Shown in pieces: positions 1 to 64,000 of a stretch of DNA of 64,000 bases. The notes below the pieces were generated by a model that worked only from the letters and a program-made list of their open reading frames with translations, did no database searches and was not told the origin of the DNA. Made by a program: the position numbers and the translations under genes. The DNA lies in NCBI GenBank assembly GCA_002686265.1, contig NZBA01000024.1, positions 1 to 64,000 on the forward strand, in the 5' to 3' direction. The stretch's first letter is position 1. The number at the start of each line of letters is the position of its first letter. Origin of the DNA: Planctomycetota bacterium (GTDB lineage Bacteria > Planctomycetota > UBA1135 > GCA-002686595).

Positions 1-1
1 C

Positions 2-739
2 AAGCAGGCCCTCGAGGAGCAGCTGGCGGCCAACGCCGAGGAGCACACCCTCGAGCGCGAGACCCTGGCGGGGGACCTGGCCGAGCACGGGATCGTGATC
101 TCTCAGTTGCGCCAAGATGTGGCCGCCGCCGAGCTGGAGCGCGAGAGCTTGCACCGCGAGCTGGAGGAGCGCAGCGCCGAGCAGGCCGAGGTCATCGAGA
201 CGGTCACCGCGGATCTGGAGGGACACCGCGACGTGGCGCGCGCGGCCCGCGCTCAGGTCGTCCTGCGCGAGGAGGAGCTGGAGGAGGTGCGAGGCGAGCT
301 GGAGCGTGTCGTGCAGGACTTCGACCGGCAACGCGTCGAGCAACAACAGGTGATCGAGGAGAACACGGCGGACCTCGAGGGCCATCGCGCCCTTGCTGGG
401 GAGTTGCGGGCGGAGGTTGCCAAGAGTTCCAAGGCCCTGGAGCGGGCACACCAGGCGGCGCTCAGCGAGCGCGCCGAGCAAGCCGAGGTCACCGCGGCCC
501 TGGAGGCCGACCTATCGGGCCACCGCGGAGCCCTCGCGGACTTGCGCGCGGAGCTCGAGAAGAGTGTTGCGGCCGTGCGGGCCGTGGAGTCGGCCTGCGC
601 CGAGCGCGACCGCGCCCTGGTGGAGTTGAATGAGCGCCTCGCGGTGGGAGAGGAACTCAGCGCTCGCTTGCGGATGACCCTCAACAGCCGCCGCGACAAC
701 CTCCTCCGCGCCCTGGCGTGGCGCAAACGGCGCTACTGA
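2..739 (+). CDS. Coiled-coil protein, C-terminal part (5' end outside window)
   Basis: The frame is open from the first bases of the window, so the start lies upstream and only about 245 residues are visible. The protein is almost entirely Glu/Arg/Ala/Leu-rich heptad sequence, predicted to be a long coiled coil. A motif close to ADLEGHR recurs four times (first as GDLAEHG, then ADLEGHR, ADLEGHR, ADLSGHR) at intervals of about 46-53 residues, so the rod is built from a diverged tandem repeat. The last 20 or so residues become basic (RRDNLLRALAWRKRRY). No membrane segment or enzyme motif is visible in this part. It converges on the SLC13-type permease gene. The function is unknown; a structural or scaffold role is only a guess, and an N-terminal domain may lie outside the window. 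Confidence 0.75.
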   Translation, partial: KQALEEQLAANAEEHTLERETLAGDLAEHGIVISQLRQDVAAAELERESLHRELEERSAEQAEVIETVTADLEGHRDVARAARAQVVLREEELEEVRGELERVVQDFDRQRVEQQQVIEENTADLEGHRALAGELRAEVAKSSKALERAHQAALSERAEQAEVTAALEADLSGHRGALADLRAELEKSVAAVRAVESACAERDRALVELNERLAVGEELSARLRMTLNSRRDNLLRALAWRKRRY

Positions 740-767
740 TGACCGTGGCGGAGGCCGTCGAGCGGGA

Positions 768-2564
768 TCAGAGCGGCTTCAGCGGCCAGAGGATCGGCAG
801 TACGATCACCGCGAAGACCAGCAGGATGGCGGTCAGCGGCGCCCCGGCCTTCAGGAAGTGGCCGTAGCGGTAGTCGCCCGGTCCGACCACCATGGCGTTG
901 GCGGGATGCGCCACAGGCGACATGAACGCCAGGCTGGCGCCGCACAGCACGGCCATGAGGAACGTGCGGTCGCCGACGCCGAGCTCGGCCGCCGTCGAGA
1001 GGGCGATGGGCGCCATGACCACCGCCGAGGCGATGTGCGTGGTCAAGGTCGTCAACAGCATGGTCACGACCAGGAAGGCGCCGATCATCAGGTGTGGGGT
1101 CCCCGCCGAGTGGACGAGCTCGGCGACCTCCTGTCCTACCGACTCAGCCAGCCCGCTTTGCTTGAACGCCAGGCCCAGGGACAGCATTCCACCGATCAGC
1201 ACCAGCGCGACCCAGTCCATGGAGTTGTAGACGTCCTCCACGTCCACGCAGCGCAGCAACACCAGCAGGACGGCGCCGGACACAGCTGCCACCGGCAGGG
1301 CCAGGATCTCGAGCGCGGCGGTGGCCAACACCCCCAGGAGCAGCAGGATCGTCAGGAGGGCACCGCGCCCGAGGGGCGGGAGGTCGCGCTCACCAAGGAA
1401 CAGGAGCTGGCCGTCGCGGCGCGCACGCTCGATGTCGCGGGCGTGACCTTGCACCAGGAGCGAGTCGCCGACCCGCAGGCGGGCGTCCCCCGTTCGCGCC
1501 GGACGCACCTCGCCCTCCTGAGAGAGTCCCAGGACGTTCAGGCTGCTGTTGGCGCGGAACTCCGCCTCCACGAGGGTGCGGCCCACCAGGGGAGACGTGG
1601 CGTGTACCACGCCCTCGATCAGCCGCACGTCCTCGGAGTGGATGCGCGTCTCGCCGGCCTGAGCCGAATCGACCAGGGCCAGGTGGAGGTCCTCGCGCAG
1701 GCGCATCAGCGCCTCCGGCTCGCCCTGCAGGATCAGCGTGTCCTCGCGCCGCACTCGGTTGTACGGCCCCGGCGCCAGGATCGTCGGGCTGTCGGGGCGT
1801 ACGATCCCGAGCACGTTGACGCCGTACCCGCCAAAGAAACGCGTGTCGCCCATCGGACGGTTGATGAGCGTGCTGGTGGGCTCGATCAGCACCTCGGTGA
1901 CGAACTTGCGCACCTGGAAGTGCTCGCTGAGAGACTCCTCGGTGCGCCGCGCCGGCAGGAGCTTCCGCCCCGGGCCCAGGAAGTAGAGTGCGGTCACGGC
2001 CACGAGCATCACGCCGAAGTGGCTGAACTCGAACAGGCCGAAGGGGCGTCCTCCGAACGAGCGGATGACGTCGTTGACCGCCAGGTTCTTCGAGGTCCCG
2101 ATCAGGGTTCCCAGGCCGCCGATCAGCGCGCCGTAGGAGAGCGGGAGCAGGAGCCGAGAGACCGGGATCGAGAACTTGCGGCCTAGACTCGAGAGGACCG
2201 GGATCTGGATCGCGACGACGCCTGTGTTGGAGAGCACCGATGAGAGCAGTCCGCTGATGGCGGCCACGCGGAAGATCAGCCCGCGCTCGCCCTTCACTCC
2301 GGCGGACAGGAGCTTCTGTCCCAGCATCTCCGCCACCCCCCAGCGGCGCAGGGCGGAGCTGAAGACGTACATCGACGCGATCAGCATCACGGCCGGGGAG
2401 GAAAACCCCCGAAAGGCCTCGGCCGGCGTCAGGCAGCCGCAGGCGGCGAGCACCACCGCCACCGAGACGGCGATCACGTCGTAGCGCACGGCGTTCGTGA
2501 CGAACATCAGGACGCTGAGCGCGAGGACGGCCAGGACGATGTGCGCGGGGTCAATGACAGGCAT
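768..2564 (-). CDS. SLC13/DASS-type permease with central TrkA-C (RCK) domains
   Basis: This is a polytopic inner-membrane transporter of about 598 residues. It has hydrophobic helices at the N terminus (from VIDPAHIVLAVLALSVLMF), a soluble middle of about 180 residues, and another hydrophobic half ending in LPILWPL. The middle contains two TrkA-C-like segments (around GYGVNVLGIVRPD and LNVLGLSQEGEVRPA). The layout matches the SLC13/CitMHS-like permease family, which moves sulfate or dicarboxylates with sodium; the substrate cannot be read from the sequence. I chose the ATG at 2564 because the protein becomes membrane-like immediately after it; a TTG 15 codons upstream is also open. It is divergent from mcsB, and a palindromic promoter-like box (TAGGCTA, 2633-2639) lies between them. 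Confidence 0.85.
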   Translation of the reverse strand: MPVIDPAHIVLAVLALSVLMFVTNAVRYDVIAVSVAVVLAACGCLTPAEAFRGFSSPAVMLIASMYVFSSALRRWGVAEMLGQKLLSAGVKGERGLIFRVAAISGLLSSVLSNTGVVAIQIPVLSSLGRKFSIPVSRLLLPLSYGALIGGLGTLIGTSKNLAVNDVIRSFGGRPFGLFEFSHFGVMLVAVTALYFLGPGRKLLPARRTEESLSEHFQVRKFVTEVLIEPTSTLINRPMGDTRFFGGYGVNVLGIVRPDSPTILAPGPYNRVRREDTLILQGEPEALMRLREDLHLALVDSAQAGETRIHSEDVRLIEGVVHATSPLVGRTLVEAEFRANSSLNVLGLSQEGEVRPARTGDARLRVGDSLLVQGHARDIERARRDGQLLFLGERDLPPLGRGALLTILLLLGVLATAALEILALPVAAVSGAVLLVLLRCVDVEDVYNSMDWVALVLIGGMLSLGLAFKQSGLAESVGQEVAELVHSAGTPHLMIGAFLVVTMLLTTLTTHIASAVVMAPIALSTAAELGVGDRTFLMAVLCGASLAFMSPVAHPANAMVVGPGDYRYGHFLKAGAPLTAILLVFAVIVLPILWPLKPL

Positions 2565-2632
2565 GATCTTCGGCAGGCATGGCTCTCGTCGGGCGAAGGA
2601 CGCCCGCAATGGGCTTGCGCGGCAGGCGACAC

Positions 2633-2639
2633 TAGGCTA
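2633..2639. promoter_or_regulatory. Possible bidirectional -10 element between permease and mcsB
   Basis: TAGGCTA reads TANNNT on both strands and lies about 67 bases from each of the two divergent start codons. It resembles the palindromic boxes at 29730 and 39128 but lacks their G/C flanks. No clear -35 was found. Confidence 0.25.
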
Positions 2640-2687
2640 TTCGAGTCCGGTAGACCACGGGCACGCCTCGCGCGCGGCCTGCCCCAT

Positions 2688-2695
2688 GATATCCT
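2688..2695 (+). promoter_or_regulatory. -10-like box immediately before mcsB
   Basis: GATATCCT matches the GNTANNNT pattern seen before several genes here. It ends 10 bases before the ATG at 2706, a spacing that would place transcription start at or next to the start codon (leaderless mRNA). There is no clear ribosome binding site. This is inference from pattern and spacing only. Confidence 0.35.
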
Positions 2696-2705
2696 GTCGT
2701 TCCGC

Positions 2706-3800
2706 ATGACTTACTCGTCCATCGACGTCGCCAGCTTCGCCGGGCGCGTCAGCTCCTGGCTGAGCCCCAAGGGGCCGGACTCGGATACGGTCGTCTCGTG
2801 CCGCGTGCGACTGGCGCGCAACCTGCGCGGTTTTCCGTTCCCGGCACGCCTCGACCCCGAGCGCGCGGAGGAGGTGTGCGAGCGACTGCGCGCCTGCCTC
2901 GTGGACGCGAAGCTCGACGGCGAGACTTCCTGGGTGCCGATGAGCGAAGCCTCCGCCGTGCTGCGGCTCCTGCTGCGCGAGCGACATCTGATCAGCCGTG
3001 ACCTCGCTCCCCTCGAGGCCGATTCCGCCAGCCTGCGCGGGCGGGGCGTGGCCTTCGGCGAGGGCGAGACCCTCTCCGCCATGGTCAATGAGGAAGACCA
3101 CCTGCGCATCCAGTCCATGTCGCCAGGTTTCGACCTGGGCAGCGCCTGGGAGCACGCTCAGGGACTCGACCGCGAGTTGGAGGAGCAGGTCGAGTTCGCC
3201 CACACCACGAGCCTGGGCTATCTGACCGGCTGTCCGACCAACGTGGGGACCGGCTTGCGCGCTTCGGTGATGCTCCACCTACCGGCCCTCGGCATGGTGC
3301 GCTCGGAGCTGGAGAAGGTCTTCACCGCGGCCCAGCGCACGGGGCTGGCGGTGCGCGGAATGTACGGCGAGGGAAGCAAGGCGGCGGGGGATTTCTACCA
3401 GGTCAGCAACCAGATCACCCTCGGCCGCTCGGAAGTCCACCTCGTCGAGGACCTCGCCCAGCTCGTTCCTGTCATCGTGCAGTTCGAACGGACTGTGCGC
3501 GATGCGTTGCTGAGCGGGATGCGCGCAGCCTTGCAGGATCGGGTCAGCCACTCCCACGGCCTGCTGCGCACCGCGCGCGCCATGCCCACCGAGAGCGCCC
3601 TCGCGCACCTGTCGAACGTGCGCCTCGGTCTTCACCTAGGCCTCTTTGACGGCACCCCTTTGTCGATCCTCAACGAGCTCGGGGTCCAAGTGCAGCGCGG
3701 TCACGTCCAGGCGCTGCACGAGGAGCCCGGAGCGGGCCTGTTGGAGGTCAGCGAGCGCGACCGCCGGCGCGCCGAGCTCTTGCGACGGCGCCTGGGCTGA
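2706..3800 (+). CDS. mcsB: Protein arginine kinase McsB
   Basis: The 364-residue protein belongs to the ATP:guanido phosphotransferase fold and matches McsB, which phosphorylates arginine side chains to mark proteins for ClpCP in Gram-positive bacteria. Hallmarks are SCRVRLARNLRGFPFP (31-46, nucleotide-binding start), NEEDHLRIQ (128-136), the catalytic-cysteine segment TGCPTNVGTGLRAS (Cys176), and the loop RGMYGEGSKAAG followed by VSNQITLG (217-240). Length is normal. The ATG at 2706 gives the usual short N terminus before the first motif. No McsA, CtsR or ClpC gene is adjacent, so the usual operon is absent. A promoter-like box lies 10 bases before the start. The family assignment is firm; whether it works in protein turnover here is unknown. 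Confidence 0.93.
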   Translation: MTYSSIDVASFAGRVSSWLSPKGPDSDTVVSCRVRLARNLRGFPFPARLDPERAEEVCERLRACLVDAKLDGETSWVPMSEASAVLRLLLRERHLISRDLAPLEADSASLRGRGVAFGEGETLSAMVNEEDHLRIQSMSPGFDLGSAWEHAQGLDRELEEQVEFAHTTSLGYLTGCPTNVGTGLRASVMLHLPALGMVRSELEKVFTAAQRTGLAVRGMYGEGSKAAGDFYQVSNQITLGRSEVHLVEDLAQLVPVIVQFERTVRDALLSGMRAALQDRVSHSHGLLRTARAMPTESALAHLSNVRLGLHLGLFDGTPLSILNELGVQVQRGHVQALHEEPGAGLLEVSERDRRRAELLRRRLG

Positions 3801-3804
3801 TCAC

Positions 3805-3819
3805 CGCCGCCGGGCGGCG
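3805..3819. terminator. GC hairpin between convergent genes
   Basis: CGCCGC and GCGGCG form a perfect 6-bp stem with a 3-base loop, 4 bases after the mcsB stop and 4 bases before the end of the convergent HAD gene. There is no T-tract, so intrinsic termination is uncertain. Confidence 0.3.
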
Positions 3820-3823
3820 CGCG

Positions 3824-4456
3824 TCACGGCCGCGTGGGGGCGCAGGCTCGGATTTCGTCCAGGGCTTCCGCCAGAGACGGGGCCTCGACCGCGGCTCCAG
3901 TGCCGAATCCTCCGTCACCGAGGGCTGGATCGCTTCCAATCGAAGCCAGGGCGCAGCCGGCACGCCAGCCCGCGGTCAACTCCTGGGAGCCGTCGCCGAT
4001 TACCCAGGATCGCGGGAGGTCGATGCCGTCGTGCTGTGCGGCGTGGTACATGGCCCCCGTATTGGGGAGCCGGAAAACCGAATCGCGCCGCCTCCCGCTC
4101 GCGCCGTTCTCGGGGTCGTCCAGGCAAGCGTAGGAGCGGGCGACCGGAATGCCCAGGCCGGCCAGACGGGCCTCGAGAGCGCGTTCGAAGGCCTGCCAGC
4201 TCTCGACCGACTGGCGGGCGGAGGCCACCTGGCATTCGTTGCCGATCAGGTACAGCGCCCAGCCCGAGCGCGTACAGCGGAAGAGGGCGTCGGTGGCCTG
4301 CGGCGTGAAGCGTGCGTTCGAGAAGCGCGCGCACCAGCCTCTTGCCGGACGCTCGAGCAGCGTGCCCCAGCGATCGACGAAGAGGGCGGTCCGCGGTGCG
4401 TCGGTGCCGGGGAGGGAGCGAGGCTGGGGGCCTCGTTCAGAGGGGGGAGGAAACAT
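3824..4456 (-). CDS. HAD-IIIA/GmhB-like protein with degenerate active site
   Basis: About 210 residues from ATG 4456, with the overall plan of small HAD phosphatases such as heptose-1,7-bisphosphate or histidinol phosphatase. Motif I reads FVDRWGTLL (26-34): the nucleophile Asp28 is present, but the second Asp of DxD is Trp30. The motif II region is IGNECQVA (71-78). The lysine segment normally written as RKPxPG appears as FRLPNTG, so Lys is missing. The zinc-binding cysteines of GmhB are not recognisable. The acidic motif IV survives as VIGDGSQEL (152-160). It is probably catalytically impaired or altered. An in-frame upstream extension to 4579 exists but looks non-coding. It is divergent from the GT4 gene, itself with a lost catalytic motif. 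Confidence 0.7.
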   Translation of the reverse strand: MFPPPSERGPQPRSLPGTDAPRTALFVDRWGTLLERPARGWCARFSNARFTPQATDALFRCTRSGWALYLIGNECQVASARQSVESWQAFERALEARLAGLGIPVARSYACLDDPENGASGRRRDSVFRLPNTGAMYHAAQHDGIDLPRSWVIGDGSQELTAGWRAGCALASIGSDPALGDGGFGTGAAVEAPSLAEALDEIRACAPTRP

Positions 4457-4589
4457 TTTCCAGGTGCGGGTTTCGAGGTGTTCGGACTCCTGTGTTGTTG
4501 TCGACAATCGAGCGCAGGTCTTGAGGGAAACCCTCGGCCGAGCCGAAGATTCCCCCAAGGCGCTCCCCACGAGCCTCACTCACCCACCC

Positions 4590-5738
4590 ATGTCTCCGCC
4601 CCTGCGCATCGCCCTGGTGCTCAACCCCTTCACCCTCGACACCAAGGGCGGCTCCCACGCGCCGAACTTGGCGCGCGAGCTCCTGGGGCGCGGGCACACC
4701 CTGCGCTCCTTTGGCGCCCCGCCCGGAGCCATTCCGCGCTCGGGGGAGGAGGAGGAAGGGACCGCCGCCCCAGGCGCCGCGACCCTCGCCGGATTCGCGC
4801 CCGACGTGATCGTGGCCTATGACGCGCTTTCGCCGGCGGCCTTCATGGGGGCGCGCGTCTCGCGCAAGATCGGGGTGCCTCTGGTTCTGATCGAAGCCGG
4901 TTTCGCCGGTGTCGGCAGTCCCATGCAGCGCCTCTTGCGAGGTGTCGGAGAACGTCTGTGGGGTTCCTTCGTGCGGCGTACGCGCCCGCGCGTCGTGGCC
5001 CTCGACCCGCTGGCGGGCGAGCAGGCCGTGCGCGAAGGATTCGACCCCGAGCGCGTCGAAGTGCTCGGCGAGGGCGTGGACCTGGCCACCTTCCGGCCCG
5101 GTCTCTACTCGGGGCTGATTGCCCGCCACCGCGTGCGCGGGCGCGTCTTGCTCTACGTCGGCCGCATCGGAGAGCGGCGCGGGCTCGACGTCCTGATCGA
5201 CGCCTTCGCGGCCACCGTCGGCCAGCGCTCGGACTGGGCTCTGGTCCTGGCGGGCGAGGGGCCTGGCCGGCGCCGCCTGCGCGCTCAGGCCAACCGGTTG
5301 GGGATCGGGGCGCGCGTGGTCATCGCCAGTCGGCCGCGAGACGAGGAGCTTCCGGGCCTGATCGGGAGCAGCACCTCACTGGTCGTCCCCGCAGTGGACG
5401 ATAGCGTGCGCGGCAAGCAGATCCCGCGCGCGATGGCTTGCGGAGTGGGCGTCCTGGCCTCGGACCTGCCGCGCTTGCGCTGGTTGGTCGAGGACGATCG
5501 GACCGGTCTCCTGGCGGCTGCGGGCGATCGCTCCGCCTGGAAGCGTGCCCTAGCTCGGGCCGCGGGTGCGCCGATGGCCCGCCGCCGTTGGGGCCTGTTC
5601 GCCCGCGAACGCGCCGAGAAGCGCTTCGATTGGGGTTGCGTGGCGCAGTCCTTCGAGGAGCTCCTACTCGCCGCGACCAGCGAGCGGGAAATCTCCCCGG
5701 TTGCCGGCGAGCGAGCACCCGGCGATCTGCCCGCCTGA
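4590..5738 (+). CDS. GT4-like glycosyltransferase with altered EX7E motif
   Basis: A 382-residue GT-B fold protein. The N-terminal half begins RIALVLNPFTLDTKGGSH (donor/acceptor Rossmann domain with a Gly-rich loop). The C-terminal half has VLLYVGRIGERRGLDVLIDAF and VLAGEGPGRRRL, typical of GT4 enzymes that transfer sugar from a nucleotide sugar. The family normally carries a Glu-x7-Glu motif before AMACG; here the segment reads VDDSVRGKQIPRAMACG, with Ser and Arg in the two Glu positions. It may therefore be inactive, use a different donor contact, or act as a partner subunit. The ATG at 4590 gives the natural N terminus. The 133-base divergent gap to the HAD gene contains no clear promoter box. 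Confidence 0.82.
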   Translation: MSPPLRIALVLNPFTLDTKGGSHAPNLARELLGRGHTLRSFGAPPGAIPRSGEEEEGTAAPGAATLAGFAPDVIVAYDALSPAAFMGARVSRKIGVPLVLIEAGFAGVGSPMQRLLRGVGERLWGSFVRRTRPRVVALDPLAGEQAVREGFDPERVEVLGEGVDLATFRPGLYSGLIARHRVRGRVLLYVGRIGERRGLDVLIDAFAATVGQRSDWALVLAGEGPGRRRLRAQANRLGIGARVVIASRPRDEELPGLIGSSTSLVVPAVDDSVRGKQIPRAMACGVGVLASDLPRLRWLVEDDRTGLLAAAGDRSAWKRALARAAGAPMARRRWGLFARERAEKRFDWGCVAQSFEELLLAATSEREISPVAGERAPGDLPA

Positions 5739-5783
5739 CCTCGGCACCGTCGGGCACGCAGCTCCGGCGGCCGGCCCTCGACC

Positions 5784-6608
5784 TCAGGCGTCCGTCGCCC
5801 GGCGTAGCTCGTCCTTGAGGTAGGACATGTCGGCGGCGTACTGGCGGATCGAGGCGCGGGTTTCCTCGTCGATGTCACTGAAGGTGGCCTCGACCTTGAC
5901 GCCGTCCTCGCGCTCCTCGACCTCACTGACCTTCGCCACGGCCTCACAGTACCCGCGTTGGAGCAGGGGCAGGCGGAACTTGATCTTCCACTCCGTGCCG
6001 AGAGCCAGCAGCTGAGCCATGCGGAACGCGTCCAGGCCCGTATTGCCGCCGCCCCAGGTGAAGGACAGGCTCTCCTCGCTGAGGCCCGACATGCGCCCTA
6101 TGCCGCTCCAGCGGCTGCCGAACTCGTGGCCGTGCACCGGGTTGACCGTCTGGTCGTCCTTGGCGGACTCGGTCATCACGTACTCGATGCGGCTGGCGTC
6201 CACGGGGGAGAAGAGGACCGCTGAGTTGTCCTCCTCGAAGGGATCCGTCACGCCGGTCGCTGCCGCGGGGGCGCCGCCGAGGTTGGCGGCCGCCTCCTCG
6301 TCGGTGTCGTACATCCCGACCACGCGGTCGAGCCCGACCTTGGCGATGATGTCCCGGCAGAACTTGGAGGGCCGCGAGATGACGAGCTTGCCACCCTCGG
6401 CGTCGAGCTGCTTGGCGGCCTTGATGATGGCCCCCAGGGCGGTCGAGTTGATGAACTTGACCAAGCGCAGATTGAGCACCGCCCGACTGACGCCGGCCTT
6501 GATCAGCCCCTCGACTTCTTCCTGGAGGCTGGGCACGTAGTAGGTGTCGAACTCGCCCCTGAGGTGCAGGATGGCGTGGTTCTCGCGCGGCTCTACCGTG
6601 ATGTGCAT
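5784..6608 (-). CDS. STAS (anti-sigma factor antagonist-like) protein with C-terminal PilZ-like domain
   Basis: A 274-residue cytoplasmic protein. Residues 1-110 form a STAS domain resembling RsbV/SpoIIAA; the phosphorylatable serine is in INSTALG (Ser55). An acidic/Ala linker follows (112-130). Residues 145-270 resemble a PilZ-type domain, ending in a regulated-helix pattern (FSDIDEETRASIRQYAADM). In partner-switching systems a STAS protein is dephosphorylated by a SpoIIE-type phosphatase and then releases a target from its kinase; such a phosphatase gene is directly divergent here (6822-8273). The PilZ part suggests, but does not prove, a cyclic-di-GMP link; the RxxxR signature is not obvious. 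No anti-sigma kinase is adjacent. Confidence 0.8.
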   Translation of the reverse strand: MHITVEPRENHAILHLRGEFDTYYVPSLQEEVEGLIKAGVSRAVLNLRLVKFINSTALGAIIKAAKQLDAEGGKLVISRPSKFCRDIIAKVGLDRVVGMYDTDEEAAANLGGAPAAATGVTDPFEEDNSAVLFSPVDASRIEYVMTESAKDDQTVNPVHGHEFGSRWSGIGRMSGLSEESLSFTWGGGNTGLDAFRMAQLLALGTEWKIKFRLPLLQRGYCEAVAKVSEVEEREDGVKVEATFSDIDEETRASIRQYAADMSYLKDELRRATDA

Positions 6609-6687
6609 GGCTGTTCTTTGGCGTCTGTTGGGGTCCGCAGGGGCTTCGTAGTGTGTCCTCGCACGACGTCCTTGGGCAAGCATAATC

Positions 6688-6753
6688 GTCCGGGGGCGGG
6701 GGGGGCTCCCCGGACCCGAAATCGCCGTCCCGATCCCCGCCCGACTGGGCGGG
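6688..6753. repeat. Two GC-rich inverted repeats between STAS and phosphatase genes
   Basis: GTCCGGGG (6688-6695) and CCCCGGAC (6708-6715) form a perfect 8-bp stem with a 12-base loop. CCCGCCC (6736-6742) and GGGCGGG (6747-6753) form a 7-bp stem with a 4-base loop. Both lie in the 213-base divergent region and could be operators or structures in the leaders; nothing decides which. Confidence 0.45.
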
Positions 6754-6806
6754 ACGCCGGGGCGGGCGATTGCGCGATCTGGGGGGAAGCCGGATGACCG
6801 AAGCGG

Positions 6807-6814
6807 GTTAGACT
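6807..6814 (+). promoter_or_regulatory. -10-like box just before the phosphatase start
   Basis: GTTAGACT fits GNTANNNT and ends 7 bases before the GTG at 6822, so a transcript started from it would be leaderless. No Shine-Dalgarno is visible. No good -35 was found. Confidence 0.4.
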
Positions 6815-6821
6815 CGCGCCC

Positions 6822-8273
6822 GTGTTCTTCCGCAAGAAGAAGGGTGCCCGCACGCCCTCCGTTCCCGCCGCGGGGAGCGCGGCCCTCCCCGCGCAGGCCG
6901 GCGCGCCCGCGGGAGCGGGCGAGGCTCCCCACAGCACGGAGTTCCTGACCGGGGACGCGCTCGTCGACCGCCGCTCCGTGGAGGGCCTCCTCGACGAGGT
7001 CGCTCGCATTTCCGAAATGGTCGCGCGCGTCTGTGGGCCGGACGATCTGCGGGAGCTGCTGACCTACATCGTCGACGCTTCGATCGAGCGCACCGGCGCG
7101 GCGCGCGGGTTCTTGGTGCTGACCTCTCCGGCCACGGAGGGGGATGCCGCCGCCCACGAGGTTCACGTCGCTCGCAGCCGTGAGGGCGAAGACCTGGGCG
7201 AGGACGTGCGCTACTCCACCAGCGCCGTCGGCCACGTGCTCGAGACCGGCGTGGCCCTCAAGGACGTCTTCAACTCGGCGGCCGAGGCCATGGACCTCGG
7301 CGCGAGTGTCTTCGACCTCAAGCTGCGGGCCTTGATGTGCGTGCCGCTCGACACCGAGCGCAGCGGGGAGTCCGGACGAGGCGCCCCGCGTGGCGCCCTC
7401 TACGTGGACTCCAAGGCCGCCACGCGCGAGTTCACCCAGCAGGATCTGTCCTACTTCAACGCCCTCGCCCAGCAGATCGCCGTGGCTCTCGAGAGCGCAC
7501 GGTTGCACCTCGACTCCCTCGAGCGAGCGCGCCTCGAGGCCTCCCTCGATACCGCGGAGTTGGTCCAGAAGAACCTCATGCCGCAGATCCCGGCGGACCT
7601 GCCGGGCTACGACGTCTTCGGCTGGTTTTGCGCCGCCGAGCGCACGAGCGGGGACTTCTACGATTTCTTCCGCACGAAAGGCGGCCGCCAGGGCGTCGTC
7701 GTGGGGGACGTCACCGGCCACGGGCCTGCCTCGGCCCTGATCACTTCCACGGCCCAGGCCAGCCTGCGCAGCACGATGCGCGTCATCGACGATCCACGCC
7801 AAGCCCTGACCATGCTCAACGAGGACCTCGCCGAGCGCATGGATTCGGGCCTGTTCGTGACTCTCTTCCTGGCCTTGCTCTCTCCCGACGGGACCCTCGA
7901 GATCGTCAACGCCGGGCACACGCCGCCGTTGATCTACCGCCGTGCGGACGGTGCAATCGAGTCGATCGAGGGGCACGGGCCCGCCTTGGGGATGGTGCCG
8001 GACTTCCAGTTCGACCAGGGAGAGACCCTGACTCTGGACGAAGGAGATGTGCTCTTGGCCGTGACCGACGGCCTGGTCGAGGCGCGCTCGCTCCAAGCTC
8101 CCGACGACCTCTTCGGCGAGGAGGGCCTGCGGAGCGTTCTCGCCGAGCAGTGCCTTCGTTCCGCCGGCGCGCGCGAGTTGACCGAGGCCGTCGTTTCCAA
8201 GGCCCTCGATTTCGCCTCGGGCAACACCGAGGACGACATGACGGTCGTGACGGTCCGACGGTTGGCGACCTGA
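6822..8273 (+). CDS. GAF domain PP2C-type (SpoIIE/RsbU-like) serine phosphatase
   Basis: A 483-residue cytoplasmic protein starting at GTG 6822 (FFRKKK). After a low-complexity head, residues 60-228 form a GAF sensor domain (RGFLVLTSP, GALYVDSKAATREFTQQDLS). A short helix links it to a SpoIIE-type PP2C domain (265-480) with the expected metal-binding blocks SGDFYDFF (Asp278), VVGDVTGHG (294-301), a late AVTDGLVEAR and the terminal NTEDDMTVVTVR. These enzymes dephosphorylate STAS antagonists, matching the divergent STAS gene at 5784-6608. The pyrC gene follows after 9 bases and may be cotranscribed. Confidence 0.92.
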   Translation: MFFRKKKGARTPSVPAAGSAALPAQAGAPAGAGEAPHSTEFLTGDALVDRRSVEGLLDEVARISEMVARVCGPDDLRELLTYIVDASIERTGAARGFLVLTSPATEGDAAAHEVHVARSREGEDLGEDVRYSTSAVGHVLETGVALKDVFNSAAEAMDLGASVFDLKLRALMCVPLDTERSGESGRGAPRGALYVDSKAATREFTQQDLSYFNALAQQIAVALESARLHLDSLERARLEASLDTAELVQKNLMPQIPADLPGYDVFGWFCAAERTSGDFYDFFRTKGGRQGVVVGDVTGHGPASALITSTAQASLRSTMRVIDDPRQALTMLNEDLAERMDSGLFVTLFLALLSPDGTLEIVNAGHTPPLIYRRADGAIESIEGHGPALGMVPDFQFDQGETLTLDEGDVLLAVTDGLVEARSLQAPDDLFGEEGLRSVLAEQCLRSAGARELTEAVVSKALDFASGNTEDDMTVVTVRRLAT

Positions 8274-8282
8274 GGGCACAGG

Positions 8283-9629
8283 GTGACGTCGCGGGCCCAC
8301 GGCAAGAGCCTCCTGGTGCGCGGAGCGCGCACCTTCCCGCCCGGCCCCGAGGCGCGTGCGGTCGACGTGCGCGTGCGCGGCGGCCTCATCGAAGCCGTTG
8401 GCGAAGGGCTCGCCGCGGACGGGCTCGAGGTGCTCGAGGCCGAGGGGTTGACGCTCATCCCCGGGCTGATCGACGTGCACGTTCACTTTCGCGATCCGGG
8501 GCTCGAGCACAAGGAGGGCTGGGACTACGGCTCTCGCGGAGCTCTCTACGGGGGAGTGACGAGTGTCGTCGAGGTGCAGAACAACGCCCCCCTATCGACC
8601 TCTCGCGATGCACTCAGGGCGCGCATCGAGCACGTGCGCCGGAGCTCGCGGGTCGACTTCGCCTGTCTGGCGAACCTGCTTCCGGCCTCGGTTTGCGAAC
8701 TGGAGGCGATGGCACCCCTGACGCCGGCTTTCAAGTGCTTCCTGGGTGGTTCCACCGGCGTCGGCGGGCAGGCCGACCGCGAGACCCTCGCGAGCCTGTT
8801 CGCCGCGGCCGCGGCGGCGGGGCGCATGATCGTCGCCCACTGCGAGGACGAGGACTTGTTGCGGGAGGGCAAGCGGGCCCACCGGGGAGCGACCGCCGCC
8901 GAACACCACCTCGTGCGTTCGAGCGAGGCGGAAGTCGAATCGGTGCGTACCTCGATCGAGCTGTGCCGCGAGACCGGCGCCGAGCTGCACGTCTTCCACC
9001 TCTCAACGGGGGAGGGAGCGCGGCTGGTGGGGGAGGCCCGTGCCGAGGGCCTGCGCGTGAGCGCGAGCACGGCGCCGCACTATCTGCTCCTGGATGCCGA
9101 GCGCGTGGCCGAGCTGGGCAACCTGGGCAAGGTCAATCCCTCGATCAAGACCGCTGACGACGCCGCTGCCTTGGTGCGAGCCCTGCGCTCTGGAATCATC
9201 GACGCCATCGGCACCGACCACGCGCCCCATCCCTTGGAGGACAAGCTGCGCGACTACGCCCATGCGCCCTCGGGCATGCCGTCGGTCGACTTGCTCTGGC
9301 CCTTGACCTGGGAGCTCGCACGGCGCGGTCTGCTGGAACCCGAGGTCGCCCTGGCCGTGGTCACCGAGCGCGCCGCCGACACCCTCCACCTGCCCGGGAA
9401 GGGACGCCTCGAGCCTGGCTGCGATGGTGATCTGGTGCTCTTCGATCCCGAGGAGCGTTTCGTCGTGCGAGGGGCGGAGCTCCCCTCGCGCTCGCGCTGG
9501 TCGGCCTACGAGGGCTGGGAGCTGGCCAGCCCTCCGCGCGTCGTCGTGCGGCGCGGCGAGGTCTGCCTGCGCGACGGGCGACCGACGGTCTCCTCCGGTG
9601 GGCGCCCTCTGCGCCTGTCCTCGCTCTAA
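8283..9629 (+). CDS. pyrC: Dihydroorotase
   Basis: A 448-residue amidohydrolase that closes N-carbamoyl-aspartate to dihydroorotate in pyrimidine synthesis. Metal ligands and motifs of class I dihydroorotase are in order: HVHFRDPG (66-73), HKEGW (76-80), Lys151 in the FKCFLGGSTG block, HCED (His186), FHLSTGEG (His239), and GTDHAPH (Asp312). The usual MPNT segment after the first block reads EVQNNAP, a small departure that leaves room for a related cyclic-amide hydrolase. The start is GTG 8283, 9 bases after the phosphatase stop, so the genes are likely one operon. No other pyrimidine genes are nearby. Confidence 0.85.
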   Translation: MTSRAHGKSLLVRGARTFPPGPEARAVDVRVRGGLIEAVGEGLAADGLEVLEAEGLTLIPGLIDVHVHFRDPGLEHKEGWDYGSRGALYGGVTSVVEVQNNAPLSTSRDALRARIEHVRRSSRVDFACLANLLPASVCELEAMAPLTPAFKCFLGGSTGVGGQADRETLASLFAAAAAAGRMIVAHCEDEDLLREGKRAHRGATAAEHHLVRSSEAEVESVRTSIELCRETGAELHVFHLSTGEGARLVGEARAEGLRVSASTAPHYLLLDAERVAELGNLGKVNPSIKTADDAAALVRALRSGIIDAIGTDHAPHPLEDKLRDYAHAPSGMPSVDLLWPLTWELARRGLLEPEVALAVVTERAADTLHLPGKGRLEPGCDGDLVLFDPEERFVVRGAELPSRSRWSAYEGWELASPPRVVVRRGEVCLRDGRPTVSSGGRPLRLSSL

Positions 9630-9639
9630 TCGCGCGCGA

Positions 9640-10251
9640 TCAGCGCCAGAGCGCTTCGACGGCCTCGCGCATCTGTTCACAGGCCGCGGTCATGACCTCG
9701 TCTGAAGGAGCTGCGTCGCTGTCGAACTCCCAGTACACCGAGAGCACGTCGCGGCGCAAGGCGCTCGCCCGCGAGACGCGCCGCCGCAGGCTCTCGAGGA
9801 GGCCCTCGCCGGGGAGGGCGCCGGGATGCTGCAACCAGTGCACGAGGCGGATGCGCTGCTCGGATCGGCTGAGCTCGCTCGAGCGATAGAGCGCACCCGA
9901 CGCTGCCCGCAGCACGCGTTGCTCGCCCAGAGCCCAGCCGTCGGCTGCGAAGCACAGCTCGACCGGATGGGGGCGCCCGCTCCAGCGCCGGTCCTTCGGG
10001 TAGTAAGCGGCGAACATCACTCCCTGCGCGCCGTCCGGGGCGCGATAGGAGTGGAACAAGCGGCGCAGTGGAGGCTGGTCACCCAGGTTCTCGGGGGCGA
10101 CCGCGATCGTCTCGACGGGGGCGAAGGCCCCGAAGGAACGTCCGGCGAGGCGCTCGAGATTCGGCGGCACCGGGCGGCCGAAAAAGCCCAGCTCGGTGCC
10201 GTTGGCGAGCAGGCCGGCGAGGGCCAGGAGGCACCAGGCGAGGCGTTTCAC
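9640..10251 (-). CDS. EpsI-like exosortase-associated protein (DUF3485)
   Basis: A 203-residue secreted or membrane-anchored protein with an N-terminal signal (MKRLAWCLLALAGLLANG). The core GVMFAAYYPKDRRW followed by RPHPVELCFAADGW matches the EpsI/DUF3485 pattern in which a Tyr-rich strand is followed by HxPExCxxxxGW (here PHPVELCFAADGW). EpsI proteins occur next to, or fused to, exosortases and are thought to act in exopolysaccharide production or protein sorting at the cytoplasmic membrane. The GTG start overlaps the exosortase stop by 4 bases (GTGA), so the two are translationally coupled. Confidence 0.85.
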   Translation of the reverse strand: MKRLAWCLLALAGLLANGTELGFFGRPVPPNLERLAGRSFGAFAPVETIAVAPENLGDQPPLRRLFHSYRAPDGAQGVMFAAYYPKDRRWSGRPHPVELCFAADGWALGEQRVLRAASGALYRSSELSRSEQRIRLVHWLQHPGALPGEGLLESLRRRVSRASALRRDVLSVYWEFDSDAAPSDEVMTAACEQMREAVEALWR

Positions 10252-11210
10252 GGTCCAACCCTATTCTCCGCCGTGGTGAAGCGCGCCACCCCGGTGGCGA
10301 TCAGCCCCGAGGCTCCGATGACCAGGGCCTGGCCGAGGAGCTCGTGCGGCACCCCGTCCACGGCGCTCGGGCCGAATTGGTCGAGGATCACACCGGTCAA
10401 GGCGATGCGCAGGGAGTTGACCAGCAGGGAAGCGGGGACGGCGAGGACCACGAGGGCCGCGGCCGCGGACGGGCGCAGGTGGAAGAGACCGCCCAGGAAC
10501 ACCGAGAGCACCATCAAGGTGAGGGTCGTCCCCGACCCGGCGCAGGCCTCTGAAACCAGGAGCTCCCAGCCGCGGTAGTGAAGTGTCGAGCCGATCCAGC
10601 TGCACTCGGGATCGAGGGGGCGCAGGAACAAGAGCGCCGTGCGTCCCGAGGTGGCCGCCGCCCAGGGACGGGTATGATCGATCAACGGTTGGGGGAGGGG
10701 CACCATGAAGGCCAGCATCACCAGGGCCCAGGCGTAGCGGCCCAGCGCCGCCGCGCCGCCCCAGGTGGCGACCCAACCGACCGCCGCCATGGGAAGGCCG
10801 ACGAGGGTGAGGGTGAAGCGTCCGAGCAGGATGCCGCCCGTCAGGCAGGCCGCGGAGGCGGTGAGGGCGAAGGCCGCGGTCAGTCCGTTCTCCGTGCGGG
10901 ATTCTGCGTTCGAGCGTGCTAGGTCTCGGCCGGCGGAGCCGGCGGCTCGGGCGTTCCCGCGGGACACCTCGAGAGGAGAGCGGTCCGGTGGAGAGCCGGG
11001 TGCTCTCGTGGGGCCGTGCTCGCTCTCACTCCCGGAGCGGTGGTGGGCGTGGGCGAGGACCAGGGCCAGGCCCGGCACGAGCAGGACGTACCCCAGGCGC
11101 GGGTCGTTCCAGGCGTAGGGAGCCCACTCGGCCACGGCCGGCCAGAAGGCCGCGAGGACGAGCGCCGCCGTCAGGGCGCGCAGGGCACGAGAACGCGCGG
11201 GAGTGGGCAC
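10248..11210 (-). CDS. xrt: Exosortase (PEP-CTERM sorting transpeptidase)
   Basis: A polytopic membrane protein of about 320 residues with the three catalytic residues of exosortases in their usual order: Cys in VSEACAGSGTTLTL (Cys223), Arg in LVNSLRIALTG (Arg268) and His in GVPHELLGQALV (His289). Exosortases cleave PEP-CTERM tails at the membrane and pass proteins onward. The start is uncertain: GTG 11210, 25 bases after the stop of the PEP-CTERM gene, fits best, but the frame is open to a TTG at 11294 inside that gene. An unusually long hydrophilic loop (about residues 55-108) sits between early helices. The gene is followed by epsI with a 4-base overlap and preceded by a tiny candidate substrate. 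Confidence 0.9.
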   Translation of the reverse strand: MPTPARSRALRALTAALVLAAFWPAVAEWAPYAWNDPRLGYVLLVPGLALVLAHAHHRSGSESEHGPTRAPGSPPDRSPLEVSRGNARAAGSAGRDLARSNAESRTENGLTAAFALTASAACLTGGILLGRFTLTLVGLPMAAVGWVATWGGAAALGRYAWALVMLAFMVPLPQPLIDHTRPWAAATSGRTALLFLRPLDPECSWIGSTLHYRGWELLVSEACAGSGTTLTLMVLSVFLGGLFHLRPSAAAALVVLAVPASLLVNSLRIALTGVILDQFGPSAVDGVPHELLGQALVIGASGLIATGVARFTTAENRVGP

Positions 11211-11235
11211 GGGCCCGTCGTCGAGCTGCGCGGTC

Positions 11236-11451
11236 CTAACCCTGCTTCTGCTTGCGGCGGCGCGCCGCCAGGCCGAGGGCGGCACCGCCGGCAAGGGCTG
11301 CCACGGTCAGAGGCTCGGGGGAGTGGGTCGGGACCTTCGTCCCCGAACGCGAGGCGCTGTACTTCGTCTGCTGCAAGGGCCCTCCAAGGGTGGGCGTGCT
11401 GGTGCAGATGGCAAAGGCGAGGCCGGCGAGGATGGCGGGGAGGGCTTTCAT
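11236..11451 (-). CDS. Minimal 71-residue PEP-CTERM protein, candidate exosortase substrate
   Basis: Just 71 residues: a signal peptide (MKALPAILAGLAFAICTS), about 20 polar residues (about 24-44), then a complete sorting tail of SPEP (44-47), a hydrophobic segment (LTVAALAGGAALGLAA) and a basic end (RRRKQKQ). This is the tripartite PEP-CTERM signal recognised by exosortases. After signal and tail removal only some 20 residues would remain, so it is either a very small exported peptide or a dedicated helper substrate. It lies directly upstream of exosortase and epsI on the same strand. A promoter-like box is found 97 bases upstream. Confidence 0.85.
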   Translation of the reverse strand: MKALPAILAGLAFAICTSTPTLGGPLQQTKYSASRSGTKVPTHSPEPLTVAALAGGAALGLAARRRKQKQG

Positions 11452-11547
11452 GGTGATTGCGAGTCGGACGTCAGGGCGGTGGGCTGCGCTTGCGCGCGCG
11501 CAAGCTGCGCTGGAGCCTCTCGAGCAGAGCTGTTTTCGAACTGGGAA

Positions 11548-11555
11548 ATCCTACC
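11548..11555 (-). promoter_or_regulatory. -10-like box for PEP-CTERM/exosortase/epsI genes
   Basis: On the minus strand the box reads GGTAGGAT, matching GNTANNNT, 96 bases before the ATG at 11451. It is the only such box in the 212-base gap between this group and the BY-kinase-like gene. Confidence 0.3.
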
Positions 11556-11663
11556 AGATGCTGCGGGGATTTGCTACGCGCGCGCGCTCTTGCACCGGGG
11601 CCTGGGAAACCTGGGAAGCAGGGCCGGGGGAAACAGCCGAATCCCTCGCCGGGGGCCGCCCGC

Positions 11664-12347
11664 TCAAGACGTCAAACCGCTCCTCCCCTTCGCAGCGAAG
11701 AAACGGTCGGGGCGGAAACGATTGAGGATCGTGCCCAGGATCGGCCGGCCGGCGCCTTCCAGCATGCGGGTCGCCGCGGCGGCCTGGGCCCGGGAGGTAG
11801 AGCCGGCGCGCAACACGAGCACGGTCGCGTCGACGTGCTCCAGCATGCTCAGGGCCTCGGGGCAGAAGAGCGGCGGCGGGATGTCGGCGATGGCAAAGTC
11901 TCGCTGGGCGAGTCCTTCTCGGATGGCCTTGCGTACCTTCTCGCGCTCTATCACCCAGGTGCTGCTTCGCTGTTGTCCGGCGGTCAGCACGCGCAAGCCG
12001 GTCACGGCCGTTTCACGTACGGCTTCCTCCAGGGTTGCCTCGCCCGCCAGGACCGTCGTCAATCCGGGCGTCGGGCTCAGCCCGAGATAGCTCGCCATGG
12101 CGGGCGAACTCCAGTTGCCCTCCAAGAGCGTCACTTGCTCTCCGATGTCTCGCACCAGCGCCAGGGCAACGCAGGTCGCCAGGGTCGTCGTTCCGACCCC
12201 GTGCTCGCTGCCGACGAAGGCCAAGCGACGCAGGGCACCCTCGCGTCCCCCCCTGCTGAGGGCAGCCAGGACCTGGCCCACGTTCTCGCGCACCGGCCCG
12301 TATGCCGCGTCGATGGGCAGGGTGTCGTGCTCTGCTCGGTGCGCCAC
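11664..12347 (-). CDS. CpsD/BY-kinase-like ATPase with altered P-loop
   Basis: A 227-residue protein of the MinD-like fold used by bacterial tyrosine kinases that pair with Wzz/GumC proteins to control exopolysaccharide export. The P-loop reads FVGSEHGVGTTTLATC (44-59): the glycines are there but the invariant Lys is Thr53. The Walker A' position is LLEGNW (74-79) instead of the usual IDAD, while Walker B survives as IADIPPPLF (153-161). There is no tyrosine-rich tail. It may bind nucleotide weakly or act as a non-catalytic partner. The GTG at 12347 lies just after the GumC stop, with GGAGGGG upstream as ribosome binding site; the frame is open far upstream but that sequence is antisense to nothing coding and is a shadow of GumC. 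Confidence 0.8.
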   Translation of the reverse strand: MAHRAEHDTLPIDAAYGPVRENVGQVLAALSRGGREGALRRLAFVGSEHGVGTTTLATCVALALVRDIGEQVTLLEGNWSSPAMASYLGLSPTPGLTTVLAGEATLEEAVRETAVTGLRVLTAGQQRSSTWVIEREKVRKAIREGLAQRDFAIADIPPPLFCPEALSMLEHVDATVLVLRAGSTSRAQAAAATRMLEGAGRPILGTILNRFRPDRFFAAKGRSGLTS

Positions 12348-12349
12348 CC

Positions 12350-13996
12350 TCAGCCCCTCCCTTGGTTGCGCAGTTGCTTCCCCAGCCTGCGCCACTTGGG
12401 CTGCTCGCCGATCATCCCCAGGAGGGGATGCCCGGCGGTGGCGGCGACGTGGGAGGCATAGCGCACCCGCCAGTCGGTGACGTGGCGCAGCAGGAGGTAG
12501 CCGAGGGCGAGGGCCGCGCTGCCCACGATGCCCATCAGGTAGTACTTCGAGCGCGAGGGACCGTAGGGCTTCACTGGCATGGTGGCCTTCTGGATGACGA
12601 CCAGGTTGCTCATCTGCTCGTTGCGATCGATCAGGCCCATGATCGCCGCCTTGTCCAGGGCCGCGTGCAATTCGGCTACATGGGACTCCTTGCGCGTGAG
12701 GTCGTCCTGGAGGTCGAGGTGGCGCGGCTCGCAGGCGATGAATTGCGCCATGTGCCGCTCGTGCTCGTCGAGCAGCCACAGCTCGTGCGCCTGGGAGCCG
12801 ACGAGGCCCTGCTCCTCGCGACCGAGGTCCTGGATCTGCTCCGTGAGGGTCGCCCGGCGCTGGTTCGGGGCCAGTTGGGTGCGGGCCGGGCTGATCTCCA
12901 GGACCGTCGGCGTCCGCTCGAGGGTCAGCCGCGCGGCCTCGATCTGGGCCTCGAGATGAGCCGCCCGGGCCGTGTAGGCCGGGGAACCCTCGCGGAACTC
13001 GGTGCCCAGGCTGGCGAGTTGGCCACGCAGGTTCGACTCCTGGGTGTAGAGCGAGGTGAAGACCGGGTTGGTGATGACCTGGGCCGATACGGGCGTTTCG
13101 ATCTGCTCGGGCTCCGCTTCCAGCAGGGCCTGCAGGGCGGCGCGCTCGGAGGTGATCGCCGCCAGGCGCGTCCGCGCCTGTGACATCGAACTCTCCAGCG
13201 CCTGGATGTCGCTCAGCAGCCGCGCCTTCTGCGCCGTGGGGTCCACGTGCCCGCACTCCGCGATGTGCTCGTAGTGCTCACGCCGTACTCTCTCCGCCTC
13301 GGCCAGGGCGCGGTGGAGCTGGTCGGTGAAGAAGGTCTCCTGGGGAGCGATCGTGTACACCTCTCGGTGGCGCTTCTGGAACACGCGCAGGTACGCGTCC
13401 ACGACATCCCGCGCCAGGATCGGATCATCGGCGGTGAACAGGACCTCGATCGTCTTGCTGCGGGCCTTGTTCGAGATGCTCCCCCCTGCGGCGATCGCCG
13501 CGACAGCTTGCTGCAATGCCGCCTCGGGCTGCTGAAACGTCTCTGGGCCCTTGGCGCTGGCCCAACTGGTCAAGCGCCCGCGGATCGGCTCGAGAACAGC
13601 CAGCGGCCCTGGCAGGGGAGCGAGATCGCGCGTGGTGGTGCCGATGAAGCGCTCCCCTCCCAGCTCGAGGACCACCTGATGATAGAGGGCCGGGTTGCTC
13701 AAGAGCTGAACCTCGTCCTCGATGCCCGCTGCGTTGGCCCCGCCCGAGGAAGTCCCGGGGACGGGCGACTCAGGGGCTTGCTTCTCCTTGGCGCCGAACC
13801 GTACGAGGATCTTCCCCGAGGAGATGAACTGCGGCGGCAGGCTCGAGCCGTAGAGCAGGCCTCCCAGGGTCCCGACGACGAGCAAGCCGAAGACGGCGAA
13901 ACGGTGGCGATAGGTGCCGTGGATCAGCACCTCGCCCAGATCGAGGGAGGGCGGCTCGCCGCCCGAGGCGGGTGCGTGCTGAGGGGGCGGACTCAT
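12350..13996 (-). CDS. Wzz/GumC-like polysaccharide co-polymerase
   Basis: A 548-residue inner-membrane protein. The first transmembrane helix (about 33-52) precedes a Wzz-type periplasmic domain, long coiled-coil segments (about 210-420), and a second helix near the C terminus (YYLMGIVGSAALALGYLLL). Proteins of this plan set chain length and link the Wza pore to the cytoplasmic tyrosine kinase in Wzy-dependent export. The ATG at 13996 overlaps the stop of the upstream Wza-like gene (ATGA), and the BY-kinase-like gene follows after 2 bases, so the three form one operon in the order Wza, GumC, kinase. Confidence 0.9.
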   Translation of the reverse strand: MSPPPQHAPASGGEPPSLDLGEVLIHGTYRHRFAVFGLLVVGTLGGLLYGSSLPPQFISSGKILVRFGAKEKQAPESPVPGTSSGGANAAGIEDEVQLLSNPALYHQVVLELGGERFIGTTTRDLAPLPGPLAVLEPIRGRLTSWASAKGPETFQQPEAALQQAVAAIAAGGSISNKARSKTIEVLFTADDPILARDVVDAYLRVFQKRHREVYTIAPQETFFTDQLHRALAEAERVRREHYEHIAECGHVDPTAQKARLLSDIQALESSMSQARTRLAAITSERAALQALLEAEPEQIETPVSAQVITNPVFTSLYTQESNLRGQLASLGTEFREGSPAYTARAAHLEAQIEAARLTLERTPTVLEISPARTQLAPNQRRATLTEQIQDLGREEQGLVGSQAHELWLLDEHERHMAQFIACEPRHLDLQDDLTRKESHVAELHAALDKAAIMGLIDRNEQMSNLVVIQKATMPVKPYGPSRSKYYLMGIVGSAALALGYLLLRHVTDWRVRYASHVAATAGHPLLGMIGEQPKWRRLGKQLRNQGRG

Positions 13997-14727
13997 CTGC
14001 TTCCTGAGATGCCCGAGACACCTGGGAACAGGTTGGGGATCGGGATCATCTGGCGGATGTAGCGGTCCACCCAGATGTTGACCTTCGTCACGGGCGTGTC
14101 CGGGACGTAGATGACGTCGTACGGCTGGAGTAGGATCGGGTCCGGTGTGCCCCAGTGGTCGGTGCCCGCGTCGATCCGCCAGGCGATCCGCCGGCCGTCC
14201 TCGGGCATCCAGCGCATGAGCAGGGTGTTGTCCAGGCGCGCGGAGCTGGTCTTGTGTCCGCCGGCCAGCGCCAGGGCTTGGACCAGGGTCAAGCGTCCCG
14301 TGCCGAGCGCGACCTGGCCGGGGGAGTTCACTTCTCCCGTGACGATGACGGTGCGGTCGGCGGGAGTCGAGACGTTCACGGTCACCACCGGGCTCTGGAA
14401 GATCTCTGCGTAGCGCGCGGTCAGCTTCTCACGCAGCTGGGGGATGGAGAGCCCGACTGCCTCCAAATCGCCCACGGACCGAAACGAGGCCTGACCGTCG
14501 GGGCGGATCCTGACGTTGTGGTTCCAGTCGGAGCGTTGATCGAAGCTCACTTCCAGGGTGTCGCCCGGGGCGAGGGTCCCAAGCAGGGCTTGACTGCGGG
14601 TGGCGTTGATCTCCTCGGCGATGACCGGGATGGGCGGTCCGGGGGGCTGGCTCGCGCACCCGCCCCAGAGGGCGGCGGCAGACAGAGCGAGGGCTCGGGA
14701 GAGAGTCAGCAGTTGAGGGGAGCTCAT
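13993..14727 (-). CDS. Wza-like polysaccharide export lipoprotein
   Basis: From ATG 14727 the protein has 244 residues. A signal with lipobox-like LWGGC (cysteine about residue 24) is followed by a polysaccharide export domain (GDTLEVSFDQRSDWNHNVRI) and an SLBB-like domain (RTVIVTGEVNSPGQVALG). It would form the outer-membrane secretion pore for exopolysaccharide together with GumC. An earlier ATG at 14793 is in frame and lies 13 bases after a promoter-like box (14807-14814), so the mature start is not settled; the lipobox favours 14727. The stop overlaps the gumC start by 4 bases. Confidence 0.87.
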   Translation of the reverse strand: MSSPQLLTLSRALALSAAALWGGCASQPPGPPIPVIAEEINATRSQALLGTLAPGDTLEVSFDQRSDWNHNVRIRPDGQASFRSVGDLEAVGLSIPQLREKLTARYAEIFQSPVVTVNVSTPADRTVIVTGEVNSPGQVALGTGRLTLVQALALAGGHKTSSARLDNTLLMRWMPEDGRRIAWRIDAGTDHWGTPDPILLQPYDVIYVPDTPVTKVNIWVDRYIRQMIPIPNLFPGVSGISGSR

Positions 14728-14806
14728 CGGGGAGGGGAGGGAATGGCACCTGGGCTCTCCGCCGCCCGCGGCGGTGGAGAGCCAATCCGACATCGTATGC
14801 CCCGGA

Positions 14807-14814
14807 ATTGTATC
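14807..14814 (-). promoter_or_regulatory. -10-like box upstream of the export operon
   Basis: On the minus strand the box reads GATACAAT, fitting GNTANNNT. It lies in the 170-base gap after the PKS gene and would let the export operon be transcribed independently of the NRPS-PKS genes. Confidence 0.3.
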
Positions 14815-14897
14815 CCAGCGCGGGGGCAGAGGCCCCCTTCCCTCGGTCGAGTCGCGGTCGGGGCGCGCCCGCCGAGGACCCTGCGCCGCCCCGAGCT

Positions 14898-17800
14898 TCA
14901 CGATACCGGCCTTTCCCCGCACTCGCTCCCGGCGGCCGCGATGCATGCCTGCAGGCGTGCGGCGAGGGCACGCACGTTGGGCTCGAGCACCATGCTGTCG
15001 TGGTCACCGGGCACCTCGTGGACCTCGACCCGCGGGGCGTGGCGCCCCCAGCCGTTGTCGTGGTACACGAAGTCGCGACCGGCGGTCAGGTAGCGTCCCC
15101 GGCCCACGTCGTAGGCGTTATCGAGCCGAGGCCGAAAAAGGGTGATCGCTCCCTCGCAGGGGCGCAATTGGTAGCGCGTGAGCGCCAGCCGGAAAGCGGC
15201 CTCGACCCCGTCGTTGTTGAAGGCCAGCGGATCGGCGGGAGCGTGCGCGACTCCGTTGGAGCGTGCCCCACGCTGCGCGCGCTCCCACTCGATGCGATCA
15301 CTGATCCAGGAGGTGACGTATCCCGCTCCCTCGCGCCGCAGGCGCTGCAGGTGCAGCATCAGCTTGTCACTCAGGGTCAGGGGTTCGGCCTGAGGAAGGG
15401 GCGTGTCCAAGAGTGCCAGAAGCGCGACCTCCTGGCCGGCCTCCCGCAGTTGTCGCGCGATTTCGTAGGCGGTGATACCGCCGCCGGAGAAGCCGCCCAG
15501 GAGGTAGGGCCCCTCGGGCTGGACCGCGCGCATCTCGTCGATGTACACCCGCGCCATTTCCTCGAAGTCGTCGTGTGGCTCGTGGTCGCCGTAGACCCCG
15601 CGCGCCTGCAGTCCGTAGAACGCCCGCTCCTCGCCGATCAGGTAGGCGAGATGGCGTAGATTCAAGACGTTGCCGAACATCCCCGCCACCAAGAAGAACG
15701 GCGTCCCCTCGCCCGCCTCGCCCTCGTGCATGGGGATGAGGTGCGCGAAGCGGGTGCGCGGCTCGTCGGGCGCGCCGTCGGTTTTCCGGGCGCCGATGCG
15801 GGCGTGGACGTGCTCGGCGCAGGCCTCGATCGTCGGTGCCTCGAAGAGCAGGGAGATCGGGAACTCAGCGTCATAGGCCTTCTTGAGCCGCGCGAACAGG
15901 CGCACGGCGATCAGGGAGTGTCCGCCGAGGTCGAAGAAGCTGTCGCGCACGCCGACAGCGTCGACGCCCAACAACTCCTCCCAGAAACCCACCAGCGTGC
16001 GCTCGACCTCGTCGCGGGGTTCGACGTAGTCGCTCTCGAGGGCAGGCCTAGCGAAGCGCGTCTGCTCTTGGTCGCCTTTCCTCGCGAGGGAGTCGACTTG
16101 CTCGACGAGCGCGGGGAGTGCGATCGAGGAAACGACCACCTCCGAGGGCCGGGGCATCGCCAGGACGCGCTCGAGGGCGCGCACGCCCTCCTGGGCGAGG
16201 ATGCCCTGGGAGTGGTTCTCGCGCAGGATCCGCTCGGCCGGGGAGAGGGGCGCGCCGGCGGCCGAGGCCACCTCCTCGATCTCGAGATCCGCCGGGTTGG
16301 GCGGCGGCGAGTGGGCGAGGTCGGTGGATGCGTCGAGGCGCTTGAGCAGCAGGCCGCGCACCTCGACCAGGACTTCGCCGCCGAGAGTGCAGAGTGTGAC
16401 GTCGAAGCGCGCGAAGCCCTCGGGACCGGTCGCATCGGGACGGATGCGAACCCAGCTGCGGATCGTGCGCGCGAGCGGTGCGAAGAAGCTCAGGCGTTCG
16501 TAGGAGACGGGGACCCACAGGCTCTTCCCGTACTCGTACCCGTCGATCAGATCCATCGCGAAGCCGGTTGCGATGTCGAGCAGGGCCGGGTGGAGTGGGA
16601 GACTCTCGAGGTCAGCGCTGAACTCGGGGTGCAGCTCCAAGAGGCCGAGGGCTTCGCCACAGCCGTAGCTGGCCTGGTGCAGCACGCGCCAGCGCGGACC
16701 GAATGCGAGGTGCTCTTCCTGGGCGGTGCGGAGGCCAGTCTCGTCCACCGGGCTGCGGCTGGCCCGGCAGCGGTCGTCGATCTCCGAGAGGGGCACGGAG
16801 GGCGGCGGCTCCAGCTTCCCGAGGGCGCACTGCGCCTGAGCGTGCGTCTCCCAGCCCCGCCGGCCATCGCGGAGGACGCGTGAGCTCTGGACCTCGAACG
16901 TGTAGCCGCGCTCGTCGGGGATCAGTCGCACGCGCACGGCGCGCGTCTCGCCCTCGCCCACCTCCAGGGCGCGGAAGAAGAAGAGGTCGTGCAGTTCGAA
17001 GGGACCCCGCTCTCCGCACTCGGCCAGGGCGGCGCGGGCCAGCTCGATGTAAGCGGTTCCCGGCAGGAGCGCGTGACCGGTGGCCGTGCGGTGTTCGTCG
17101 AGCACCCAATGGGTGTCCGTCCGGTAGTCGGCGATGAGCACCGTGCGCCCGTGGTCGTCGTGGGCTCGGGCGTCGAGCAGGGGATGAGGCGTGCCGAGGG
17201 GGCCCGTCTCCTCGACGGCCCGCTCGGGTGGCGCGAGGGCGCGGGCGGCCATGCCGACGTCCTTCCAGATGCCCCAGTCGATCGCCACCGTGCGCGTGCC
17301 GCGCCGGTCCGCACGGCTGCGGGCGAAGGCGTTCAGGAAGGCGTTGGCGGCCACGTAGTCCACCTGGCCGACGGGGGCGATGACAGCGCTGGTGGAGGAG
17401 AACAGCACGAAGAAGTCGAGGCGCTCGCGGGCCAGGAGGCGATCGAGGACGAGGGTGCCGTGGATCTTGGGAGCGAAGACGCGCTCGACGTCTCTCTGGG
17501 ACTTGAGCGAGAGCAGTTGGTCGTCGACGACGCCGGCGAGGTGTAGGACGCCGTCGAGGCGCCCGAAGCGCCGGCGCACCTGGGCCAGGGCGCTGCGCAT
17601 GGCTTCCTGGTCGGTGACGTCGGCGGCCAGGGGCAGCACCTCGGCGCCGAGCTCCTCGATGGCCAGGATGCGTTGCAGGGTGCGCCCGACGGGATCGGTG
17701 GCGTGCCCCGCCCGGGCACGGGCGGCCCACTCCTCGCGCGGCGGCAGGCTCGAGCGGCCGAGCAGGGCCAGGCGCGCCTGCGAGGTGCGCGCGAGATGCT

Positions 17801-20800
17801 CGGCCATGGTCAGGCCCAAGCCGCCCAACCCGCCGGTGATCAAGACCACGCCGCCGGGGCGCAGGGCGGGGGAGGAATCGTCGGGCGCGGGCTCGCAGCG
17901 CCGATAGTCCAGCTCCCAGCGCTCACGGCCGCGCCGGGCGACGGTGCGGGTGCCGGGCGCGGCTGCGACCTCCTCCTCGATTCCCGCCAGCAGGGCGTCG
18001 TGATCGATGGGCGTGCTCTTGCGGGCGAAGAGGCCGCGCGCGCGCGGCGCTTCCAGGTCGAGGTCGATGCTGGCGCAGGTGACGCTCGGCAGCTCGCGGG
18101 GGATGACTTTGCAGGGACCGAGCAGGGTGGCCTTCTCGGGGTAGGGGACGGGTTCGTCGTTCACCTGCTGCATCCCGTTGGTGAAGACGTCCAGGTGCAA
18201 TCCGGCGCTGAGGTTGTGCTCCGCCACGGCCTGGGCCAGGAAGAACAGGCTGTAGAAACCGTTCTCCTGCGTGCGGTGGAAGAAGTTCGAGCCCGGGCGA
18301 AAGCCCTCGTCGGCGGTCAGCGACCAGAAGTGGGCGATGCGTGTCGGTGTGCGTCCCGAAGAGATGACGTCGGCCAGCAGGCGGTCGTAGCCCGCACGAC
18401 CGTGCTCGGGGGGCAGGACGTACTCGGTATCGGATAGCTGGGCGTAGGCGTCGCCGGCGCGCACGGCCAGGACCGTGTCACCACGGGCGGTCAAGCGCTC
18501 GGCGAGGGCCGAGCCCAGGCCCGCTTCGTCGAGGAACACGAGCCAGGTGGGCTGATCGATCGGCGTTTCGCGCTCGGGAGGTTCGCAACGGCTCCAGAAG
18601 GGCTCCTCGAACCAGTCGTCGAACGCCTCCAGGCGCGTTGCTTCCACCCCCTCGGCCACCGGCGCGCCCGACCGTTCCTGCGCCTCGATCCAGTAGGATT
18701 GGTGCTGGAACGGGTAGGTCGGCAGGGAGACGCGCCTGCGGCGCTCGTCCCCACGCGCCGCGGTCGGCTCGACCTTCACGCCGCAGGCCCACAGGCGCCC
18801 GAGGGTCGTGAGCAGGTAGGCGTCGTCGGCGACCTGCTCCTCGGGGTGGCGCATGGAGGGCAGCACGCGGCGACTCGGCCCGGCGTCGTCGTGCTGCCGC
18901 GCGAGGGAGGAGAGGGTGTTTCCCGGTCCCACCTCGAGCAGCACCCGCACGGGATCGGCGAGCAGGGCTCCGATGCCGTCGGCGAAGCGTACGGTCCCGC
19001 GCAGGTGCCGCACCCAGTAGTCGGGATCGACTGCCTCCCCGTCGCTGATCCAGGTGCCGGTCAGGTTGGAGACGAAGGGGATCGTCGGCGGCGAGAGCTC
19101 GATGCCGCGCAGGTAGTCGCCGAACTCCTCGAGGATCGGGTCCACCAGGCGCGAGTGGGCGGCGATCGCGATCTGCACCCGGCTGGCGTCCACATCGGCA
19201 TCCTCCAGCCTGCGCTCGAGTGCATCGAGGGCCTCGCGCGAGCCCGAGGCGACGCAGTTGGACGGAGCGTTGATCGTGGCCAGGTCCAGCTCCTCGCCCA
19301 GCATCGCGCGCAGCTCCTCGGGGGGTACCGAGACGCTCAGCATCCCGCCCTCGGGGACGCGCTCGAACAGGCGCCCGCGGAGCTCCACTAGCCCCAGCGT
19401 GTCGCTGAACGACATCACTCCCGCCACGCAGGCGGCGGTGTTCTCGCCCATGCTGTGGCCGATCATGGCCGTCGGCTCGACGCCCCGCTCCATCCAGAGT
19501 CGGGCCAGGGCGAACTCGAGCACGAACAGGGCCGGGAGCTGGAGGGATGGGCGCACCAGCTGGCGGCGGATCTCCTCCTCGGCGAGTTTCGAGCGGAACA
19601 GGAGCTCGAAGAGGTCGGTTCCCGTGCGCTGGCGGAGCTCGCCGAAGCCGCGCTCGACCTGCTCGCGGAATACAGACTCGGTTTCGAACAAGTCCTGTCC
19701 CATGCGCGGGTGCTGGGCGCCGCCGCCGGGGAACAGGAAAGCCACCGAGCCACCGGTCTGAGGGCGACGGAGGGTGAACACGCGGCGCGGGTCGCCCGTG
19801 GTCAAGAGCCGTCCCGCCTCTTCGCGGTCGGCGCAGGCCAAGACGCGGCGGTGCTCGAAGACCCGCCGTCCTTCGCGCAGGGTGAACGCCACGTCGGCGA
19901 GGTCCTGCTCGGGGTGCGCCTCGAGGTGCTCGGCCAGGCGTCGCGAGGCGTCGTCGAGGGCGGCGCGCGAGGTCGCCGAAAGCACCAGGAGCTCGTGGGG
20001 CCGTTCCACCGGCGTCGTGGGCGGGAGCTGCGGGGCCTCCTCGAGGATCACGTGGGCGTTGGTTCCGCCCACGCCGAGGGAGGTGACCCCCGCCCTGCGT
20101 GGGCTCGCTCCCGCGCTCCACTCGCGCAGCTGGGTGTTGACGGAGAAGGGCGAGCGTTCGAAGTCGATGGCGGGGTTGGGCGCCTCGAAGTTCAGGCTCG
20201 GCGGGAGCTGACGGTGGTAGAGCGCAAGGCTGGCCTTGATCAGGCTGGCGACTCCCGCGGCAGTATCGAGGTGCCCGATGTTGCCCTTGACCGAGCCGAT
20301 GGCGCAGGTGCCGACGCAGTCGGAGCTACCCCGAAAGGCGGCCGTGAGGGCCGCGATCTCGATCGGGTCGCCGACCGGCGTGCCAGTCCCGTGGCACTCG
20401 ACCAGGCCGATCGTGTCGGCATCGACCTCGGCCACCGTGAGGGCTTCACAGATCGCCTGGGCCTGGCCGTCGACGCTCGGAGCGAGGTAGCCGATCTTCC
20501 CGGCGCCGTCGTTGTTGACGGCGCTGCCTTTGATCACGGCGTAGATGCGGTCGCCGTCGGCCAGCGCCTCGTTTGCCCGGCGCAGGACCACGACGCCCAC
20601 GCCGCTGCCGAAGACCGTCCCCTGTGAACGGTGGTCGAAGGGACGGCAGTGGCCGTCGGGCGAGAGGATCTCGCCCTCGGAGTAGAGGTAGCCGCGCCCG
20701 TGGGGGATCTCGATCGTCACGCCGCCGGCCAGGGCCATGTCGCACTCCCCCGAGAGCAGACTCTGGGAGGCGCTATGGATCGCCACCAGGGATGTGGAGC

Positions 20801-21353
20801 AGGCCGTTTGGATGCTGATGCTCGGTCCGGTCAGGTTGAAAAGGTACGAGGCGCGGGTCGCGAGAAAGTCCTTGTCGTTGCCGGTGTGACGCAGGAGAAA
20901 AAGCCCGACCGAGCGCACCAGCTCTGGGTTCGAGAGCAGGTGGAACATGAAGTAGCCGCCCATCCCGCAGCCGGCGAAGACTCCGACCGGTCCGTCGAAG
21001 GTCGCCGGCGGGTGGGCGGCGTCCTCGAGCGCCTCCCAGGTGCACTCGAGGAAGTGGCGGTGCTGGGGATCGACGATCGCCGCCTCCTTGGGGCTGAAGC
21101 CGAAGAACTCCGGGTCGAAGTCCGCCAGCCCTTCGAGTGGGGCGCAGCGTCGAACGTAGTTCCGCTCCGCGAGCTCCTCGGGGGCGACGCCCGCGGCCAG
21201 GAGTTGCTCCTCGCTCAGGGTGCGCACGCTCTCTACTCCCTCGCTCACGTTCTTCCAGAACTGCTCGGGATCTCTCGCTCCGGGCACGCGCAGGGCCATG
21301 CCGACGATCGCGATGTCGTTCTCGGACGCTGGATGGGAGGGAGTCTCGGGCAT
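14898..21353 (-). CDS. Type I modular polyketide synthase KS-AT-KR-DH-ACP-TE
   Basis: A 2151-residue single-module synthase. KS: 12-440 with Cys185 (TACSTSL), His321 (ECHGTGT) and His361 (GNIGHLD). AT: about 538-830 with Ser634 in IGHSMGEN; the specificity segment reads AAHS, malonyl being my guess. KR: structural part about 925-1150, catalytic part 1165-1365 with ITGGLGGLG, a VDD motif suggesting B-type, and Tyr1333. DH: 1388-1675 with His1421 (EHRTATGHALLPG) and Asp1593 (HPALLDIATG); it follows KR rather than preceding it, the reverse of the common order. ACP: Ser1813 in DLGGHSL. TE: about 1885-2140 with Ser1956 (GGFSGGG) and His2118 (PGDHDS). It starts 9 bases after the NRPS stop, and the terminal TE implies release of the product here. 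Confidence 0.95.
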   Translation of the reverse strand: MPETPSHPASENDIAIVGMALRVPGARDPEQFWKNVSEGVESVRTLSEEQLLAAGVAPEELAERNYVRRCAPLEGLADFDPEFFGFSPKEAAIVDPQHRHFLECTWEALEDAAHPPATFDGPVGVFAGCGMGGYFMFHLLSNPELVRSVGLFLLRHTGNDKDFLATRASYLFNLTGPSISIQTACSTSLVAIHSASQSLLSGECDMALAGGVTIEIPHGRGYLYSEGEILSPDGHCRPFDHRSQGTVFGSGVGVVVLRRANEALADGDRIYAVIKGSAVNNDGAGKIGYLAPSVDGQAQAICEALTVAEVDADTIGLVECHGTGTPVGDPIEIAALTAAFRGSSDCVGTCAIGSVKGNIGHLDTAAGVASLIKASLALYHRQLPPSLNFEAPNPAIDFERSPFSVNTQLREWSAGASPRRAGVTSLGVGGTNAHVILEEAPQLPPTTPVERPHELLVLSATSRAALDDASRRLAEHLEAHPEQDLADVAFTLREGRRVFEHRRVLACADREEAGRLLTTGDPRRVFTLRRPQTGGSVAFLFPGGGAQHPRMGQDLFETESVFREQVERGFGELRQRTGTDLFELLFRSKLAEEEIRRQLVRPSLQLPALFVLEFALARLWMERGVEPTAMIGHSMGENTAACVAGVMSFSDTLGLVELRGRLFERVPEGGMLSVSVPPEELRAMLGEELDLATINAPSNCVASGSREALDALERRLEDADVDASRVQIAIAAHSRLVDPILEEFGDYLRGIELSPPTIPFVSNLTGTWISDGEAVDPDYWVRHLRGTVRFADGIGALLADPVRVLLEVGPGNTLSSLARQHDDAGPSRRVLPSMRHPEEQVADDAYLLTTLGRLWACGVKVEPTAARGDERRRRVSLPTYPFQHQSYWIEAQERSGAPVAEGVEATRLEAFDDWFEEPFWSRCEPPERETPIDQPTWLVFLDEAGLGSALAERLTARGDTVLAVRAGDAYAQLSDTEYVLPPEHGRAGYDRLLADVISSGRTPTRIAHFWSLTADEGFRPGSNFFHRTQENGFYSLFFLAQAVAEHNLSAGLHLDVFTNGMQQVNDEPVPYPEKATLLGPCKVIPRELPSVTCASIDLDLEAPRARGLFARKSTPIDHDALLAGIEEEVAAAPGTRTVARRGRERWELDYRRCEPAPDDSSPALRPGGVVLITGGLGGLGLTMAEHLARTSQARLALLGRSSLPPREEWAARARAGHATDPVGRTLQRILAIEELGAEVLPLAADVTDQEAMRSALAQVRRRFGRLDGVLHLAGVVDDQLLSLKSQRDVERVFAPKIHGTLVLDRLLARERLDFFVLFSSTSAVIAPVGQVDYVAANAFLNAFARSRADRRGTRTVAIDWGIWKDVGMAARALAPPERAVEETGPLGTPHPLLDARAHDDHGRTVLIADYRTDTHWVLDEHRTATGHALLPGTAYIELARAALAECGERGPFELHDLFFFRALEVGEGETRAVRVRLIPDERGYTFEVQSSRVLRDGRRGWETHAQAQCALGKLEPPPSVPLSEIDDRCRASRSPVDETGLRTAQEEHLAFGPRWRVLHQASYGCGEALGLLELHPEFSADLESLPLHPALLDIATGFAMDLIDGYEYGKSLWVPVSYERLSFFAPLARTIRSWVRIRPDATGPEGFARFDVTLCTLGGEVLVEVRGLLLKRLDASTDLAHSPPPNPADLEIEEVASAAGAPLSPAERILRENHSQGILAQEGVRALERVLAMPRPSEVVVSSIALPALVEQVDSLARKGDQEQTRFARPALESDYVEPRDEVERTLVGFWEELLGVDAVGVRDSFFDLGGHSLIAVRLFARLKKAYDAEFPISLLFEAPTIEACAEHVHARIGARKTDGAPDEPRTRFAHLIPMHEGEAGEGTPFFLVAGMFGNVLNLRHLAYLIGEERAFYGLQARGVYGDHEPHDDFEEMARVYIDEMRAVQPEGPYLLGGFSGGGITAYEIARQLREAGQEVALLALLDTPLPQAEPLTLSDKLMLHLQRLRREGAGYVTSWISDRIEWERAQRGARSNGVAHAPADPLAFNNDGVEAAFRLALTRYQLRPCEGAITLFRPRLDNAYDVGRGRYLTAGRDFVYHDNGWGRHAPRVEVHEVPGDHDSMVLEPNVRALAARLQACIAAAGSECGERPVS

Positions 21354-21362
21354 CTTCTCCGT

Positions 21363-24300
21363 CTAGGTTTCCTGAGCCCGACGTCCGCGGCGTCGCCGCA
21401 CGGCATCACGGCGTTTGAGCCCTCGGTCGGCGCCCGCCCGCGTGGCCCCCGGTTCGTCCTCGGTGCCGAGGTAGTCGGCTAGGGAGCGCACGGTGGGGAA
21501 TCGGTAGAGGTCGGTCAACTCCACGGGCCGCGACACCTTCTCGCGCAGGGAGCGGTGCACTTGGACGACGAGCAGCGAGTGGCCGCCGATGTCGAAGAAG
21601 TTGTCATCCACCCCGACCTGCTCGCGGCGCAGGACCGATCTCCAGATCTCGGCGAGGGTGGCCTCGAGGCCTTCCTCGGGCGCGACGAAGACCGCCTCGG
21701 CTGCGCCACCGAGCTCGCCCGGAGGGGGAAGCACCTTGCGGTCGATCTTCCCGTTGGGTGTCAGCGGCAGGCGATCGAGGGGGACGAAGTGCGTCGGCAG
21801 CATGTACTCGGGCAGGCTTCTGCTCAGGGCCTCGCGCAACTCGCCCACGTCGGCTCCCGCGGCGGGTGTGTGGTAGGCGACGATGCGCTGGTCTCCCGGC
21901 GCGTCCTCGCGGACGATCACGGCGCAGGATTCAACCGTCTCCTGCCGCCCGAGTACGGCCTCGATCTCGCCGAGCTCGATGCGGTGCCCGCGCACCTTGA
22001 CCTGGTGGTCGGTGCGGCCGAGGAACTCGACCACGCCGTCGGGGCGGTAGCGCGCCCGATCGCCGGTGCGATACATGCGCCGCGTGCCCCCGTCCGGGCT
22101 CGAATCCCCGACGAAGGGGTCGGGGACGAAGCGCTCGGCGGTCAGCTCCGGGCGGTCGAGATAGCCGCGGACCACGCCGTCCCCGCCGATGTACAGCTCG
22201 CCGGGGACCCCGACGGGTACCGGCTGGAGGCCGTCGTCGAGGATGTACAGGCGCGTGTTGGCGATCGGCCGGCCGATCGGCACCGCCTCCTCGGTACCGC
22301 TGAGTGACTGGGTTGCCGACCAAATCGTGGTCTCGGTCGGCCCGTACATGTTGGTCAAGGTGCCCTCGAGCGAGTCGCCGAGGTCCGCGGCCAACGGCGC
22401 CGGCAAGGCCTCCCCGCCGACCAGCAGGTGCTCCAGGCCGGCGAGGGCCGCCCGTGACTCGGTGTGGTCGAGCAGCATGCGTGCCATGGACGGCGTGCAC
22501 TGCAAGTGGGTCACGCCGTGGCGCGCGACGAGCGAGGGGAGCGAGTCATCCCGTCCGTTCGACGCGGCGCTGGCTGCGGCTACCCCGCCGGCCGGCTGGA
22601 CCGCCTCGCGCAGGCGCGCGAGGGCGGGCAGGGAGGCCAGCACGACGTCGGTTGGCAGGCCGTAGTCGACCAGGCAGCCGACCTCGTCGACGCCGATCGC
22701 CTTCAACTGGTCGATGCGTTCGACGCACGACTCGGGCGTGCCGAAAAGACCGCTGGAATCGAAGTAGCGCAGGAAGGCGTTCTCCAGGATCGCCTCGGCC
22801 TCCTCGCCGGTCAGGCTCTCGACGTCGATGTCGACGACCGGTGCATCGACCCCGCCGGGGCGCTTGAAGGCCGGGAAGGTCCAGGCGAACTTCTTGACCA
22901 GATCCACGGCGCTGCCGAGGTAGGCCTTCATCGGGCCGCGCACGAGCTCGCGCACTTCGTCGATGTCCTCGCCGATGAAGGTGTGCAGCATCAGCGTGAC
23001 GGTGAACGCCTCGGGATCGTGGCCGTGGGCTGCCAGGGACTCGCGGTAGGAGCGGATCTTCTCCGCCACCTCCTCGAGGGGCTGGCCGAGCAGGTGGGTC
23101 AGGAGGTGCGCGCCGATCTCGCCGGCGCGCTCGTAGGTATCGGGATTGCCGGCGGTGGTGAGCCAGATCGGCAGCTCGGGTTGGATCGGGCGCGGGTAGG
23201 TCACGCGCTCGATCGCCTCGCCCTCGGGGCCGGGGAACTGGAGCGCTTCTCCGCGCCACAGACGGCGGATGGTCTCGATGTCGCGGAACATGCACTCGCG
23301 ATTGTCCGCGTAGTTCTCCGGGCGCAGGACGAAGTCGTGGGGTTGCCAGCCGGCGGCGATCCCCAGGCCCGCCCGGCCCTCGGAGAGGTTGTCGACCACG
23401 GCCCACTCCTCGGCGATCCGCAGCGGGTGGTGCAGGGGTGCCACACAGCTCCCCGAGCGGATGCCGACCCGCTCGGTCACCGCCGCCACGGCGGCGCTGA
23501 GGAGCGACGAGTTGGGGTAGGGCCCGCCGAAGGCGTGGAAGTGGCGCTCGGGGGTCCAGACCGAGGAGAAACCGTGGTTGTCGGCGAAGCGCGCCGATTC
23601 GAGCAGGAGCTCGTACTTCTTGCGCCCCTGTCCCGCGTCGTTGCCCCACAGGAACATGGCGAAGTCGATCCCGCGTTCGGGGGCGCCGGAGCCGGAGGTC
23701 CCGCCGTCGGCGTAGAGCACGACCTCGAAGCCGCGCGCGAGGGTCCACAGCAGCTCCAGTACCGAGATGTCGAAGGAGAGGCTCGTCACCGCCAGCCAAG
23801 TGCCCGGCGGATCGTGGGGGATGCGCTCGTCCATCCCGGCGAAGAAGCTCACCACGTTGCGGTGCTCGACCATGACCCCCTTGGGTTCGCCGGTCGAGCC
23901 GGAGGTGTAGATCACGTAGGCGAGGTTCGAGGCGTCTCCGGGGGCGGGGCGGTCCGCCGGTGTCGCGGCGGCGATCGCCTGCGCCTCGCCGTCGAGGCGC
24001 ACGACGCGCGCGTCGTCCGCGGGGACGGAGTCGGCCAGGGCGTCGGTCGTCAGGACCAGCGGCGCCCGTGAGTCGCGCAGCATGAAGGCCAGGCGCTCGG
24101 ACGGGTAGGAGGGGTCGAGCGGGAGATAAGCCGCACCGCACTTGAGCACGCCCAGCATGGCGACGACCAGGTCGATCGAGCGTTCGAGGTAGAGCCCCAC
24201 GAGGCGGTCGGAGCCCGCGCCCAGGGACGCGAGGTGGCTCGCGAGACGATCCGCGCGCCCGTCGAGCTCGCGATAGGTCAGACGTTCGCCGCCGAAGACG

Positions 24301-26087
24301 AGCGCGCAAGCCTCGGGCGTGCGCGCGACCTGTTCCTCGAACAGCTCGTGGACGCGCGCCTCGTGCTCGTAGTCCGCCGCGGTCGTGTTCCAGTCGACGA
24401 GGATGTGTTCGCGCTCCGCGGAGTCGAGGAGGGCGACCTGTTCGAGGGGTTGCGTCGCGTCGCGGGCCAGGCTCGTCAGGTAGTTGGCGAGCTGGGCGGC
24501 GAGGGCCTCGAGGGCCTCGCCGTGGAGGCGCTGGGGGTCGCCGATCAGGCGGCAGGTGTCTCCGGCGGGCGAGACGACGATCGAGAGCACGGCGGCCGGT
24601 CGCGGCGTCACGGAACGGGCGCCTTCGCCCACGCTGACCGCCAGTTCGAGGGGCAGTTCAGCGGCGAATTCGCCGCGCTCGGCCAGGGCCGGGGAGCGGG
24701 GCGGGAGGTCGAGCAGCCAGGATCCGCGCTCGCGCAGGGGACCCAGGCTGGCGGCCAGGGCGCCCAGGGCCTCGGCGGCTGGGGCGCGGGGATCGAGGTC
24801 CACGCGCCAGGCCATCTCGCTCGCGGCGAAGCGCGTCGCCACCGGGGAGCGCTCGGCGGCGCTCTCGTCGGCGAAGGCCAGGTCGAAGCGTGAGCGACCG
24901 TCCACGCGCCCCAGGAAGGCGGCACACGCCGCCGCCACGACGTCGGCCGGCGGCAGGTCGGGACAGGCGGCGCACAAGGTTGCGGGGATCTCGACCGGCG
25001 TGGGCTGCGCGGGGGGGTGCCCGTTGGTCGAGGCGCTCGGCGCGTGCTCGGCCTGGGGCAGCTCCAGGGGTTCGAGTTGGGACAGGTGTTCGGCCCAGTA
25101 GACCTCGCCACGGGCGAGGTGGTCGGCCAGGCGCGTCAGGTCCTCGGCTTGGCTCTCGTCGAGGGAATCGATGAGCGTGCCCTGTTCGAGTCCCAGAGCC
25201 TCGATCGCCGCGCTCATCTCGAGCTTGCGTCCGCCGAGGGTGGTCAGGTGGGGGATCGAGAGGGCGCCGTCGCCGGTTTGCACCAGGAGATCGTAGCCGC
25301 CGATCTCGAGTACCGTCCCCGCCGGCCGGCTTGCGTCGCCCTCGCGGGCTAGTGCCTTGCCGACCGCCAGAACCTGGTTGCCGTGTACCAACTTGGGCAG
25401 GCCGAGGGGGTTGCGGTAGGGACCGAAGTCCAGAGCGCGCACGAGGGCTTCGAGTTGTACCGCGGGGCGCGTCCAGTCCAAGACGCAGGCCGCGTGCGGG
25501 CGGCGGTAGCGGGCGAAGTAGGTGCGCTCGCTCGCGTCCTGGTCGCGCTCGCTCAGCGTGTCCTGGCGCAGATTGCGTGCGAGTCGCTCGAAGGAGTCGA
25601 TGGCCGCCTCGAAGCAGCGCGTGTTGAGGGTGAGAGAGGTGTCGTCGGCGGCGACCGGGAACAGCGCCTGCTCGAGGATCGCGCCGGTATCGGCGCCGGC
25701 CTCCATGCGGTGCCAGGTGACGCCGTACTCGCGCTCGCCGTTCATCAGGGCCCAGGCCGGGGCGTTCAGACCCGCGTAGCGGGGCAGGGGGCCGTCGTGG
25801 AAGTTGATCGCCCCCCGGCGCGGGAGGCGCAGGATCTCCTCGCCGATCAGGGCCAGGTGGGCGATGCTGAACAGGTAGTCGAAGGGCGCCGCGCCGAGGC
25901 GGGCGGCGAGTCCCTCATCGGGATCGACGACCTCGAGGTCACGCTCGGCCGCCCAGGCGGCGATGCGCTCGGTGGAGGTGATGATGCCCTTCACCTCGAA
26001 TCCCTCCCTGAGCAGGATCTCCCCGCACTCGATCAGGAGCGAGTCGGCCCCGATCACGAAACAGCCCGGTCCTCTTACATTGTCCAT
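21363..26087 (-). CDS. NRPS: formyltransferase, half C domain, adenylation domain split by luciferase-like monooxygenase, PCP
   Basis: A 1574-residue loading module. Residues 1-180 are a formyltransferase like Met-tRNA formyltransferase (INFHDGPLPRYAG at 94-105, GADTG at 131-135), with its C-terminal domain to about 300. Residues 325-565 resemble only the second half of a condensation domain (VYWAEHLSQLEPLELP); no HHxxxDG motif is present. The adenylation domain has YTSGSTGEPKG (727-737) and SFDISVLEL (771-779), is interrupted at about 800-1165 by an FMN-type luciferase-like monooxygenase (GIDFAMFLWGNDA start), then resumes with HLQCTPSMA, MYGPTETTIW (1248-1257), YRTGD and NGKIDR (1445-1450). 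The PCP serine is Ser1504 in DIGGHSL. The specificity residues I extract, DILQLGMIWK, are one change from the glycine code I recall (DILQLGLIWK). The tail is basic. It heads an operon with the PKS. Confidence 0.93.
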   Translation of the reverse strand: MDNVRGPGCFVIGADSLLIECGEILLREGFEVKGIITSTERIAAWAAERDLEVVDPDEGLAARLGAAPFDYLFSIAHLALIGEEILRLPRRGAINFHDGPLPRYAGLNAPAWALMNGEREYGVTWHRMEAGADTGAILEQALFPVAADDTSLTLNTRCFEAAIDSFERLARNLRQDTLSERDQDASERTYFARYRRPHAACVLDWTRPAVQLEALVRALDFGPYRNPLGLPKLVHGNQVLAVGKALAREGDASRPAGTVLEIGGYDLLVQTGDGALSIPHLTTLGGRKLEMSAAIEALGLEQGTLIDSLDESQAEDLTRLADHLARGEVYWAEHLSQLEPLELPQAEHAPSASTNGHPPAQPTPVEIPATLCAACPDLPPADVVAAACAAFLGRVDGRSRFDLAFADESAAERSPVATRFAASEMAWRVDLDPRAPAAEALGALAASLGPLRERGSWLLDLPPRSPALAERGEFAAELPLELAVSVGEGARSVTPRPAAVLSIVVSPAGDTCRLIGDPQRLHGEALEALAAQLANYLTSLARDATQPLEQVALLDSAEREHILVDWNTTAADYEHEARVHELFEEQVARTPEACALVFGGERLTYRELDGRADRLASHLASLGAGSDRLVGLYLERSIDLVVAMLGVLKCGAAYLPLDPSYPSERLAFMLRDSRAPLVLTTDALADSVPADDARVVRLDGEAQAIAAATPADRPAPGDASNLAYVIYTSGSTGEPKGVMVEHRNVVSFFAGMDERIPHDPPGTWLAVTSLSFDISVLELLWTLARGFEVVLYADGGTSGSGAPERGIDFAMFLWGNDAGQGRKKYELLLESARFADNHGFSSVWTPERHFHAFGGPYPNSSLLSAAVAAVTERVGIRSGSCVAPLHHPLRIAEEWAVVDNLSEGRAGLGIAAGWQPHDFVLRPENYADNRECMFRDIETIRRLWRGEALQFPGPEGEAIERVTYPRPIQPELPIWLTTAGNPDTYERAGEIGAHLLTHLLGQPLEEVAEKIRSYRESLAAHGHDPEAFTVTLMLHTFIGEDIDEVRELVRGPMKAYLGSAVDLVKKFAWTFPAFKRPGGVDAPVVDIDVESLTGEEAEAILENAFLRYFDSSGLFGTPESCVERIDQLKAIGVDEVGCLVDYGLPTDVVLASLPALARLREAVQPAGGVAAASAASNGRDDSLPSLVARHGVTHLQCTPSMARMLLDHTESRAALAGLEHLLVGGEALPAPLAADLGDSLEGTLTNMYGPTETTIWSATQSLSGTEEAVPIGRPIANTRLYILDDGLQPVPVGVPGELYIGGDGVVRGYLDRPELTAERFVPDPFVGDSSPDGGTRRMYRTGDRARYRPDGVVEFLGRTDHQVKVRGHRIELGEIEAVLGRQETVESCAVIVREDAPGDQRIVAYHTPAAGADVGELREALSRSLPEYMLPTHFVPLDRLPLTPNGKIDRKVLPPPGELGGAAEAVFVAPEEGLEATLAEIWRSVLRREQVGVDDNFFDIGGHSLLVVQVHRSLREKVSRPVELTDLYRFPTVRSLADYLGTEDEPGATRAGADRGLKRRDAVRRRRGRRAQET

Positions 26088-26465
26088 CGCTTGTGTCCGC
26101 CTTCGGTTGTGAGGGCCTCCGCAGGATCACGCGGACGGGATGGGGCACGGAGGCGCAGCAGCACCTCGGCGACTCTCGGTTTTTGGGAAGTCTCATTCTC
26201 TCCACCTCCTGTCGGTCGGCGAGCGACAGGCAGCAGGCCTCCAAACACGGCAGCGCCCCATTATGCCCAGGTTAGGGTCAGTTCGGGGGAGGAAACCGAC
26301 CCGAAAGGGCCGTGGAGGCGGGCAGCGGGGGAGGGGCGGCTCCGCGTGCGGGCGTCGCTTTTCCCTGGGGTGGAGCCGCCCCGTCCTGCGCTGAAGGGGT
26401 TGGCAGCCCTTCCTCGGGGGCTTTCCACCGCCCTCTGTCCGCGACCTTCATCTTCGGAGAACAGC
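26088..26465. other. Intergenic region upstream of NRPS and of small secreted ORF
   Basis: A 378-base divergent gap. A CATAAT -10-like hexamer on the minus strand (26265-26260) could drive the NRPS with a leader of about 170 bases. Inverted repeats CCTGTCG/CGACAGG (26208-26214, 26224-26230) and TTCGGG/CCCGAA (26282-26287, 26300-26305) are visible. Next to 26466 a GGAG lies 6 bases before the ATG. No gene is convincing inside. Confidence 0.4.
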
Positions 26466-26693
26466 ATGCGTGCCTCCATTTCAGCCCTGGTCCTCGGGAG
26501 CCTCGCTTCCGTCGGAATCGCCCAATCCCATCTCGAGTGGGAGCTCCCCGTCCTGCCCCCCGCGACCCCCGGGTTCGAGGCGTGCGAGAGCGGGGAACCC
26601 CCTTCGTGCGCCGTGGCGTGCAGTGCGCGCGGCGGGCGGGCTAGGATGAAGGGCGCCGGGGATCCGCCCGGCGCCGACGACCTCAGAAGATGA
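26466..26693 (+). CDS. Small possible secreted protein, overlaps sulfatase-fold gene start
   Basis: A 75-residue frame from ATG 26466 with a good upstream GGAG and a plausible signal peptide (MRASISALVLGSLASVGIAQS). Its stop overlaps the next gene's ATG as ATGA, a coupling arrangement. Against it, the second half (from about residue 45) is low-complexity and runs through a strong hairpin and a promoter-like box at 26640-26675. It may be a real short protein, the truncated start of a lost gene, or chance. No homologue is recognised. Confidence 0.4.
   Translation: MRASISALVLGSLASVGIAQSHLEWELPVLPPATPGFEACESGEPPSCAVACSARGGRARMKGAGDPPGADDLRR
26640..26675 (+). promoter_or_regulatory. -10-like box followed by a strong leader hairpin
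   Basis: GCTAGGAT (26640-26647, GNTANNNT type) is followed by a perfect 9-bp stem, GGCGCCGGG (26652-26660) with CCCGGCGCC (26667-26675) and a 6-base loop, ending 14 bases before the ATG at 26690. It could be a promoter with a structured leader, or a terminator for the small upstream frame. Confidence 0.4.
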
Positions 26694-28696
26694 CCGCCGC
26701 CCCCCCCGCCGCGAACCAGCCGCAGACGCCCCGCTGGGGCGTGCGTCGCGTGGCGCCCGTGGCGGCGGCCGCGACCGCCGCCTTGGGTTGCACCGGGCTG
26801 CACTGGGTCTCCCTGGCCGCCTCGCGGGTCTCCTTCGACCCGCCCTACCTGGCCCTGTGCGCCGGGCTCTCGTTGGCGGCCAGCGCAGCCCTGGGCGGCC
26901 TTGCGGCGCGGGCGCGCCTGTCGAGCGCCGCCTGCCTGGCGCTCTGGGCGGGTCTGGCCGGCGGCTTGCACGGCGGCCTGCTCGCCGCCGCGGCCATGAC
27001 CCTGGCGGGTGCGGCCGGTGTCTGGGTCGGGCGCGCGGGCGGCGACCGCCCCTACTCGGACGGACTCCTGGTGGGAGGCGGTTTCGCCCTGGCGGTCGGG
27101 GTGGCCCCCGCCCTGGCGGCGCGCCTGGGGGCCAGCGAGTCGGCCAGGCCGTTTCTCGCCGCCCTGGCCTTCCTCGGGCTCTGGGGCGCGGGACGCTGGC
27201 TGGCGGCGCGCCCGGCGCGGCGCCTATCGCAGGTCTCCCTGTTCGTCGCCACCGCCGGGATCCTGGTCGCCATGAGCGTCAGGCCCCTGTGGGATCACGA
27301 GCGCGCGGCGCGCCGCGGCGCGCCTCCCGTCTCGCCAAGGGAGGCGCGCGCCGAGTCCGGCAGGGGGCCGGACATCGTCCTCTTGGTGCTCGACACGGTG
27401 CGCGCCGACCACCTCTCGATCTACGGCTACGAGCGCGAGACGACGCCCGTGTTGGCGGCCCTGCTCGCGCGCCGCGGCGGCGGGCGCGCCCACCCCCTGG
27501 CCTTGTCCAACGGAACCTGGACCGTGCCCTCTCACGCCAGCCTGCTGACGGGCCTGTCGCCCTCCGAGCACGGCGCCCGGCTGGGCAATTCCTCGGGTAC
27601 GGCCTTCGCTCTGCGGGCGGATCTCACCCTGGCGGAGGCGCTGCGCGGCGTGGGCTACCGCACCCTCTCGATCTACGCGAACACCTGGTTGGGGCGCATC
27701 GCCGGAATGGAGCGCGGATTCGACCACTACCGCCAGAGCGGTCAGTTCGGTTCCGCGCCACCGATCGGCGAGCGCCTGCGAGGGCTCCTGCTGCCCTCGG
27801 TGGCCGCCGCCGGCGCCCGCCCCAAGGCCAGCGCCGCCGACGTGAGCGCCAAGCTCCTCGCGGCGCTGGACGCGGCCCGAGGGGGACCGGCTTTCCTCTT
27901 CGCCAACTTCGTAGACGCCCACGCGCCCTACCTCCCGCCGCGCGAGTTCCGGGGGCGCTTCGCTCCCTGGAGCCCGTTCGAGCGACCCGAGCACCTCGCG
28001 CTGGCCCAGAGCGAGGCGGAGAAGCGGCGCCTCGAGGCGCGCTACGACGAGTGCATCGCCGGGCTGGATCGCGATTTGGGGCTCTTCTTCGACGAGCTCG
28101 ATCGCCGTGGACGTCTGGCCGGTGCCTGGATCATCGTCACCTCCGACCACGGCGAGGCCTTCGGCGAGCACGGGGTCACCGAGCACGGCACGACCGTCTA
28201 CGGCGAGGTGACGCACGTGCCTCTGCTGCTGATCCCGCCGGAGGGGGTCGAGCTGGGAGAGCTCGTCGGCGCGGCTTCCCTGGTGGACGTGGCGGCGACG
28301 GTCGCGGCCGTGGCGGGGGCCGAGTGGCCCGGCGGCGGGCGCGACCTACGGCGCGGCGCCGGCGCGGGGGTGCCGCCCACGCTGGTCGAGTTCGACGGCG
28401 ACCCGCACAAGGCGCGGCGCCACGGCGAGCTGGCGCGCTTGCCGGCGCGGGCCCTGGTGGAGGGCACCCTCAAGCTCGTCTCCCATGGTGGCGCGAGCGA
28501 GCTCTACGACCTCGCCGTCGATCCCGGCGAGCGCCGCGACCTGGCCGCCGATCACCCGGACGATGTGCGGCGCTTGGAGTCCCTGCTCGGCGAGTGGGAC
28601 GCGGGCGTGCGCGAAGACGCGGGGTGGACCGGCGCCCTGCCGCCCTCCGAGCTGGAGGCCCTGCGCAAGATGGGCTATCTCGGCGGGGACGACTGA
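26690..28696 (+). CDS. Membrane-anchored sulfatase/alkaline phosphatase-fold enzyme with Thr at the nucleophile position
   Basis: A 668-residue protein with about five N-terminal transmembrane helices (25-200) and an extracytoplasmic sulfatase-fold domain from 225. Metal-binding DIVLLVLDTVRADHLSIYGYE (Asp235 included) and the later SDHGEAFGEHG are clear. The sulfatase signature CxPSR is replaced by TWTVPSHASLLTG, putting Thr278 where the formylglycine-forming Cys/Ser would be. Thr nucleophiles are known in phosphoglycerol and phosphoethanolamine transferases of the same fold, so a transfer or phosphohydrolase role on envelope material is as likely as sulfate-ester hydrolysis. The 3' end overlaps the convergent SGNH gene by 22 bases. 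Confidence 0.85.
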   Translation: MTAAPPAANQPQTPRWGVRRVAPVAAAATAALGCTGLHWVSLAASRVSFDPPYLALCAGLSLAASAALGGLAARARLSSAACLALWAGLAGGLHGGLLAAAAMTLAGAAGVWVGRAGGDRPYSDGLLVGGGFALAVGVAPALAARLGASESARPFLAALAFLGLWGAGRWLAARPARRLSQVSLFVATAGILVAMSVRPLWDHERAARRGAPPVSPREARAESGRGPDIVLLVLDTVRADHLSIYGYERETTPVLAALLARRGGGRAHPLALSNGTWTVPSHASLLTGLSPSEHGARLGNSSGTAFALRADLTLAEALRGVGYRTLSIYANTWLGRIAGMERGFDHYRQSGQFGSAPPIGERLRGLLLPSVAAAGARPKASAADVSAKLLAALDAARGGPAFLFANFVDAHAPYLPPREFRGRFAPWSPFERPEHLALAQSEAEKRRLEARYDECIAGLDRDLGLFFDELDRRGRLAGAWIIVTSDHGEAFGEHGVTEHGTTVYGEVTHVPLLLIPPEGVELGELVGAASLVDVAATVAAVAGAEWPGGGRDLRRGAGAGVPPTLVEFDGDPHKARRHGELARLPARALVEGTLKLVSHGGASELYDLAVDPGERRDLAADHPDDVRRLESLLGEWDAGVREDAGWTGALPPSELEALRKMGYLGGDD

Positions 28697-29724
28697 GCGG
28701 CGCCGCCGCCGAGGCCGAGGGTCGCCAGGAGGGGAGCGAGGGCGTCGGCGACGGCGCTGTGCCCCGCGGGGGTGAGGTGGCCGTCGAGGGGCCAGAAGGC
28801 GCGGTCCGCGCCGACCGCCCGCAGGGCCGTGGTGGGGTCGAGGACCTCGACCTCGAGACCTGCGAGCAGGGCTCGCGCGCGGGTGACGGGCAGGGCGGGG
28901 TCGTGGTTGGGATCCGCGCTCGCCTCGTCGCGCACCGTGTGCTCGGGGGGCAGGATGCAGATCGTCAGTGGCACCGCGTGCGAGCTGCAGAGCTCGACGA
29001 TGGCGGCCATGGTCTCCCCGAAGTGCACGCCCGCGCGGCTGAGGAAGGGCTCCTTCCAGGCCGCGATGCTGAACAGCTCGCGCGCGACCCGATCCTGGCG
29101 CGAGGGACGCAGGCGGTGCCAGGCCTTCGACGCCAGGCGGTAGAAGTGGGAGTTTCGTTTGACGTGGTCCCTGAGGCGCACGCGTCCGGTGGTCTTTCCG
29201 GCGTGCGGGTCCACGGGCTTGTCCCAGAGCGTGTCCTGGAAGTCGTTGCCGAGGTAGGGGGCGAGGAGCACCGCCCGCGGCAGCGGCCCGTCGGCGAAGC
29301 GATGCTCGAGCAGCATCAGGTACTGTCGCGGCCCGTAGCCCGGTACGCCGCAGTTCATGAAGGCGGGCTCGCCGCCGCCGGCTGCGTCGAGGAGGCCGAC
29401 GAAGGTCTGTTCATGGTCTACGCCGTTGCCGAAGGTGAAGGAGTCGCCCATGACCAGGACGCGTCCGCCGGCCGGGGCGCGGCGGCGCGACTCGGGCGCT
29501 GCCGAGCGGTGACCCTCGCCGTCGCTGTAGATCGTCCAGGCCGACTCGCCGGTGTCGACGAAGTTGTCCAGGTCCACGTCCACGGCGTAGATCGGCAGCT
29601 CGGGGTGGGTGCGGTAGATCGCCAGCCAGCTCGCGGCCTGTGGTTGGACGAAGCGCACGACCAGCTCGGCGGCGAGCAGGGCGAGCAGCAGGGTGGCGCA
29701 GGAGAGGACGAGCTTTCGCACCAT
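28675..29724 (-). CDS. Membrane-anchored SGNH/GDSL hydrolase
   Basis: A 349-residue protein with an N-terminal membrane anchor (residues 6-24) and an extracytoplasmic SGNH domain. The catalytic blocks are VMGDSFTFGNG (Ser in GDS), NCGVPGYGP, LGNDF and DGHLTPAGH (late His). Such proteins act as esterases or as O-acyltransferases on glycans. The ATG lies 8 bases from the shared promoter palindrome at 29730-29740, suggesting a leaderless transcript, and only 19 bases separate it from the divergent kinase start. The neighbourhood (sulfatase-fold enzyme, MBOAT-SGNH fusion) points to envelope polymer modification. Confidence 0.85.
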   Translation of the reverse strand: MVRKLVLSCATLLLALLAAELVVRFVQPQAASWLAIYRTHPELPIYAVDVDLDNFVDTGESAWTIYSDGEGHRSAAPESRRRAPAGGRVLVMGDSFTFGNGVDHEQTFVGLLDAAGGGEPAFMNCGVPGYGPRQYLMLLEHRFADGPLPRAVLLAPYLGNDFQDTLWDKPVDPHAGKTTGRVRLRDHVKRNSHFYRLASKAWHRLRPSRQDRVARELFSIAAWKEPFLSRAGVHFGETMAAIVELCSSHAVPLTICILPPEHTVRDEASADPNHDPALPVTRARALLAGLEVEVLDPTTALRAVGADRAFWPLDGHLTPAGHSAVADALAPLLATLGLGGGAAQSSPPR

Positions 29725-29729
29725 GGTCG

Positions 29730-29740
29730 GCTATCCTAGC
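29730..29740. promoter_or_regulatory. Palindromic bidirectional -10 element GCTATCCTAGC
   Basis: The 11 bases read GCTATCCT on the plus strand and GCTAGGAT on the minus strand, each matching GNTANNNT. The plus start codon (29744) lies 6 bases beyond the plus box and the minus start (29724) 8 bases beyond the minus box. The whole divergent gap is 19 bases, so there is no room for leaders or ribosome binding sites. Both transcripts are predicted to be leaderless. Confidence 0.5.
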
Positions 29741-29743
29741 GGA

Positions 29744-30703
29744 ATGACGCGCGAGGGAACCGATGGGAACGGAGCGAGTAACGGTGGTTGGAACGCGCAC
29801 CTCGCCGCTGATTTGACCGACCTGCTCGGCGCCCCGCCGATGGCGCTCGAGGATCAGGGCACGGGGCTGGACGCCCCCGACAGCACCCTCAAGTTGCTCG
29901 TGCGCGGCGGCGACGGTGCGCCGGCGGCCTTCGCGCTCTGCTCGGCGGCGGCCGCTCCACGGATGGTCGCGCGGGCGTGCGAGCGCGCGCGCGTGGCGCG
30001 CGCGGCCCTGGGCGAGGACTTGGGGAGCGTCATCATAGACCCCCTCCGCGAGGGAGATCGACAGGGACGAACGTGGTGCATCCTGCCGCTCCTGCGGACC
30101 CTCTCCGCCTCGCGCTTGATCTCGCTGTTCGAAAGGCGGCGCCTGGGGCCGGCCCTGTTCGCCTGGCTGCGGGCCGCCACGGCGCGGACCTTGCACGAGC
30201 CGGACGAGGAGGAGGTGGCGCGCGAGTTTCGGGTTCCCCTGGCCTTTCTGGCCGCCATGGAGGCTGCTCCCGTCGCTGTGCGGAGAGCGGGGGAAGCGGC
30301 CCTGGCGGGCCTCGAGACCGGGCGCTGGGAGCCGCGCCAGGTTCTGAGCCACAACGACCTGTGGCTCGGCAACGTCCTGATCGACTCGCGCCCCCAGAGC
30401 CCGCGAGCCGACCGGCGGTGGGCCGAGCGCTTCGTCCTGATCGATTGGCCCGGATCGCGGGTGCGCGGCCACCCGCTCTACGACCTGCTGCGCCTCTCCG
30501 ATTCCCTGAGAGTGGGGCGGCGCACCCTGCGCGCCGAGGTCGAGGCCCACGCGGCCCTACTGGGCTGCTCCGCGAGCGGAGCCCGCCAGCACCTCGTCGC
30601 GGCCCTGGCCTACCAGGCGGCGCATCTCGAACACTGCCCCGAGGAGGTCTTCGCCCGGGTCAGTACCGCTTGTCTGGAGCGATTGGGCGCCCTGGGATGT
30701 TGA
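29744..30703 (+). CDS. APH/choline-kinase-fold phosphotransferase
   Basis: A 319-residue cytoplasmic protein from ATG 29744. The C-terminal lobe carries the aminoglycoside-phosphotransferase-type catalytic loop LSHNDLWLGNVL (His-Asn-Asp with downstream Asn) and the metal-binding FVLIDWPGSR, then PLYDLLRL. The N-terminal lobe is poorly conserved and no clear ATP-binding lysine is seen. Family members phosphorylate small hydroxylated substrates such as aminoglycosides, choline, sugars or homoserine. Here the first of a plus-strand row with the prolyl-carrier dehydrogenase and MBOAT genes, it could phosphorylate a sugar or acceptor for the surface polymer, but that is only context. Confidence 0.8.
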   Translation: MTREGTDGNGASNGGWNAHLAADLTDLLGAPPMALEDQGTGLDAPDSTLKLLVRGGDGAPAAFALCSAAAAPRMVARACERARVARAALGEDLGSVIIDPLREGDRQGRTWCILPLLRTLSASRLISLFERRRLGPALFAWLRAATARTLHEPDEEEVAREFRVPLAFLAAMEAAPVAVRRAGEAALAGLETGRWEPRQVLSHNDLWLGNVLIDSRPQSPRADRRWAERFVLIDWPGSRVRGHPLYDLLRLSDSLRVGRRTLRAEVEAHAALLGCSASGARQHLVAALAYQAAHLEHCPEEVFARVSTACLERLGALGC

Positions 30704-30760
30704 GCGGCGGTCGGCTCGCGCGGGTACACTTCCGCGCGGGGCACGGGCCTCCGATCGCCG

Positions 30761-31906
30761 ATGGACTTCTCTTGGACCCCCGAACAGGCCCAGCTGCGTT
30801 CGGCCGTGGCCGAGATGGCCGAGGGCGAGCTCAACGAGGGCCTCGCGGAGCGTGACAAGCGCGGCGAGTTCTCCCGCGAGGGATGGCGGCGCTGCGCCGA
30901 GATGGGGATCCACGGCCTGCCCGTGCCCGAGGAATACGGCGGCGCGAGCGCGGGTGCCCTGACCACCGTGGGCGTGCTCGAGCGCCTCGGCTACGGCTGC
31001 AAGGACAACGGCCTGGTCTTCTCGATCAACGCCCACATGTGGACCCTCGAGATTCCGCTCTTGGCCTTCGGCAGCGAGGAACAGAAGAGGCGCTTCTTGC
31101 CCGGGCTGTGCTCGGGCGCGCTGATCGGCGGTAACGCCATGTCCGAGCCGGACTCGGGCTCCGACGCCTACAGCCTGCAGACGACGGCCGTGCTTCGCGG
31201 GGATCGCTACGTGTTGAACGGCAACAAAGTCTTCGTCACCAACGCGCCGATCGCAGACCTGCTCTTGGTCTTCGCCAACGTGGACCCCGAGCGCAGGCCG
31301 AGCGGGGTGACCGGGTTCCTCCTCGAGCGCGATACGCCGGGGCTGACCCTCACGCGCCACGTCGAGAAAATGGGCCTCAAGACCTCGCCGATGGGGGAGC
31401 TGTTCCTCGACGACTGCGAGGTTCCCGCCCGGATGCGCCTGGGCAAGGAGGGCGCGGGGCAGAACCTGTTCACTCACTCGATGACCTGGGAACGCAGCTG
31501 CATCCTGGCCGGCGCGGTGGGAACCATGGAGCGCCTGCTGGAGACCTGCGTGGCCTACGCGAAGGGACGCAGGCAGTTCGGCCAGCAGATCGGGAAGTTC
31601 CAACTCGTCGCCACCAAGTTGGTGGACATGAAGGCCCGTCTGGAGACTTCGCGCGCCCTGCTCTACAAGGCGGCCTGGTTGAGGGATCAAGGACGGAGCA
31701 TCTTTCTGGAGGCTGCCATGGCGAAGCTGCAGATCAGCGAGTCGTGGGTGCAGAGCGCCCAGGACGCCGTCGCGATCCACGGCGGCTATGGGTACATGTG
31801 CGAGTACGAGGTCGAGCGCGAGTTGCGGGACGCCCTCGGCAGCCGGCTCTACTCAGGGACTTCGGAGATCCAGCGCTCGATCATCGCGGCGCTGATGGGC
31901 CTCTAG
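30761..31906 (+). CDS. Acyl-CoA dehydrogenase family, likely prolyl-carrier-protein dehydrogenase (PltE-like)
   Basis: A 381-residue flavoprotein with all acyl-CoA dehydrogenase blocks: GNAMSEPDSGSDAYSLQT (FAD/substrate), RRQFGQQIGKFQ (269-280) and IHGGYGYMCEYEVER. At the position of the usual catalytic Glu (Y-E-G-T) it has Ser365 (YSGTSEIQ); instead Glu244 in the MTWERSCILAGAVG helix matches the isovaleryl-CoA dehydrogenase placement. The next two genes encode a free carrier protein and a proline-type adenylation enzyme, the exact partner set of PltE/RedW-type enzymes that oxidise prolyl-S-carrier to pyrrole-2-carboxyl-S-carrier. Gene order and residues support this; substrate is inferred. 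A GC-rich imperfect hairpin follows the stop. Confidence 0.82.
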   Translation: MDFSWTPEQAQLRSAVAEMAEGELNEGLAERDKRGEFSREGWRRCAEMGIHGLPVPEEYGGASAGALTTVGVLERLGYGCKDNGLVFSINAHMWTLEIPLLAFGSEEQKRRFLPGLCSGALIGGNAMSEPDSGSDAYSLQTTAVLRGDRYVLNGNKVFVTNAPIADLLLVFANVDPERRPSGVTGFLLERDTPGLTLTRHVEKMGLKTSPMGELFLDDCEVPARMRLGKEGAGQNLFTHSMTWERSCILAGAVGTMERLLETCVAYAKGRRQFGQQIGKFQLVATKLVDMKARLETSRALLYKAAWLRDQGRSIFLEAAMAKLQISESWVQSAQDAVAIHGGYGYMCEYEVERELRDALGSRLYSGTSEIQRSIIAALMGL

Positions 31907-31995
31907 CAGCCCGCCCTCCGGAGAGGGGGCGCGGCAAGCCTCGCGCGCCGGCTCGATCGGCCCGCAGCCTCACAGCCCCCAGTTTCGCCGGAAGT

Positions 31996-32003
31996 GCTAT
32001 ACT
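31996..32003 (+). promoter_or_regulatory. -10-like box upstream of the carrier protein gene
   Basis: GCTATACT fits GNTANNNT, 166 bases before the ATG at 32170 within the 263-base gap after the dehydrogenase gene. It would give the carrier, adenylation and downstream genes their own promoter with a long leader. Confidence 0.35.
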
Positions 32004-32099
32004 GCGGCGTCTGCTCGCAGGCCGAATAGAGCCGTAACGCGTCCCCAGGGGGCATCCTCGGCCCGGATTCTGCCCAGGCGCTTCTCCCATCGATCTCAT

Positions 32100-32120
32100 C
32101 GCGGCCGCCCGCGGGCCGCG
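32100..32120 (+). other. Hairpin in the leader of the carrier protein gene
   Basis: CGCGGCC (32100-32106) and GGCCGCG (32114-32120) form a perfect 7-bp stem with a 7-base loop, 49 bases before the ATG. It could affect translation or be a terminator for the upstream gene; no known riboswitch is recognised. Confidence 0.35.
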
Positions 32121-32169
32121 GCGCTATCCGAAACAGAGCGCTTCCACACAACCAGAGAGCACTTCCAAG

Positions 32170-32424
32170 ATGGTCCCCAAGGAGCAAGTACAAGCCAGTG
32201 TCAAGCAGTTCATCCTGTCCGAGTTCCTGCCGGGAGAGGACGCGGGCGAACTCGAGACCACCACACCTCTCGTCAGCGCCGGCATCCTCGATTCGATCGC
32301 GACCCTCAAGCTGGTCACCTTCCTCGAGGAGCAGTTCAGCGTTCAGATCGATGCCCACGAGGCCGACGTAGACCATCTGAACACGGTCGAGGACATCTCG
32401 AACCTGGTGCTCTCCAAGCTCTGA
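32170..32424 (+). CDS. Stand-alone acyl/peptidyl carrier protein (PltL/DltC-like)
   Basis: An 84-residue carrier protein. The phosphopantetheine attachment serine is Ser42 in GILDSIATLKLV, a carrier pattern of the LDS type also found in DltC and PltL relatives. It begins MVPKEQVQASVKQF and ends SNLVLSKL, a complete four-helix domain without fused partners. The adenylation gene begins 16 bases after its stop, so this carrier is almost certainly its cognate acceptor. No phosphopantetheinyl transferase is in the window. Confidence 0.92.
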   Translation: MVPKEQVQASVKQFILSEFLPGEDAGELETTTPLVSAGILDSIATLKLVTFLEEQFSVQIDAHEADVDHLNTVEDISNLVLSKL

Positions 32425-32440
32425 TCGCGCCCGGCGGCGG

Positions 32441-34000
32441 ATGAACCTGCACGCCTATCTCGCGGCCGCGGCGCGCGCGCGGCCCGAGCACGCGGCTGTT
32501 GTCGCGCCTGGGAAGGGCGAGCTCGACTACCGCGCCCTCGACGATCTCTCCGACCGCCTGCGCGACCGCCTGGTCGCACTGGGCGTCGCCCCCGGGGACC
32601 GGGTCGGTCTGTGCCTGCGCAAGTCCGTCGACTCCCTCGCGGCGCTCTACGGCGTGCTGAAGTGCGGCGCGGCGTACGTTCCCATCGACGCGACGGCCCC
32701 CGCCCGACGCAACGCGTTCATCCTGGGCGACTGCGGCGTGCGGGCCGTGCTGGTCGAGGCGGGCCTGGCGCCTGCCCTGCTCGAGGCCCTCGACGCGGGG
32801 GCCGCGCGAACGCCGGCGCTGTTGCTGGAGGGCGTGGGCAAGGGCGACGGCCTGGCGGCGGCCCTCGACGCGATCGACCGCGCCTTGCCGGCGGAGCCCA
32901 CGCCCACGGTCGAGCGGGAGGACGACGACCTCGCGTACATCCTCTACACCTCGGGCTCGACCGGGAATCCCAAGGGTGTCGGAATCACCCACGGCAACGC
33001 GACGAGCTTCGTGGAGTGGGCCCACGGGGCGATCGGGACCGGGGCCGAGGACCGGTTCTCCTCCCACGCGCCCTTCCATTTCGATCTGTCGATCTTCGAC
33101 CTCTACGTGGCGGCCAAGAGCGCTGCGACCCTGGTGTTGGTCTCTGAGGAGGTCGGCAAGGAACCGCTCGGCCTCGCTCGGCTGATCGCCGAGGAACGCA
33201 TCAGCGTCTGGTACTCGACGCCCTCGGTGCTGAGCCTGCTCGCGCAGTACGGCAAGCTCGAAACCCACGATCTCTCGAACCTGCGCATCGTGCTCTTCGC
33301 GGGCGAGGTCTTCCCGATCGTGCACCTCGCGGTTCTGAAGGACCTGCTTCCCGCGCCGGTCTACTACAACCTCTACGGGCCGACGGAAACGAACGTCTGC
33401 ACCTACTACCGCATCCCCGAGCGCGTGCCGCCCGAGCGCCGTGACCCTTACCCGATCGGCGTCGTCTGCGAGCACCTCGCCGCGCGTGTCGTGGACGAGA
33501 GCGGCGCGGAGGTCGAGGTGGGGGGAGAGGGCGAGCTGTGCATCCGCGGCCCGGCGGTGACGCGCGGCTACTGGGGCCTGGAGGAGCTGACGGCGGCCAG
33601 CCTGTTGGCTGACGACGACGGCGGAGTCTGGTACCGGACGGGCGACCTGGTCGTCGAGGAGGAGGACGGGAACTACCGCTTCGTCGGGCGGGGGGACCGC
33701 ATGGTCAAGAAACGCGGCTTTCGGGTCGAGCTGGGCGAGATCGAGGCTTGCCTCTACCGTCACTCCGAGGTGCGGGAGGTCGCTGTGGTGGCCCTCGAAG
33801 ACCCCGACGGCGTGCGCGTGCGCGCCCACCTCGCGACCGACGACGGTGGGCGGATCTCGCTGATCAAGCTCAAGACCTTCTGCTCCGAGCACCTGCCGCT
33901 CTACATGGTTCCCGACGCCTTCGCCTTCCACGAGGCTCTGCCCAAGACCTCCACCGACAAGATCGACTACCAGGCCCTGTTGGGAGACGGCCGCTCCTGA
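32441..34000 (+). CDS. Stand-alone amino-acid adenylation enzyme, proline-type code (PltF/RedM-like; DltA-like role)
   Basis: A 519-residue AMP-forming ligase. ATP-binding YTSGSTGNPKG (169-179), LYGPTETNVC (311-320), YRTGDL (398-403), GRGDRMVKKRGFRVELGEIE and terminal STDKIDY (Lys507) are all present. Aligning to the GrsA core motifs gives specificity residues D215, L216, F219, then Y, L, A, L, V, C and K: DLFYLALVCK. I recall DLLYLALVCK as the proline code of pyrrole-pathway enzymes such as PltF, one residue different. The enzyme should load proline onto the carrier 16 bases upstream, for oxidation by the dehydrogenase. Functional parallel to DltA, which loads D-alanine on DltC for surface transfer, is inferred from the MBOAT gene downstream. 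Confidence 0.9.
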   Translation: MNLHAYLAAAARARPEHAAVVAPGKGELDYRALDDLSDRLRDRLVALGVAPGDRVGLCLRKSVDSLAALYGVLKCGAAYVPIDATAPARRNAFILGDCGVRAVLVEAGLAPALLEALDAGAARTPALLLEGVGKGDGLAAALDAIDRALPAEPTPTVEREDDDLAYILYTSGSTGNPKGVGITHGNATSFVEWAHGAIGTGAEDRFSSHAPFHFDLSIFDLYVAAKSAATLVLVSEEVGKEPLGLARLIAEERISVWYSTPSVLSLLAQYGKLETHDLSNLRIVLFAGEVFPIVHLAVLKDLLPAPVYYNLYGPTETNVCTYYRIPERVPPERRDPYPIGVVCEHLAARVVDESGAEVEVGGEGELCIRGPAVTRGYWGLEELTAASLLADDDGGVWYRTGDLVVEEEDGNYRFVGRGDRMVKKRGFRVELGEIEACLYRHSEVREVAVVALEDPDGVRVRAHLATDDGGRISLIKLKTFCSEHLPLYMVPDAFAFHEALPKTSTDKIDYQALLGDGRS

Positions 34001-34033
34001 GCGCTCCAGTTCTACCGGTGCGTCGTCGTTCGG

Positions 34034-34041
34034 GTTAGGAT
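34034..34041 (+). promoter_or_regulatory. -10-like box upstream of the MBOAT-SGNH gene
   Basis: GTTAGGAT fits GNTANNNT, 78 bases before ATG 34120 in the 119-base gap after the adenylation gene. Confidence 0.35.
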
Positions 34042-34119
34042 CTTGCACTCAACGCACGCACCGGCGTTTCTCCGCTCGCGACTTCCCCCCGGCTGTACTC
34101 GCCCACTCCAGCTCCCGTC

Positions 34120-36651
34120 ATGGACACAGGCTCGAAGACCCCGCCCGCCGCGGGCTCGCCCCCCCAATCGCCCTGGGCCCTGGGGAACCTCCTGCGCTTC
34201 GGCCTGACCGCCTTCCAGTTCGGCCTGCTGGTGCTGGTCGTGCGCGCCTTCCAGCTCGAGAGCCGCGCCTTCTTGCACGTGATGATCCTGGCCTGGGGCG
34301 GGTTCGTCGTCACGCAGTTCCTTCCCGGCCGACTGCGCATGCCGCTCTTCGCCTGCCTGTCCGTGATCTCGGTGCTGGTCGTGCTGGATCTCGAGGCGGG
34401 CTCCTGGCTGTTGGGCCTGGGCGTGTTGATGATCGGTGCCGCTCATGCGCCCGTGGGCCACGGGGCGCGCGTCGCCCTGGTGCTCGCTCTCGGTGCCGGC
34501 CTGGCCTTGCTGCGCGCGGGCGTCGCCGAAGCCCCTTGGCCTTCGGCCATCTGGCCCATCCTGGGCTCGATGTTCATGTTCCGCACGATGATCTACCTCT
34601 ACGATCTGCGGCACAAGAGCGCCCCCTTCAACGTCTGGAACGCCCTGGGCTACTTCTTCATGTTGCCCAACGTGTGCTTCCCGCTCTTCCCGGTCGTCGA
34701 CTACAAGACCTTCTGTCGCTCGCACGACAACGACCAGTCGTGGCTGATCCACCAGAAGGGAGTGCGCTGGATGCTGCGCGGTGCCGCGCACCTTCTGCTC
34801 TACCGCGCCATCTACCAGAACTTCGTCCTGGATCCGGCGCAGGTGGCCGACGGCCTGGACGCCGTGCGCGTGATCTGGTCGACCTACTTGCTCTATTTCC
34901 GCGTCTCGGGGGCCTTTCATCTGATCGCCGGGCTGCTGCACATGTTCGGCTTCAACCTGCCCGAGACATTCCATCTCTGGCTGCTCTCGAACAACTTCAC
35001 GGACTTCTGGCGGCGCATCAACGTGTACTGGAAGAACTTCATGCAGAGGGTCTTCTTCACGCCGGTGCACTTCATGTTGCGCCGGCGCGTGAGCCCGACA
35101 GCGGCCGTCGTCGGGGCGACCTTGGTGACCTTCATCGCCACCTGGTTCCTGCACGGCTATCAGTGGTTCTGGATCCGCGGTGTCTTCCCGACCTCCTGGC
35201 AGGACGCCGTGTTCTGGAGCCTCTTGGGCTTGATGATCACGATCAACGTGTACTGGGAGAGCAAGCACGGCCGCGCCCGGGCCCTGGGCAAGTTCAAGCG
35301 CACTCTGGCCTCGGAGCTCGGCATCGGCCTGCGCACGATCGCGATGTTCATCACGATCACGATGCTGTGGTCGATGTGGACCTCGGGCTCCTGGGAGCAG
35401 TGGGAGCTGGTGCTGGGTTACCTCGGCGAGTTGACCTTCGTGCAGGGCTTGGGGGTCGCGGGCGCCTTGTCCCTGCTGGGGGTCGCGGGCTCGCTCTGGG
35501 GACGCTCGGCTTCGGTGGCCGTGGTGGCCGGGGGCCTTGCCCGCCGCGAGGCCTCCAAGCCGACCTTCTGGCGCTCGAGCGCCCTGGTCTGCGCCTCCTG
35601 CGGCCTGCTCCTGACAGCGGGTCGCTCGCCCCTGTGGTTCTCCTTCGAGCCGCGTTTGGCCGAGGCCGTGGAGCGCCTGGCCACCAACAAGCTCAACGCC
35701 GTTGACGCCGGGCAGTTGGAGCGCGGTTACTACGAGGACTTGACCGACGTCAACCGCTTCAACAGCGAGCTCGCCGCCCTCTACAAGGACCGGCCGCCGG
35801 GGTGGAACGTCAACGACGCGATCCGTCAGACCCCGGATCAGTACCCGCCCTACGATCTCCATCCATCGGTGGAGGTGGAGTACAAGGGATCCACCCTGGT
35901 CATCAATCGCTGGGGCTTCCGCGACCGCGAGTACGAGAAGGAGAAACCGCCGGGGGTCTACCGCATCGGCTTCTTGGGCTCCTCGCACACGGCGGGGATC
36001 GGCGTCGAGAACCACGAGACCTACGAGAACGTCTTCGAGGATCGCCTGAACGCGGAGCTGGCGACCGACGAGCGGCGCTTCGAGGTGCTGAACTTCGCCA
36101 TCAGCGGCTACGGTCCCCTGTGCCGCCTGGCGACCCTCGAGACGCGCGCTCTGGAGTTCGACCTCGACCTGATGGTCAACGTCGGCATCGACGACTTGCC
36201 CTGGATCACCAAGGAGCTGGCGCACGCCGTCGACAAGGAGATCGACGTGCCCTACGCCGAGCTGGTCGAGCTGATGGCCGAGGTCGAAGTCCACAAGGGG
36301 CTGCCGCGCGTCGTGGCCGACAATCGACTGCCTCGCATCGCCGAGCGCGCCCTCGGGTGGATCTACGAGCGCGCTGCCGACGTCTGCGAGGAGAACGGCG
36401 TGGCGACTCTGATGACCTTCATCCCTCGTCCGGAGGAGAACGTGGCGCGCCCCGAGCACCTTGCCACCCAACTCGAGTTGGCCCGCGCGGCGGGCTACGA
36501 GGTGGTCGACACCGCGGACGCCTTCGCCACAGAGCCGGACCTGCCGTCCCTGTGGATCGCACCCTGGGACCGCCATCCGACGGCGCGCGGGCATCGCATG
36601 CTGGCCGACGCCGTGTTTGATGCCCTCCTCCCGCACCTGCGGGAGGACTGA
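34120..36651 (+). CDS. MBOAT O-acyltransferase fused to a C-terminal SGNH domain
   Basis: An 843-residue membrane protein. Residues 20-500 hold about ten or more transmembrane helices with the MBOAT signature NNFTDFWRRINVYWKNF (291-307) and the invariant His345 in TWFLHGYQWFW. Residues about 575-843 form an extracytoplasmic SGNH domain: LGSSHTAG (619-626, Ser622; the Asp of GDS is Ser621), ISGYGP (661-666), and PWDRHPTARGH (815-825; Asp817, His819). Family MBOATs (DltB, AlgI, PatA) pass acyl groups across the membrane, and partner SGNH proteins (DltD, AlgJ, PatB) transfer them to polymer; here both are in one chain. With the prolyl/pyrrolyl carrier genes just upstream, the donor is predicted to be carrier-bound. 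The GT2 gene follows after 30 bases. Confidence 0.9.
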   Translation: MDTGSKTPPAAGSPPQSPWALGNLLRFGLTAFQFGLLVLVVRAFQLESRAFLHVMILAWGGFVVTQFLPGRLRMPLFACLSVISVLVVLDLEAGSWLLGLGVLMIGAAHAPVGHGARVALVLALGAGLALLRAGVAEAPWPSAIWPILGSMFMFRTMIYLYDLRHKSAPFNVWNALGYFFMLPNVCFPLFPVVDYKTFCRSHDNDQSWLIHQKGVRWMLRGAAHLLLYRAIYQNFVLDPAQVADGLDAVRVIWSTYLLYFRVSGAFHLIAGLLHMFGFNLPETFHLWLLSNNFTDFWRRINVYWKNFMQRVFFTPVHFMLRRRVSPTAAVVGATLVTFIATWFLHGYQWFWIRGVFPTSWQDAVFWSLLGLMITINVYWESKHGRARALGKFKRTLASELGIGLRTIAMFITITMLWSMWTSGSWEQWELVLGYLGELTFVQGLGVAGALSLLGVAGSLWGRSASVAVVAGGLARREASKPTFWRSSALVCASCGLLLTAGRSPLWFSFEPRLAEAVERLATNKLNAVDAGQLERGYYEDLTDVNRFNSELAALYKDRPPGWNVNDAIRQTPDQYPPYDLHPSVEVEYKGSTLVINRWGFRDREYEKEKPPGVYRIGFLGSSHTAGIGVENHETYENVFEDRLNAELATDERRFEVLNFAISGYGPLCRLATLETRALEFDLDLMVNVGIDDLPWITKELAHAVDKEIDVPYAELVELMAEVEVHKGLPRVVADNRLPRIAERALGWIYERAADVCEENGVATLMTFIPRPEENVARPEHLATQLELARAAGYEVVDTADAFATEPDLPSLWIAPWDRHPTARGHRMLADAVFDALLPHLRED

Positions 36652-36681
36652 GGCGCCCGTTCACCGGCGCAGCTGAATACC

Positions 36682-37683
36682 GTGAGACTGCTCGTCATCA
36701 TCCTCAACTACCGCACGGCGCAGCTTGCCCTCGATTGCCTGCGCTCCCTCGAGGAGGAGATCGCCACCTTGGGCGACGCGCGAGTGGTCGTGGTCGACAA
36801 TGCCTCGGGAGACGGGTCGGCGGAACGCATCGCGGCGGTCATCGAGCAGGAAGGATGGGGCGCATGGGTCGAGCTCCTGCCGCAGGCGACCAACGGCGGC
36901 TTCTCGGCCGGAAACAACCGCGCCATCGAGCTCGCCCTGGCGAGCGCTGACACGCCGCGCTACGTCCACCTGTTGAACTCCGACACCGTCGTGGGCCGCG
37001 GTGCTTTGGAGACGCTCCTGGAGTTCATGGACGCTCACCCCGACGTGGGCTTGGCGGGCAGCCGTCTCGACGAGCTCGACGGGACGCAACAGCACTCGCG
37101 CTTTCGCTTCCCCACGGCCTGCGGGGAGTTCGCCCAAGGCGCGTCCATGCGCGCCGTGAGCACGTTCCTGCGCGACCACATCGTGGCGCCTCCGCTGGTG
37201 GACGAGGCACATGAGATCGACTGGGTCGCCTTCGCCAGCGTGATGATCCGCGGTACGGTCTTCGAGGACGTCGGCCTGCTCGACGAGGGCTACTTCATGT
37301 ACTTCGAGGACACCGACTTCGCTCTGCGGGCGAGGCGCGCGGGTTGGTCCTGCTGGTACGTGCCGGACAGCCGCGTCGTGCACCTCGTGGGCCAGAGCTC
37401 CGGCGTGACCGCCCGCGGCGGGCGGGGCGCACGGCGCCCGCGCTACTGGTTCGACGCCCACGCGCGCTATCACCGCGAGAACCACGGACGGTTGGCGGAG
37501 TGGTGGATCGCCTTCGTCTGGCTCGCGGGCCATGGCTTCGGACGCCTGCGGAGGCTGTTGATGATGCGCACGGAGACCGAGCCTCCCTGGCTGTGGTGGG
37601 ACTTCCTGCGCTATCGCCTCACCTGGCGTCCGGCGGGTGGAGCGGGGCGTAGGGCGGCCGCTCAGGGTGCGCCGAAGGCGTAG
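36682..37683 (+). CDS. GT2 glycosyltransferase (rhamnosyltransferase-like)
   Basis: A 333-residue GT-A fold enzyme from GTG 36682. It has the nucleotide-sugar motif VVVDNASGDGSAERI, the FSAGNN block, LLNSDTVVG in the DxD position, and the acceptor-side EDTDFALRARRAGW (about 209-222). Cytoplasmic; expected to build a polymer or lipid-linked repeat for the same surface glycan as the MBOAT gene 30 bases upstream and the flippase convergent downstream. Its stop lies inside the flippase gene with a 22-base overlap. Confidence 0.85.
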   Translation: MRLLVIILNYRTAQLALDCLRSLEEEIATLGDARVVVVDNASGDGSAERIAAVIEQEGWGAWVELLPQATNGGFSAGNNRAIELALASADTPRYVHLLNSDTVVGRGALETLLEFMDAHPDVGLAGSRLDELDGTQQHSRFRFPTACGEFAQGASMRAVSTFLRDHIVAPPLVDEAHEIDWVAFASVMIRGTVFEDVGLLDEGYFMYFEDTDFALRARRAGWSCWYVPDSRVVHLVGQSSGVTARGGRGARRPRYWFDAHARYHRENHGRLAEWWIAFVWLAGHGFGRLRRLLMMRTETEPPWLWWDFLRYRLTWRPAGGAGRRAAAQGAPKA

Positions 37684-39059
37684 AACCCCGCGCTGATCAC
37701 CGCCGCGGAGGTGAGGAACGCCGCCGCGTCCAGGCCTGGGAGCCAGCCGCCGTGGCGGCGCAGGAGCGGAGCGAGGGGCACGTACTCGAGGGTGCGAGCG
37801 GCGGCGATCCCGAAAAGGAGGCCGCGGAAATCGCCCCAGCGATAGCCGAGGAAGGCGCAGGCCGCGAGCAGCACCACGCGTGCTACCTGAAGGCCGAGGT
37901 ACCCGAGGGAGTCGCCGGCCGCGAGGAGTTGACGGTCGGAGGTGATCGCCACCAGCCGTCCCACCGCCCCCAGGGCTAGGATTCGCACCATCCACCCGGC
38001 CTCGACGTAGCGCTCGTCGTAGAGCAGGGCGACCAGGTCGTCGCCGAGGATGGCCAGGAGCCAGGCGACGGGCAGGACGAGCACGAGGATCGTCCCGCGC
38101 AGCTTGAAGATCCTCCGGCGCAGGGCGGGGCCGGGGTCGGTGCGGATCTCGGAGAAGACCGGGTGCAGCACGTTGAAGGAGAGCTTGCCCGCCAGCTGTA
38201 GTGCCGTCTCGTTCAGGACGAAGGCGACCGAGTAGACCCCGAGCATCTCCTTGGTGAGGAGCTTGCCCAGCACGAGTCGGTCTCCCTGGGAGAGGAAGAA
38301 CGTGATCGCCGTGCTGAACAGGATCCAGCGCCCGAAGCGGTAGATGGAACGGGCGTGTTCGCGGTTGATCTCGAAGCGGTGCTTGCGCTCGGGGATCAGC
38401 CAGTAGCTGCCGATCGTGCCCAGGATGGCAGCCAGTACCGAAGCGCCCACCAGTACCCAGACCGACCTCCAGATCAGGGCCGCCGCGGCGGTGAGGGCGA
38501 GGGTGACGAGTTGGACTCCCAGGCCGAGCACGATCGCGCGTTGGGGGGTGACGCGCCGTGCGAGTGTGTAGCCGGCGGTGGAGCCGAAGCCGTTTATCAG
38601 GGAGGAGAGGCCGGCGAGGGGCAGCATCCAGCGCAGGAGCGGCTCCTCGTAGAATGTGGCCGCGGGCCAGGCCAGGAGCGAGATCAGCAGCCAGAGCGCC
38701 GCGCCGCGCACGATCTGCAGCACCCAGGTCGTGTCCAGGAAGTCGGGGTCGTCGCCGCGCTCGTGGGTCAGGACCGCGGCGCGCAGGCCGATGTCGGAGA
38801 AGAGCTGCACTCCGAGGGTGACGACGGTCACCAAGGTCATCAACCCGAAGGCCTCCGGAAACAGGAGGCGCGTGAGGATCAGGTTGTTGACCATGCTCAG
38901 CCCGCGGCTGAAGCCGATGCCGAGCACGGTCCAGGTGGAGGCGGCGAAGATCCGCGAGCGCAGGGAGGGCGGCGCGGCGGGGGTGACCCGCGCCGAGCGG
39001 TCCTGCGCCGCGCCGGATTCGCCGGATGCGCCGGGAGGTGAGTGGGGAAGCGTAGCCAC
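37662..39059 (-). CDS. Wzx-like polysaccharide flippase (oligosaccharide translocase)
   Basis: A 465-residue membrane protein with about 12 transmembrane helices and the MATE/MOP superfamily plan. The first helix region reads ASTWTVLGIGFSRGLSMVNNLILTRLLFPEAFG, the typical start of Wzx/RfbX-type O-antigen or repeat-unit flippases. GTG start at 39059. It would move lipid-linked repeat units across the inner membrane for the surface polysaccharide made by neighbouring glycosyltransferases. It shares a palindromic promoter-like box (39128-39138) with the divergent glycosidase-like gene. Confidence 0.88.
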   Translation of the reverse strand: MATLPHSPPGASGESGAAQDRSARVTPAAPPSLRSRIFAASTWTVLGIGFSRGLSMVNNLILTRLLFPEAFGLMTLVTVVTLGVQLFSDIGLRAAVLTHERGDDPDFLDTTWVLQIVRGAALWLLISLLAWPAATFYEEPLLRWMLPLAGLSSLINGFGSTAGYTLARRVTPQRAIVLGLGVQLVTLALTAAAALIWRSVWVLVGASVLAAILGTIGSYWLIPERKHRFEINREHARSIYRFGRWILFSTAITFFLSQGDRLVLGKLLTKEMLGVYSVAFVLNETALQLAGKLSFNVLHPVFSEIRTDPGPALRRRIFKLRGTILVLVLPVAWLLAILGDDLVALLYDERYVEAGWMVRILALGAVGRLVAITSDRQLLAAGDSLGYLGLQVARVVLLAACAFLGYRWGDFRGLLFGIAAARTLEYVPLAPLLRRHGGWLPGLDAAAFLTSAAVISAGFYAFGAP

Positions 39060-39127
39060 GACCGAGCGGTCGGGCTGCGGGTGAGCGGCCGGGAACGCGC
39101 CCCGGCGTCACCAGTCCGACGAGGAGG

Positions 39128-39138
39128 GCTAGAATAGC
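39128..39138. promoter_or_regulatory. Palindromic bidirectional -10 element GCTAGAATAGC
   Basis: The plus strand reads GCTAGAAT and the minus strand GCTATTCT, both GNTANNNT. The plus start (39184) is 48 bases beyond its box and the minus start (39059) 71 bases beyond its box. Same GCTANNNTAGC design as 29730-29740. Confidence 0.45.
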
Positions 39139-39183
39139 GCAGACCCGCCGCGGCGACCAGATCCCCGCCCGGCCCCGCCCCCG

Positions 39184-40770
39184 ATGATCAGCATCCTCCC
39201 GTGCCGCACTCGCTCCGCCGTCCTCGTCGCCCTGGCCGCCGCGGGGTTCGGCCTCGCCCGGCAGGCGACCGACCCGACTCCGGCGCCGCCCCCCGTCCCC
39301 AACGCTCGCTCGCCTCTTGGGATCAACCTGGCCAAGATACGCGACTACAGTCCGGAGCTGGTCTTCGTCGACCTCTTTCGGACGGCTCGCGCCTGGGCCT
39401 CGAACGCGCGCGGCAAGGGCTGGGACCAAGCCGGTCCCCTCGATGTCGACGGGCGTGGTTGGGTGCGTTCCCTGCTCCCGGGCCAGCGGGCGGAGACGCC
39501 GTTGTTCACCGGCTTCGGCTCGCACATCCCCGCCGGCACCGTGACCTGCCTCTACGAGGGCACCGGCCGCATCGAGTTCAAGGGGGCGCGCATCCTCTCC
39601 GAGAAGCCGGGCCGGATCGAACTGCGCTTCGATCCCCAGGCCCCGGTTCGCTCCCTGAGGGTCACCGCCACCGCTTCCGACGATCACCTGCGCGACATCC
39701 GTCTGATCCTCCCGGGCTTCCTCGGGACCTACCGCGACGAGCCGTTCCACCCCGCTTTTCTGGAGCGCTGGGAGTCTCTCGGCGTTCTGCGCTTCATGGA
39801 TTGGATGCAGACCAACGGCTCGGTCGTCGAGCGCTGGTCACAGCGCCCCTCCCTGGCGGATCACTCCCAGGGCACCGAGCGCGGCGTCGCCCTCGAGTTG
39901 ATGTTGCAGCTCGCCAACACCCTGCGGGCCGAGCCCTGGTTCTGCATGCCGCACGCGGCGGACGACGAGTACGTGCGCGAGTTCGCGGCCATGGTGGCGG
40001 CCGAGCTCGATCCGAGCTTGCGGGTCTGGATCGAGTACTCCAACGAGCTCTGGAACGGCCAGTTTCCTCAGGCGCGCTACGCCCGTGAGCGCGGCCTGGA
40101 GCTGGGACTGGCCGAGGGCGCCTCCAAGGCGGGGCTGTGCTTCACCGCGCGGCGCTCGGTCGAGGTCTTCGCCCTCTGGGAGGAGGCCTTCGGCGGGACC
40201 GAGCGCCTCGTCCGCGTCCTGGCCGGACAGTCCGCCGTCCCGCGCACCGGGCGTGTGATCCTGGGCTTCGAGGAGGCGGCCGAACACGCCGACGCCTACG
40301 CGATCGCTCCCTACTTCGGCGGGCGCCTGGTGCGCAAGGAGAGCGCGCGCGTGCGCGAGCTGGGGCTCGAGGGTCTGATGGTCGCTCTGCGCGACTCGGT
40401 GGAACTGCAGGCGGAGATCATCGCGCGCAACGTGGCCGCGCTCGAGCCGTTCGGCCTGCCGCTGGTCGCCTACGAGGGAGGGCAGGGTGTGTTCGCCGGG
40501 CGTGCCGACGCGAGTGACGCCGACTACCTGGGACTCCTCGCCGATGCCAACCGCCACCCGGCGATGGCCGATCTCTACGCAGGCTATCTCGACGCTTGGA
40601 AGGAGGCCGGCGGGACGCGCTTCGTACATTTCTCGTCGATGTCGCGCTACGGCAAGAGCGGCAGCTGGGGCGCGCTGGAGCGCCACGACCAGGACGCGGC
40701 CTCCGTGCCCAAGTACCGAGCCTTGCTCGAGTTCATCGCGGACAATCCCCGCTGGTGGGGGAACGACTAG
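39184..40770 (+). CDS. Secreted glycoside hydrolase-like protein (GH clan A type)
   Basis: A 528-residue exported protein with a signal peptide (residues 1-27, ending near GFGLARQ). An N-terminal beta-rich part precedes a TIM-barrel-like domain with WIEYSNELWNGQF (Glu288 as acid/base) and LVAYEGGQGVF (Glu431 as nucleophile), the Asn-Glu/Glu pairing of clan GH-A. Families with this EYSNEVWN block are often labelled cellulose-binding but their activity is unproven. A role in trimming or degrading polysaccharide at or outside the cell is likely. The TAG stop lies in the end of the 99-bp inverted-repeat element that follows. Confidence 0.75.
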   Translation: MISILPCRTRSAVLVALAAAGFGLARQATDPTPAPPPVPNARSPLGINLAKIRDYSPELVFVDLFRTARAWASNARGKGWDQAGPLDVDGRGWVRSLLPGQRAETPLFTGFGSHIPAGTVTCLYEGTGRIEFKGARILSEKPGRIELRFDPQAPVRSLRVTATASDDHLRDIRLILPGFLGTYRDEPFHPAFLERWESLGVLRFMDWMQTNGSVVERWSQRPSLADHSQGTERGVALELMLQLANTLRAEPWFCMPHAADDEYVREFAAMVAAELDPSLRVWIEYSNELWNGQFPQARYARERGLELGLAEGASKAGLCFTARRSVEVFALWEEAFGGTERLVRVLAGQSAVPRTGRVILGFEEAAEHADAYAIAPYFGGRLVRKESARVRELGLEGLMVALRDSVELQAEIIARNVAALEPFGLPLVAYEGGQGVFAGRADASDADYLGLLADANRHPAMADLYAGYLDAWKEAGGTRFVHFSSMSRYGKSGSWGALERHDQDAASVPKYRALLEFIADNPRWWGND

Positions 40771-40865
40771 CAGCCCGTCGAAGAAGGGCCGTAGCGAGAC
40801 GAGGCCATCCTCGCCGCTGCAAGCAGGACGAAGTCGCAGTAGGCCGTTTCTCAACGGATTGCTAG
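40767..40865. repeat. 99-bp CTAG-bounded imperfect inverted repeat supplying stop codons to both flanking genes
   Basis: The element begins CTAGCAGCCCGTCGAAGAAG and ends with the near-complement, reading CTAGCAATCCGTTGAGAAAC on the other strand; about 17 of the outer 24 positions agree. Its first CTAG provides the TAG of the plus-strand glycosidase gene and its last CTAG provides the TAG of the minus-strand GT2 gene, so the two convergent genes end exactly at its edges. It may be a bidirectional terminator or a small non-autonomous mobile palindrome inserted at gene ends. A similar CTAGCAGCCCG start is seen at 31903-31913 after the dehydrogenase stop, without a partner arm. Confidence 0.65.
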
Positions 40866-41929
40866 GGAGCGCTGTCTCCTCGGGTCTCGCCCGATCCCTC
40901 GGGGGGCGCACCTTGCGCGCCGCCCTTGTACTCGATCAACACCGAGCGGGCCCCGCGTCGGCGATTGCGCGTGAATGTCCACCAACCCAGGGCCTCGGGC
41001 GTCTTGGCCGCCAGGCACCAGAAGGCGAAGGAGCGCGCGTCGGCGGGGGTGTCGCCCCGTCGCCGGCGGAGGCTGCCGATGCGCGCGAACTGCACGGCCA
41101 GCAGTACGCCGGCGCCGGCGGGGAGGACGCTCCACCAGCGCCAGAGCTCCGGCGCGAAGAAGGCGCCGGCGAGGGCCGAGACCAGCCCCCCGAAGGGAAC
41201 TGCCGACCACATCAAGCTGCTCCGCGTGCGGCGGCGGTCGGTGAGGCCGAGCCGTGGGTGGCGGTGTGCGAGCTCTGCCACGGCGTGGCCGGAGCGTTTG
41301 GTGCGCCTCCACCACTGGGAGATGTGCGCGATGGCCGCATCGTGCAAGGTCATCTCGGCCTCGATGCGCCGCACCTTCCAGCCCGCTTCGCGCAGGCGGT
41401 AGCAGAGGTCCGGCTCCTCGCCGGCGATCATGTTTGGATCGAAGCCGCCGACATCGATCAGGGCCCGCCCGCGATAGAGGGCGTCTCCCCCGCAGGCTTC
41501 GGCCTCTCCGAGCGGCGTGTCCCATTCCATGTCACACAGGCGGTTGAAGATCGACGCCTCGGGGAAGCGCTCCCGGCGGCGGCCGCAGACCACGGCGGCA
41601 TCGGCGTGGGCTTCGAGCTCCGCAAGGGCGGTCTCGAGCCAGCCCTCGGCCAGGGTGCAGTCGCCATCGACGAAGAGCACCGCTTCCGGGTCGCCCCACA
41701 GCTTCGCGGCGCGCTCCAAGCCCGCGTTGCGTGCCCGGGCAGCGGTGAAGGGCGTCTGGGGATCGAGCTGCACGACCTCCACGCCGAGGGAGCGGGCGTG
41801 GGCGACGCTCCCGTCGGTCGATCCCGAGTCCACGTAGATCGTCGCTGGCAGATGCCGGCCGAGGGAAGCGAGGCAGGCGCGCAGGCGCTCTCCTTCGTTG
41901 CGGCCGATGACGATGATCGCGAGGTGCAC
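40862..41929 (-). CDS. GT2 glycosyltransferase with C-terminal membrane segment
   Basis: A 355-residue enzyme. The N-terminal GT-A domain begins MHLAIIVIGRNEGERL and contains VDSGSTDGS, FVDGDCTLAEGW (DxD) and GGFDPNMIAGEEPDLCYRL. Towards the C terminus (about 245-285) are hydrophobic segments, suggesting attachment to the inner membrane; the end is basic then low-complexity. It likely contributes to exopolysaccharide assembly with wecG-like and flippase genes. A promoter-like box lies 23 bases upstream of the start. Confidence 0.85.
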   Translation of the reverse strand: MHLAIIVIGRNEGERLRACLASLGRHLPATIYVDSGSTDGSVAHARSLGVEVVQLDPQTPFTAARARNAGLERAAKLWGDPEAVLFVDGDCTLAEGWLETALAELEAHADAAVVCGRRRERFPEASIFNRLCDMEWDTPLGEAEACGGDALYRGRALIDVGGFDPNMIAGEEPDLCYRLREAGWKVRRIEAEMTLHDAAIAHISQWWRRTKRSGHAVAELAHRHPRLGLTDRRRTRSSLMWSAVPFGGLVSALAGAFFAPELWRWWSVLPAGAGVLLAVQFARIGSLRRRRGDTPADARSFAFWCLAAKTPEALGWWTFTRNRRRGARSVLIEYKGGAQGAPPEGSGETRGDSAP

Positions 41930-42323
41930 GGGGGTGGGGGGCGAGGGCGGCGAAGCTATCCGGCTCGCGAGCGAACCTCAAGGCGCGTCGTCGGGGCTCT
42001 CGAGTCTCGGGGAGCCGATCGGGCCTGTGCCCGACGTGCATCATCCACGAAGACGTGCACCGGACTCCGGAGTGGGTCGCTCTCAGCCCTCCTCCTTCCC
42101 GGCTCGGCTGCCGGTCGCCCGCACTTCACGAGAACGCACCGGGATCGCCTTCGGAGTCAGGGACGCGAGAGCGTGCCCCACGGACGAGCCGCCGTGTGGG
42201 GACCACGTCTTCACCGCTAGCGCAGGCTAGACTACCGGAGTCGATGTTGGCCTTCGCCCGCACAGCGCCCCGCCCGCCTCGCCGCTCCTCCCGCGGGCGG
42301 GAACACCGTGCCCCGCGCCCGCG
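41930..42323. other. Divergent intergenic region with promoter-like boxes and a mini-ORF
   Basis: A 394-base gap. It holds a minus-strand box GATAGCTT (41953-41960) 23 bases before the GT2 start, a 6-bp inverted repeat CCCCAC/GTGGGG (42176-42201), the palindromic box at 42226-42236, and a 27-codon frame (42244-42327) whose TGA overlaps the wecG-like ATG. Nothing else convincing is seen. Confidence 0.4.
42226..42236. promoter_or_regulatory. Bidirectional -10-like element GCTAGACTACC
   Basis: Plus strand GCTAGACT and minus strand GGTAGTCT both match GNTANNNT around a shared TAGACTA core. The plus box lies 90 bases before the wecG-like ATG, or 10 bases before the mini-ORF ATG at 42244. Confidence 0.35.
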
Positions 42324-43127
42324 ATGACGCCGGGAGCGAGTGAAGCGCACTCCGAGCGCCCCGGTCCCCCGCCGGTCGTGCGCCTGTTGGGGATCCCGAT
42401 CCACCGCACGAGCGCCGCCGACTGTGTCGCGCACGTGCTCGACGAGCTCGACGCGGGCCGGGGCGGTATGCTCGTCACCCCCAACCTCGACCACCTGCGC
42501 CGGCTCGTGGGCGAGGCGGAGTTCCGTGCCCTCTACGCCGGGGCACAGCGCGTCGTGGCCGACGGCATGGTTCTGGTCTGGGCCGCGCGCCTTCAGGGGA
42601 CGCCGCTCCCCGAGCGTGTGGCCGGCTCGGATCTGATCTGGAGCCTGACTCGCGGCGCCGCCGGGCGCGGGCGCAGTGTGTTCCTGCTCGGTGGCGACGA
42701 GGGCATGGCCGAGCGCGCCGCGGCGGTCTTGGCCGAGCGCTGTCCCGGCCTGTCCATCGCCGGCCACCACTGCCCGCCCCGCGGCTTCGAGGAAGACCCG
42801 CGGGCCGCGGCGGACCTCGCGCTGGCCCTGCGCGAGGCGCGCCCGGACGTGATCTACGTCGGCCTCGGCTCGCCCAAGCAGGAGCGACTGATCGAACGCC
42901 TGCGCGGGGAGCACCCGGGCGCTTGGTGGCTGGGTGTCGGCATCAGCTTCAGCTTCGTGACAGGCAGCGTGCGGCGTGCGCCGCGCTGGATGCAGCGTTG
43001 GGGGCTGGAGTGGACCCACCGCCTGGCGCAGGAGCCGCGCCGGCTGGCCCGGCGCTACCTCGTCTTGGGCTTGCCCTTCGCCCTGCGCATGTTCGCGAGC
43101 GCCCTTGCGGTCCGCTTGCGCTCCTGA
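42324..43127 (+). CDS. WecG/TagA/CpsF-family glycosyltransferase
   Basis: A 267-residue GT26 enzyme. Family landmarks are VTPNLDHLRRL (catalytic Asn/Asp region), VVADGMVLVWAARLQGTPLPERVAGSDL, VFLLGGDEGMAERAA, VIYVGLGSPKQERLIERL and WWLGVGISFSFVTGSVRRAPRWMQRWGLEW. Members add N-acetylmannosamine(uronic acid) or similar residues to undecaprenyl-PP-linked sugar as the second step of repeat-unit assembly; the WbaP-like enzyme at 47423 would do the first. The C terminus has basic/amphipathic residues for membrane contact. The start is ATG 42324. Confidence 0.93.
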   Translation: MTPGASEAHSERPGPPPVVRLLGIPIHRTSAADCVAHVLDELDAGRGGMLVTPNLDHLRRLVGEAEFRALYAGAQRVVADGMVLVWAARLQGTPLPERVAGSDLIWSLTRGAAGRGRSVFLLGGDEGMAERAAAVLAERCPGLSIAGHHCPPRGFEEDPRAAADLALALREARPDVIYVGLGSPKQERLIERLRGEHPGAWWLGVGISFSFVTGSVRRAPRWMQRWGLEWTHRLAQEPRRLARRYLVLGLPFALRMFASALAVRLRS

Positions 43128-43138
43128 GCGTCTCCGAT

Positions 43139-43858
43139 CTACTCGCCGAGACCGGTCAAGGCTTGGATGCCGTGGACGTACTTGGAGAGCTTGTCGAGGC
43201 GGAAGGGCAGGTGGCTCGCGATGTGCCCGGCTCCGTCGTCGTCCCGGCGGGCGTACTTGAGCTCGAGCACGATCAGTCCCCGTGCGCGGTGGCGTCTGCG
43301 TAGACCGACCGGTCGCGGCGCTGTGAACTCGAGATCGGTGTCGATGGTGAGGCGGAAGCGTCCGTCGGCCGTGAGCAGGTAGCGGCGATGGTAGCGATTG
43401 AACAGCGCCGGCAGGGAGCGGGCGAGGAGCTCACGGACGTCGATGGGCACCCCTGAGGCGACGGCGTTCCGGAGGGCGCCGCCGCGGGCGAGGAGCTCGG
43501 CGCGGGTCATGGGAGCGAGGGGGAAGCTGGGCTTCGTCCCGACCGTTCCGCGGCGTGTCTTCAGCTCCAGTACGGGGCGCGGCAGGATCCTGTCGGCCCC
43601 GCCCGCATCGTCGCCGTACCAGCGCACGCGCACCTTGCGCCGGTTCGCCATGCCGTTCACGTGGGCGGAGTAGTCCGAGAGGGTCGGGCTGTCGAGGTAG
43701 AGGTTGTTGACGAAGCGCGGCGGGAAGGCCTGGCGGAAGTGCGCCGGGTGCAGGCGCAGGAGCGCCTCGACCGCGGCGAGGTCGATTCCCTGCGCGTGGT
43801 ACTTCCGCTCGTAGCGGTAGTCCTCAGCGTCCGCTGGCTGTCGGCTCGGCTTCGCCAT
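43139..43858 (-). CDS. VTC-domain (polyphosphate polymerase-like) protein
   Basis: A 239-residue protein from ATG 43858 with the tunnel fold of VTC polymerases: ERKYHAQG (basic strand), VNNLYLDSPTLSDYSAH, RRKVRVRWYG, PVLELKTRRGTVGTK and a late LIVLELKYAR, all supplying Arg/Lys and Glu to a triphosphate tunnel. Eukaryotic VTC4 makes polyphosphate; bacterial relatives are common beside DUF4956 and CotH genes, as here, but their product is not established. Its start overlaps the end of the CotH gene by 35 bases, so it is the last gene of a three-gene operon. It is convergent with the wecG-like gene. Confidence 0.88.
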   Translation of the reverse strand: MAKPSRQPADAEDYRYERKYHAQGIDLAAVEALLRLHPAHFRQAFPPRFVNNLYLDSPTLSDYSAHVNGMANRRKVRVRWYGDDAGGADRILPRPVLELKTRRGTVGTKPSFPLAPMTRAELLARGGALRNAVASGVPIDVRELLARSLPALFNRYHRRYLLTADGRFRLTIDTDLEFTAPRPVGLRRRHRARGLIVLELKYARRDDDGAGHIASHLPFRLDKLSKYVHGIQALTGLGE

Positions 43859-46442
43859 AGACGATCTCGTGCGTTCGTTCGTTCTCCGCACGGACGGGGA
43901 CGCCGCGCAGGACGAGGGTGCTTCCGGGTTCTAGCAGGATCAGCTCGCCGACTCCCTCGGCCCGCAGCTCGCCGACTCGCAGCTCTCCCGGTCCGAACTC
44001 GCTCTTCTTCTGGAAGACGGCGAGACCGAAGCGGCAGTCGCGTAGGACGAGTTCGGCGACCGCCAGACGCGAGAGGTCCTTGCAGGCGAGGGCGACCCGC
44101 GCCTCGGCGATCTCGATGGCGAGGACGTTCACCGTGCTGGCCTCGCCCGCGCTGACGCCTTTGTCTCCGCAGCCGCTGATCGACACGCCGTCGATCTCGA
44201 TCATGCTTCCGGAGACGTCGATGGCGTCGTTGCCCGTGTTCACGAAGCGCGAGCCGGTGATGGAGCCGTTGCAGAAGTCGGCGTCCAGGGCGTCCGACAG
44301 GGCGTCGGTGAAGGTGCAACCGTCAATGCTGAAGCTCGTGCGGACGAGGTTCAGCCCGTCCTCGCAGGCGTTGGCGGTAACGCTCACCTGGCTCAAGGCC
44401 GCCGGCGCCTCGTGGAAGGTCAGGGCGCCGGTCAGGTTCCAGCCCGCGCGCTCGATCCCGGCCAACCCGCGCAGGACGACGTGCTGTAGGGTCGAGGTGT
44501 CGGCGCAGCCGGTGACGAGGATTCCGCCGCCCGTGCCGTCGGAGGAGCCGATCACGATCGGCGCGCCGGCTTGGCCGATGAAGCGTAGGGGAGAGCGGGA
44601 GAGGATCATCGCACCCGCGGTGAGGTCCAACTCCGTGCCGGGGCCGCACTCCACGGAGGTCCCCGCTTCGATCACCAAGTCGGTCTCCAGGCGGTGCCGT
44701 CCCGGAGCGATCACCAGTCGGCCGCCGCCCTCGTCTTCGTGGATGAACGGATGGTGCGGGACGGTGGAGGGACTGCGCAGGGCGTTCTCGGCGGCGAGCG
44801 CAAGGCCCGCGTGGGGGTGGGGGACGAGGGCGCGGTTGCGGGCGGGGCCGCCGACGACGCGGTGGACGAGGGCGAACTCGGCCTCGGGGGCGACGCCCTC
44901 GGGGAAGCGAAACACGACCGGGTGCGTCTGGGTGGGGCGGTCGAAGCGCCGCGGCTCGAGCAGGAGCGGGCGGTCGAGCTCGGCCCGCGCCCCGCCGGTG
45001 CTTTCGAGGGCCAGGACTTCCACGGGGAGCATCTGGATGTTCCCGGCTCGGACCGTCACCGTTGTGCCCTCGCGCTCCTCGAGGTAGGCCTGTACGCATT
45101 CGGTGGGCACGAGCAGAGAGCGCACGTACGCCTGGTTGCGGCGCAGGACCGCCGGGTCGAACTCGTAGGTGGGGAACTCCGAGTAGAGGATCGTGAGGGC
45201 TTCCTGAAGCTCTGCATCGACCTCCGCGAGCAGCCCGTCGAGCCAGGCCGGATCGGACAGGCGCCCGAGCTCGGCGAGGTAGAGCGCCGCGAACTCCCGA
45301 TCGGCGAACAGGGTGTGGTTGAACTCGTCGAAACGCGTGAGCAGGCTCCTCTCGCGGATGTCGATGCCGGCGCCGACGATGCTCAGGGAACGCGTGGGCT
45401 TGCCTCCGACCATGTCGAACGCGATCGGCTCCAGGCGCGCGGTGAGGGGGTTGTAGTAGAAGCGGATGTTGTTCCAGCGCGCCCCGTGCTCGCCGCCGAG
45501 GACGTCGATCAGAGCGAAGTAGGTCGCCATGCGCGGGGCGTCGAAGGCCTCGTTGGTGGCGAGCTCGCCGGCGCGGAAGGCCTCGAGCAGTCCGACACCC
45601 TGCAGGTACAGCTCCCGCAGCTCGGGGTCGGCGAGGTGGCGCGCCGTCTGAAAACCGTCGACCTCCCCGGCGACGTAGGTGCCGGCGCCACTGCGGGCGG
45701 AGCCGCGGAACGGCCGGATCTGGGTCATGATCTGGCGCCACATCAGGTCCTCGTTGAAGCGGATGATGGGGCCCTCCCGGCGGCGGTTGTGCTCGATCAG
45801 ACGCTTCTCGAAGTGCTCCTCGAGCGCGTAGATCCCCAGGGACTTGCCGTTCAAGCTGACGTCGATGAACTCATAGCGCAGTGCGACGACGTCTTCGCGC
45901 TCCATGGCGCGTTGCGCCAGCCACTCGAAGATCCAGTTGCGCACGCGCGGGTGGTGCAGGGAGAAGCGCTTCATCCCGTGCAGGGTGTCCTCGCCGCGCG
46001 TCTTCACGCGGAAGGACCACTTGTCTCCCTGCAGATGGTCGATGCCGTCCCCTTTGAGACGCATTCGCACCCGCACCGCGCCCTCGGGTCCGCTGATGGT
46101 GGCCGGCACGAAGTCGCTCTCGGAGAGCAGTAGGGCGCCGCTCTCCAGAGCGCGCTCGCGCTGGGCGGCCAGCCGCTGGCGGTCGGCCCACTTGATGTCG
46201 ATAGCGAGGTGCTCGGGTTCGGCCAGCATCCCGCGCAGTCGGCGCGCGGGCCAGTCGAGTCCGCCGCGCAGGTAGGGCATGACCGAGGTGCCGAGGAATC
46301 CGTCGCGCTGCATGCGCGCACCGGCCGCGAGCAGGAGCCCGGCGGCGGCGGCGAGGAGCGCGCCGCGCGTGATCAGCTTGCGGTGGGCGCGCAGCCGGCG
46401 GGGCAAGGGCGGGCCGGCGGTGGACGGAGCCTCGACCTCCAC
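43824..46442 (-). CDS. CotH kinase-like protein with C-terminal beta-helix
   Basis: An 872-residue protein from GTG 46442. A single membrane anchor (about 26-43) precedes a CotH-like domain (about 75-420) with VRMRLKGDGIDHLQGDKWSFRVK, KRFSLHHPRVRNWIFEW and LIDVLGGEHGARWNNIRFYYN; CotH proteins are kinase-fold enzymes that phosphorylate protein or other targets. Residues about 590-830 form a right-handed parallel beta-helix (repeats around GGGILVTGCADTSTLQHVVLRG, RFVNTGNDAIDVSGSMIEI, CGDKGVSAGEAST), an extracytoplasmic module that usually binds polysaccharide. The start follows the DUF4956 stop directly (TAGGTG) and the VTC gene overlaps its end. The fused helix suggests a surface-polymer target. 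Confidence 0.85.
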   Translation of the reverse strand: MEVEAPSTAGPPLPRRLRAHRKLITRGALLAAAAGLLLAAGARMQRDGFLGTSVMPYLRGGLDWPARRLRGMLAEPEHLAIDIKWADRQRLAAQRERALESGALLLSESDFVPATISGPEGAVRVRMRLKGDGIDHLQGDKWSFRVKTRGEDTLHGMKRFSLHHPRVRNWIFEWLAQRAMEREDVVALRYEFIDVSLNGKSLGIYALEEHFEKRLIEHNRRREGPIIRFNEDLMWRQIMTQIRPFRGSARSGAGTYVAGEVDGFQTARHLADPELRELYLQGVGLLEAFRAGELATNEAFDAPRMATYFALIDVLGGEHGARWNNIRFYYNPLTARLEPIAFDMVGGKPTRSLSIVGAGIDIRERSLLTRFDEFNHTLFADREFAALYLAELGRLSDPAWLDGLLAEVDAELQEALTILYSEFPTYEFDPAVLRRNQAYVRSLLVPTECVQAYLEEREGTTVTVRAGNIQMLPVEVLALESTGGARAELDRPLLLEPRRFDRPTQTHPVVFRFPEGVAPEAEFALVHRVVGGPARNRALVPHPHAGLALAAENALRSPSTVPHHPFIHEDEGGGRLVIAPGRHRLETDLVIEAGTSVECGPGTELDLTAGAMILSRSPLRFIGQAGAPIVIGSSDGTGGGILVTGCADTSTLQHVVLRGLAGIERAGWNLTGALTFHEAPAALSQVSVTANACEDGLNLVRTSFSIDGCTFTDALSDALDADFCNGSITGSRFVNTGNDAIDVSGSMIEIDGVSISGCGDKGVSAGEASTVNVLAIEIAEARVALACKDLSRLAVAELVLRDCRFGLAVFQKKSEFGPGELRVGELRAEGVGELILLEPGSTLVLRGVPVRAENERTHEIVYGEAEPTASGR

Positions 46443-47117
46443 CTAGCGGATCCCGTCGGTGTCCACGAAGCTGACGGTCAAGTCCGCGCTCGCCGCGCGC
46501 AGGGCAGCGTCGGCCGCCGCGAGTTGGTGGTGGTCCTCGAAGCGGACCAGGTAGGCGACTTCCAGAGCGTCCGGACCGTCGTCGAAGCGCACCAGGTTGA
46601 GCCCGCTGGAGTGTTCGCGCACCAACTCGGTGATGCGCTCGAGGCTCAGCCGATCGGTGGCCCCTTGGCCCACGATCAGGTGCAGGCTGCGCGGGTCGGG
46701 AGCGGCGCTCGTGCCGCGGGATGCGGCGATGACCGCCAGGACACCCACCACGCCGATGATCGTGATCAGGCGCTGGTCGGCGCCCAGGCCCAGGCCGATG
46801 GCGATCGTCAGGAACAGGTAGGCCAATTCCTCGGGTTCCTTGATGGCCGTGCGGAAGCGGACGATCGACAGAGCGCCCACCAGACCGAGGGAGAGGGCCA
46901 GGGAGGACTTGACGATGGTGATGATGATCATCGTCGTCATGCCGACCGTGACGAAGTGCCGCGCCAGGCTCGAGCGGTTCGTCAGGGAACGGCCGAAGCG
47001 GACGTAGATCATCCCCACCAGGGCGGACAGAGCGGCCGCCAGGAGCAAGTTGAGGACGAACCCGGGCAGGGAAATGGCGGGAACGTCGGTGGCGAGGACT
47101 TCGGAGATGGATTGCAC
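46443..47117 (-). CDS. DUF4956 membrane protein
   Basis: Probably 224 residues from GTG 47117. Four or so transmembrane helices include PGFVLNLLLAAALSALVGMIYVRFG and the family signature SSLALSLGLVGALSIVRFRTAIKEPEELAYLF, followed by a soluble tail of about 90 residues with a possible ferredoxin-like fold. DUF4956 proteins co-occur with VTC and CotH genes; their function is unproven. The frame stays open to an ATG at 47333, but that extension is low-complexity and the promoter-like box at 47160-47167 lies inside it, favouring the shorter start. The stop touches the CotH start (TAGGTG). Confidence 0.85.
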   Translation of the reverse strand: MQSISEVLATDVPAISLPGFVLNLLLAAALSALVGMIYVRFGRSLTNRSSLARHFVTVGMTTMIIITIVKSSLALSLGLVGALSIVRFRTAIKEPEELAYLFLTIAIGLGLGADQRLITIIGVVGVLAVIAASRGTSAAPDPRSLHLIVGQGATDRLSLERITELVREHSSGLNLVRFDDGPDALEVAYLVRFEDHHQLAAADAALRAASADLTVSFVDTDGIR

Positions 47118-47422
47118 CGGGACTGGCGGGGCTAGGGTGAGCGGAGCGTACCGACCAAGAAGATACCCGATCGTCGCCTGGGGAGGGGTGCGGCCGGGCC
47201 GGTGGCTCTGTAGCGCGCCATCGGCTCCTGGCCCATTGCGTGATCCAAGCGCGGCACGTAGTATCGCCCGAGATCGCACACTTGGTTTCGCAACATGAAT
47301 CGCCTCGCTCAGAGCCTGAGCCTGCTCGCCCATGGGCTCAGCTCCCCCTCACAAGGGAACTTCGTGATACGAGAGTCTTCTTTTTCCGCTCGCCGAGACT
47401 TCCAGAGAACACAGGTTCTTCC
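47118..47422. other. Divergent region between DUF4956 and sugar transferase genes
   Basis: About 305 bases. It holds the minus-strand box GGTATCTT at 47160-47167 and, on the plus strand near 47259, TAGTAT as a weak candidate for the sugar transferase. Open frames on both strands here look non-coding. Confidence 0.35.
47160..47167 (-). promoter_or_regulatory. -10-like box of the DUF4956-CotH-VTC operon
   Basis: GGTATCTT on the minus strand fits GNTANNNT, 42 bases before GTG 47117. Its position argues against the longer start at 47333. Confidence 0.4.
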
Positions 47423-48628
47423 ATGACTCAGAGGAGAGAACTGCGCGCACCCCCCGAAGGCCGGCCGAGCCTCTCGTTGGACGAGGTGTTCGCCTGGCGC
47501 AAGATGACTTCGGAAGTCCTGAGCGCCGATGACTTCGAGTACGCCGCACGGCGTGAGTACAACCTCTCGGTCCGTAGCGGCCGAGCGTTTTCGCTGATCC
47601 TGTTGCGTCCCCAGGCCTCCACCGCGCCGGACCTGGCGGCCATCGGCGAGGTGCTGCTCGAACGCACCCGTTGTTCCGACGTGGTCGGCGCGATGCGCGG
47701 GGACACCCTCGCCGCGCTCCTGCCCGAGACTGACGGTGCGGGCGCCTGGACTCTGGTCGATTCGATCCGCGCCGCCCTGCCCGCAGGCGGGGAGGGCGTC
47801 GAAGTGACCGTCGGGTCACACCCGGACGACCACTCCGCCGATGAGCGGCGCGGGGGCGGTGGGGACGAAGAGGGTCGCCCCGGTCCTCCGGGGAATGGCT
47901 CGGGCGGCTCGGGCCGCTCCACGCAGCAGCGCCGCGACAAGGCCAAGGCCGAATCGCGGGGCGAGCCCGCGCCGATCGGCTCTTCGACCGCGCGCCCGGT
48001 GGAGGACGTCATGGGCCTCTTCGTGCAGTCAATCTCCTTCTCCAAGCGACTGATCGACGTCGTGGTCTCGGCGGTCCTGCTCCTCCTGCTCTGGCCGTTG
48101 TTTCTGTTCATCGGGGCCGCGGTTGTCCTCACGAGCAAGGGAGGGGCGCTGTATCGCCAGCAGCGCGCCGGCCTGGGCGGGAGGCCGTTCACGTTCTACA
48201 AGTTCCGCACGATGGAGGAAGACGCCGAGGAGAACTGGGCCGAGCTGATCTCGCGCAACGAGCAAGAGGGGCCCGTCTTCAAGATCGCCGACGACCCGCG
48301 CATCACGGGCGTGGGCAGGTTCCTGCGGCGCTCGAGCCTCGACGAGCTACCGCAGCTGTGGAACGTGCTCAAGGGTGACATGACCCTCGTCGGGCCGCGG
48401 CCGCCGAAGGTCGAGGAAGTGAGCGAATACGAGCCCTGGCAGCGGCAGCGGCTCGACGTCACCGGGGGGCTGACTTGTACCTGGCAGGTGAGCGGCCGCA
48501 GCGAGATCATGTTCCGCGACTGGATGCGGATGGACATCAACTACGTGCGCTCACGCGGCGCCTGGGTCGATGCAAAGCTCTTGCTGCGCACCGTCGGCGC
48601 GGTCCTGACGGGTCGCGGAGCCTACTGA
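47423..48628 (+). CDS. Undecaprenyl-phosphate sugar phosphotransferase (WbaP/WcaJ-type) with N-terminal GGDEF-like domain
   Basis: A 401-residue protein from ATG 47423. Residues about 25-130 look like a degenerate GGDEF domain (FEYAARREYNLSVRSGRAF, CSDVVGAMRGDTLAALLPETD, VEVTVGSHPDD), lacking the GGDEF signature. A Gly/Ser/charged linker (about 135-190) leads to a membrane helix (LIDVVVSAVLLLLLWPLF) and the bacterial sugar transferase domain with RQQRAGLGGRPFTFYKFRTM, DPRITGVGRFLRRSSLDELPQLWNVLKGDMTLVGPRPP and terminal QVSGRSE. The enzyme puts the first sugar-phosphate on undecaprenyl phosphate, starting repeat-unit synthesis. The odd head replaces the usual multi-helix CoA-binding-like region and may sense a nucleotide signal or simply be structural. 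Confidence 0.9.
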   Translation: MTQRRELRAPPEGRPSLSLDEVFAWRKMTSEVLSADDFEYAARREYNLSVRSGRAFSLILLRPQASTAPDLAAIGEVLLERTRCSDVVGAMRGDTLAALLPETDGAGAWTLVDSIRAALPAGGEGVEVTVGSHPDDHSADERRGGGGDEEGRPGPPGNGSGGSGRSTQQRRDKAKAESRGEPAPIGSSTARPVEDVMGLFVQSISFSKRLIDVVVSAVLLLLLWPLFLFIGAAVVLTSKGGALYRQQRAGLGGRPFTFYKFRTMEEDAEENWAELISRNEQEGPVFKIADDPRITGVGRFLRRSSLDELPQLWNVLKGDMTLVGPRPPKVEEVSEYEPWQRQRLDVTGGLTCTWQVSGRSEIMFRDWMRMDINYVRSRGAWVDAKLLLRTVGAVLTGRGAY

Positions 48629-48631
48629 GGA

Positions 48632-48647
48632 GCGCGCCGGAGCGCGC
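48632..48647 (+). terminator. Hairpin after the sugar transferase gene
   Basis: GCGCGC, CGGA loop, GCGCGC: a perfect 6-bp stem starting 3 bases after the TGA. No T-tract follows. Confidence 0.35.
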
Positions 48648-49034
48648 GCTGTTCCCGGGGCCGCCGGGTGAGGGCGGATCCGTCGGGGGCGCTTGCGCCC
48701 GGCCTCAGTCGCGCCCTGCGAGCAGGTTCCATTGGGGGGGGCGTAGAGTGTGCCCGACCCGGAGGCGGGGGGCGCGCACGCGCAGGAAACGACCGCCGCA
48801 GGCGGCTCCGGCAAGGAATCCGGCCGAGAAGAAGCAACTCCAGAAGATCAGGTCCATGGGCGCGCTCGCACTGGGAGATGGGGTTCTTGCGGGGCGGTCA
48901 GGCGAGAGTCGGCGAGTCTCGGCCCTCTTTCTCTTGGTTCCGCAATAAGGCACGGGGGGGCGCAATGCCAGCCCGCTCTCCCATCAGAGTTCGAGATGGC
49001 CCCGGCTTCCCTGAGGCGGGATTCCCCGATCTGG

Positions 49035-49042
49035 GCTACACT
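49035..49042 (+). promoter_or_regulatory. -10-like box upstream of the secreted repeat protein
   Basis: GCTACACT fits GNTANNNT, 73 bases before GTG 49116. Confidence 0.35.
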
Positions 49043-49115
49043 CCTGCGACTGGAGGCGAGTCAGGAAGGCTCGCCGACCCCATCGACGAGCATCCTGGAG
49101 GAGGAGAGCCTGCCA

Positions 49116-50918
49116 GTGCTAGCGCGCCGCACGATAACGACCCTGTTTTTCTGTTCCCTGGCAGCCCTCGGAGCCTTCGCGCCGGGGGGAGCGCCGGTGG
49201 TCCGCAAGGTGACTTTCAGCGATCCGCCGGGAGTCCCCACCGGGCACCTGCCGATGGATGGGGGCCGGCTGTTCCCCACCAGTCAGAACTTCATCGAGGA
49301 CGACGTCTTCGTCGAGGCTTTCTGGCTGCGCAATAGCTGGGACGCCTTCGACCAGGGCCACTTCCATCACCTGGAGCTTCTGCGCGAGACCTTTCACGGC
49401 TTCGAGACCGACACAGGCTTCGGCCCTGATGAGCAGGGCGTCTACCTGGAGCTCGCCGAGGGTGGGGTCTTCGACCTGATCAGCTTCGACTATCGGGCGG
49501 ACTACTCGCAGTCGGGGCAGGCCGAGGTGTTCGACGTGCACCTGCAGGTCGCTCCGGATCTCGACCCGACGGCGCCGGTCTTTCCGATCACCTTGCCCGC
49601 CATCGAGGACGGCAACTGGCACACGCTTGCGATTCCCGGCGTCTGGGACACCGAGCAGGTCTTCCTGACGGCGACCATGGGGCTGACTGCCGTCGACCAG
49701 ATGCGCTTGGACAACGTGGTCGTCGGCCTGGCCGAGGACGTGGCCAGTGAGGATTTCGAGTCGGCGTCCTTCGACGGAGGCTCGGGCAACTGGTTGGGGC
49801 CCTGGGAGGTCGACGGGGACGTGCGCATCGGTTCGGTCATCGGGGAGCAGAGCCGGGTCTGTCGGATCAAGGACTCCGGCGCCCTCACCCGAGCCCTCGA
49901 CCTCTCGGGCCTGCTCAACCAGCGCCTGACGATCGAGGTGATGGTGATCAACTACGAGGACGACGACCGCGCAACGATCGAGGCGAGCAGTGACGGCGTG
50001 GTGTTCACGCCCGTCCTGGAGCTCTCCGCCGCCGACAGCGACGGCGTGTTCCACTCGCACCTGCTCGATCTGGGCGCGGTGGCGGCGTCGGAGACCTTCG
50101 AGTTGCGTGTGGTGACCGAGACCTCCGGTGCGACACCCGACTACCTGATGATCGACGACGTCGTCGTGCGCGGCGTCGTGACCCTGGGGGATCTGCCGGT
50201 CGCCGACGCCGGAGACGACCTGGACTCCCTGGTCGAGCCCGGCGCCGATTCGGCCCTCGTGGAGCTCGACGGTGGAGCCTCCTACGATCCCGACGGAGTC
50301 ATCGTGGCCTACGAGTGGTCGGAGGGCGGCATTCCGCTGGCCGATACACCCATCGCCACCCTGGACCTCGACTTGGGCGTGCACGAGCTGCTCCTGACCG
50401 TCGAGGACGACCTCGGGAATCGCTCCAACGACGGGCTGCGCGTGGCGGTCAACCCACCGACGGTGGCCCACGACGGCTTCGAGTCGGCGGATCTTCTGGG
50501 TGGCTCGGGGGCGTGGATCGCGCCTTGGACGCCCGCGGGCAACGTGATGGTCGGTGGAGGGTTCGTCCACGAGGGTCTGAAGAGCGTGCGCATCAAGGAC
50601 TCCGGCTCCCTGGAGCGCATCGCCCTGCTGCCGGGGGCGGTCGACGTGCGCCTGCGCTTCTGGGCCTGGGTCCTCTCCTACGAGCCCGGTGACGTGGCGC
50701 GCGTGCTGGTCAGTTCCGACGGGATCGCCTACACGACCCTCTACGAGTTCACCGACGCCGACAGCGACGACAGCTACCACTACTTCGACTTCGATCTCTC
50801 GGGCATGGGCCTGACCTTCGAAAGCGGCCTGCACCTGCTGTTCATCACGGACACCGAGCCCGCGGGGTTGGATCGGGACCGCTTCGTCATCGACTCGATC
50901 GAAATCCTCGGGCGTTGA
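49116..50918 (+). CDS. Secreted protein with duplicated beta-sandwich modules and a PKD-like domain
   Basis: About 600 residues from GTG 49116, which has a GGAGGAG ribosome binding site and opens directly into a signal peptide (RRTITTLFFCSLAALGAFA). An N-terminal beta-rich domain is followed by two related modules of about 140 residues: EDFESASFDGGSGNWLGPW with CRIKDSGALTR, and HDGFESADLLGGSGAWIAPW with VRIKDSGSLER. Between them is a PKD/cadherin-like domain (VADAGDDLDSL, ELDGGASYDPDGVIVAYEW). The modules look like lectin-type jelly rolls and may bind glycans. There is no PEP-CTERM tail, so the neighbouring exosortase is not its route. An earlier ATG near 48994 is in frame but leaves no signal at the N terminus. 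Confidence 0.8.
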   Translation: MLARRTITTLFFCSLAALGAFAPGGAPVVRKVTFSDPPGVPTGHLPMDGGRLFPTSQNFIEDDVFVEAFWLRNSWDAFDQGHFHHLELLRETFHGFETDTGFGPDEQGVYLELAEGGVFDLISFDYRADYSQSGQAEVFDVHLQVAPDLDPTAPVFPITLPAIEDGNWHTLAIPGVWDTEQVFLTATMGLTAVDQMRLDNVVVGLAEDVASEDFESASFDGGSGNWLGPWEVDGDVRIGSVIGEQSRVCRIKDSGALTRALDLSGLLNQRLTIEVMVINYEDDDRATIEASSDGVVFTPVLELSAADSDGVFHSHLLDLGAVAASETFELRVVTETSGATPDYLMIDDVVVRGVVTLGDLPVADAGDDLDSLVEPGADSALVELDGGASYDPDGVIVAYEWSEGGIPLADTPIATLDLDLGVHELLLTVEDDLGNRSNDGLRVAVNPPTVAHDGFESADLLGGSGAWIAPWTPAGNVMVGGGFVHEGLKSVRIKDSGSLERIALLPGAVDVRLRFWAWVLSYEPGDVARVLVSSDGIAYTTLYEFTDADSDDSYHYFDFDLSGMGLTFESGLHLLFITDTEPAGLDRDRFVIDSIEILGR

Positions 50919-50940
50919 GGGACGGGGCGCGCCGGGGCTC

Positions 50941-52257
50941 TCAGCGCGTGCCGCCGATGCGCAGCACGCGCTCGGTGCTGCGCAAGTAGATCGCGCCGTC
51001 CACGATGACCGGCGATGCGACGAACAAATCGTCCGCGTCGATCGTGTTCGTGGCGATCACCTCGAGCTTCTTCCCGGCCTTGACTACGACGATGTCGCCG
51101 GACTCGCTCAACAGGTAGATGCGGTCGGCGACCCCGACCGGCGAGGCCTTGAACTCCAGGCCGCGCGGGAGACGCTGCTCGAGGTAGTGCGCCTCGCCGC
51201 TGCGTGCGTCGAGGCAGCTCATCCTCCCGCGATCGGAGACCGTGTAGAGCCGATCCTCGACGAGCAGTGCGGAGGGTGTGTAGGCCGCCCCGCGCTTCGC
51301 ACTCCAGATGACCGCGTCCCCGTCCGAGAGATCGCCCTTGCCACCGAGGCGGATAGCCATCATGGCCGGGCCGCGCGGGTGCCCGCTCATCACCAGGACC
51401 GTGTCTTCGAACTGCAGGGGAGTGGGGATCGGGTTCGGACCTAGACCCGCGCAGGCCCAGAGCTCCTTCCCCGAGCGCGGGTCGTAAGCGCGCACGCGGT
51501 CGCTGCCGGTCACCACCAGGGCGGTCTCGCCCTTGTGGGTCATCGCCCGCGGCGTGCCCCAGGAGCTGCGCTCGGCGCGCTCGGTGCGCCACTTCTCGCG
51601 CCCATTCTTGCGGTCGAGGGCGATCAGAACCGAGTCACCCTCGTGGTCGAGGTTGAGGAGCAGCAGCTCGCCGTGGAGCGTGGCCGCGGTGCCCTCGCCG
51701 AACTGCGTGCGCATCTCCAGCTCGACCTTCAGGTCTCGCTTCCACTCGAGCTCTCCGTCGAGGTCGTAGCAGAAGATCCCGCGCGAGCCGAAGAAGGCAT
51801 ACACCCGCTCCCCGTCGGTGACCGGCGAGTTGGAGGCGAAGCTGCCGTAGGTCCCGTGGTGTCCTTCGTGGGGCGTGGCCTCCACGGCCGTCTGGCGCCA
51901 CAGCACATCGCCCGTGGCGGCGGAGAGGCAGAACACCTCGAACGAGTGCTCGACCAACTTCCCGCCTCCGCCGTGGTAGGGCTCGCGCCCGCCCGGCCAG
52001 CGGCGCGCACCCTCGCCCTTCGGCGAGCGCACGGCGGTTGTCAGGAACATGCGCTCGCTGCTGATGACAGGGGTCGAGCAGGCCAGGCCGGGGATGGGCG
52101 TCTCCCAGCGCACGTCCTGTGCGCTCCAGTGGCTCGGGGCGTTCCCGTCGGCGTGCCCATCGCCGTGCGGCCCCCGCCACCCGGGCCAGTCCTGTGGAGC
52201 GTGGGGGGCGGAGTTGACGAGAGCGCCGAGCAGATACGGCAGGGCGGGGGGGATCAT
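50941..52257 (-). CDS. PQQ-type (BamB-like) beta-propeller protein
   Basis: A 438-residue exported protein with a short N-terminal signal. It begins with DWPGWRGPHGDGHADG, a segment typical of a large planctomycete-type family of PQQ-like propellers, and then has repeated blades (WETPIPGLACSTPVI, VYAFFGSRGIFCYDLDGEL, KNGREKWRTERAERSSWGTP, GDIVVVKAGKKLEVIA). These proteins are thought to be scaffold or binding modules, not PQQ enzymes; no quinoprotein active site is seen. It follows the SGNH gene after 19 bases in a three-gene minus-strand operon. Confidence 0.88.
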   Translation of the reverse strand: MIPPALPYLLGALVNSAPHAPQDWPGWRGPHGDGHADGNAPSHWSAQDVRWETPIPGLACSTPVISSERMFLTTAVRSPKGEGARRWPGGREPYHGGGGKLVEHSFEVFCLSAATGDVLWRQTAVEATPHEGHHGTYGSFASNSPVTDGERVYAFFGSRGIFCYDLDGELEWKRDLKVELEMRTQFGEGTAATLHGELLLLNLDHEGDSVLIALDRKNGREKWRTERAERSSWGTPRAMTHKGETALVVTGSDRVRAYDPRSGKELWACAGLGPNPIPTPLQFEDTVLVMSGHPRGPAMMAIRLGGKGDLSDGDAVIWSAKRGAAYTPSALLVEDRLYTVSDRGRMSCLDARSGEAHYLEQRLPRGLEFKASPVGVADRIYLLSESGDIVVVKAGKKLEVIATNTIDADDLFVASPVIVDGAIYLRSTERVLRIGGTR

Positions 52258-52276
52258 CGTCCGGGGTAAGGGTGGG

Positions 52277-53638
52277 TCAGTCGGGCAGGGCCTCGAGGAT
52301 CGCGTCGGCTACCACGTCCGCCAGGATCTCGTTTCCGGTGGCGTTGAAGTGGCAGGCGTCGTAGTAGAGGTCCTCAGTGGTCTTCTCGAAGAGCATCGAT
52401 GAGTCGATGAACGGGACGCCGGCGTCCTGCAGCTGACGGCCTTTGGCGCGCAGGATCGGGTAGCCTGTGTGCACACCCTCGATCCAGTCTTCCCCAGTCT
52501 GGCCGCCTGCGATCTCGGCTTCGCTCAAGGGCTTGGAGCCCGGATAATGCAAGGTCGGTTGGAGCAGGTGCAGGTAGAGGATCGAGCGCCGCTCACAGAG
52601 GGCGTGGAGGGAGATCGAGCACTCAAACCAGTTCCTGCTGGTCACCCGAAACGCACCCTGGCCTTTGCGCAGGGCCGGTCCCTTGAGGTAGGCCGGGAGA
52701 TCCTCCGCTGCGAGCAACTTGACGTAGGCCTTCGTCGCATCGGTCATCTCGTGGCGCAGGCGCTGGATACGCATGAGCGCGTGTCGGCCAAAGATCGAGC
52801 TGCGGTGGGCTCCCCTGTCGAGGGTGCTCTGCACCAGCTCACGAAGTTCGTTGCGTGCTCGCGTGAAGTGAGCGAACTGCTCGAGGGCCGGCAGGTTTGC
52901 GCTGGCTGCCAGCATGAGCGGCGCCCAGTGGGAGTAGGACGGGTAGAGAGGATGGAAGCCGTGCAGTGCATTTGCGTTACCAATGGCCATCTCGTTGAAG
53001 CCGTCGATGTTGAGTACGACGTCCGGCTTCATCCCCATGCCTAGCAGGGTGCCGACCGTGATCAACTGCTGTGGCTGCTTGTATCCGCCGCGCGCGTAGG
53101 CGAGGAGCCTGATCTTCTGATCGGCGAGCCTCGGATCTGCATTCAAACGCTCGGTCAACCGCTCGCGGCCCATGTTGCCGAACCCGGCAGCCACCGATCC
53201 ACCCACGACCATGACCGAGAAGGTGTCAAGCCGCTCCTGGCCGTGGGATTTCAGATCGTTCTGCAACCGCTCGAACACGAAGTCGTCGTCGTACCCCAGG
53301 TAGGGGTGAGGTTGCTGATGCGTCTTGCGTTGATCCGTTTCCTGGACCACCCTGTCCCCGGGCAGCGGCACATCGGCCGTGGCCTCGCTGAGGGCCTCGA
53401 GCAGCGCTTCGCGCATCTCCACCGCGCTGTAGGTCTCGCCGCGTGCGCCGAGCCACAGGCGGTGCCCGCCCTCGACGGACAGGGCCGTCAAGGTGGACGC
53501 GACCAGGATCAGGGCGCGAGGGCGGAGGAGGCGGAGCAAGGCGAGGAGGGCGCGGTGAGGACGCCGTGCTTCGGCGCTCGGCGAGCGCGGCTCTGCAGGA
53601 TAGCCGCTCGGAGGGGATTCCCGTGGCTCTTTCGCCAC
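52277..53638 (-). CDS. SGNH-like hydrolase, membrane-anchored
   Basis: A 453-residue protein (GTG start) with a membrane segment at about 30-52 and an extracytoplasmic SGNH-like domain: VMVVGGSVAAGFGN (Ser of the G-x-S block, with Gly for Asp), ARGGYKQPQQ, LNIDGFNEMAIG at the Asn block, and YYDACHFNATGNEILADV (Asp/His). The family normally has esterase or acyltransferase activity on glycans. It is the middle gene of an operon with a lipase-like hydrolase (16-base gap) and the PQQ propeller. Confidence 0.8.
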   Translation of the reverse strand: MAKEPRESPPSGYPAEPRSPSAEARRPHRALLALLRLLRPRALILVASTLTALSVEGGHRLWLGARGETYSAVEMREALLEALSEATADVPLPGDRVVQETDQRKTHQQPHPYLGYDDDFVFERLQNDLKSHGQERLDTFSVMVVGGSVAAGFGNMGRERLTERLNADPRLADQKIRLLAYARGGYKQPQQLITVGTLLGMGMKPDVVLNIDGFNEMAIGNANALHGFHPLYPSYSHWAPLMLAASANLPALEQFAHFTRARNELRELVQSTLDRGAHRSSIFGRHALMRIQRLRHEMTDATKAYVKLLAAEDLPAYLKGPALRKGQGAFRVTSRNWFECSISLHALCERRSILYLHLLQPTLHYPGSKPLSEAEIAGGQTGEDWIEGVHTGYPILRAKGRQLQDAGVPFIDSSMLFEKTTEDLYYDACHFNATGNEILADVVADAILEALPD

Positions 53639-53654
53639 CGGGGTCGGGCGCCGA

Positions 53655-55625
53655 TCAGTCCGGGTCGCAGTTTCCCTCGCAGGGATGGGAGGCGCGGCCC
53701 GTTTCGAGCAGGTCGCCGAGCTGGGCGAAGGCGACGTCCTGCAGGACGGCTGCGTTGTGTACGCCGTTGTCTCGCTTGGGGATCGTGTTCTCGTCGGGAG
53801 GCGTGTACTCCTCGAGCAGGTGCGGGACCCGGAACTGGGTCAGGACCGCCGCCTTCGTCGGGCCGTTGATGGTGCGCAGGCCGAAGACCGGATCCGGGGC
53901 GACCTCGAGGTGCGCGGCGCCGATCGCACGCGCGAGGAGGTCCGTGGCCATGTTGGGAACCTGGCAATCTCCGATGGCTTCCTGCAGGATGACGACCTTG
54001 GAAGGGCTCCTCGGCTGGCTGGGGTCGGCGACCATCAGGGGCGCTAGGTTCGCCGGGTCGGAGAAGTCGAAGAAGGTCTGCAGGATGGCCGTGAAGAAGT
54101 TCTGGGTCAGGGGATCGGGATAGCGCTCGTCGATCACGCGCTCGATCGGGGAGAACTGGGTCGAGCGCTGGATCATGTGCGCCCAGCCGGCTCCGGGCAC
54201 CGCCAGAACGGCGCGCGAGATGCGCGGGGAGATGGCCACCTGCGAGGCGCCCTGGATGCCGCCGAGGCTGATGCCGTAGTAGTAGATGGCCTTCGGATCG
54301 AGCAGCGGGCGGCGTTGCTTGCGCCCGATGGCCGGGTCAGACTGCAGTTTCCCCAAGGCCAGCTCCACCAGGGCCAGGTTGTTCGCGTGGGACTGCACGA
54401 GGCGGTCGGTGACCAGGCGGATGCGGCTGATGTTCGGCACCACCTGGGTCAGGATCAGGGTCAGGTCTCCGCCGGAGAGGCCGATCCAGTCAGTGGCGAT
54501 GATCACCGCGTCGTGCTCGGCGCTGAGGGGTTGCACCAGCTCGCGGCCGATGCGGCGCGTCAGGTAGCGCTGGCCGGTTCCGAACAAGCCGTGACCGAAC
54601 AACACCAAGGGCAAGCCGCCGCGCTTGCGTGCTGCGGGGGGGATCAACATCGTGAATGGGTAGGAGGGGCTTTCCTCCGAGCGCTCGACGACCTCGTCGG
54701 AGACGCGCTTCAGTTCGTTGCGAGCGTCGAGGAACGATGCCGGTTGAAAGGTGCCCTTGATCAACCACGCCACGTTCTCGTTGGGCGACTCCAGCACCTC
54801 GTCGATCGTGTAGGGCACGCCCTCGTCCGCCGCCGCGGCGAGGGTTTGTGCGCGCACGTCCCGGATCGGGCCGAGTAGGAAGCGCTCGCTGGCTACCTGG
54901 AACTCCCAGGCCAAGAGCAGCTCCTCGCGCTTCCAGCCCGCTCTTTCGGCCACGGCGAACAGTTCCTCGTAGCGCTCCCGCAAGGCCTCGACGGCCGGCT
55001 TCCCACTCTCTCCACCGTCGCGCAGGGCGTCGAATGCGCCCTGCGCGGGGAGCGCCGCTCCCTCACTGTCGCGCAGGTCGCGTGTCAACAACACCAGGTA
55101 GCGTGCGCCCATCTCCATCGGCGCCAGGGGCCGGATGCACAGGGGGTGGCGGCCTGCGTACTCCGCGCGCTCACGGTTGTTCTGATCCATCTCCGTCAGG
55201 ATCGGGATGGCCGCGCCGGTCTCGGCATGGATCAGGGCGATGGGCGCGCCCGAGCGGACGGTCTCGGCCTGTTCGCCGCTGGGCGAGAGGAAGTCCGGGT
55301 GCACGTCCGCGCCGAAGCTCACGAGGATCGGCGTCACCGGGGACACGCCGTCGGCGATGTTGCAGATCGAGGGATCCAGGGGCAGGGAACCGTCCGGTCC
55401 GCGGAGCATCTCCCGGTGGTAGGCGAGCCGCAAACCCGTGGCCGAGTCAGGATCGGTGCGCGTGAAGTGCAGGCTAGGGAAGGGCAGCAGACCGTCGTCT
55501 CCAGTCGCGAGGGGGTTGGGGCCCGGTCGGTCCTCGTCGGTGCCGCCGGGCGCGGAGAGAGCGGTCGGGGTGAGGGCGAGCAGCAGGGCGAGGGAGGCGG
55601 CGAGGAGGGGCTTCGTGGTGGGCAT
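53655..55625 (-). CDS. Secreted alpha/beta-hydrolase (lipase-like)
   Basis: About 656 residues from ATG 55625 with signal MPTTKPLLAASLALLLALTP. The N-terminal half is a Big-like or virulence-lipase-type beta domain (LRLAYHREML, ILVSFGADVHPDF). The hydrolase part includes LPLVLFGHGLFGTG (oxyanion hole), the nucleophile elbow YYYGISLGGIQGAS and a later EAIGDCQVPNMATD carrying the acidic residue; a late His is likely in GAAHLEV. Substrate unknown, lipid or ester at the cell surface. An ATG at 55682 is also open but lacks the signal at the start. Confidence 0.78.
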   Translation of the reverse strand: MPTTKPLLAASLALLLALTPTALSAPGGTDEDRPGPNPLATGDDGLLPFPSLHFTRTDPDSATGLRLAYHREMLRGPDGSLPLDPSICNIADGVSPVTPILVSFGADVHPDFLSPSGEQAETVRSGAPIALIHAETGAAIPILTEMDQNNRERAEYAGRHPLCIRPLAPMEMGARYLVLLTRDLRDSEGAALPAQGAFDALRDGGESGKPAVEALRERYEELFAVAERAGWKREELLLAWEFQVASERFLLGPIRDVRAQTLAAAADEGVPYTIDEVLESPNENVAWLIKGTFQPASFLDARNELKRVSDEVVERSEESPSYPFTMLIPPAARKRGGLPLVLFGHGLFGTGQRYLTRRIGRELVQPLSAEHDAVIIATDWIGLSGGDLTLILTQVVPNISRIRLVTDRLVQSHANNLALVELALGKLQSDPAIGRKQRRPLLDPKAIYYYGISLGGIQGASQVAISPRISRAVLAVPGAGWAHMIQRSTQFSPIERVIDERYPDPLTQNFFTAILQTFFDFSDPANLAPLMVADPSQPRSPSKVVILQEAIGDCQVPNMATDLLARAIGAAHLEVAPDPVFGLRTINGPTKAAVLTQFRVPHLLEEYTPPDENTIPKRDNGVHNAAVLQDVAFAQLGDLLETGRASHPCEGNCDPD

Positions 55626-55827
55626 GCGGGGGGGGATGGGGTGATGAGAGAGGCTGGACGAGGCGGCCTGGTGATACGCCACCGGATGGGAGCCCGTTTC
55701 GCCCGATTGGCAGGCCGTTGGCGTTCTCCGCTTGCCCGCCGTTGCGTCCCGCGAGCCGAACGGGGAGGCTGGAGGCTTCCTCTCGGCCGAGCGGGCGAGG
55801 TCCCGCGCCTTGAGACCTTCCGAACCG

Positions 55828-56724
55828 ATGATCCCCGACGCCCAGACAGGCTCCGGACCGGCGCGCCTGCCCGCGCCCGGCGTGCACTTCGCGCCGGACT
55901 ACCTCGCTCGCGTCGAGCGCCTCTTGCTGCGCCTGGCCGGAGCGCGCGAGCGGCGCGAGGGGCCCGGCCGCTCGGCCCTGGCGGGCGGCGGCGAGGAGTT
56001 CACCGGTTACCGCCCCTACCGCCCGGGCGAGGACTTGCGGGCTGTGGACTGGAACCTCCTGGCGCGCCTGGACCGTCCCTTCGTGCGCGTCACGCGGCGC
56101 GAGGCCGGCGAACGCTGGGCGATCCTGGTGGATGCGAGCGCCTCGATGGGCGTCGGGCCGCCGGGCAAGCTGGCCCGTGCGGCGGAGGTGGCCGCGGCTC
56201 TGGCCTGCGCCGGCCAGCGTATCGGCGCCGTCGTGCGCGTGGTCGTGTCGGACCCCGCCGACGGTGCTCCGAGCGAGTTCACCCTGCGCTCGCGCATCGA
56301 CCCGCAGGCTCTGCTGAGGTTCTTGGAGTGCCGCCGAGCCGGCGGGGACGCGGGGCTGGCCTCCCTGCTCGCCGCGCCGCGCCGCGTGGCTGACGCAGGA
56401 CGCGTGTTCGTGGTGGGGGACCTGCTCGACGTGGATTTCGCGGCCCTCGCCGGGCTGCTGCGCCGCGGACGCGAGCTGGGGGCCGTGCAACTCCTCGCGC
56501 CCGTGGAGTTCGAGCCGCCGGTGGGGGCGGTCGAGTGGTGGGACCCCGAGGGTGGCGAGCGCCTGCGCTTGCGCGTCGATCGCGCGACGGTCAGCGCCTA
56601 CGAGCGGCGCCTCGAGCAGCACCTGGACTCCTGGCGCACTTCCTGCGCGCGCCACCGCATCGCCTACGCCTGCACCGGCACGCGTGCGGACTTCGAGGAC
56701 ATCGTGCGCGCCTTGTTGTGCTAG
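55828..56724 (+). CDS. DUF58 protein with VWA-like domain
   Basis: A 298-residue protein from ATG 55828. The DUF58 signature EEFTGYRPYRPGEDLRAVDWN (with RVTRREAGERW) precedes a von Willebrand A-like domain whose metal site reads ILVDASASMG. DUF58 proteins normally sit with MoxR ATPases and VWA membrane proteins in chaperone-like systems; here the VWA partner follows with a 7-base overlap but no MoxR ATPase is nearby. The start is short of strong ribosome binding sites. Confidence 0.88.
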   Translation: MIPDAQTGSGPARLPAPGVHFAPDYLARVERLLLRLAGARERREGPGRSALAGGGEEFTGYRPYRPGEDLRAVDWNLLARLDRPFVRVTRREAGERWAILVDASASMGVGPPGKLARAAEVAAALACAGQRIGAVVRVVVSDPADGAPSEFTLRSRIDPQALLRFLECRRAGGDAGLASLLAAPRRVADAGRVFVVGDLLDVDFAALAGLLRRGRELGAVQLLAPVEFEPPVGAVEWWDPEGGERLRLRVDRATVSAYERRLEQHLDSWRTSCARHRIAYACTGTRADFEDIVRALLC

Positions 56725-57968
56725 AGGTCCTGGCCAGTCTGGAGTGGACGCGCCCGGCGGGCCTGGCGGCTCTGATCCTGCCCGTGGTCTTGCTCCTGAT
56801 GCACCGCGCGCGGTCGCGCCCACCGTCACGGGCGACCGGGACTCTCGGTCTGTGGCGTGACCTCGAGGGCGCGTCGCGGCGCGCCGACGAGCACCTGCGG
56901 CGCGCCGTGCCCCCGCGTCTGTGGCTGCTCTGCGCGGCGCTCACCCTGGGCGCTCTGGCCCTCGGCGGCCCGCGCACGATGCGCCCTCCCGCCGAGCGCA
57001 CTTGGTCGGTGATCGTCGATCGCAGCCCTTCCATGTTCCTGCCCCTGGGCGAGGGAACGCGGTTGGGCGGGGCCCTGGCCACGGCGCGCGAGGCTCTCGC
57101 GGGCGCGCTCGCTCCCGGCGACCGCCTCGAGTGGGTCGCCTTCATCGACGGTGAGCGAAGCGTACGGGGGGGAGGCGACCCGCCCGCCGCCTGGCTGGAG
57201 CCTCCCTTCGGCGCCGGTGATGAGCCGCCCTGGGAGACCCTGGACGCGCCGGGCGTCCTGTGGGTGAGCGACGCGCCCCCCGAGCCGGCGCCGGGCTTCG
57301 CGAGCTGGGCGGCGTCCGGCGGCGCCGCGGTCCCCGGCCCGGTGGGTCTCACCCGCGAAGGCGAGGTGGTCTGGGACGGTGAGCGTCTGTCCTCCCGTCC
57401 CCTGGCCGGGGCGCGGCCGACCCTGGCCGTCGTGGAGCCCCTGCCGCGCCAGGTGCGCGAACTCGCCGGCCATTGGGCGCGGGAGCGCGGGCTGGCCCTC
57501 GCCGAGGGTGCGTCGCCAGGCGCCCTGCTGGAGCTCCGCGGCGTCGCCGGCGGGCCGCAGGTGGCCGTGGGCGTGGGGCGCGACGGCTGGAGCGCCGGCG
57601 CACAGGCCCGCCGGGCGCCCCTCGCGGATTCCCGCGGCCCCCTGGCGCCCTGGCTGTCCGACGAGGTGCGGCGGGTCTCTTTCGGACCCGGGCGCGTCGT
57701 TTGCGCCCTGCAGACCTTGGAGAAGCTCTCCGGCGATCCGGCAGCCTTCGCCGTCTCCTGGGCCGAGCTGCTCGACGACGCCTGTCCGCCCCCGGCGGGC
57801 TGCGTCACCGTCGTCGAGCGGCTCGCGGCCGGGCGGGGGGGAAGCGCCCTCGGCGCCCTGCCCGTCCCCGCACCGAGCGGTCGCGGCGAGCACCCGCCCG
57901 TCGACGCCTGGCTGGCGCTCTGCGCGCTCGTGGTGGCCGCTGGCGCCTGCTGGCCCCGCTTGCGCTGA
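56718..57968 (+). CDS. VWA/BatA-like membrane protein
   Basis: A 416-residue protein starting at GTG 56718 that overlaps the DUF58 stop (GTGCTAG). A first helix (LAALILPVVLLLM) and a second (LWLLCAALTLGALALGG) frame the N terminus, then a VWA-like domain with metal motif WSVIVDRSPSMFLPLG, and a last helix (DAWLALCALVVAAGACW). BatA-type proteins pair with DUF58 proteins. The middle is low-complexity Gly/Pro/Arg and hard to assign. Confidence 0.8.
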   Translation: MLEVLASLEWTRPAGLAALILPVVLLLMHRARSRPPSRATGTLGLWRDLEGASRRADEHLRRAVPPRLWLLCAALTLGALALGGPRTMRPPAERTWSVIVDRSPSMFLPLGEGTRLGGALATAREALAGALAPGDRLEWVAFIDGERSVRGGGDPPAAWLEPPFGAGDEPPWETLDAPGVLWVSDAPPEPAPGFASWAASGGAAVPGPVGLTREGEVVWDGERLSSRPLAGARPTLAVVEPLPRQVRELAGHWARERGLALAEGASPGALLELRGVAGGPQVAVGVGRDGWSAGAQARRAPLADSRGPLAPWLSDEVRRVSFGPGRVVCALQTLEKLSGDPAAFAVSWAELLDDACPPPAGCVTVVERLAAGRGGSALGALPVPAPSGRGEHPPVDAWLALCALVVAAGACWPRLR

Positions 57969-57973
57969 CCTGC

Positions 57974-58987
57974 TCAGTCCGCGCCGCCGACCGCACGCAG
58001 CAAGGCGTACTGGGCGCGGTTGAAGTCGCCCACCGCGCTCACGAGCGTGCGCCGCCCGCGCGAGAGGTCCAGGTCGGCCTCGAGGGCCTCGAGGAGGAGC
58101 CCCGCGCCTTGCTCGACGCGCAGCAGCGTGAGGTCGAGGGCGGCCTCGGCAACCGACACTCCCTCGGCGGCGGCCAGGATGCGGGCCGCCGCAGAGCGGC
58201 TCGCGCTCCAGGCGCTGACGACGTCATGGATCGTGCTCCTGCGGGCGCGCTCGGTTTCCAGGCTCGCCGCGCGGTTGTCGGCTCGTGCCCGTGCGGCCGC
58301 GCCGAACAGGGGTGCGCCCAGGTCCCAACGCAGGGCGGCCGAGAGGACTTCGCGTCGTTCGAGGTCGTCGAGGTCGTCGCCCATGCTGCCGACAGCGGCC
58401 TGCATGGAGAGGCTCGGGACCAACCAGTCGATCTTGGCCGCCCGTGCCCGCGCTTCGCTCGCCCGCTGGTCGGCGCGTGCGGCGCCGAGCTCCGGGCGCG
58501 CGGCCAATGCGTGCTCGATGAGCCGCTCCAGCTCGCGCTCGATCACCTCTCGCTCGGCCACCGCGATCTGCTCGCCGGCGCGTCGTTGCAAGATCGCGGC
58601 GGCGGCCACGGCCTGCGCCGCGATCGCTTCGAGCACCCCGGCCCGGGCATCGTCCGCCAACGCTGCCCGGCGCGCGAGGTCGGCCTGCGCTTGCGCCAGG
58701 TCCGCCTCGAGGTCGGGGACCGCGATGCGCGCCAGGGGAGCGCCGGCCTCCAGCAGGTCGCCCTCCTCGATCGGGATCTCCGCCAGGTAGCCGTTCACGC
58801 GCGCGCGCACGAGGGTCGTGTGCTCGGCGCGCAGGGAGCCGAAGAGCACGATCTCGTGGGTGAGGTCGACGCGCTCGACGGGCGCCGCGCTGACGAGGGT
58901 CGAGGTGCTGCCTTGGGCCGGGGGCTTGGGTGGCGCGGCGGGCCGGGCCAGGGCGACGGTGCAGGCGGCGAGGACGGGGCTGTTCAC
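57974..58987 (-). CDS. Chimeric protein: RND adaptor N-terminal half joined to TolC-like C-terminal half
   Basis: About 337 residues from GTG 58987. Residues about 25-110 match the lipoyl half and first hairpin of a membrane-fusion adaptor (VDLTHEIVLFGSLRAEHTTLVRARVNGYLAEIPIEEGDLLEAGAPLARI). From about residue 155 the sequence switches to the second repeat of a TolC-type outer-membrane factor (ALAARPELGAARADQRASEARARAAKIDWLVPSLSMQAAVG, ALRWDLGAPLFGA, ALDLTLLRVEQGAGLLLEALEADLDL). The second lipoyl half and the TolC first repeat are both missing. The cleanest reading is an in-frame deletion that fused two neighbouring genes. The start overlaps the RND stop (GTGA). Confidence 0.78.
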   Translation of the reverse strand: MNSPVLAACTVALARPAAPPKPPAQGSTSTLVSAAPVERVDLTHEIVLFGSLRAEHTTLVRARVNGYLAEIPIEEGDLLEAGAPLARIAVPDLEADLAQAQADLARRAALADDARAGVLEAIAAQAVAAAAILQRRAGEQIAVAEREVIERELERLIEHALAARPELGAARADQRASEARARAAKIDWLVPSLSMQAAVGSMGDDLDDLERREVLSAALRWDLGAPLFGAAARARADNRAASLETERARRSTIHDVVSAWSASRSAAARILAAAEGVSVAEAALDLTLLRVEQGAGLLLEALEADLDLSRGRRTLVSAVGDFNRAQYALLRAVGGAD

Positions 58988-61900
58988 TGGGCCACCTCCG
59001 GGTCGGGTCGAATCGCGACGAAGCGCCCTACGATGCCGTAGAGCGCCGGGACGAAGAAGAGCGTCAGAAAGGCGCCGCCGCAGACCGCGCCGATGATTGC
59101 GCGGGCGAGGGGGACGTTGGCCTCGGCGCCTTCGCCGATGCCGATCGCCATCGGCCCCAGGGCCAGGGCCGTGGTGAGCGATGTCATCAACAGCGGCCGC
59201 AGGCGGGTCTCGGCGGCGTCCAGGATCGCCTCGCGCAGCGGTGCGCCCTCGCGCTGGCGGCGGACGGCGAAGTCCACCAGCAGGATCGAGTACTCGACGA
59301 CCAGTCCGACCATCAGGATCAGGCCCATGAACGAGGGAATCGAGAGGTGCGTGCGCGTCACCCACAGGCTGGCGACGACGCCGATCAGACCGAGGGGAAC
59401 GGTCAAGAGGATCACCAGCGGCAGGGCGAAGGAACGCAACTGGGCGACCATCACCAAGAAGACCAGGATGGTTGCGACCAGCAAGCCGAAGCCGAATTGC
59501 CCGAAGGACTCGTTCATGGTCACGATCTCGCCCTTGACGGCCCAGGTGTAGCCCTTGCCCGCGTAGCCGCGATCCTCCATCAGCTCGGCCATGGCGGGTG
59601 AGCTCGCAAGGCGTTCCTCGATTTCGGCCACCACGCCACCGAGGTCACGGCCTTCGACGTTGGCGAAGACGTCCACCGTACGTGTCAGGCTGAGATGCTT
59701 GACGACCACCGGAGAGGTGGTCCGCCGAATCCGTGCGACATTCTTGAGCAGCACCGGCCGCTCGCTGAAGGCGCCGGTGATGGGGATGTTCTGGAGGGTC
59801 TCGAGCGACTCGATCTCCTCGACCGGGTACTGGGCGCCGATGAAGTAGTGGTTGCCGTTCTTGGGGTCGATCCAGAAGCTGGGCTCGAAGCCGATCGAGG
59901 AGTTGAGGGCGGCGGCCACGTTTCGGATCACGTCCTCCTGGGTCAGGCCGAGGTGGGCGGCCTTGACGCGATCGACCTCGATCTCGAGGGCCGGGTAGTC
60001 GAGCGGCTGGGCGATGCGCACGTCCTCCACACCCTCGATCTCGCGCAGCTCGCGCAGCACTGCCCCCGCGATTTCGTGGGCGACCTCGAGCTTGCTGCCC
60101 TGGATCTGGATGTCGATCGGCGAGGGCAGGCCCATGTTCAGGGCCGCGGTCAGCATCCCGCCGGTGTCGAAGGCGAAATCGATGCCGGCGAAGCGCTCGT
60201 TGAGCACCTCGCGCAGTGCGGCTGCCCATTCCTGCGAGGTGCGCTCGCGGTCCTCGCCGAGTTGCACCAGGAGGAATGCGTCCATCGGCCCGTTGTTCGG
60301 CGTGTAGGCCGCCGGCCAGTCGTTCAACACGCCGATGTTCGAGATGACCAGGCGCAGGTCCGATCCGTCTTCTCCGGCTCGGCCGATCTGCTCCTCGAGG
60401 ACCGCCTCGACCTCGGCCACGATCTCCTCGGTGCGTTCCAGGCGCGTCCCGGCCGGGGCGCGCATGAGGATCGTGAACTGCCCGCTGTCAACGCGCGGGA
60501 AGAGCTCGGTCCCCAGGTTGGCCATGCCGAACAGGGAGAGACCGAAGAGCAGCGCGGTCCCGGCGACCAGCGGGCGGCGGGCGCGGAAACAGGCCGCGGC
60601 AAGACCGCGGTAGGCCCGGCCCAACCCGTCGCTGTGCGCCGCGGCGCCGGCCGGGTCCAGAACACGCGCCGCCGCCGCCGGGATGACGGTCATGGCCACG
60701 ACGTAGGAGGTCGCCACGGCGAAGGTCACCGCCACCGCGAGGGGCGTGAACAGGTAGCGCGCCATGCCGGTCAGGGAGACGACCGGGAAGAAGACCACGA
60801 CGAAGGTCAAGCTGGAGACGAATACCGGCAGGGCGACCTCCCCGGCCCCGTCGAGGGCCGCTTGGGCGCGCGTCTTGCCCATTCGCAGGTGGCGCGCGAT
60901 GTTCTCGGTGACCACGATCGCCTGGTCCACCAGAACGCCGACCGAGAGGGCCAGGCCGCCGAGGGTCATCGAGTTGAGCGTGTTGCCGGTGAAGAACATC
61001 CCGATCCCCGCCCCGAGTAGGCCGAGGGGGATGGCGATCAGGACCAGGGCCGTTGAGCGCACGCTGCGCAGGAAGGCCAGTACGACCAGACCGACCAGCA
61101 GGATCCCGAAGAGCCCGTTCGCGATCAGGGTCTTGATCGTCGCGCGGATGCTGTGGGATTGGTCCATGACGACCGACATGTCGAGGTCATCGGTCTTGCC
61201 CGTGTCGTCGAACTCCTTGATGCGCGCTTCGATCTGGCCGATGCGCGAGCGAACCTGATCGACGATCTCCAGGGAATTCGCCCCCGGCTGGCGGTAGATC
61301 GGCACGTACAGCCGCCGCTTGCCATTGATGCGGACGATGTTGGATTGGATCTGGAAGCTGTCGCGCGCCTCGCCGACGTCCTTGAGGAACACCGGCCCGT
61401 TCTCGTCGATGCGGAGCGGCGTGTCGTTCAGCTCCTCGACCTCGTCGACCATCGCGTTGGAGAGCACGAGGTAGTCGTAGTCGCCGAGCTTGGCGCTGCC
61501 GGTGGGTACGAAGGGGTTCGAGCGCTTGACGGCCTCGACGACCTCCATCAGCGACAGGTCGCGGGCCTCGAGGTCATCGCGGTCGACATACGCCAGGATG
61601 CGCCGCAGCACGCCGCCGTAGACCGCCGGCGCGACCACGCCTTGGATCGACTGCAGGCGGTTGCGTCCCTCGTGGTAGGCGGTGTCGTGGAGTTCCTTCT
61701 CGCTCATCGTGTCCGACGAGACCGCCAGCAGGCAGAGCGGCACCGAAGCCGTCGGATCGAAGGGCATCACCATCGGCGGCAGGGTGCCCGGCGGAAGGTA
61801 GAACAAGTCCGACATCGCGAGCGAGGTCACCTGGGACATCGCGTCGGCGTGGGAGATGTCCTCGCGGAAGAAGTCCTTGACCACGCACACGCCTAGCATG

Positions 61901-62151
61901 GCCTTGGCCTCCTGGTGGGAGATGCCGACCGACTGTCCCGTCCAGCGCTGGAGGCGCGACATGATGTCGCGCTCGACGACCTCGGGCGGCATGCCCGGGT
62001 AGAGAGTCAGGATCTGGACCGCGGGCGTGCGGAAGATCGGCAGCAGGTCCTTGGGCAGGCGCTGGTAGGAAAACAGGCCCAGGACGCAGACCGCGAGCGC
62101 CCCCACGATGACGGCGTAGGGGTTGCGCAACGCCATGCGGACGAAACCCAT
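58984..62151 (-). CDS. RND-family efflux pump inner-membrane protein
   Basis: A 1055-residue proton-driven efflux transporter with 12 helices and two large periplasmic loops (MGFVRMALRNPYAVIVGALAVCVLGLFSYQRLPKDLLP at the N terminus). The first Asp/Asp pair expected in TM4 is reduced to one acidic residue: GVLVDQAIVVTENIARHL. It is nearest to HAE1/CzcA-like subfamilies without clear drug or metal specificity. The adaptor/TolC chimera is encoded immediately downstream with a 4-base overlap, so the normal partner set is altered. Confidence 0.92.
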   Translation of the reverse strand: MGFVRMALRNPYAVIVGALAVCVLGLFSYQRLPKDLLPIFRTPAVQILTLYPGMPPEVVERDIMSRLQRWTGQSVGISHQEAKAMLGVCVVKDFFREDISHADAMSQVTSLAMSDLFYLPPGTLPPMVMPFDPTASVPLCLLAVSSDTMSEKELHDTAYHEGRNRLQSIQGVVAPAVYGGVLRRILAYVDRDDLEARDLSLMEVVEAVKRSNPFVPTGSAKLGDYDYLVLSNAMVDEVEELNDTPLRIDENGPVFLKDVGEARDSFQIQSNIVRINGKRRLYVPIYRQPGANSLEIVDQVRSRIGQIEARIKEFDDTGKTDDLDMSVVMDQSHSIRATIKTLIANGLFGILLVGLVVLAFLRSVRSTALVLIAIPLGLLGAGIGMFFTGNTLNSMTLGGLALSVGVLVDQAIVVTENIARHLRMGKTRAQAALDGAGEVALPVFVSSLTFVVVFFPVVSLTGMARYLFTPLAVAVTFAVATSYVVAMTVIPAAAARVLDPAGAAAHSDGLGRAYRGLAAACFRARRPLVAGTALLFGLSLFGMANLGTELFPRVDSGQFTILMRAPAGTRLERTEEIVAEVEAVLEEQIGRAGEDGSDLRLVISNIGVLNDWPAAYTPNNGPMDAFLLVQLGEDRERTSQEWAAALREVLNERFAGIDFAFDTGGMLTAALNMGLPSPIDIQIQGSKLEVAHEIAGAVLRELREIEGVEDVRIAQPLDYPALEIEVDRVKAAHLGLTQEDVIRNVAAALNSSIGFEPSFWIDPKNGNHYFIGAQYPVEEIESLETLQNIPITGAFSERPVLLKNVARIRRTTSPVVVKHLSLTRTVDVFANVEGRDLGGVVAEIEERLASSPAMAELMEDRGYAGKGYTWAVKGEIVTMNESFGQFGFGLLVATILVFLVMVAQLRSFALPLVILLTVPLGLIGVVASLWVTRTHLSIPSFMGLILMVGLVVEYSILLVDFAVRRQREGAPLREAILDAAETRLRPLLMTSLTTALALGPMAIGIGEGAEANVPLARAIIGAVCGGAFLTLFFVPALYGIVGRFVAIRPDPEVAQ

Positions 62152-62265
62152 GCGGGTCTCCGCTCTCTTGTGATAGGGACAAAGGGCGGAGCCGGCGGCG
62201 GCGCGGAGACTACTCGGATGAGAGCGCTCGCGGTGAGTGAAAACGACGGGAGTCGACGCGCGCGC

Positions 62266-64000
62266 TCAGGTCGTGTCCTGTGGCTCGCCCGCGCGACGCC
62301 CTACCAGGCGTAGGAAACCGATCAAGAGCGCGCTCCCGCAGAGCATCGCGATCCAGGGCGAGAGACCGAGGAAGGCGCAGGGCAAGTAGCCCGCGATCAT
62401 GGCCACGCCCATGGCCAGGAGCGCGTAGGGCGCCTGGGTGCGCACGTGGTCGATGTGGTCCGAGGCGGCCGCGACCGAGGAGAGCACGGTCGTGTCCGAG
62501 ATCGGGGAGCAGTGGTCGCCGAAGATCGAGCCCTCGAGCACGGCCCCGATCGAAAGCACCATCAGGAAGTGACCGGCGGGCTCGCCGCCGACCTCGACGC
62601 CTTGCCCGAGAGAGAAGGACAGGCCGACGACCAGGGGTAGGAGGATGCTCATCGTCCCCCAGGAGGAACCAGTCGCGAAGGCGACGGCGCCGGAGAGGAC
62701 GAACAGGACGGCCGGCAAGGTCATGGGCGCGGCCATGTCGCCCAGCGCCGCGGTCAGGAAACGTGCCGTGCCGACCTCGCCGCAGGCGGCGCCCAGCATC
62801 CAGGCCAGGTAGAGGATCACCAGCGCCACGCCCGTGGCGCGCAGGGTCCTCCAGGCGGCGTCCCAGATCTCACCCCGCAGGCCGGCGGCGAGGGAGAAGA
62901 GCACCGCCAGCCCCAGGCCGGTACTCGAGCCGATGGCGAGCGGCTTGCTGCCGCTGCCGTCGAACAGGACCGAGGTGATGCCCTCGAGGGAGAGCAGCCG
63001 TTCCAGCGGCATGTCGAAGGCGCTGCCGCGGCGGGCGATCTCGAAGAGGGTCACGACGATGAAGGCGCCCAGGGGAATCAGGGCGCGGTGGGCGCGGATC
63101 GTGACGCCCTCGGCCGGCCGCATGGTGGTGGCGATGTCGCTCACCATCGGCTCGCCGCCGGGGCGCACCAGTGCGCCGGTCGCCCGGGCCCGCCGCTCGG
63201 CGGTGAGCATCGGTCCGAAGTCGCGGCCGCTGATCACCACCACCGCCACGAGCACCAGGCTGAAGATGCAGTAGAAGCGGTAGGGGAGCGTGTCGAGGAA
63301 GACCGCGTAGCCGTCGGCGGGCGTCAGCCCCGCGAGGGGCAGCTGGGCGCTGAAGGTCGAGACCTCGAAGGCGATCCAGGTGCTGAAGATCGAGATTCCC
63401 GCCACCGGTGCGGCGGTGCTGTCGACGATGTAGGCCAACTTCTCCCGTGCGATGTGCAGCTTGTCGAAGAGCGGGCGCATGGTGCTGCCGACCAGAATCG
63501 TGTTGGCGTAGTCGTCGAAGAAAACCGCCAGGCCCATCAGGTAGGCGGCGATCTGTGTCTTGCGCGCCCCGCCGGCCAGGCGCGCCACGAGGTCCATGAT
63601 GCCGCGCAGTCCTCCGTTGCGCGTGACGACGCCGACCATCGCCAGCATGGCGATCACGAACACGATGATGTACTGCCGCTCGCTATCGACGAGTTGCTCG
63701 CGCAGGAAGGTGCTGAACAGGTCCACGAACCCCCCGCCGGTGCTGGCGACGAGCCCCTCCCCGGCCTCGAAGCGCAAGAGGAAGGCGGCTGCCAGGACGC
63801 CCAGAAAGAGGGCCGGCACGGGCCGGCGCAGGAGGAGGGCGAGTCCGATCGCGAGCAGCGGGGGCAGGAGTGAACGCTTGCTGGGCGCCTTCCACGGGTA
63901 CGCGTGTTCGGCGGGCGGGACTTCGCCCACGCTCCAGGCGAGGTGCAGGAGTGACTCCTCCGCGCGCAGCTCGACGTCGAGGCCTCCGCTCTCGACGGCG
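62266..64000 (-). CDS. nhaC: NhaC-type Na+/H+ antiporter (5' end outside window)
   Basis: The frame remains open from 63930 to the window edge, so the true start is upstream and at least 577 codons are visible. The body is a multi-helix transporter with the NhaC blocks GVVTRNGGLRGIMDLV, LAVFFDDYANTILVGSTMRPL, AYIVDSTAAPVAGISIFSTWIAFEV and FATGSSWGTMSILLPLVVG. NhaC exchanges sodium for protons; relatives can also move malate/lactate. An N-terminal hydrophilic segment upstream of the first helix (ESGGLDVELRAEESLLHLAWSVGEVPPAEHAYPW) suggests an extra extracytoplasmic domain, as seen in some planctomycete-type members. Confidence 0.9.
   Translation of the reverse strand, partial: AVESGGLDVELRAEESLLHLAWSVGEVPPAEHAYPWKAPSKRSLLPPLLAIGLALLLRRPVPALFLGVLAAAFLLRFEAGEGLVASTGGGFVDLFSTFLREQLVDSERQYIIVFVIAMLAMVGVVTRNGGLRGIMDLVARLAGGARKTQIAAYLMGLAVFFDDYANTILVGSTMRPLFDKLHIAREKLAYIVDSTAAPVAGISIFSTWIAFEVSTFSAQLPLAGLTPADGYAVFLDTLPYRFYCIFSLVLVAVVVISGRDFGPMLTAERRARATGALVRPGGEPMVSDIATTMRPAEGVTIRAHRALIPLGAFIVVTLFEIARRGSAFDMPLERLLSLEGITSVLFDGSGSKPLAIGSSTGLGLAVLFSLAAGLRGEIWDAAWRTLRATGVALVILYLAWMLGAACGEVGTARFLTAALGDMAAPMTLPAVLFVLSGAVAFATGSSWGTMSILLPLVVGLSFSLGQGVEVGGEPAGHFLMVLSIGAVLEGSIFGDHCSPISDTTVLSSVAAASDHIDHVRTQAPYALLAMGVAMIAGYLPCAFLGLSPWIAMLCGSALLIGFLRLVGRRAGEPQDTT

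Follow-up and report, generated by a model that had tools for sequence, protein, structure and literature searches.

Introduction

The Dlt system (DltA/C/X/B/D), which D-alanylates teichoic acid, combines a stand-alone adenylation enzyme and a free carrier with the MBOAT protein DltB and an SGNH protein for outward movement of the acyl group; a Tyr shuttle motif is found in DltX. It is the carrier-fed MBOAT-SGNH route in the literature consulted. Described MBOAT-SGNH pairs are separate proteins, and the described routes other than Dlt are said to have no carrier and to rely on an acyl-CoA donor (PMC12148441). On the biosynthetic side, the PltF/PltL/PltE (pyoluteorin), PigI/PigG/PigA (prodigiosin) and Bmp sets carry out three enzyme functions on prolyl-S-carrier and supply an assembly line, while the same functions start the anatoxin pathway (AnaC/AnaD/AnaB), where the acyl-carrier is used by a PKS.

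Here we describe an operon from a marine planctomycete (Planctomycetota bacterium, GCA_002686265.1) that resembles both kinds of system. The stretch analyzed, hereafter the window, comprises 64,000 nt (contig NZBA01000024.1, positions 1-64,000). The operon shares with Dlt a stand-alone adenylation enzyme, a free carrier, a putatively DltB-like MBOAT, an SGNH partner and a candidate Tyr shuttle motif. It differs from Dlt in having a proline-type adenylation enzyme plus an oxidation step, in the fusion of MBOAT to SGNH with the Tyr motif lying between the two domains and no counterpart of DltX noted, in an SGNH domain of the GDSL_2 type and not DltD, and in its exopolysaccharide context in Gram-negative-type bacteria. 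PatAB, AlgI/J/X acetylation and AT3-SGNH (OatA) also unite a membrane acyltransferase with SGNH, and an acyl-Tyr relay has been shown for PatA and OatA; unlike the operon as we read it, they are acyl-CoA users. The three Plt/Pig/Bmp and Ana functions are all represented, but the product would pass to the MBOAT-SGNH protein instead of an assembly line, and the set is linked to MBOAT-SGNH rather than to any demonstrated PKS use of the acyl-carrier. Overall, the probable role of the operon is to build a heterocyclic acyl thioester from proline and to carry the acyl group over the inner membrane to a glycan that is exported. Literature searches on pyrrole with MBOAT, DltC-MBOAT with proline, pyrrole with polysaccharide, and Planctomycetes MBOAT returned nothing relevant, and no described system of this kind was found.

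Results

A four-gene set in a glycan locus

Re-reading the open reading frames of the window reproduced exactly the coordinates, strand and spacing that the first-pass annotation had given for four genes, all on the + strand and separated by 263, 16 and 119 bases. The features of the region are as follows.

14898-21353, - strand: PKS, KS-AT-KR-DH-ACP-TE (domain matches)
21363-26087, - strand: NRPS, formyltransferase-A with embedded luciferase-like monooxygenase-PCP (domain matches)
29693..30703, + strand: kinase-like protein, operon membership uncertain (HND...N...IDW motif by eye; 57 bases upstream)
30761..31906, + strand: prolyl-carrier-protein dehydrogenase, FAD-dependent, AnaB/PigA type (381 aa; Glu244; AnaB-type 'NAHMW' pocket segment)
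32170..32424, + strand: free-standing carrier protein (84 aa; PP-binding; phosphopantetheine Ser42, LDS)
32441..34000, + strand: L-proline-type stand-alone adenylation enzyme, PltF-like (519 aa; code DLFYLALVCK)
34120..36651, + strand: MBOAT-SGNH fusion acyltransferase (843 aa)
35152..35154, + strand: candidate catalytic His at residue 345 in the MBOAT half, WFLHGYQW (invariant; role assigned by comparison with DltB and PatA, PMC12148441)
35725..35742, + strand: GYYEDL, residues 536-541, candidate acyl-shuttle motif (compare FXYXXF in DltX/PatA, PMC12148441)
35818..36639, + strand: SGNH domain, candidate triad Ser622 + Asp817/His819 (PF13472, alignment, fold)
36682..37683, + strand: family-2 glycosyltransferase (GT2; starts 30 bases 3' of the fusion gene)
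37662..39059, - strand: Wzx-type flippase (Polysacc_synt_3; family match)

Besides this flippase, the window carries glycosyltransferase, sugar transferase, Wza-like and Wzz-like genes. In a congeneric species (G001), all four operon genes have counterparts with 82-94% identity, and the GT2 gene likewise adjoins the fusion gene. The four genes belong together, as their distribution in other genomes attests (see below).

Predicted activation and oxidation of proline

Profile searches assigned the 519-aa protein to the AMP-binding/AA-adenylation families and the 84-aa protein to PP-binding carriers, whose Ser42 is invariant in all 14 homologues aligned. Alignment with PltF and PigI gave the specificity code DLFYLALVCK for the window enzyme, against DLLYLALVCK in PltF and DLFYIAWVCK in PigI, with the last K supplied by the conserved A10 Lys. 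The enzyme thus agrees with PltF at nine of ten code residues. PltF was also its best single-domain PDB match (322 bits), whereas the NCBIfam DltA models scored 259 and 253 bits, below their cut-offs of 476 and 560. The code and the PltF alignment point to proline as the substrate, in keeping with the proline-type enzyme and code initially proposed.

The dehydrogenase belongs to the acyl-CoA dehydrogenase family, with AnaB as best PDB match (4IRN, 478 bits). Its catalytic Glu, E244, lies in 'SMTWER', which fits the SMxWE(R/K) motif of the Plt/Pig/Red enzymes; the position is that of the Glu changed to Ala in one PigA structure (5zw0 versus 6af6). The Glu sits where it had been claimed to be, and a fatty acyl-CoA enzyme was ruled out by the PDB match, the alignment and the tree, all of which group the protein with prolyl-carrier dehydrogenases.

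Whether the group formed is a pyrrole, as the first-pass annotation held, is less clear. The highest-scoring NCBIfam models on the dehydrogenase are PigA and RedW, both below cut-off (PigA 445 versus 500 bits, RedW-type 401 versus 650). However, in a tree re-run without the long-branched row of genome G075, the window enzyme is sister to AnaB (support 98/96) and lies outside the pyrrole-forming PigA/Bmp3 branch. Its identity is 54% to AnaB versus 42% to PigA and Bmp3, and at two positions, N90 and W94, it has the residues of AnaB, PigA/Bmp3 having C/A and C/F there. The AnaB product has been described as (S)-pyrroline-5-carboxyl (PMC3252866), although one paper places AnaB among the pyrrole-forming enzymes on the strength of its catalytic Glu (PMC10849742). 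Since the dehydrogenase groups with AnaB and not with PigA/Bmp3, the group transferred in the window may be 1-pyrroline-5-carboxyl rather than pyrrole-2-carboxyl.

Halogenases bear on the same question. A PltA-like halogenase adjoins the module in genomes G184 and G219, recalling the Plt/Pig/Bmp sets; the G184 protein scored 398 bits with PltA, 396 with Mpy16 and 395 with ChlB4, the next match being at 178, and retains WxWxIP and the conserved Lys. The known substrate of PltA-type enzymes is pyrrolyl-S-carrier, and pyrrole is better supported in this sister branch (G184/G219/G009/G021) than in the window, which has no halogenase; the halogenase-like proteins of its own genome reach no more than 37% identity with the PltA-type protein. 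Pyrrole-2-carboxyl, a sub-case of the favored explanation whose likelihood overlaps with it, thus stands at slightly under an even chance. After the AnaB grouping it was dropped as the settled product, while the carrier-bound proline pathway itself was retained.

A divergent MBOAT fused to SGNH

The SGNH half of the last gene product matches PF13472 (E=9e-13) and not the DltD family, PF04914. The MBOAT half was recognized by Pfam in none of 14 homologues and was not identified by PDB sequence search; the NCBIfam DltB model TIGR04091 gave a weak match (E=4.7e-4, 19.5 bits versus a cut-off of 375). A fold search of the AlphaFold model against the PDB did identify it, the best hit being DltB (6bug, E=8.7e-8; 8jem), followed by HHAT and PORCN. 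On the basis of the predicted fold and the one weak profile match, the protein is best read as a divergent MBOAT, nearest in fold to DltB, fused to SGNH. Alignment showed the candidate SGNH triad to be intact and a His in the MBOAT half to be invariant, bearing out the fusion originally reported.

Between residues 421 and 595, Y537 and Y538 are the only invariant columns of the homologue alignment. This Tyr-Tyr motif lies between MBOAT and SGNH; where these are encoded as separate proteins, it belongs to the latter. By analogy with DltX/PatA it is a candidate acyl shuttle, departing from FXYXXF at the first and last positions.

These features suggest the following scheme. The PltF-like enzyme would activate L-proline with ATP and load the free carrier. 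The dehydrogenase would then oxidize prolyl-S-carrier, with about equal likelihood to 1-pyrroline-5-carboxyl (two electrons, as AnaB) or to pyrrole-2-carboxyl (four electrons). The MBOAT half would receive the acyl group from the carrier, in the way that DltC supplies DltB, and pass it via His345 to a Tyr of GYYEDL on the outer side; the SGNH half would accept it on Ser622 and deliver it to a hydroxyl of an exopolysaccharide. While gene set and motifs are directly observed, we infer these four steps by homology. The acceptor, inferred from gene context, would be the exopolysaccharide of the surrounding glycosyltransferase, flippase and export genes, and is the weakest step.

An alternative is that the MBOAT-SGNH protein uses acyl-CoA, such as acetyl-CoA, and that the carrier pathway serves a different acceptor. 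PatAB and other MBOAT-SGNH systems do use acyl-CoA (PMC12148441), and some family members (G031 and G312) had no carrier match in the stretch examined. We consider this unlikely: the closest fold is that of DltB, a carrier user, and a carrier is repeatedly linked to the acyltransferase, in loci with proline-type ligases and in others with FAAL-type ligases.

Distribution of the gene set

The complete set is linked, with shuffled gene order, in six other Planctomycetota genomes (G001, G021, G184, G219, G277 and G234). The alphaproteobacterium Microvirga sp. VF16, which is in culture, also carries it on a megaplasmid, as part of a complete exopolysaccharide locus (Wzy_C, Wzz, sugar transferase, glycosyltransferases) where the fusion gene is followed by a GT2 gene weakly similar to that of the window. 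Of 392 Planctomycetota genomes, 10 have the dehydrogenase, 12 the MBOAT and 8 both, against 0.3 expected to have both. The linkage noted in the window extends to relatives, and the persistence of linkage despite shuffled order rules out a chance neighborhood. In three genomes (G430, G461 and G009) the set is divided, with at least one part on another contig. Glycosyltransferases stand next to the module in G277 and a flippase in G234; no glycan genes were seen beside those of G184 and G219.

The NRPS/PKS pair (14898-26087, - strand), absent from the first-pass annotation, lies 4.7 kb upstream of the dehydrogenase gene and raises a different possibility: the acyl-carrier could be the starter for an anatoxin- or pyoluteorin-like product, the MBOAT-SGNH protein being an unrelated surface-polymer gene or a small-molecule acylator. 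In the anatoxin pathway, AnaB supplies a PKS (PMC3252866), and similar adenylation and dehydrogenase genes occur in NRPS clusters elsewhere; in G071, G068, G156 and Roseovarius they stand beside other NRPS or natural-product genes without MBOAT. However, the assembly line in the window possesses A and PCP domains of its own and is on the opposite strand. The modules of G021, G184, G219, G277, G234 and Microvirga all include MBOAT-SGNH, and no NRPS/PKS was seen next to any of them. This explanation is accordingly improbable. The PltF-like ligase, the prolyl-carrier dehydrogenase and the co-occurring MBOAT favor the union, first suggested for the window, of a Plt-like carrier-bound proline pathway with a Dlt-like MBOAT-SGNH step in a glycan locus.

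In some relatives the ligase next to this acyltransferase is of the FAAL type, and two of these also have a carrier, as would be expected if the acyltransferase were fed by an interchangeable ligase-carrier cassette. We tentatively envisage, with rather less confidence than for the operon itself, a cross-phylum family of carrier-dependent MBOAT-SGNH proteins decorating exopolysaccharides via such cassettes: dehydroproline/pyrrole, halogenated pyrrole in some lineages and FAAL fatty-acyl-type in others. The gene set, which recurs in distant bacteria, seems to represent a new branch of the chemistry by which cell surfaces are decorated. If so, it would be a second carrier-fed kind after Dlt, and the use of natural-product chemistry (proline oxidation, and halogenation in relatives) on surface glycans would extend the range of groups that bacterial surfaces can carry. 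The system is testable because it is present on the plasmid of the cultured Microvirga.

A scan of genome contigs returned the sister species plus one weak Bacteroidetes match. The kinase-like protein had no match in a Pfam search, and its gene is kept upstream of the dehydrogenase in the sister species G001.

Conservation of the four-gene module across phyla

The first-pass annotation had described four ORFs on one strand as a Dlt-like operon predicted to add pyrrole-2-carboxylate to a surface polymer. The ORFs, their strand and the gaps between them were all confirmed, and profile searches identified acyl-CoA dehydrogenase, PP-binding, AMP-binding and SGNH domains. The window belongs to a Planctomycetota genome, with a Planctomycetota MAG as its closest named match, and the search covered 120 relatives. 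The sister species (G001) keeps the order kinase-like gene, dehydrogenase, carrier, adenylation (A) enzyme, MBOAT-SGNH, GT2, with 73-94% identity. Among 392 Planctomycetota genomes, 12 have the MBOAT (E<=1e-50), 10 the dehydrogenase (E<=1e-98) and 8 both (1.7e-12 by a hypergeometric count that ignores the relatedness of the 392 genomes); the MBOAT co-occurs with the other three genes, and the parts are linked in several genomes. Three gene orders are seen among the linked loci (window, G001, G021, G184, G219, G277, G234); linkage of the parts is incomplete in G430, G461 and G009. A fourth order occurs on plasmid pMVF16-2 of Microvirga sp. VF16, which groups the carrier (58% identical), A enzyme (55%), dehydrogenase (67%) and MBOAT-SGNH (40%), with a GT2 gene after them. 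The surrounding locus also contains Wzy_C, Wzz, three GT1 genes and an initiating sugar transferase, and has transposase-like ORFs on one side. The module is real, conserved and cross-phylum.

Clusters of a prolyl-carrier dehydrogenase and an A enzyme also occur without an MBOAT (loci L081, L082, L097, L098, L100 and L109), and some of them include aminotransferase-PP-binding, halogenase or NRPS genes; these are likely separate natural product loci.

Predicted activation and oxidation of a prolyl group

The A enzyme is a stand-alone one of the amino-acid type, scoring 364 bits with TIGR01733, whose cut-off is 317. Its best single-domain match among solved structures is PltF (322 bits), followed by PigI (223) and DltA (<=189). 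Re-reading the ten-residue code from the PltF and PigI alignments gave the same DLFYLALVCK as before (PltF, DLLYLALVCK; PigI, DLFYIAWVCK), closely retained in homologues at other loci. In the carrier, LDS with Ser42 is invariant, and the 4'-phosphopantetheinyl transferase family is matched three times in the window's genome.

The solved structure closest to the dehydrogenase is that of AnaB (4IRN, 478 bits), followed by Bmp3 (6cxt, 317) and PigA (5zw0, 315), identities that agree with the molecule names; ordinary acyl-CoA dehydrogenases score <=281 bits. Glu244 (SMTWER) aligns with the PigA residue changed to Ala in 6af6, and Ser (YSGT) replaces the Glu of the ordinary enzymes' YEGT. In a maximum-likelihood tree, AnaB is sister to the window, G001 and Microvirga dehydrogenases (98/96), with those of G430, G277, G234 and G461 next to this group (83/85); a second branch (G009, G021, G184, G219) groups with PigA and Bmp3 (87/91). 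The window's branch and AnaB share N90 and W94, positions occupied by C or A and by L, C or F, respectively, in the second branch, PigA and Bmp3. From this correlation with three reference enzymes, our guess is that N90 and W94 might determine the product. AnaB is described as forming (S)-pyrroline-5-carboxyl-AnaD (PMC3252866), whereas PltE, RedW and Bmp3 are described as pyrrole-makers (PMC10849742). For these reasons we leave the acyl group as proline-derived and, in the window genome, either pyrroline or pyrrole. The proposed pyrrole-2-carboxyl set is supported as to its PltF-like A enzyme, carrier and PigA-like Glu; pyrrole itself is about as likely as pyrroline, the dehydrogenase being sister to AnaB.

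The MBOAT-SGNH protein

Pfam MBOAT models matched none of 14 homologues. In the fusion protein's AlphaFold model (mean pLDDT 79.9, pTM 0.72) the best match of the membrane half is DltB (6bug, E=8.7e-8), with HHAT and PORCN next; the other half matches SGNH enzymes such as TesA. Together with the SGNH profile match, these results support the predicted fusion. His345 and Tyr537/Tyr538 are among the invariant positions, and Ser622 and Asp817/His819 lie in the SGNH half. The YY motif, which usually reads GYY[ED]x[LIV], falls in a low-confidence loop (531-564) past the membrane half's last long helices. When the two halves are encoded separately (G277, G234, G430, G461), the motif lies on the SGNH protein, directly past an N-terminal hydrophobic segment. 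In DltX and PatA the acyl shuttle is the Tyr of an FXYXXF hexapeptide (PMC12148441), which the YY motif resembles but from which it differs at the first and last positions; we thus hypothesize only that it may be an acyl shuttle.

Four MBOAT-SGNH homologues (L044, L045, L046, L047) have GTC or GSC as nucleophile motif, Cys replacing Ser, and a degraded Asp-His block; two have a FAAL-type ligase and a carrier nearby.

Genomic surroundings

In the window, the module lies in an exopolysaccharide locus with a flippase, GT2s, a WecG-type GT, a sugar transferase, export and chain-length genes and an exosortase. Further features are:

14898-26087, minus strand: NRPS with formyltransferase and luciferase-like monooxygenase embedded in A domain, then one-module PKS with thioesterase
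28675-29724, minus strand: second SGNH protein, lying between sulfatase and operon and matching AlgX weakly
43139-47333, minus strand: adjacent VTC-domain, CotH/beta-helix and DUF4956 genes

The main alternative explanation builds on the NRPS/PKS pair, which sits upstream of the module in the window; yet none was seen beside the module in more distant genomes. We favor a module that would work in a Dlt-like manner, though it is not Dlt, on an acceptor suggested by the exopolysaccharide context. A literature search covering few subscription journals found no paper describing the module; the first-pass annotation knew of no described system joining its two halves.

The NRPS/PKS pair adjoins the export and chain-length genes and the exosortase. 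The second SGNH protein is retained in the sister species.

Variants of the module

A halogenase adjoins the module in G184 and G219, that of G184 matching PltA (398 bits), Mpy16 and ChlB4 best. The PltA/Mpy16-like halogenases beside the module in planctomycete genomes are:

L079:14709-15998, PltA/Mpy16-like halogenase
L080:5044-6333, PltA/Mpy16-like halogenase

A more distant halogenase adjoins the MBOAT in G009. Ligases that we read as FAAL-type, from an AMP-binding match and the look of the sequence, lie instead near the MBOATs of G105, G012 and G041, with a carrier in the latter two. Since the window and G105 MBOATs are sisters (98/97), one acyltransferase family seems to have swapped its donor cassettes. 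Adjoining the L080 halogenase, L080:2628-5069 encodes a B12-binding radical SAM protein fused to an Asp/Asn beta-hydroxylase domain.
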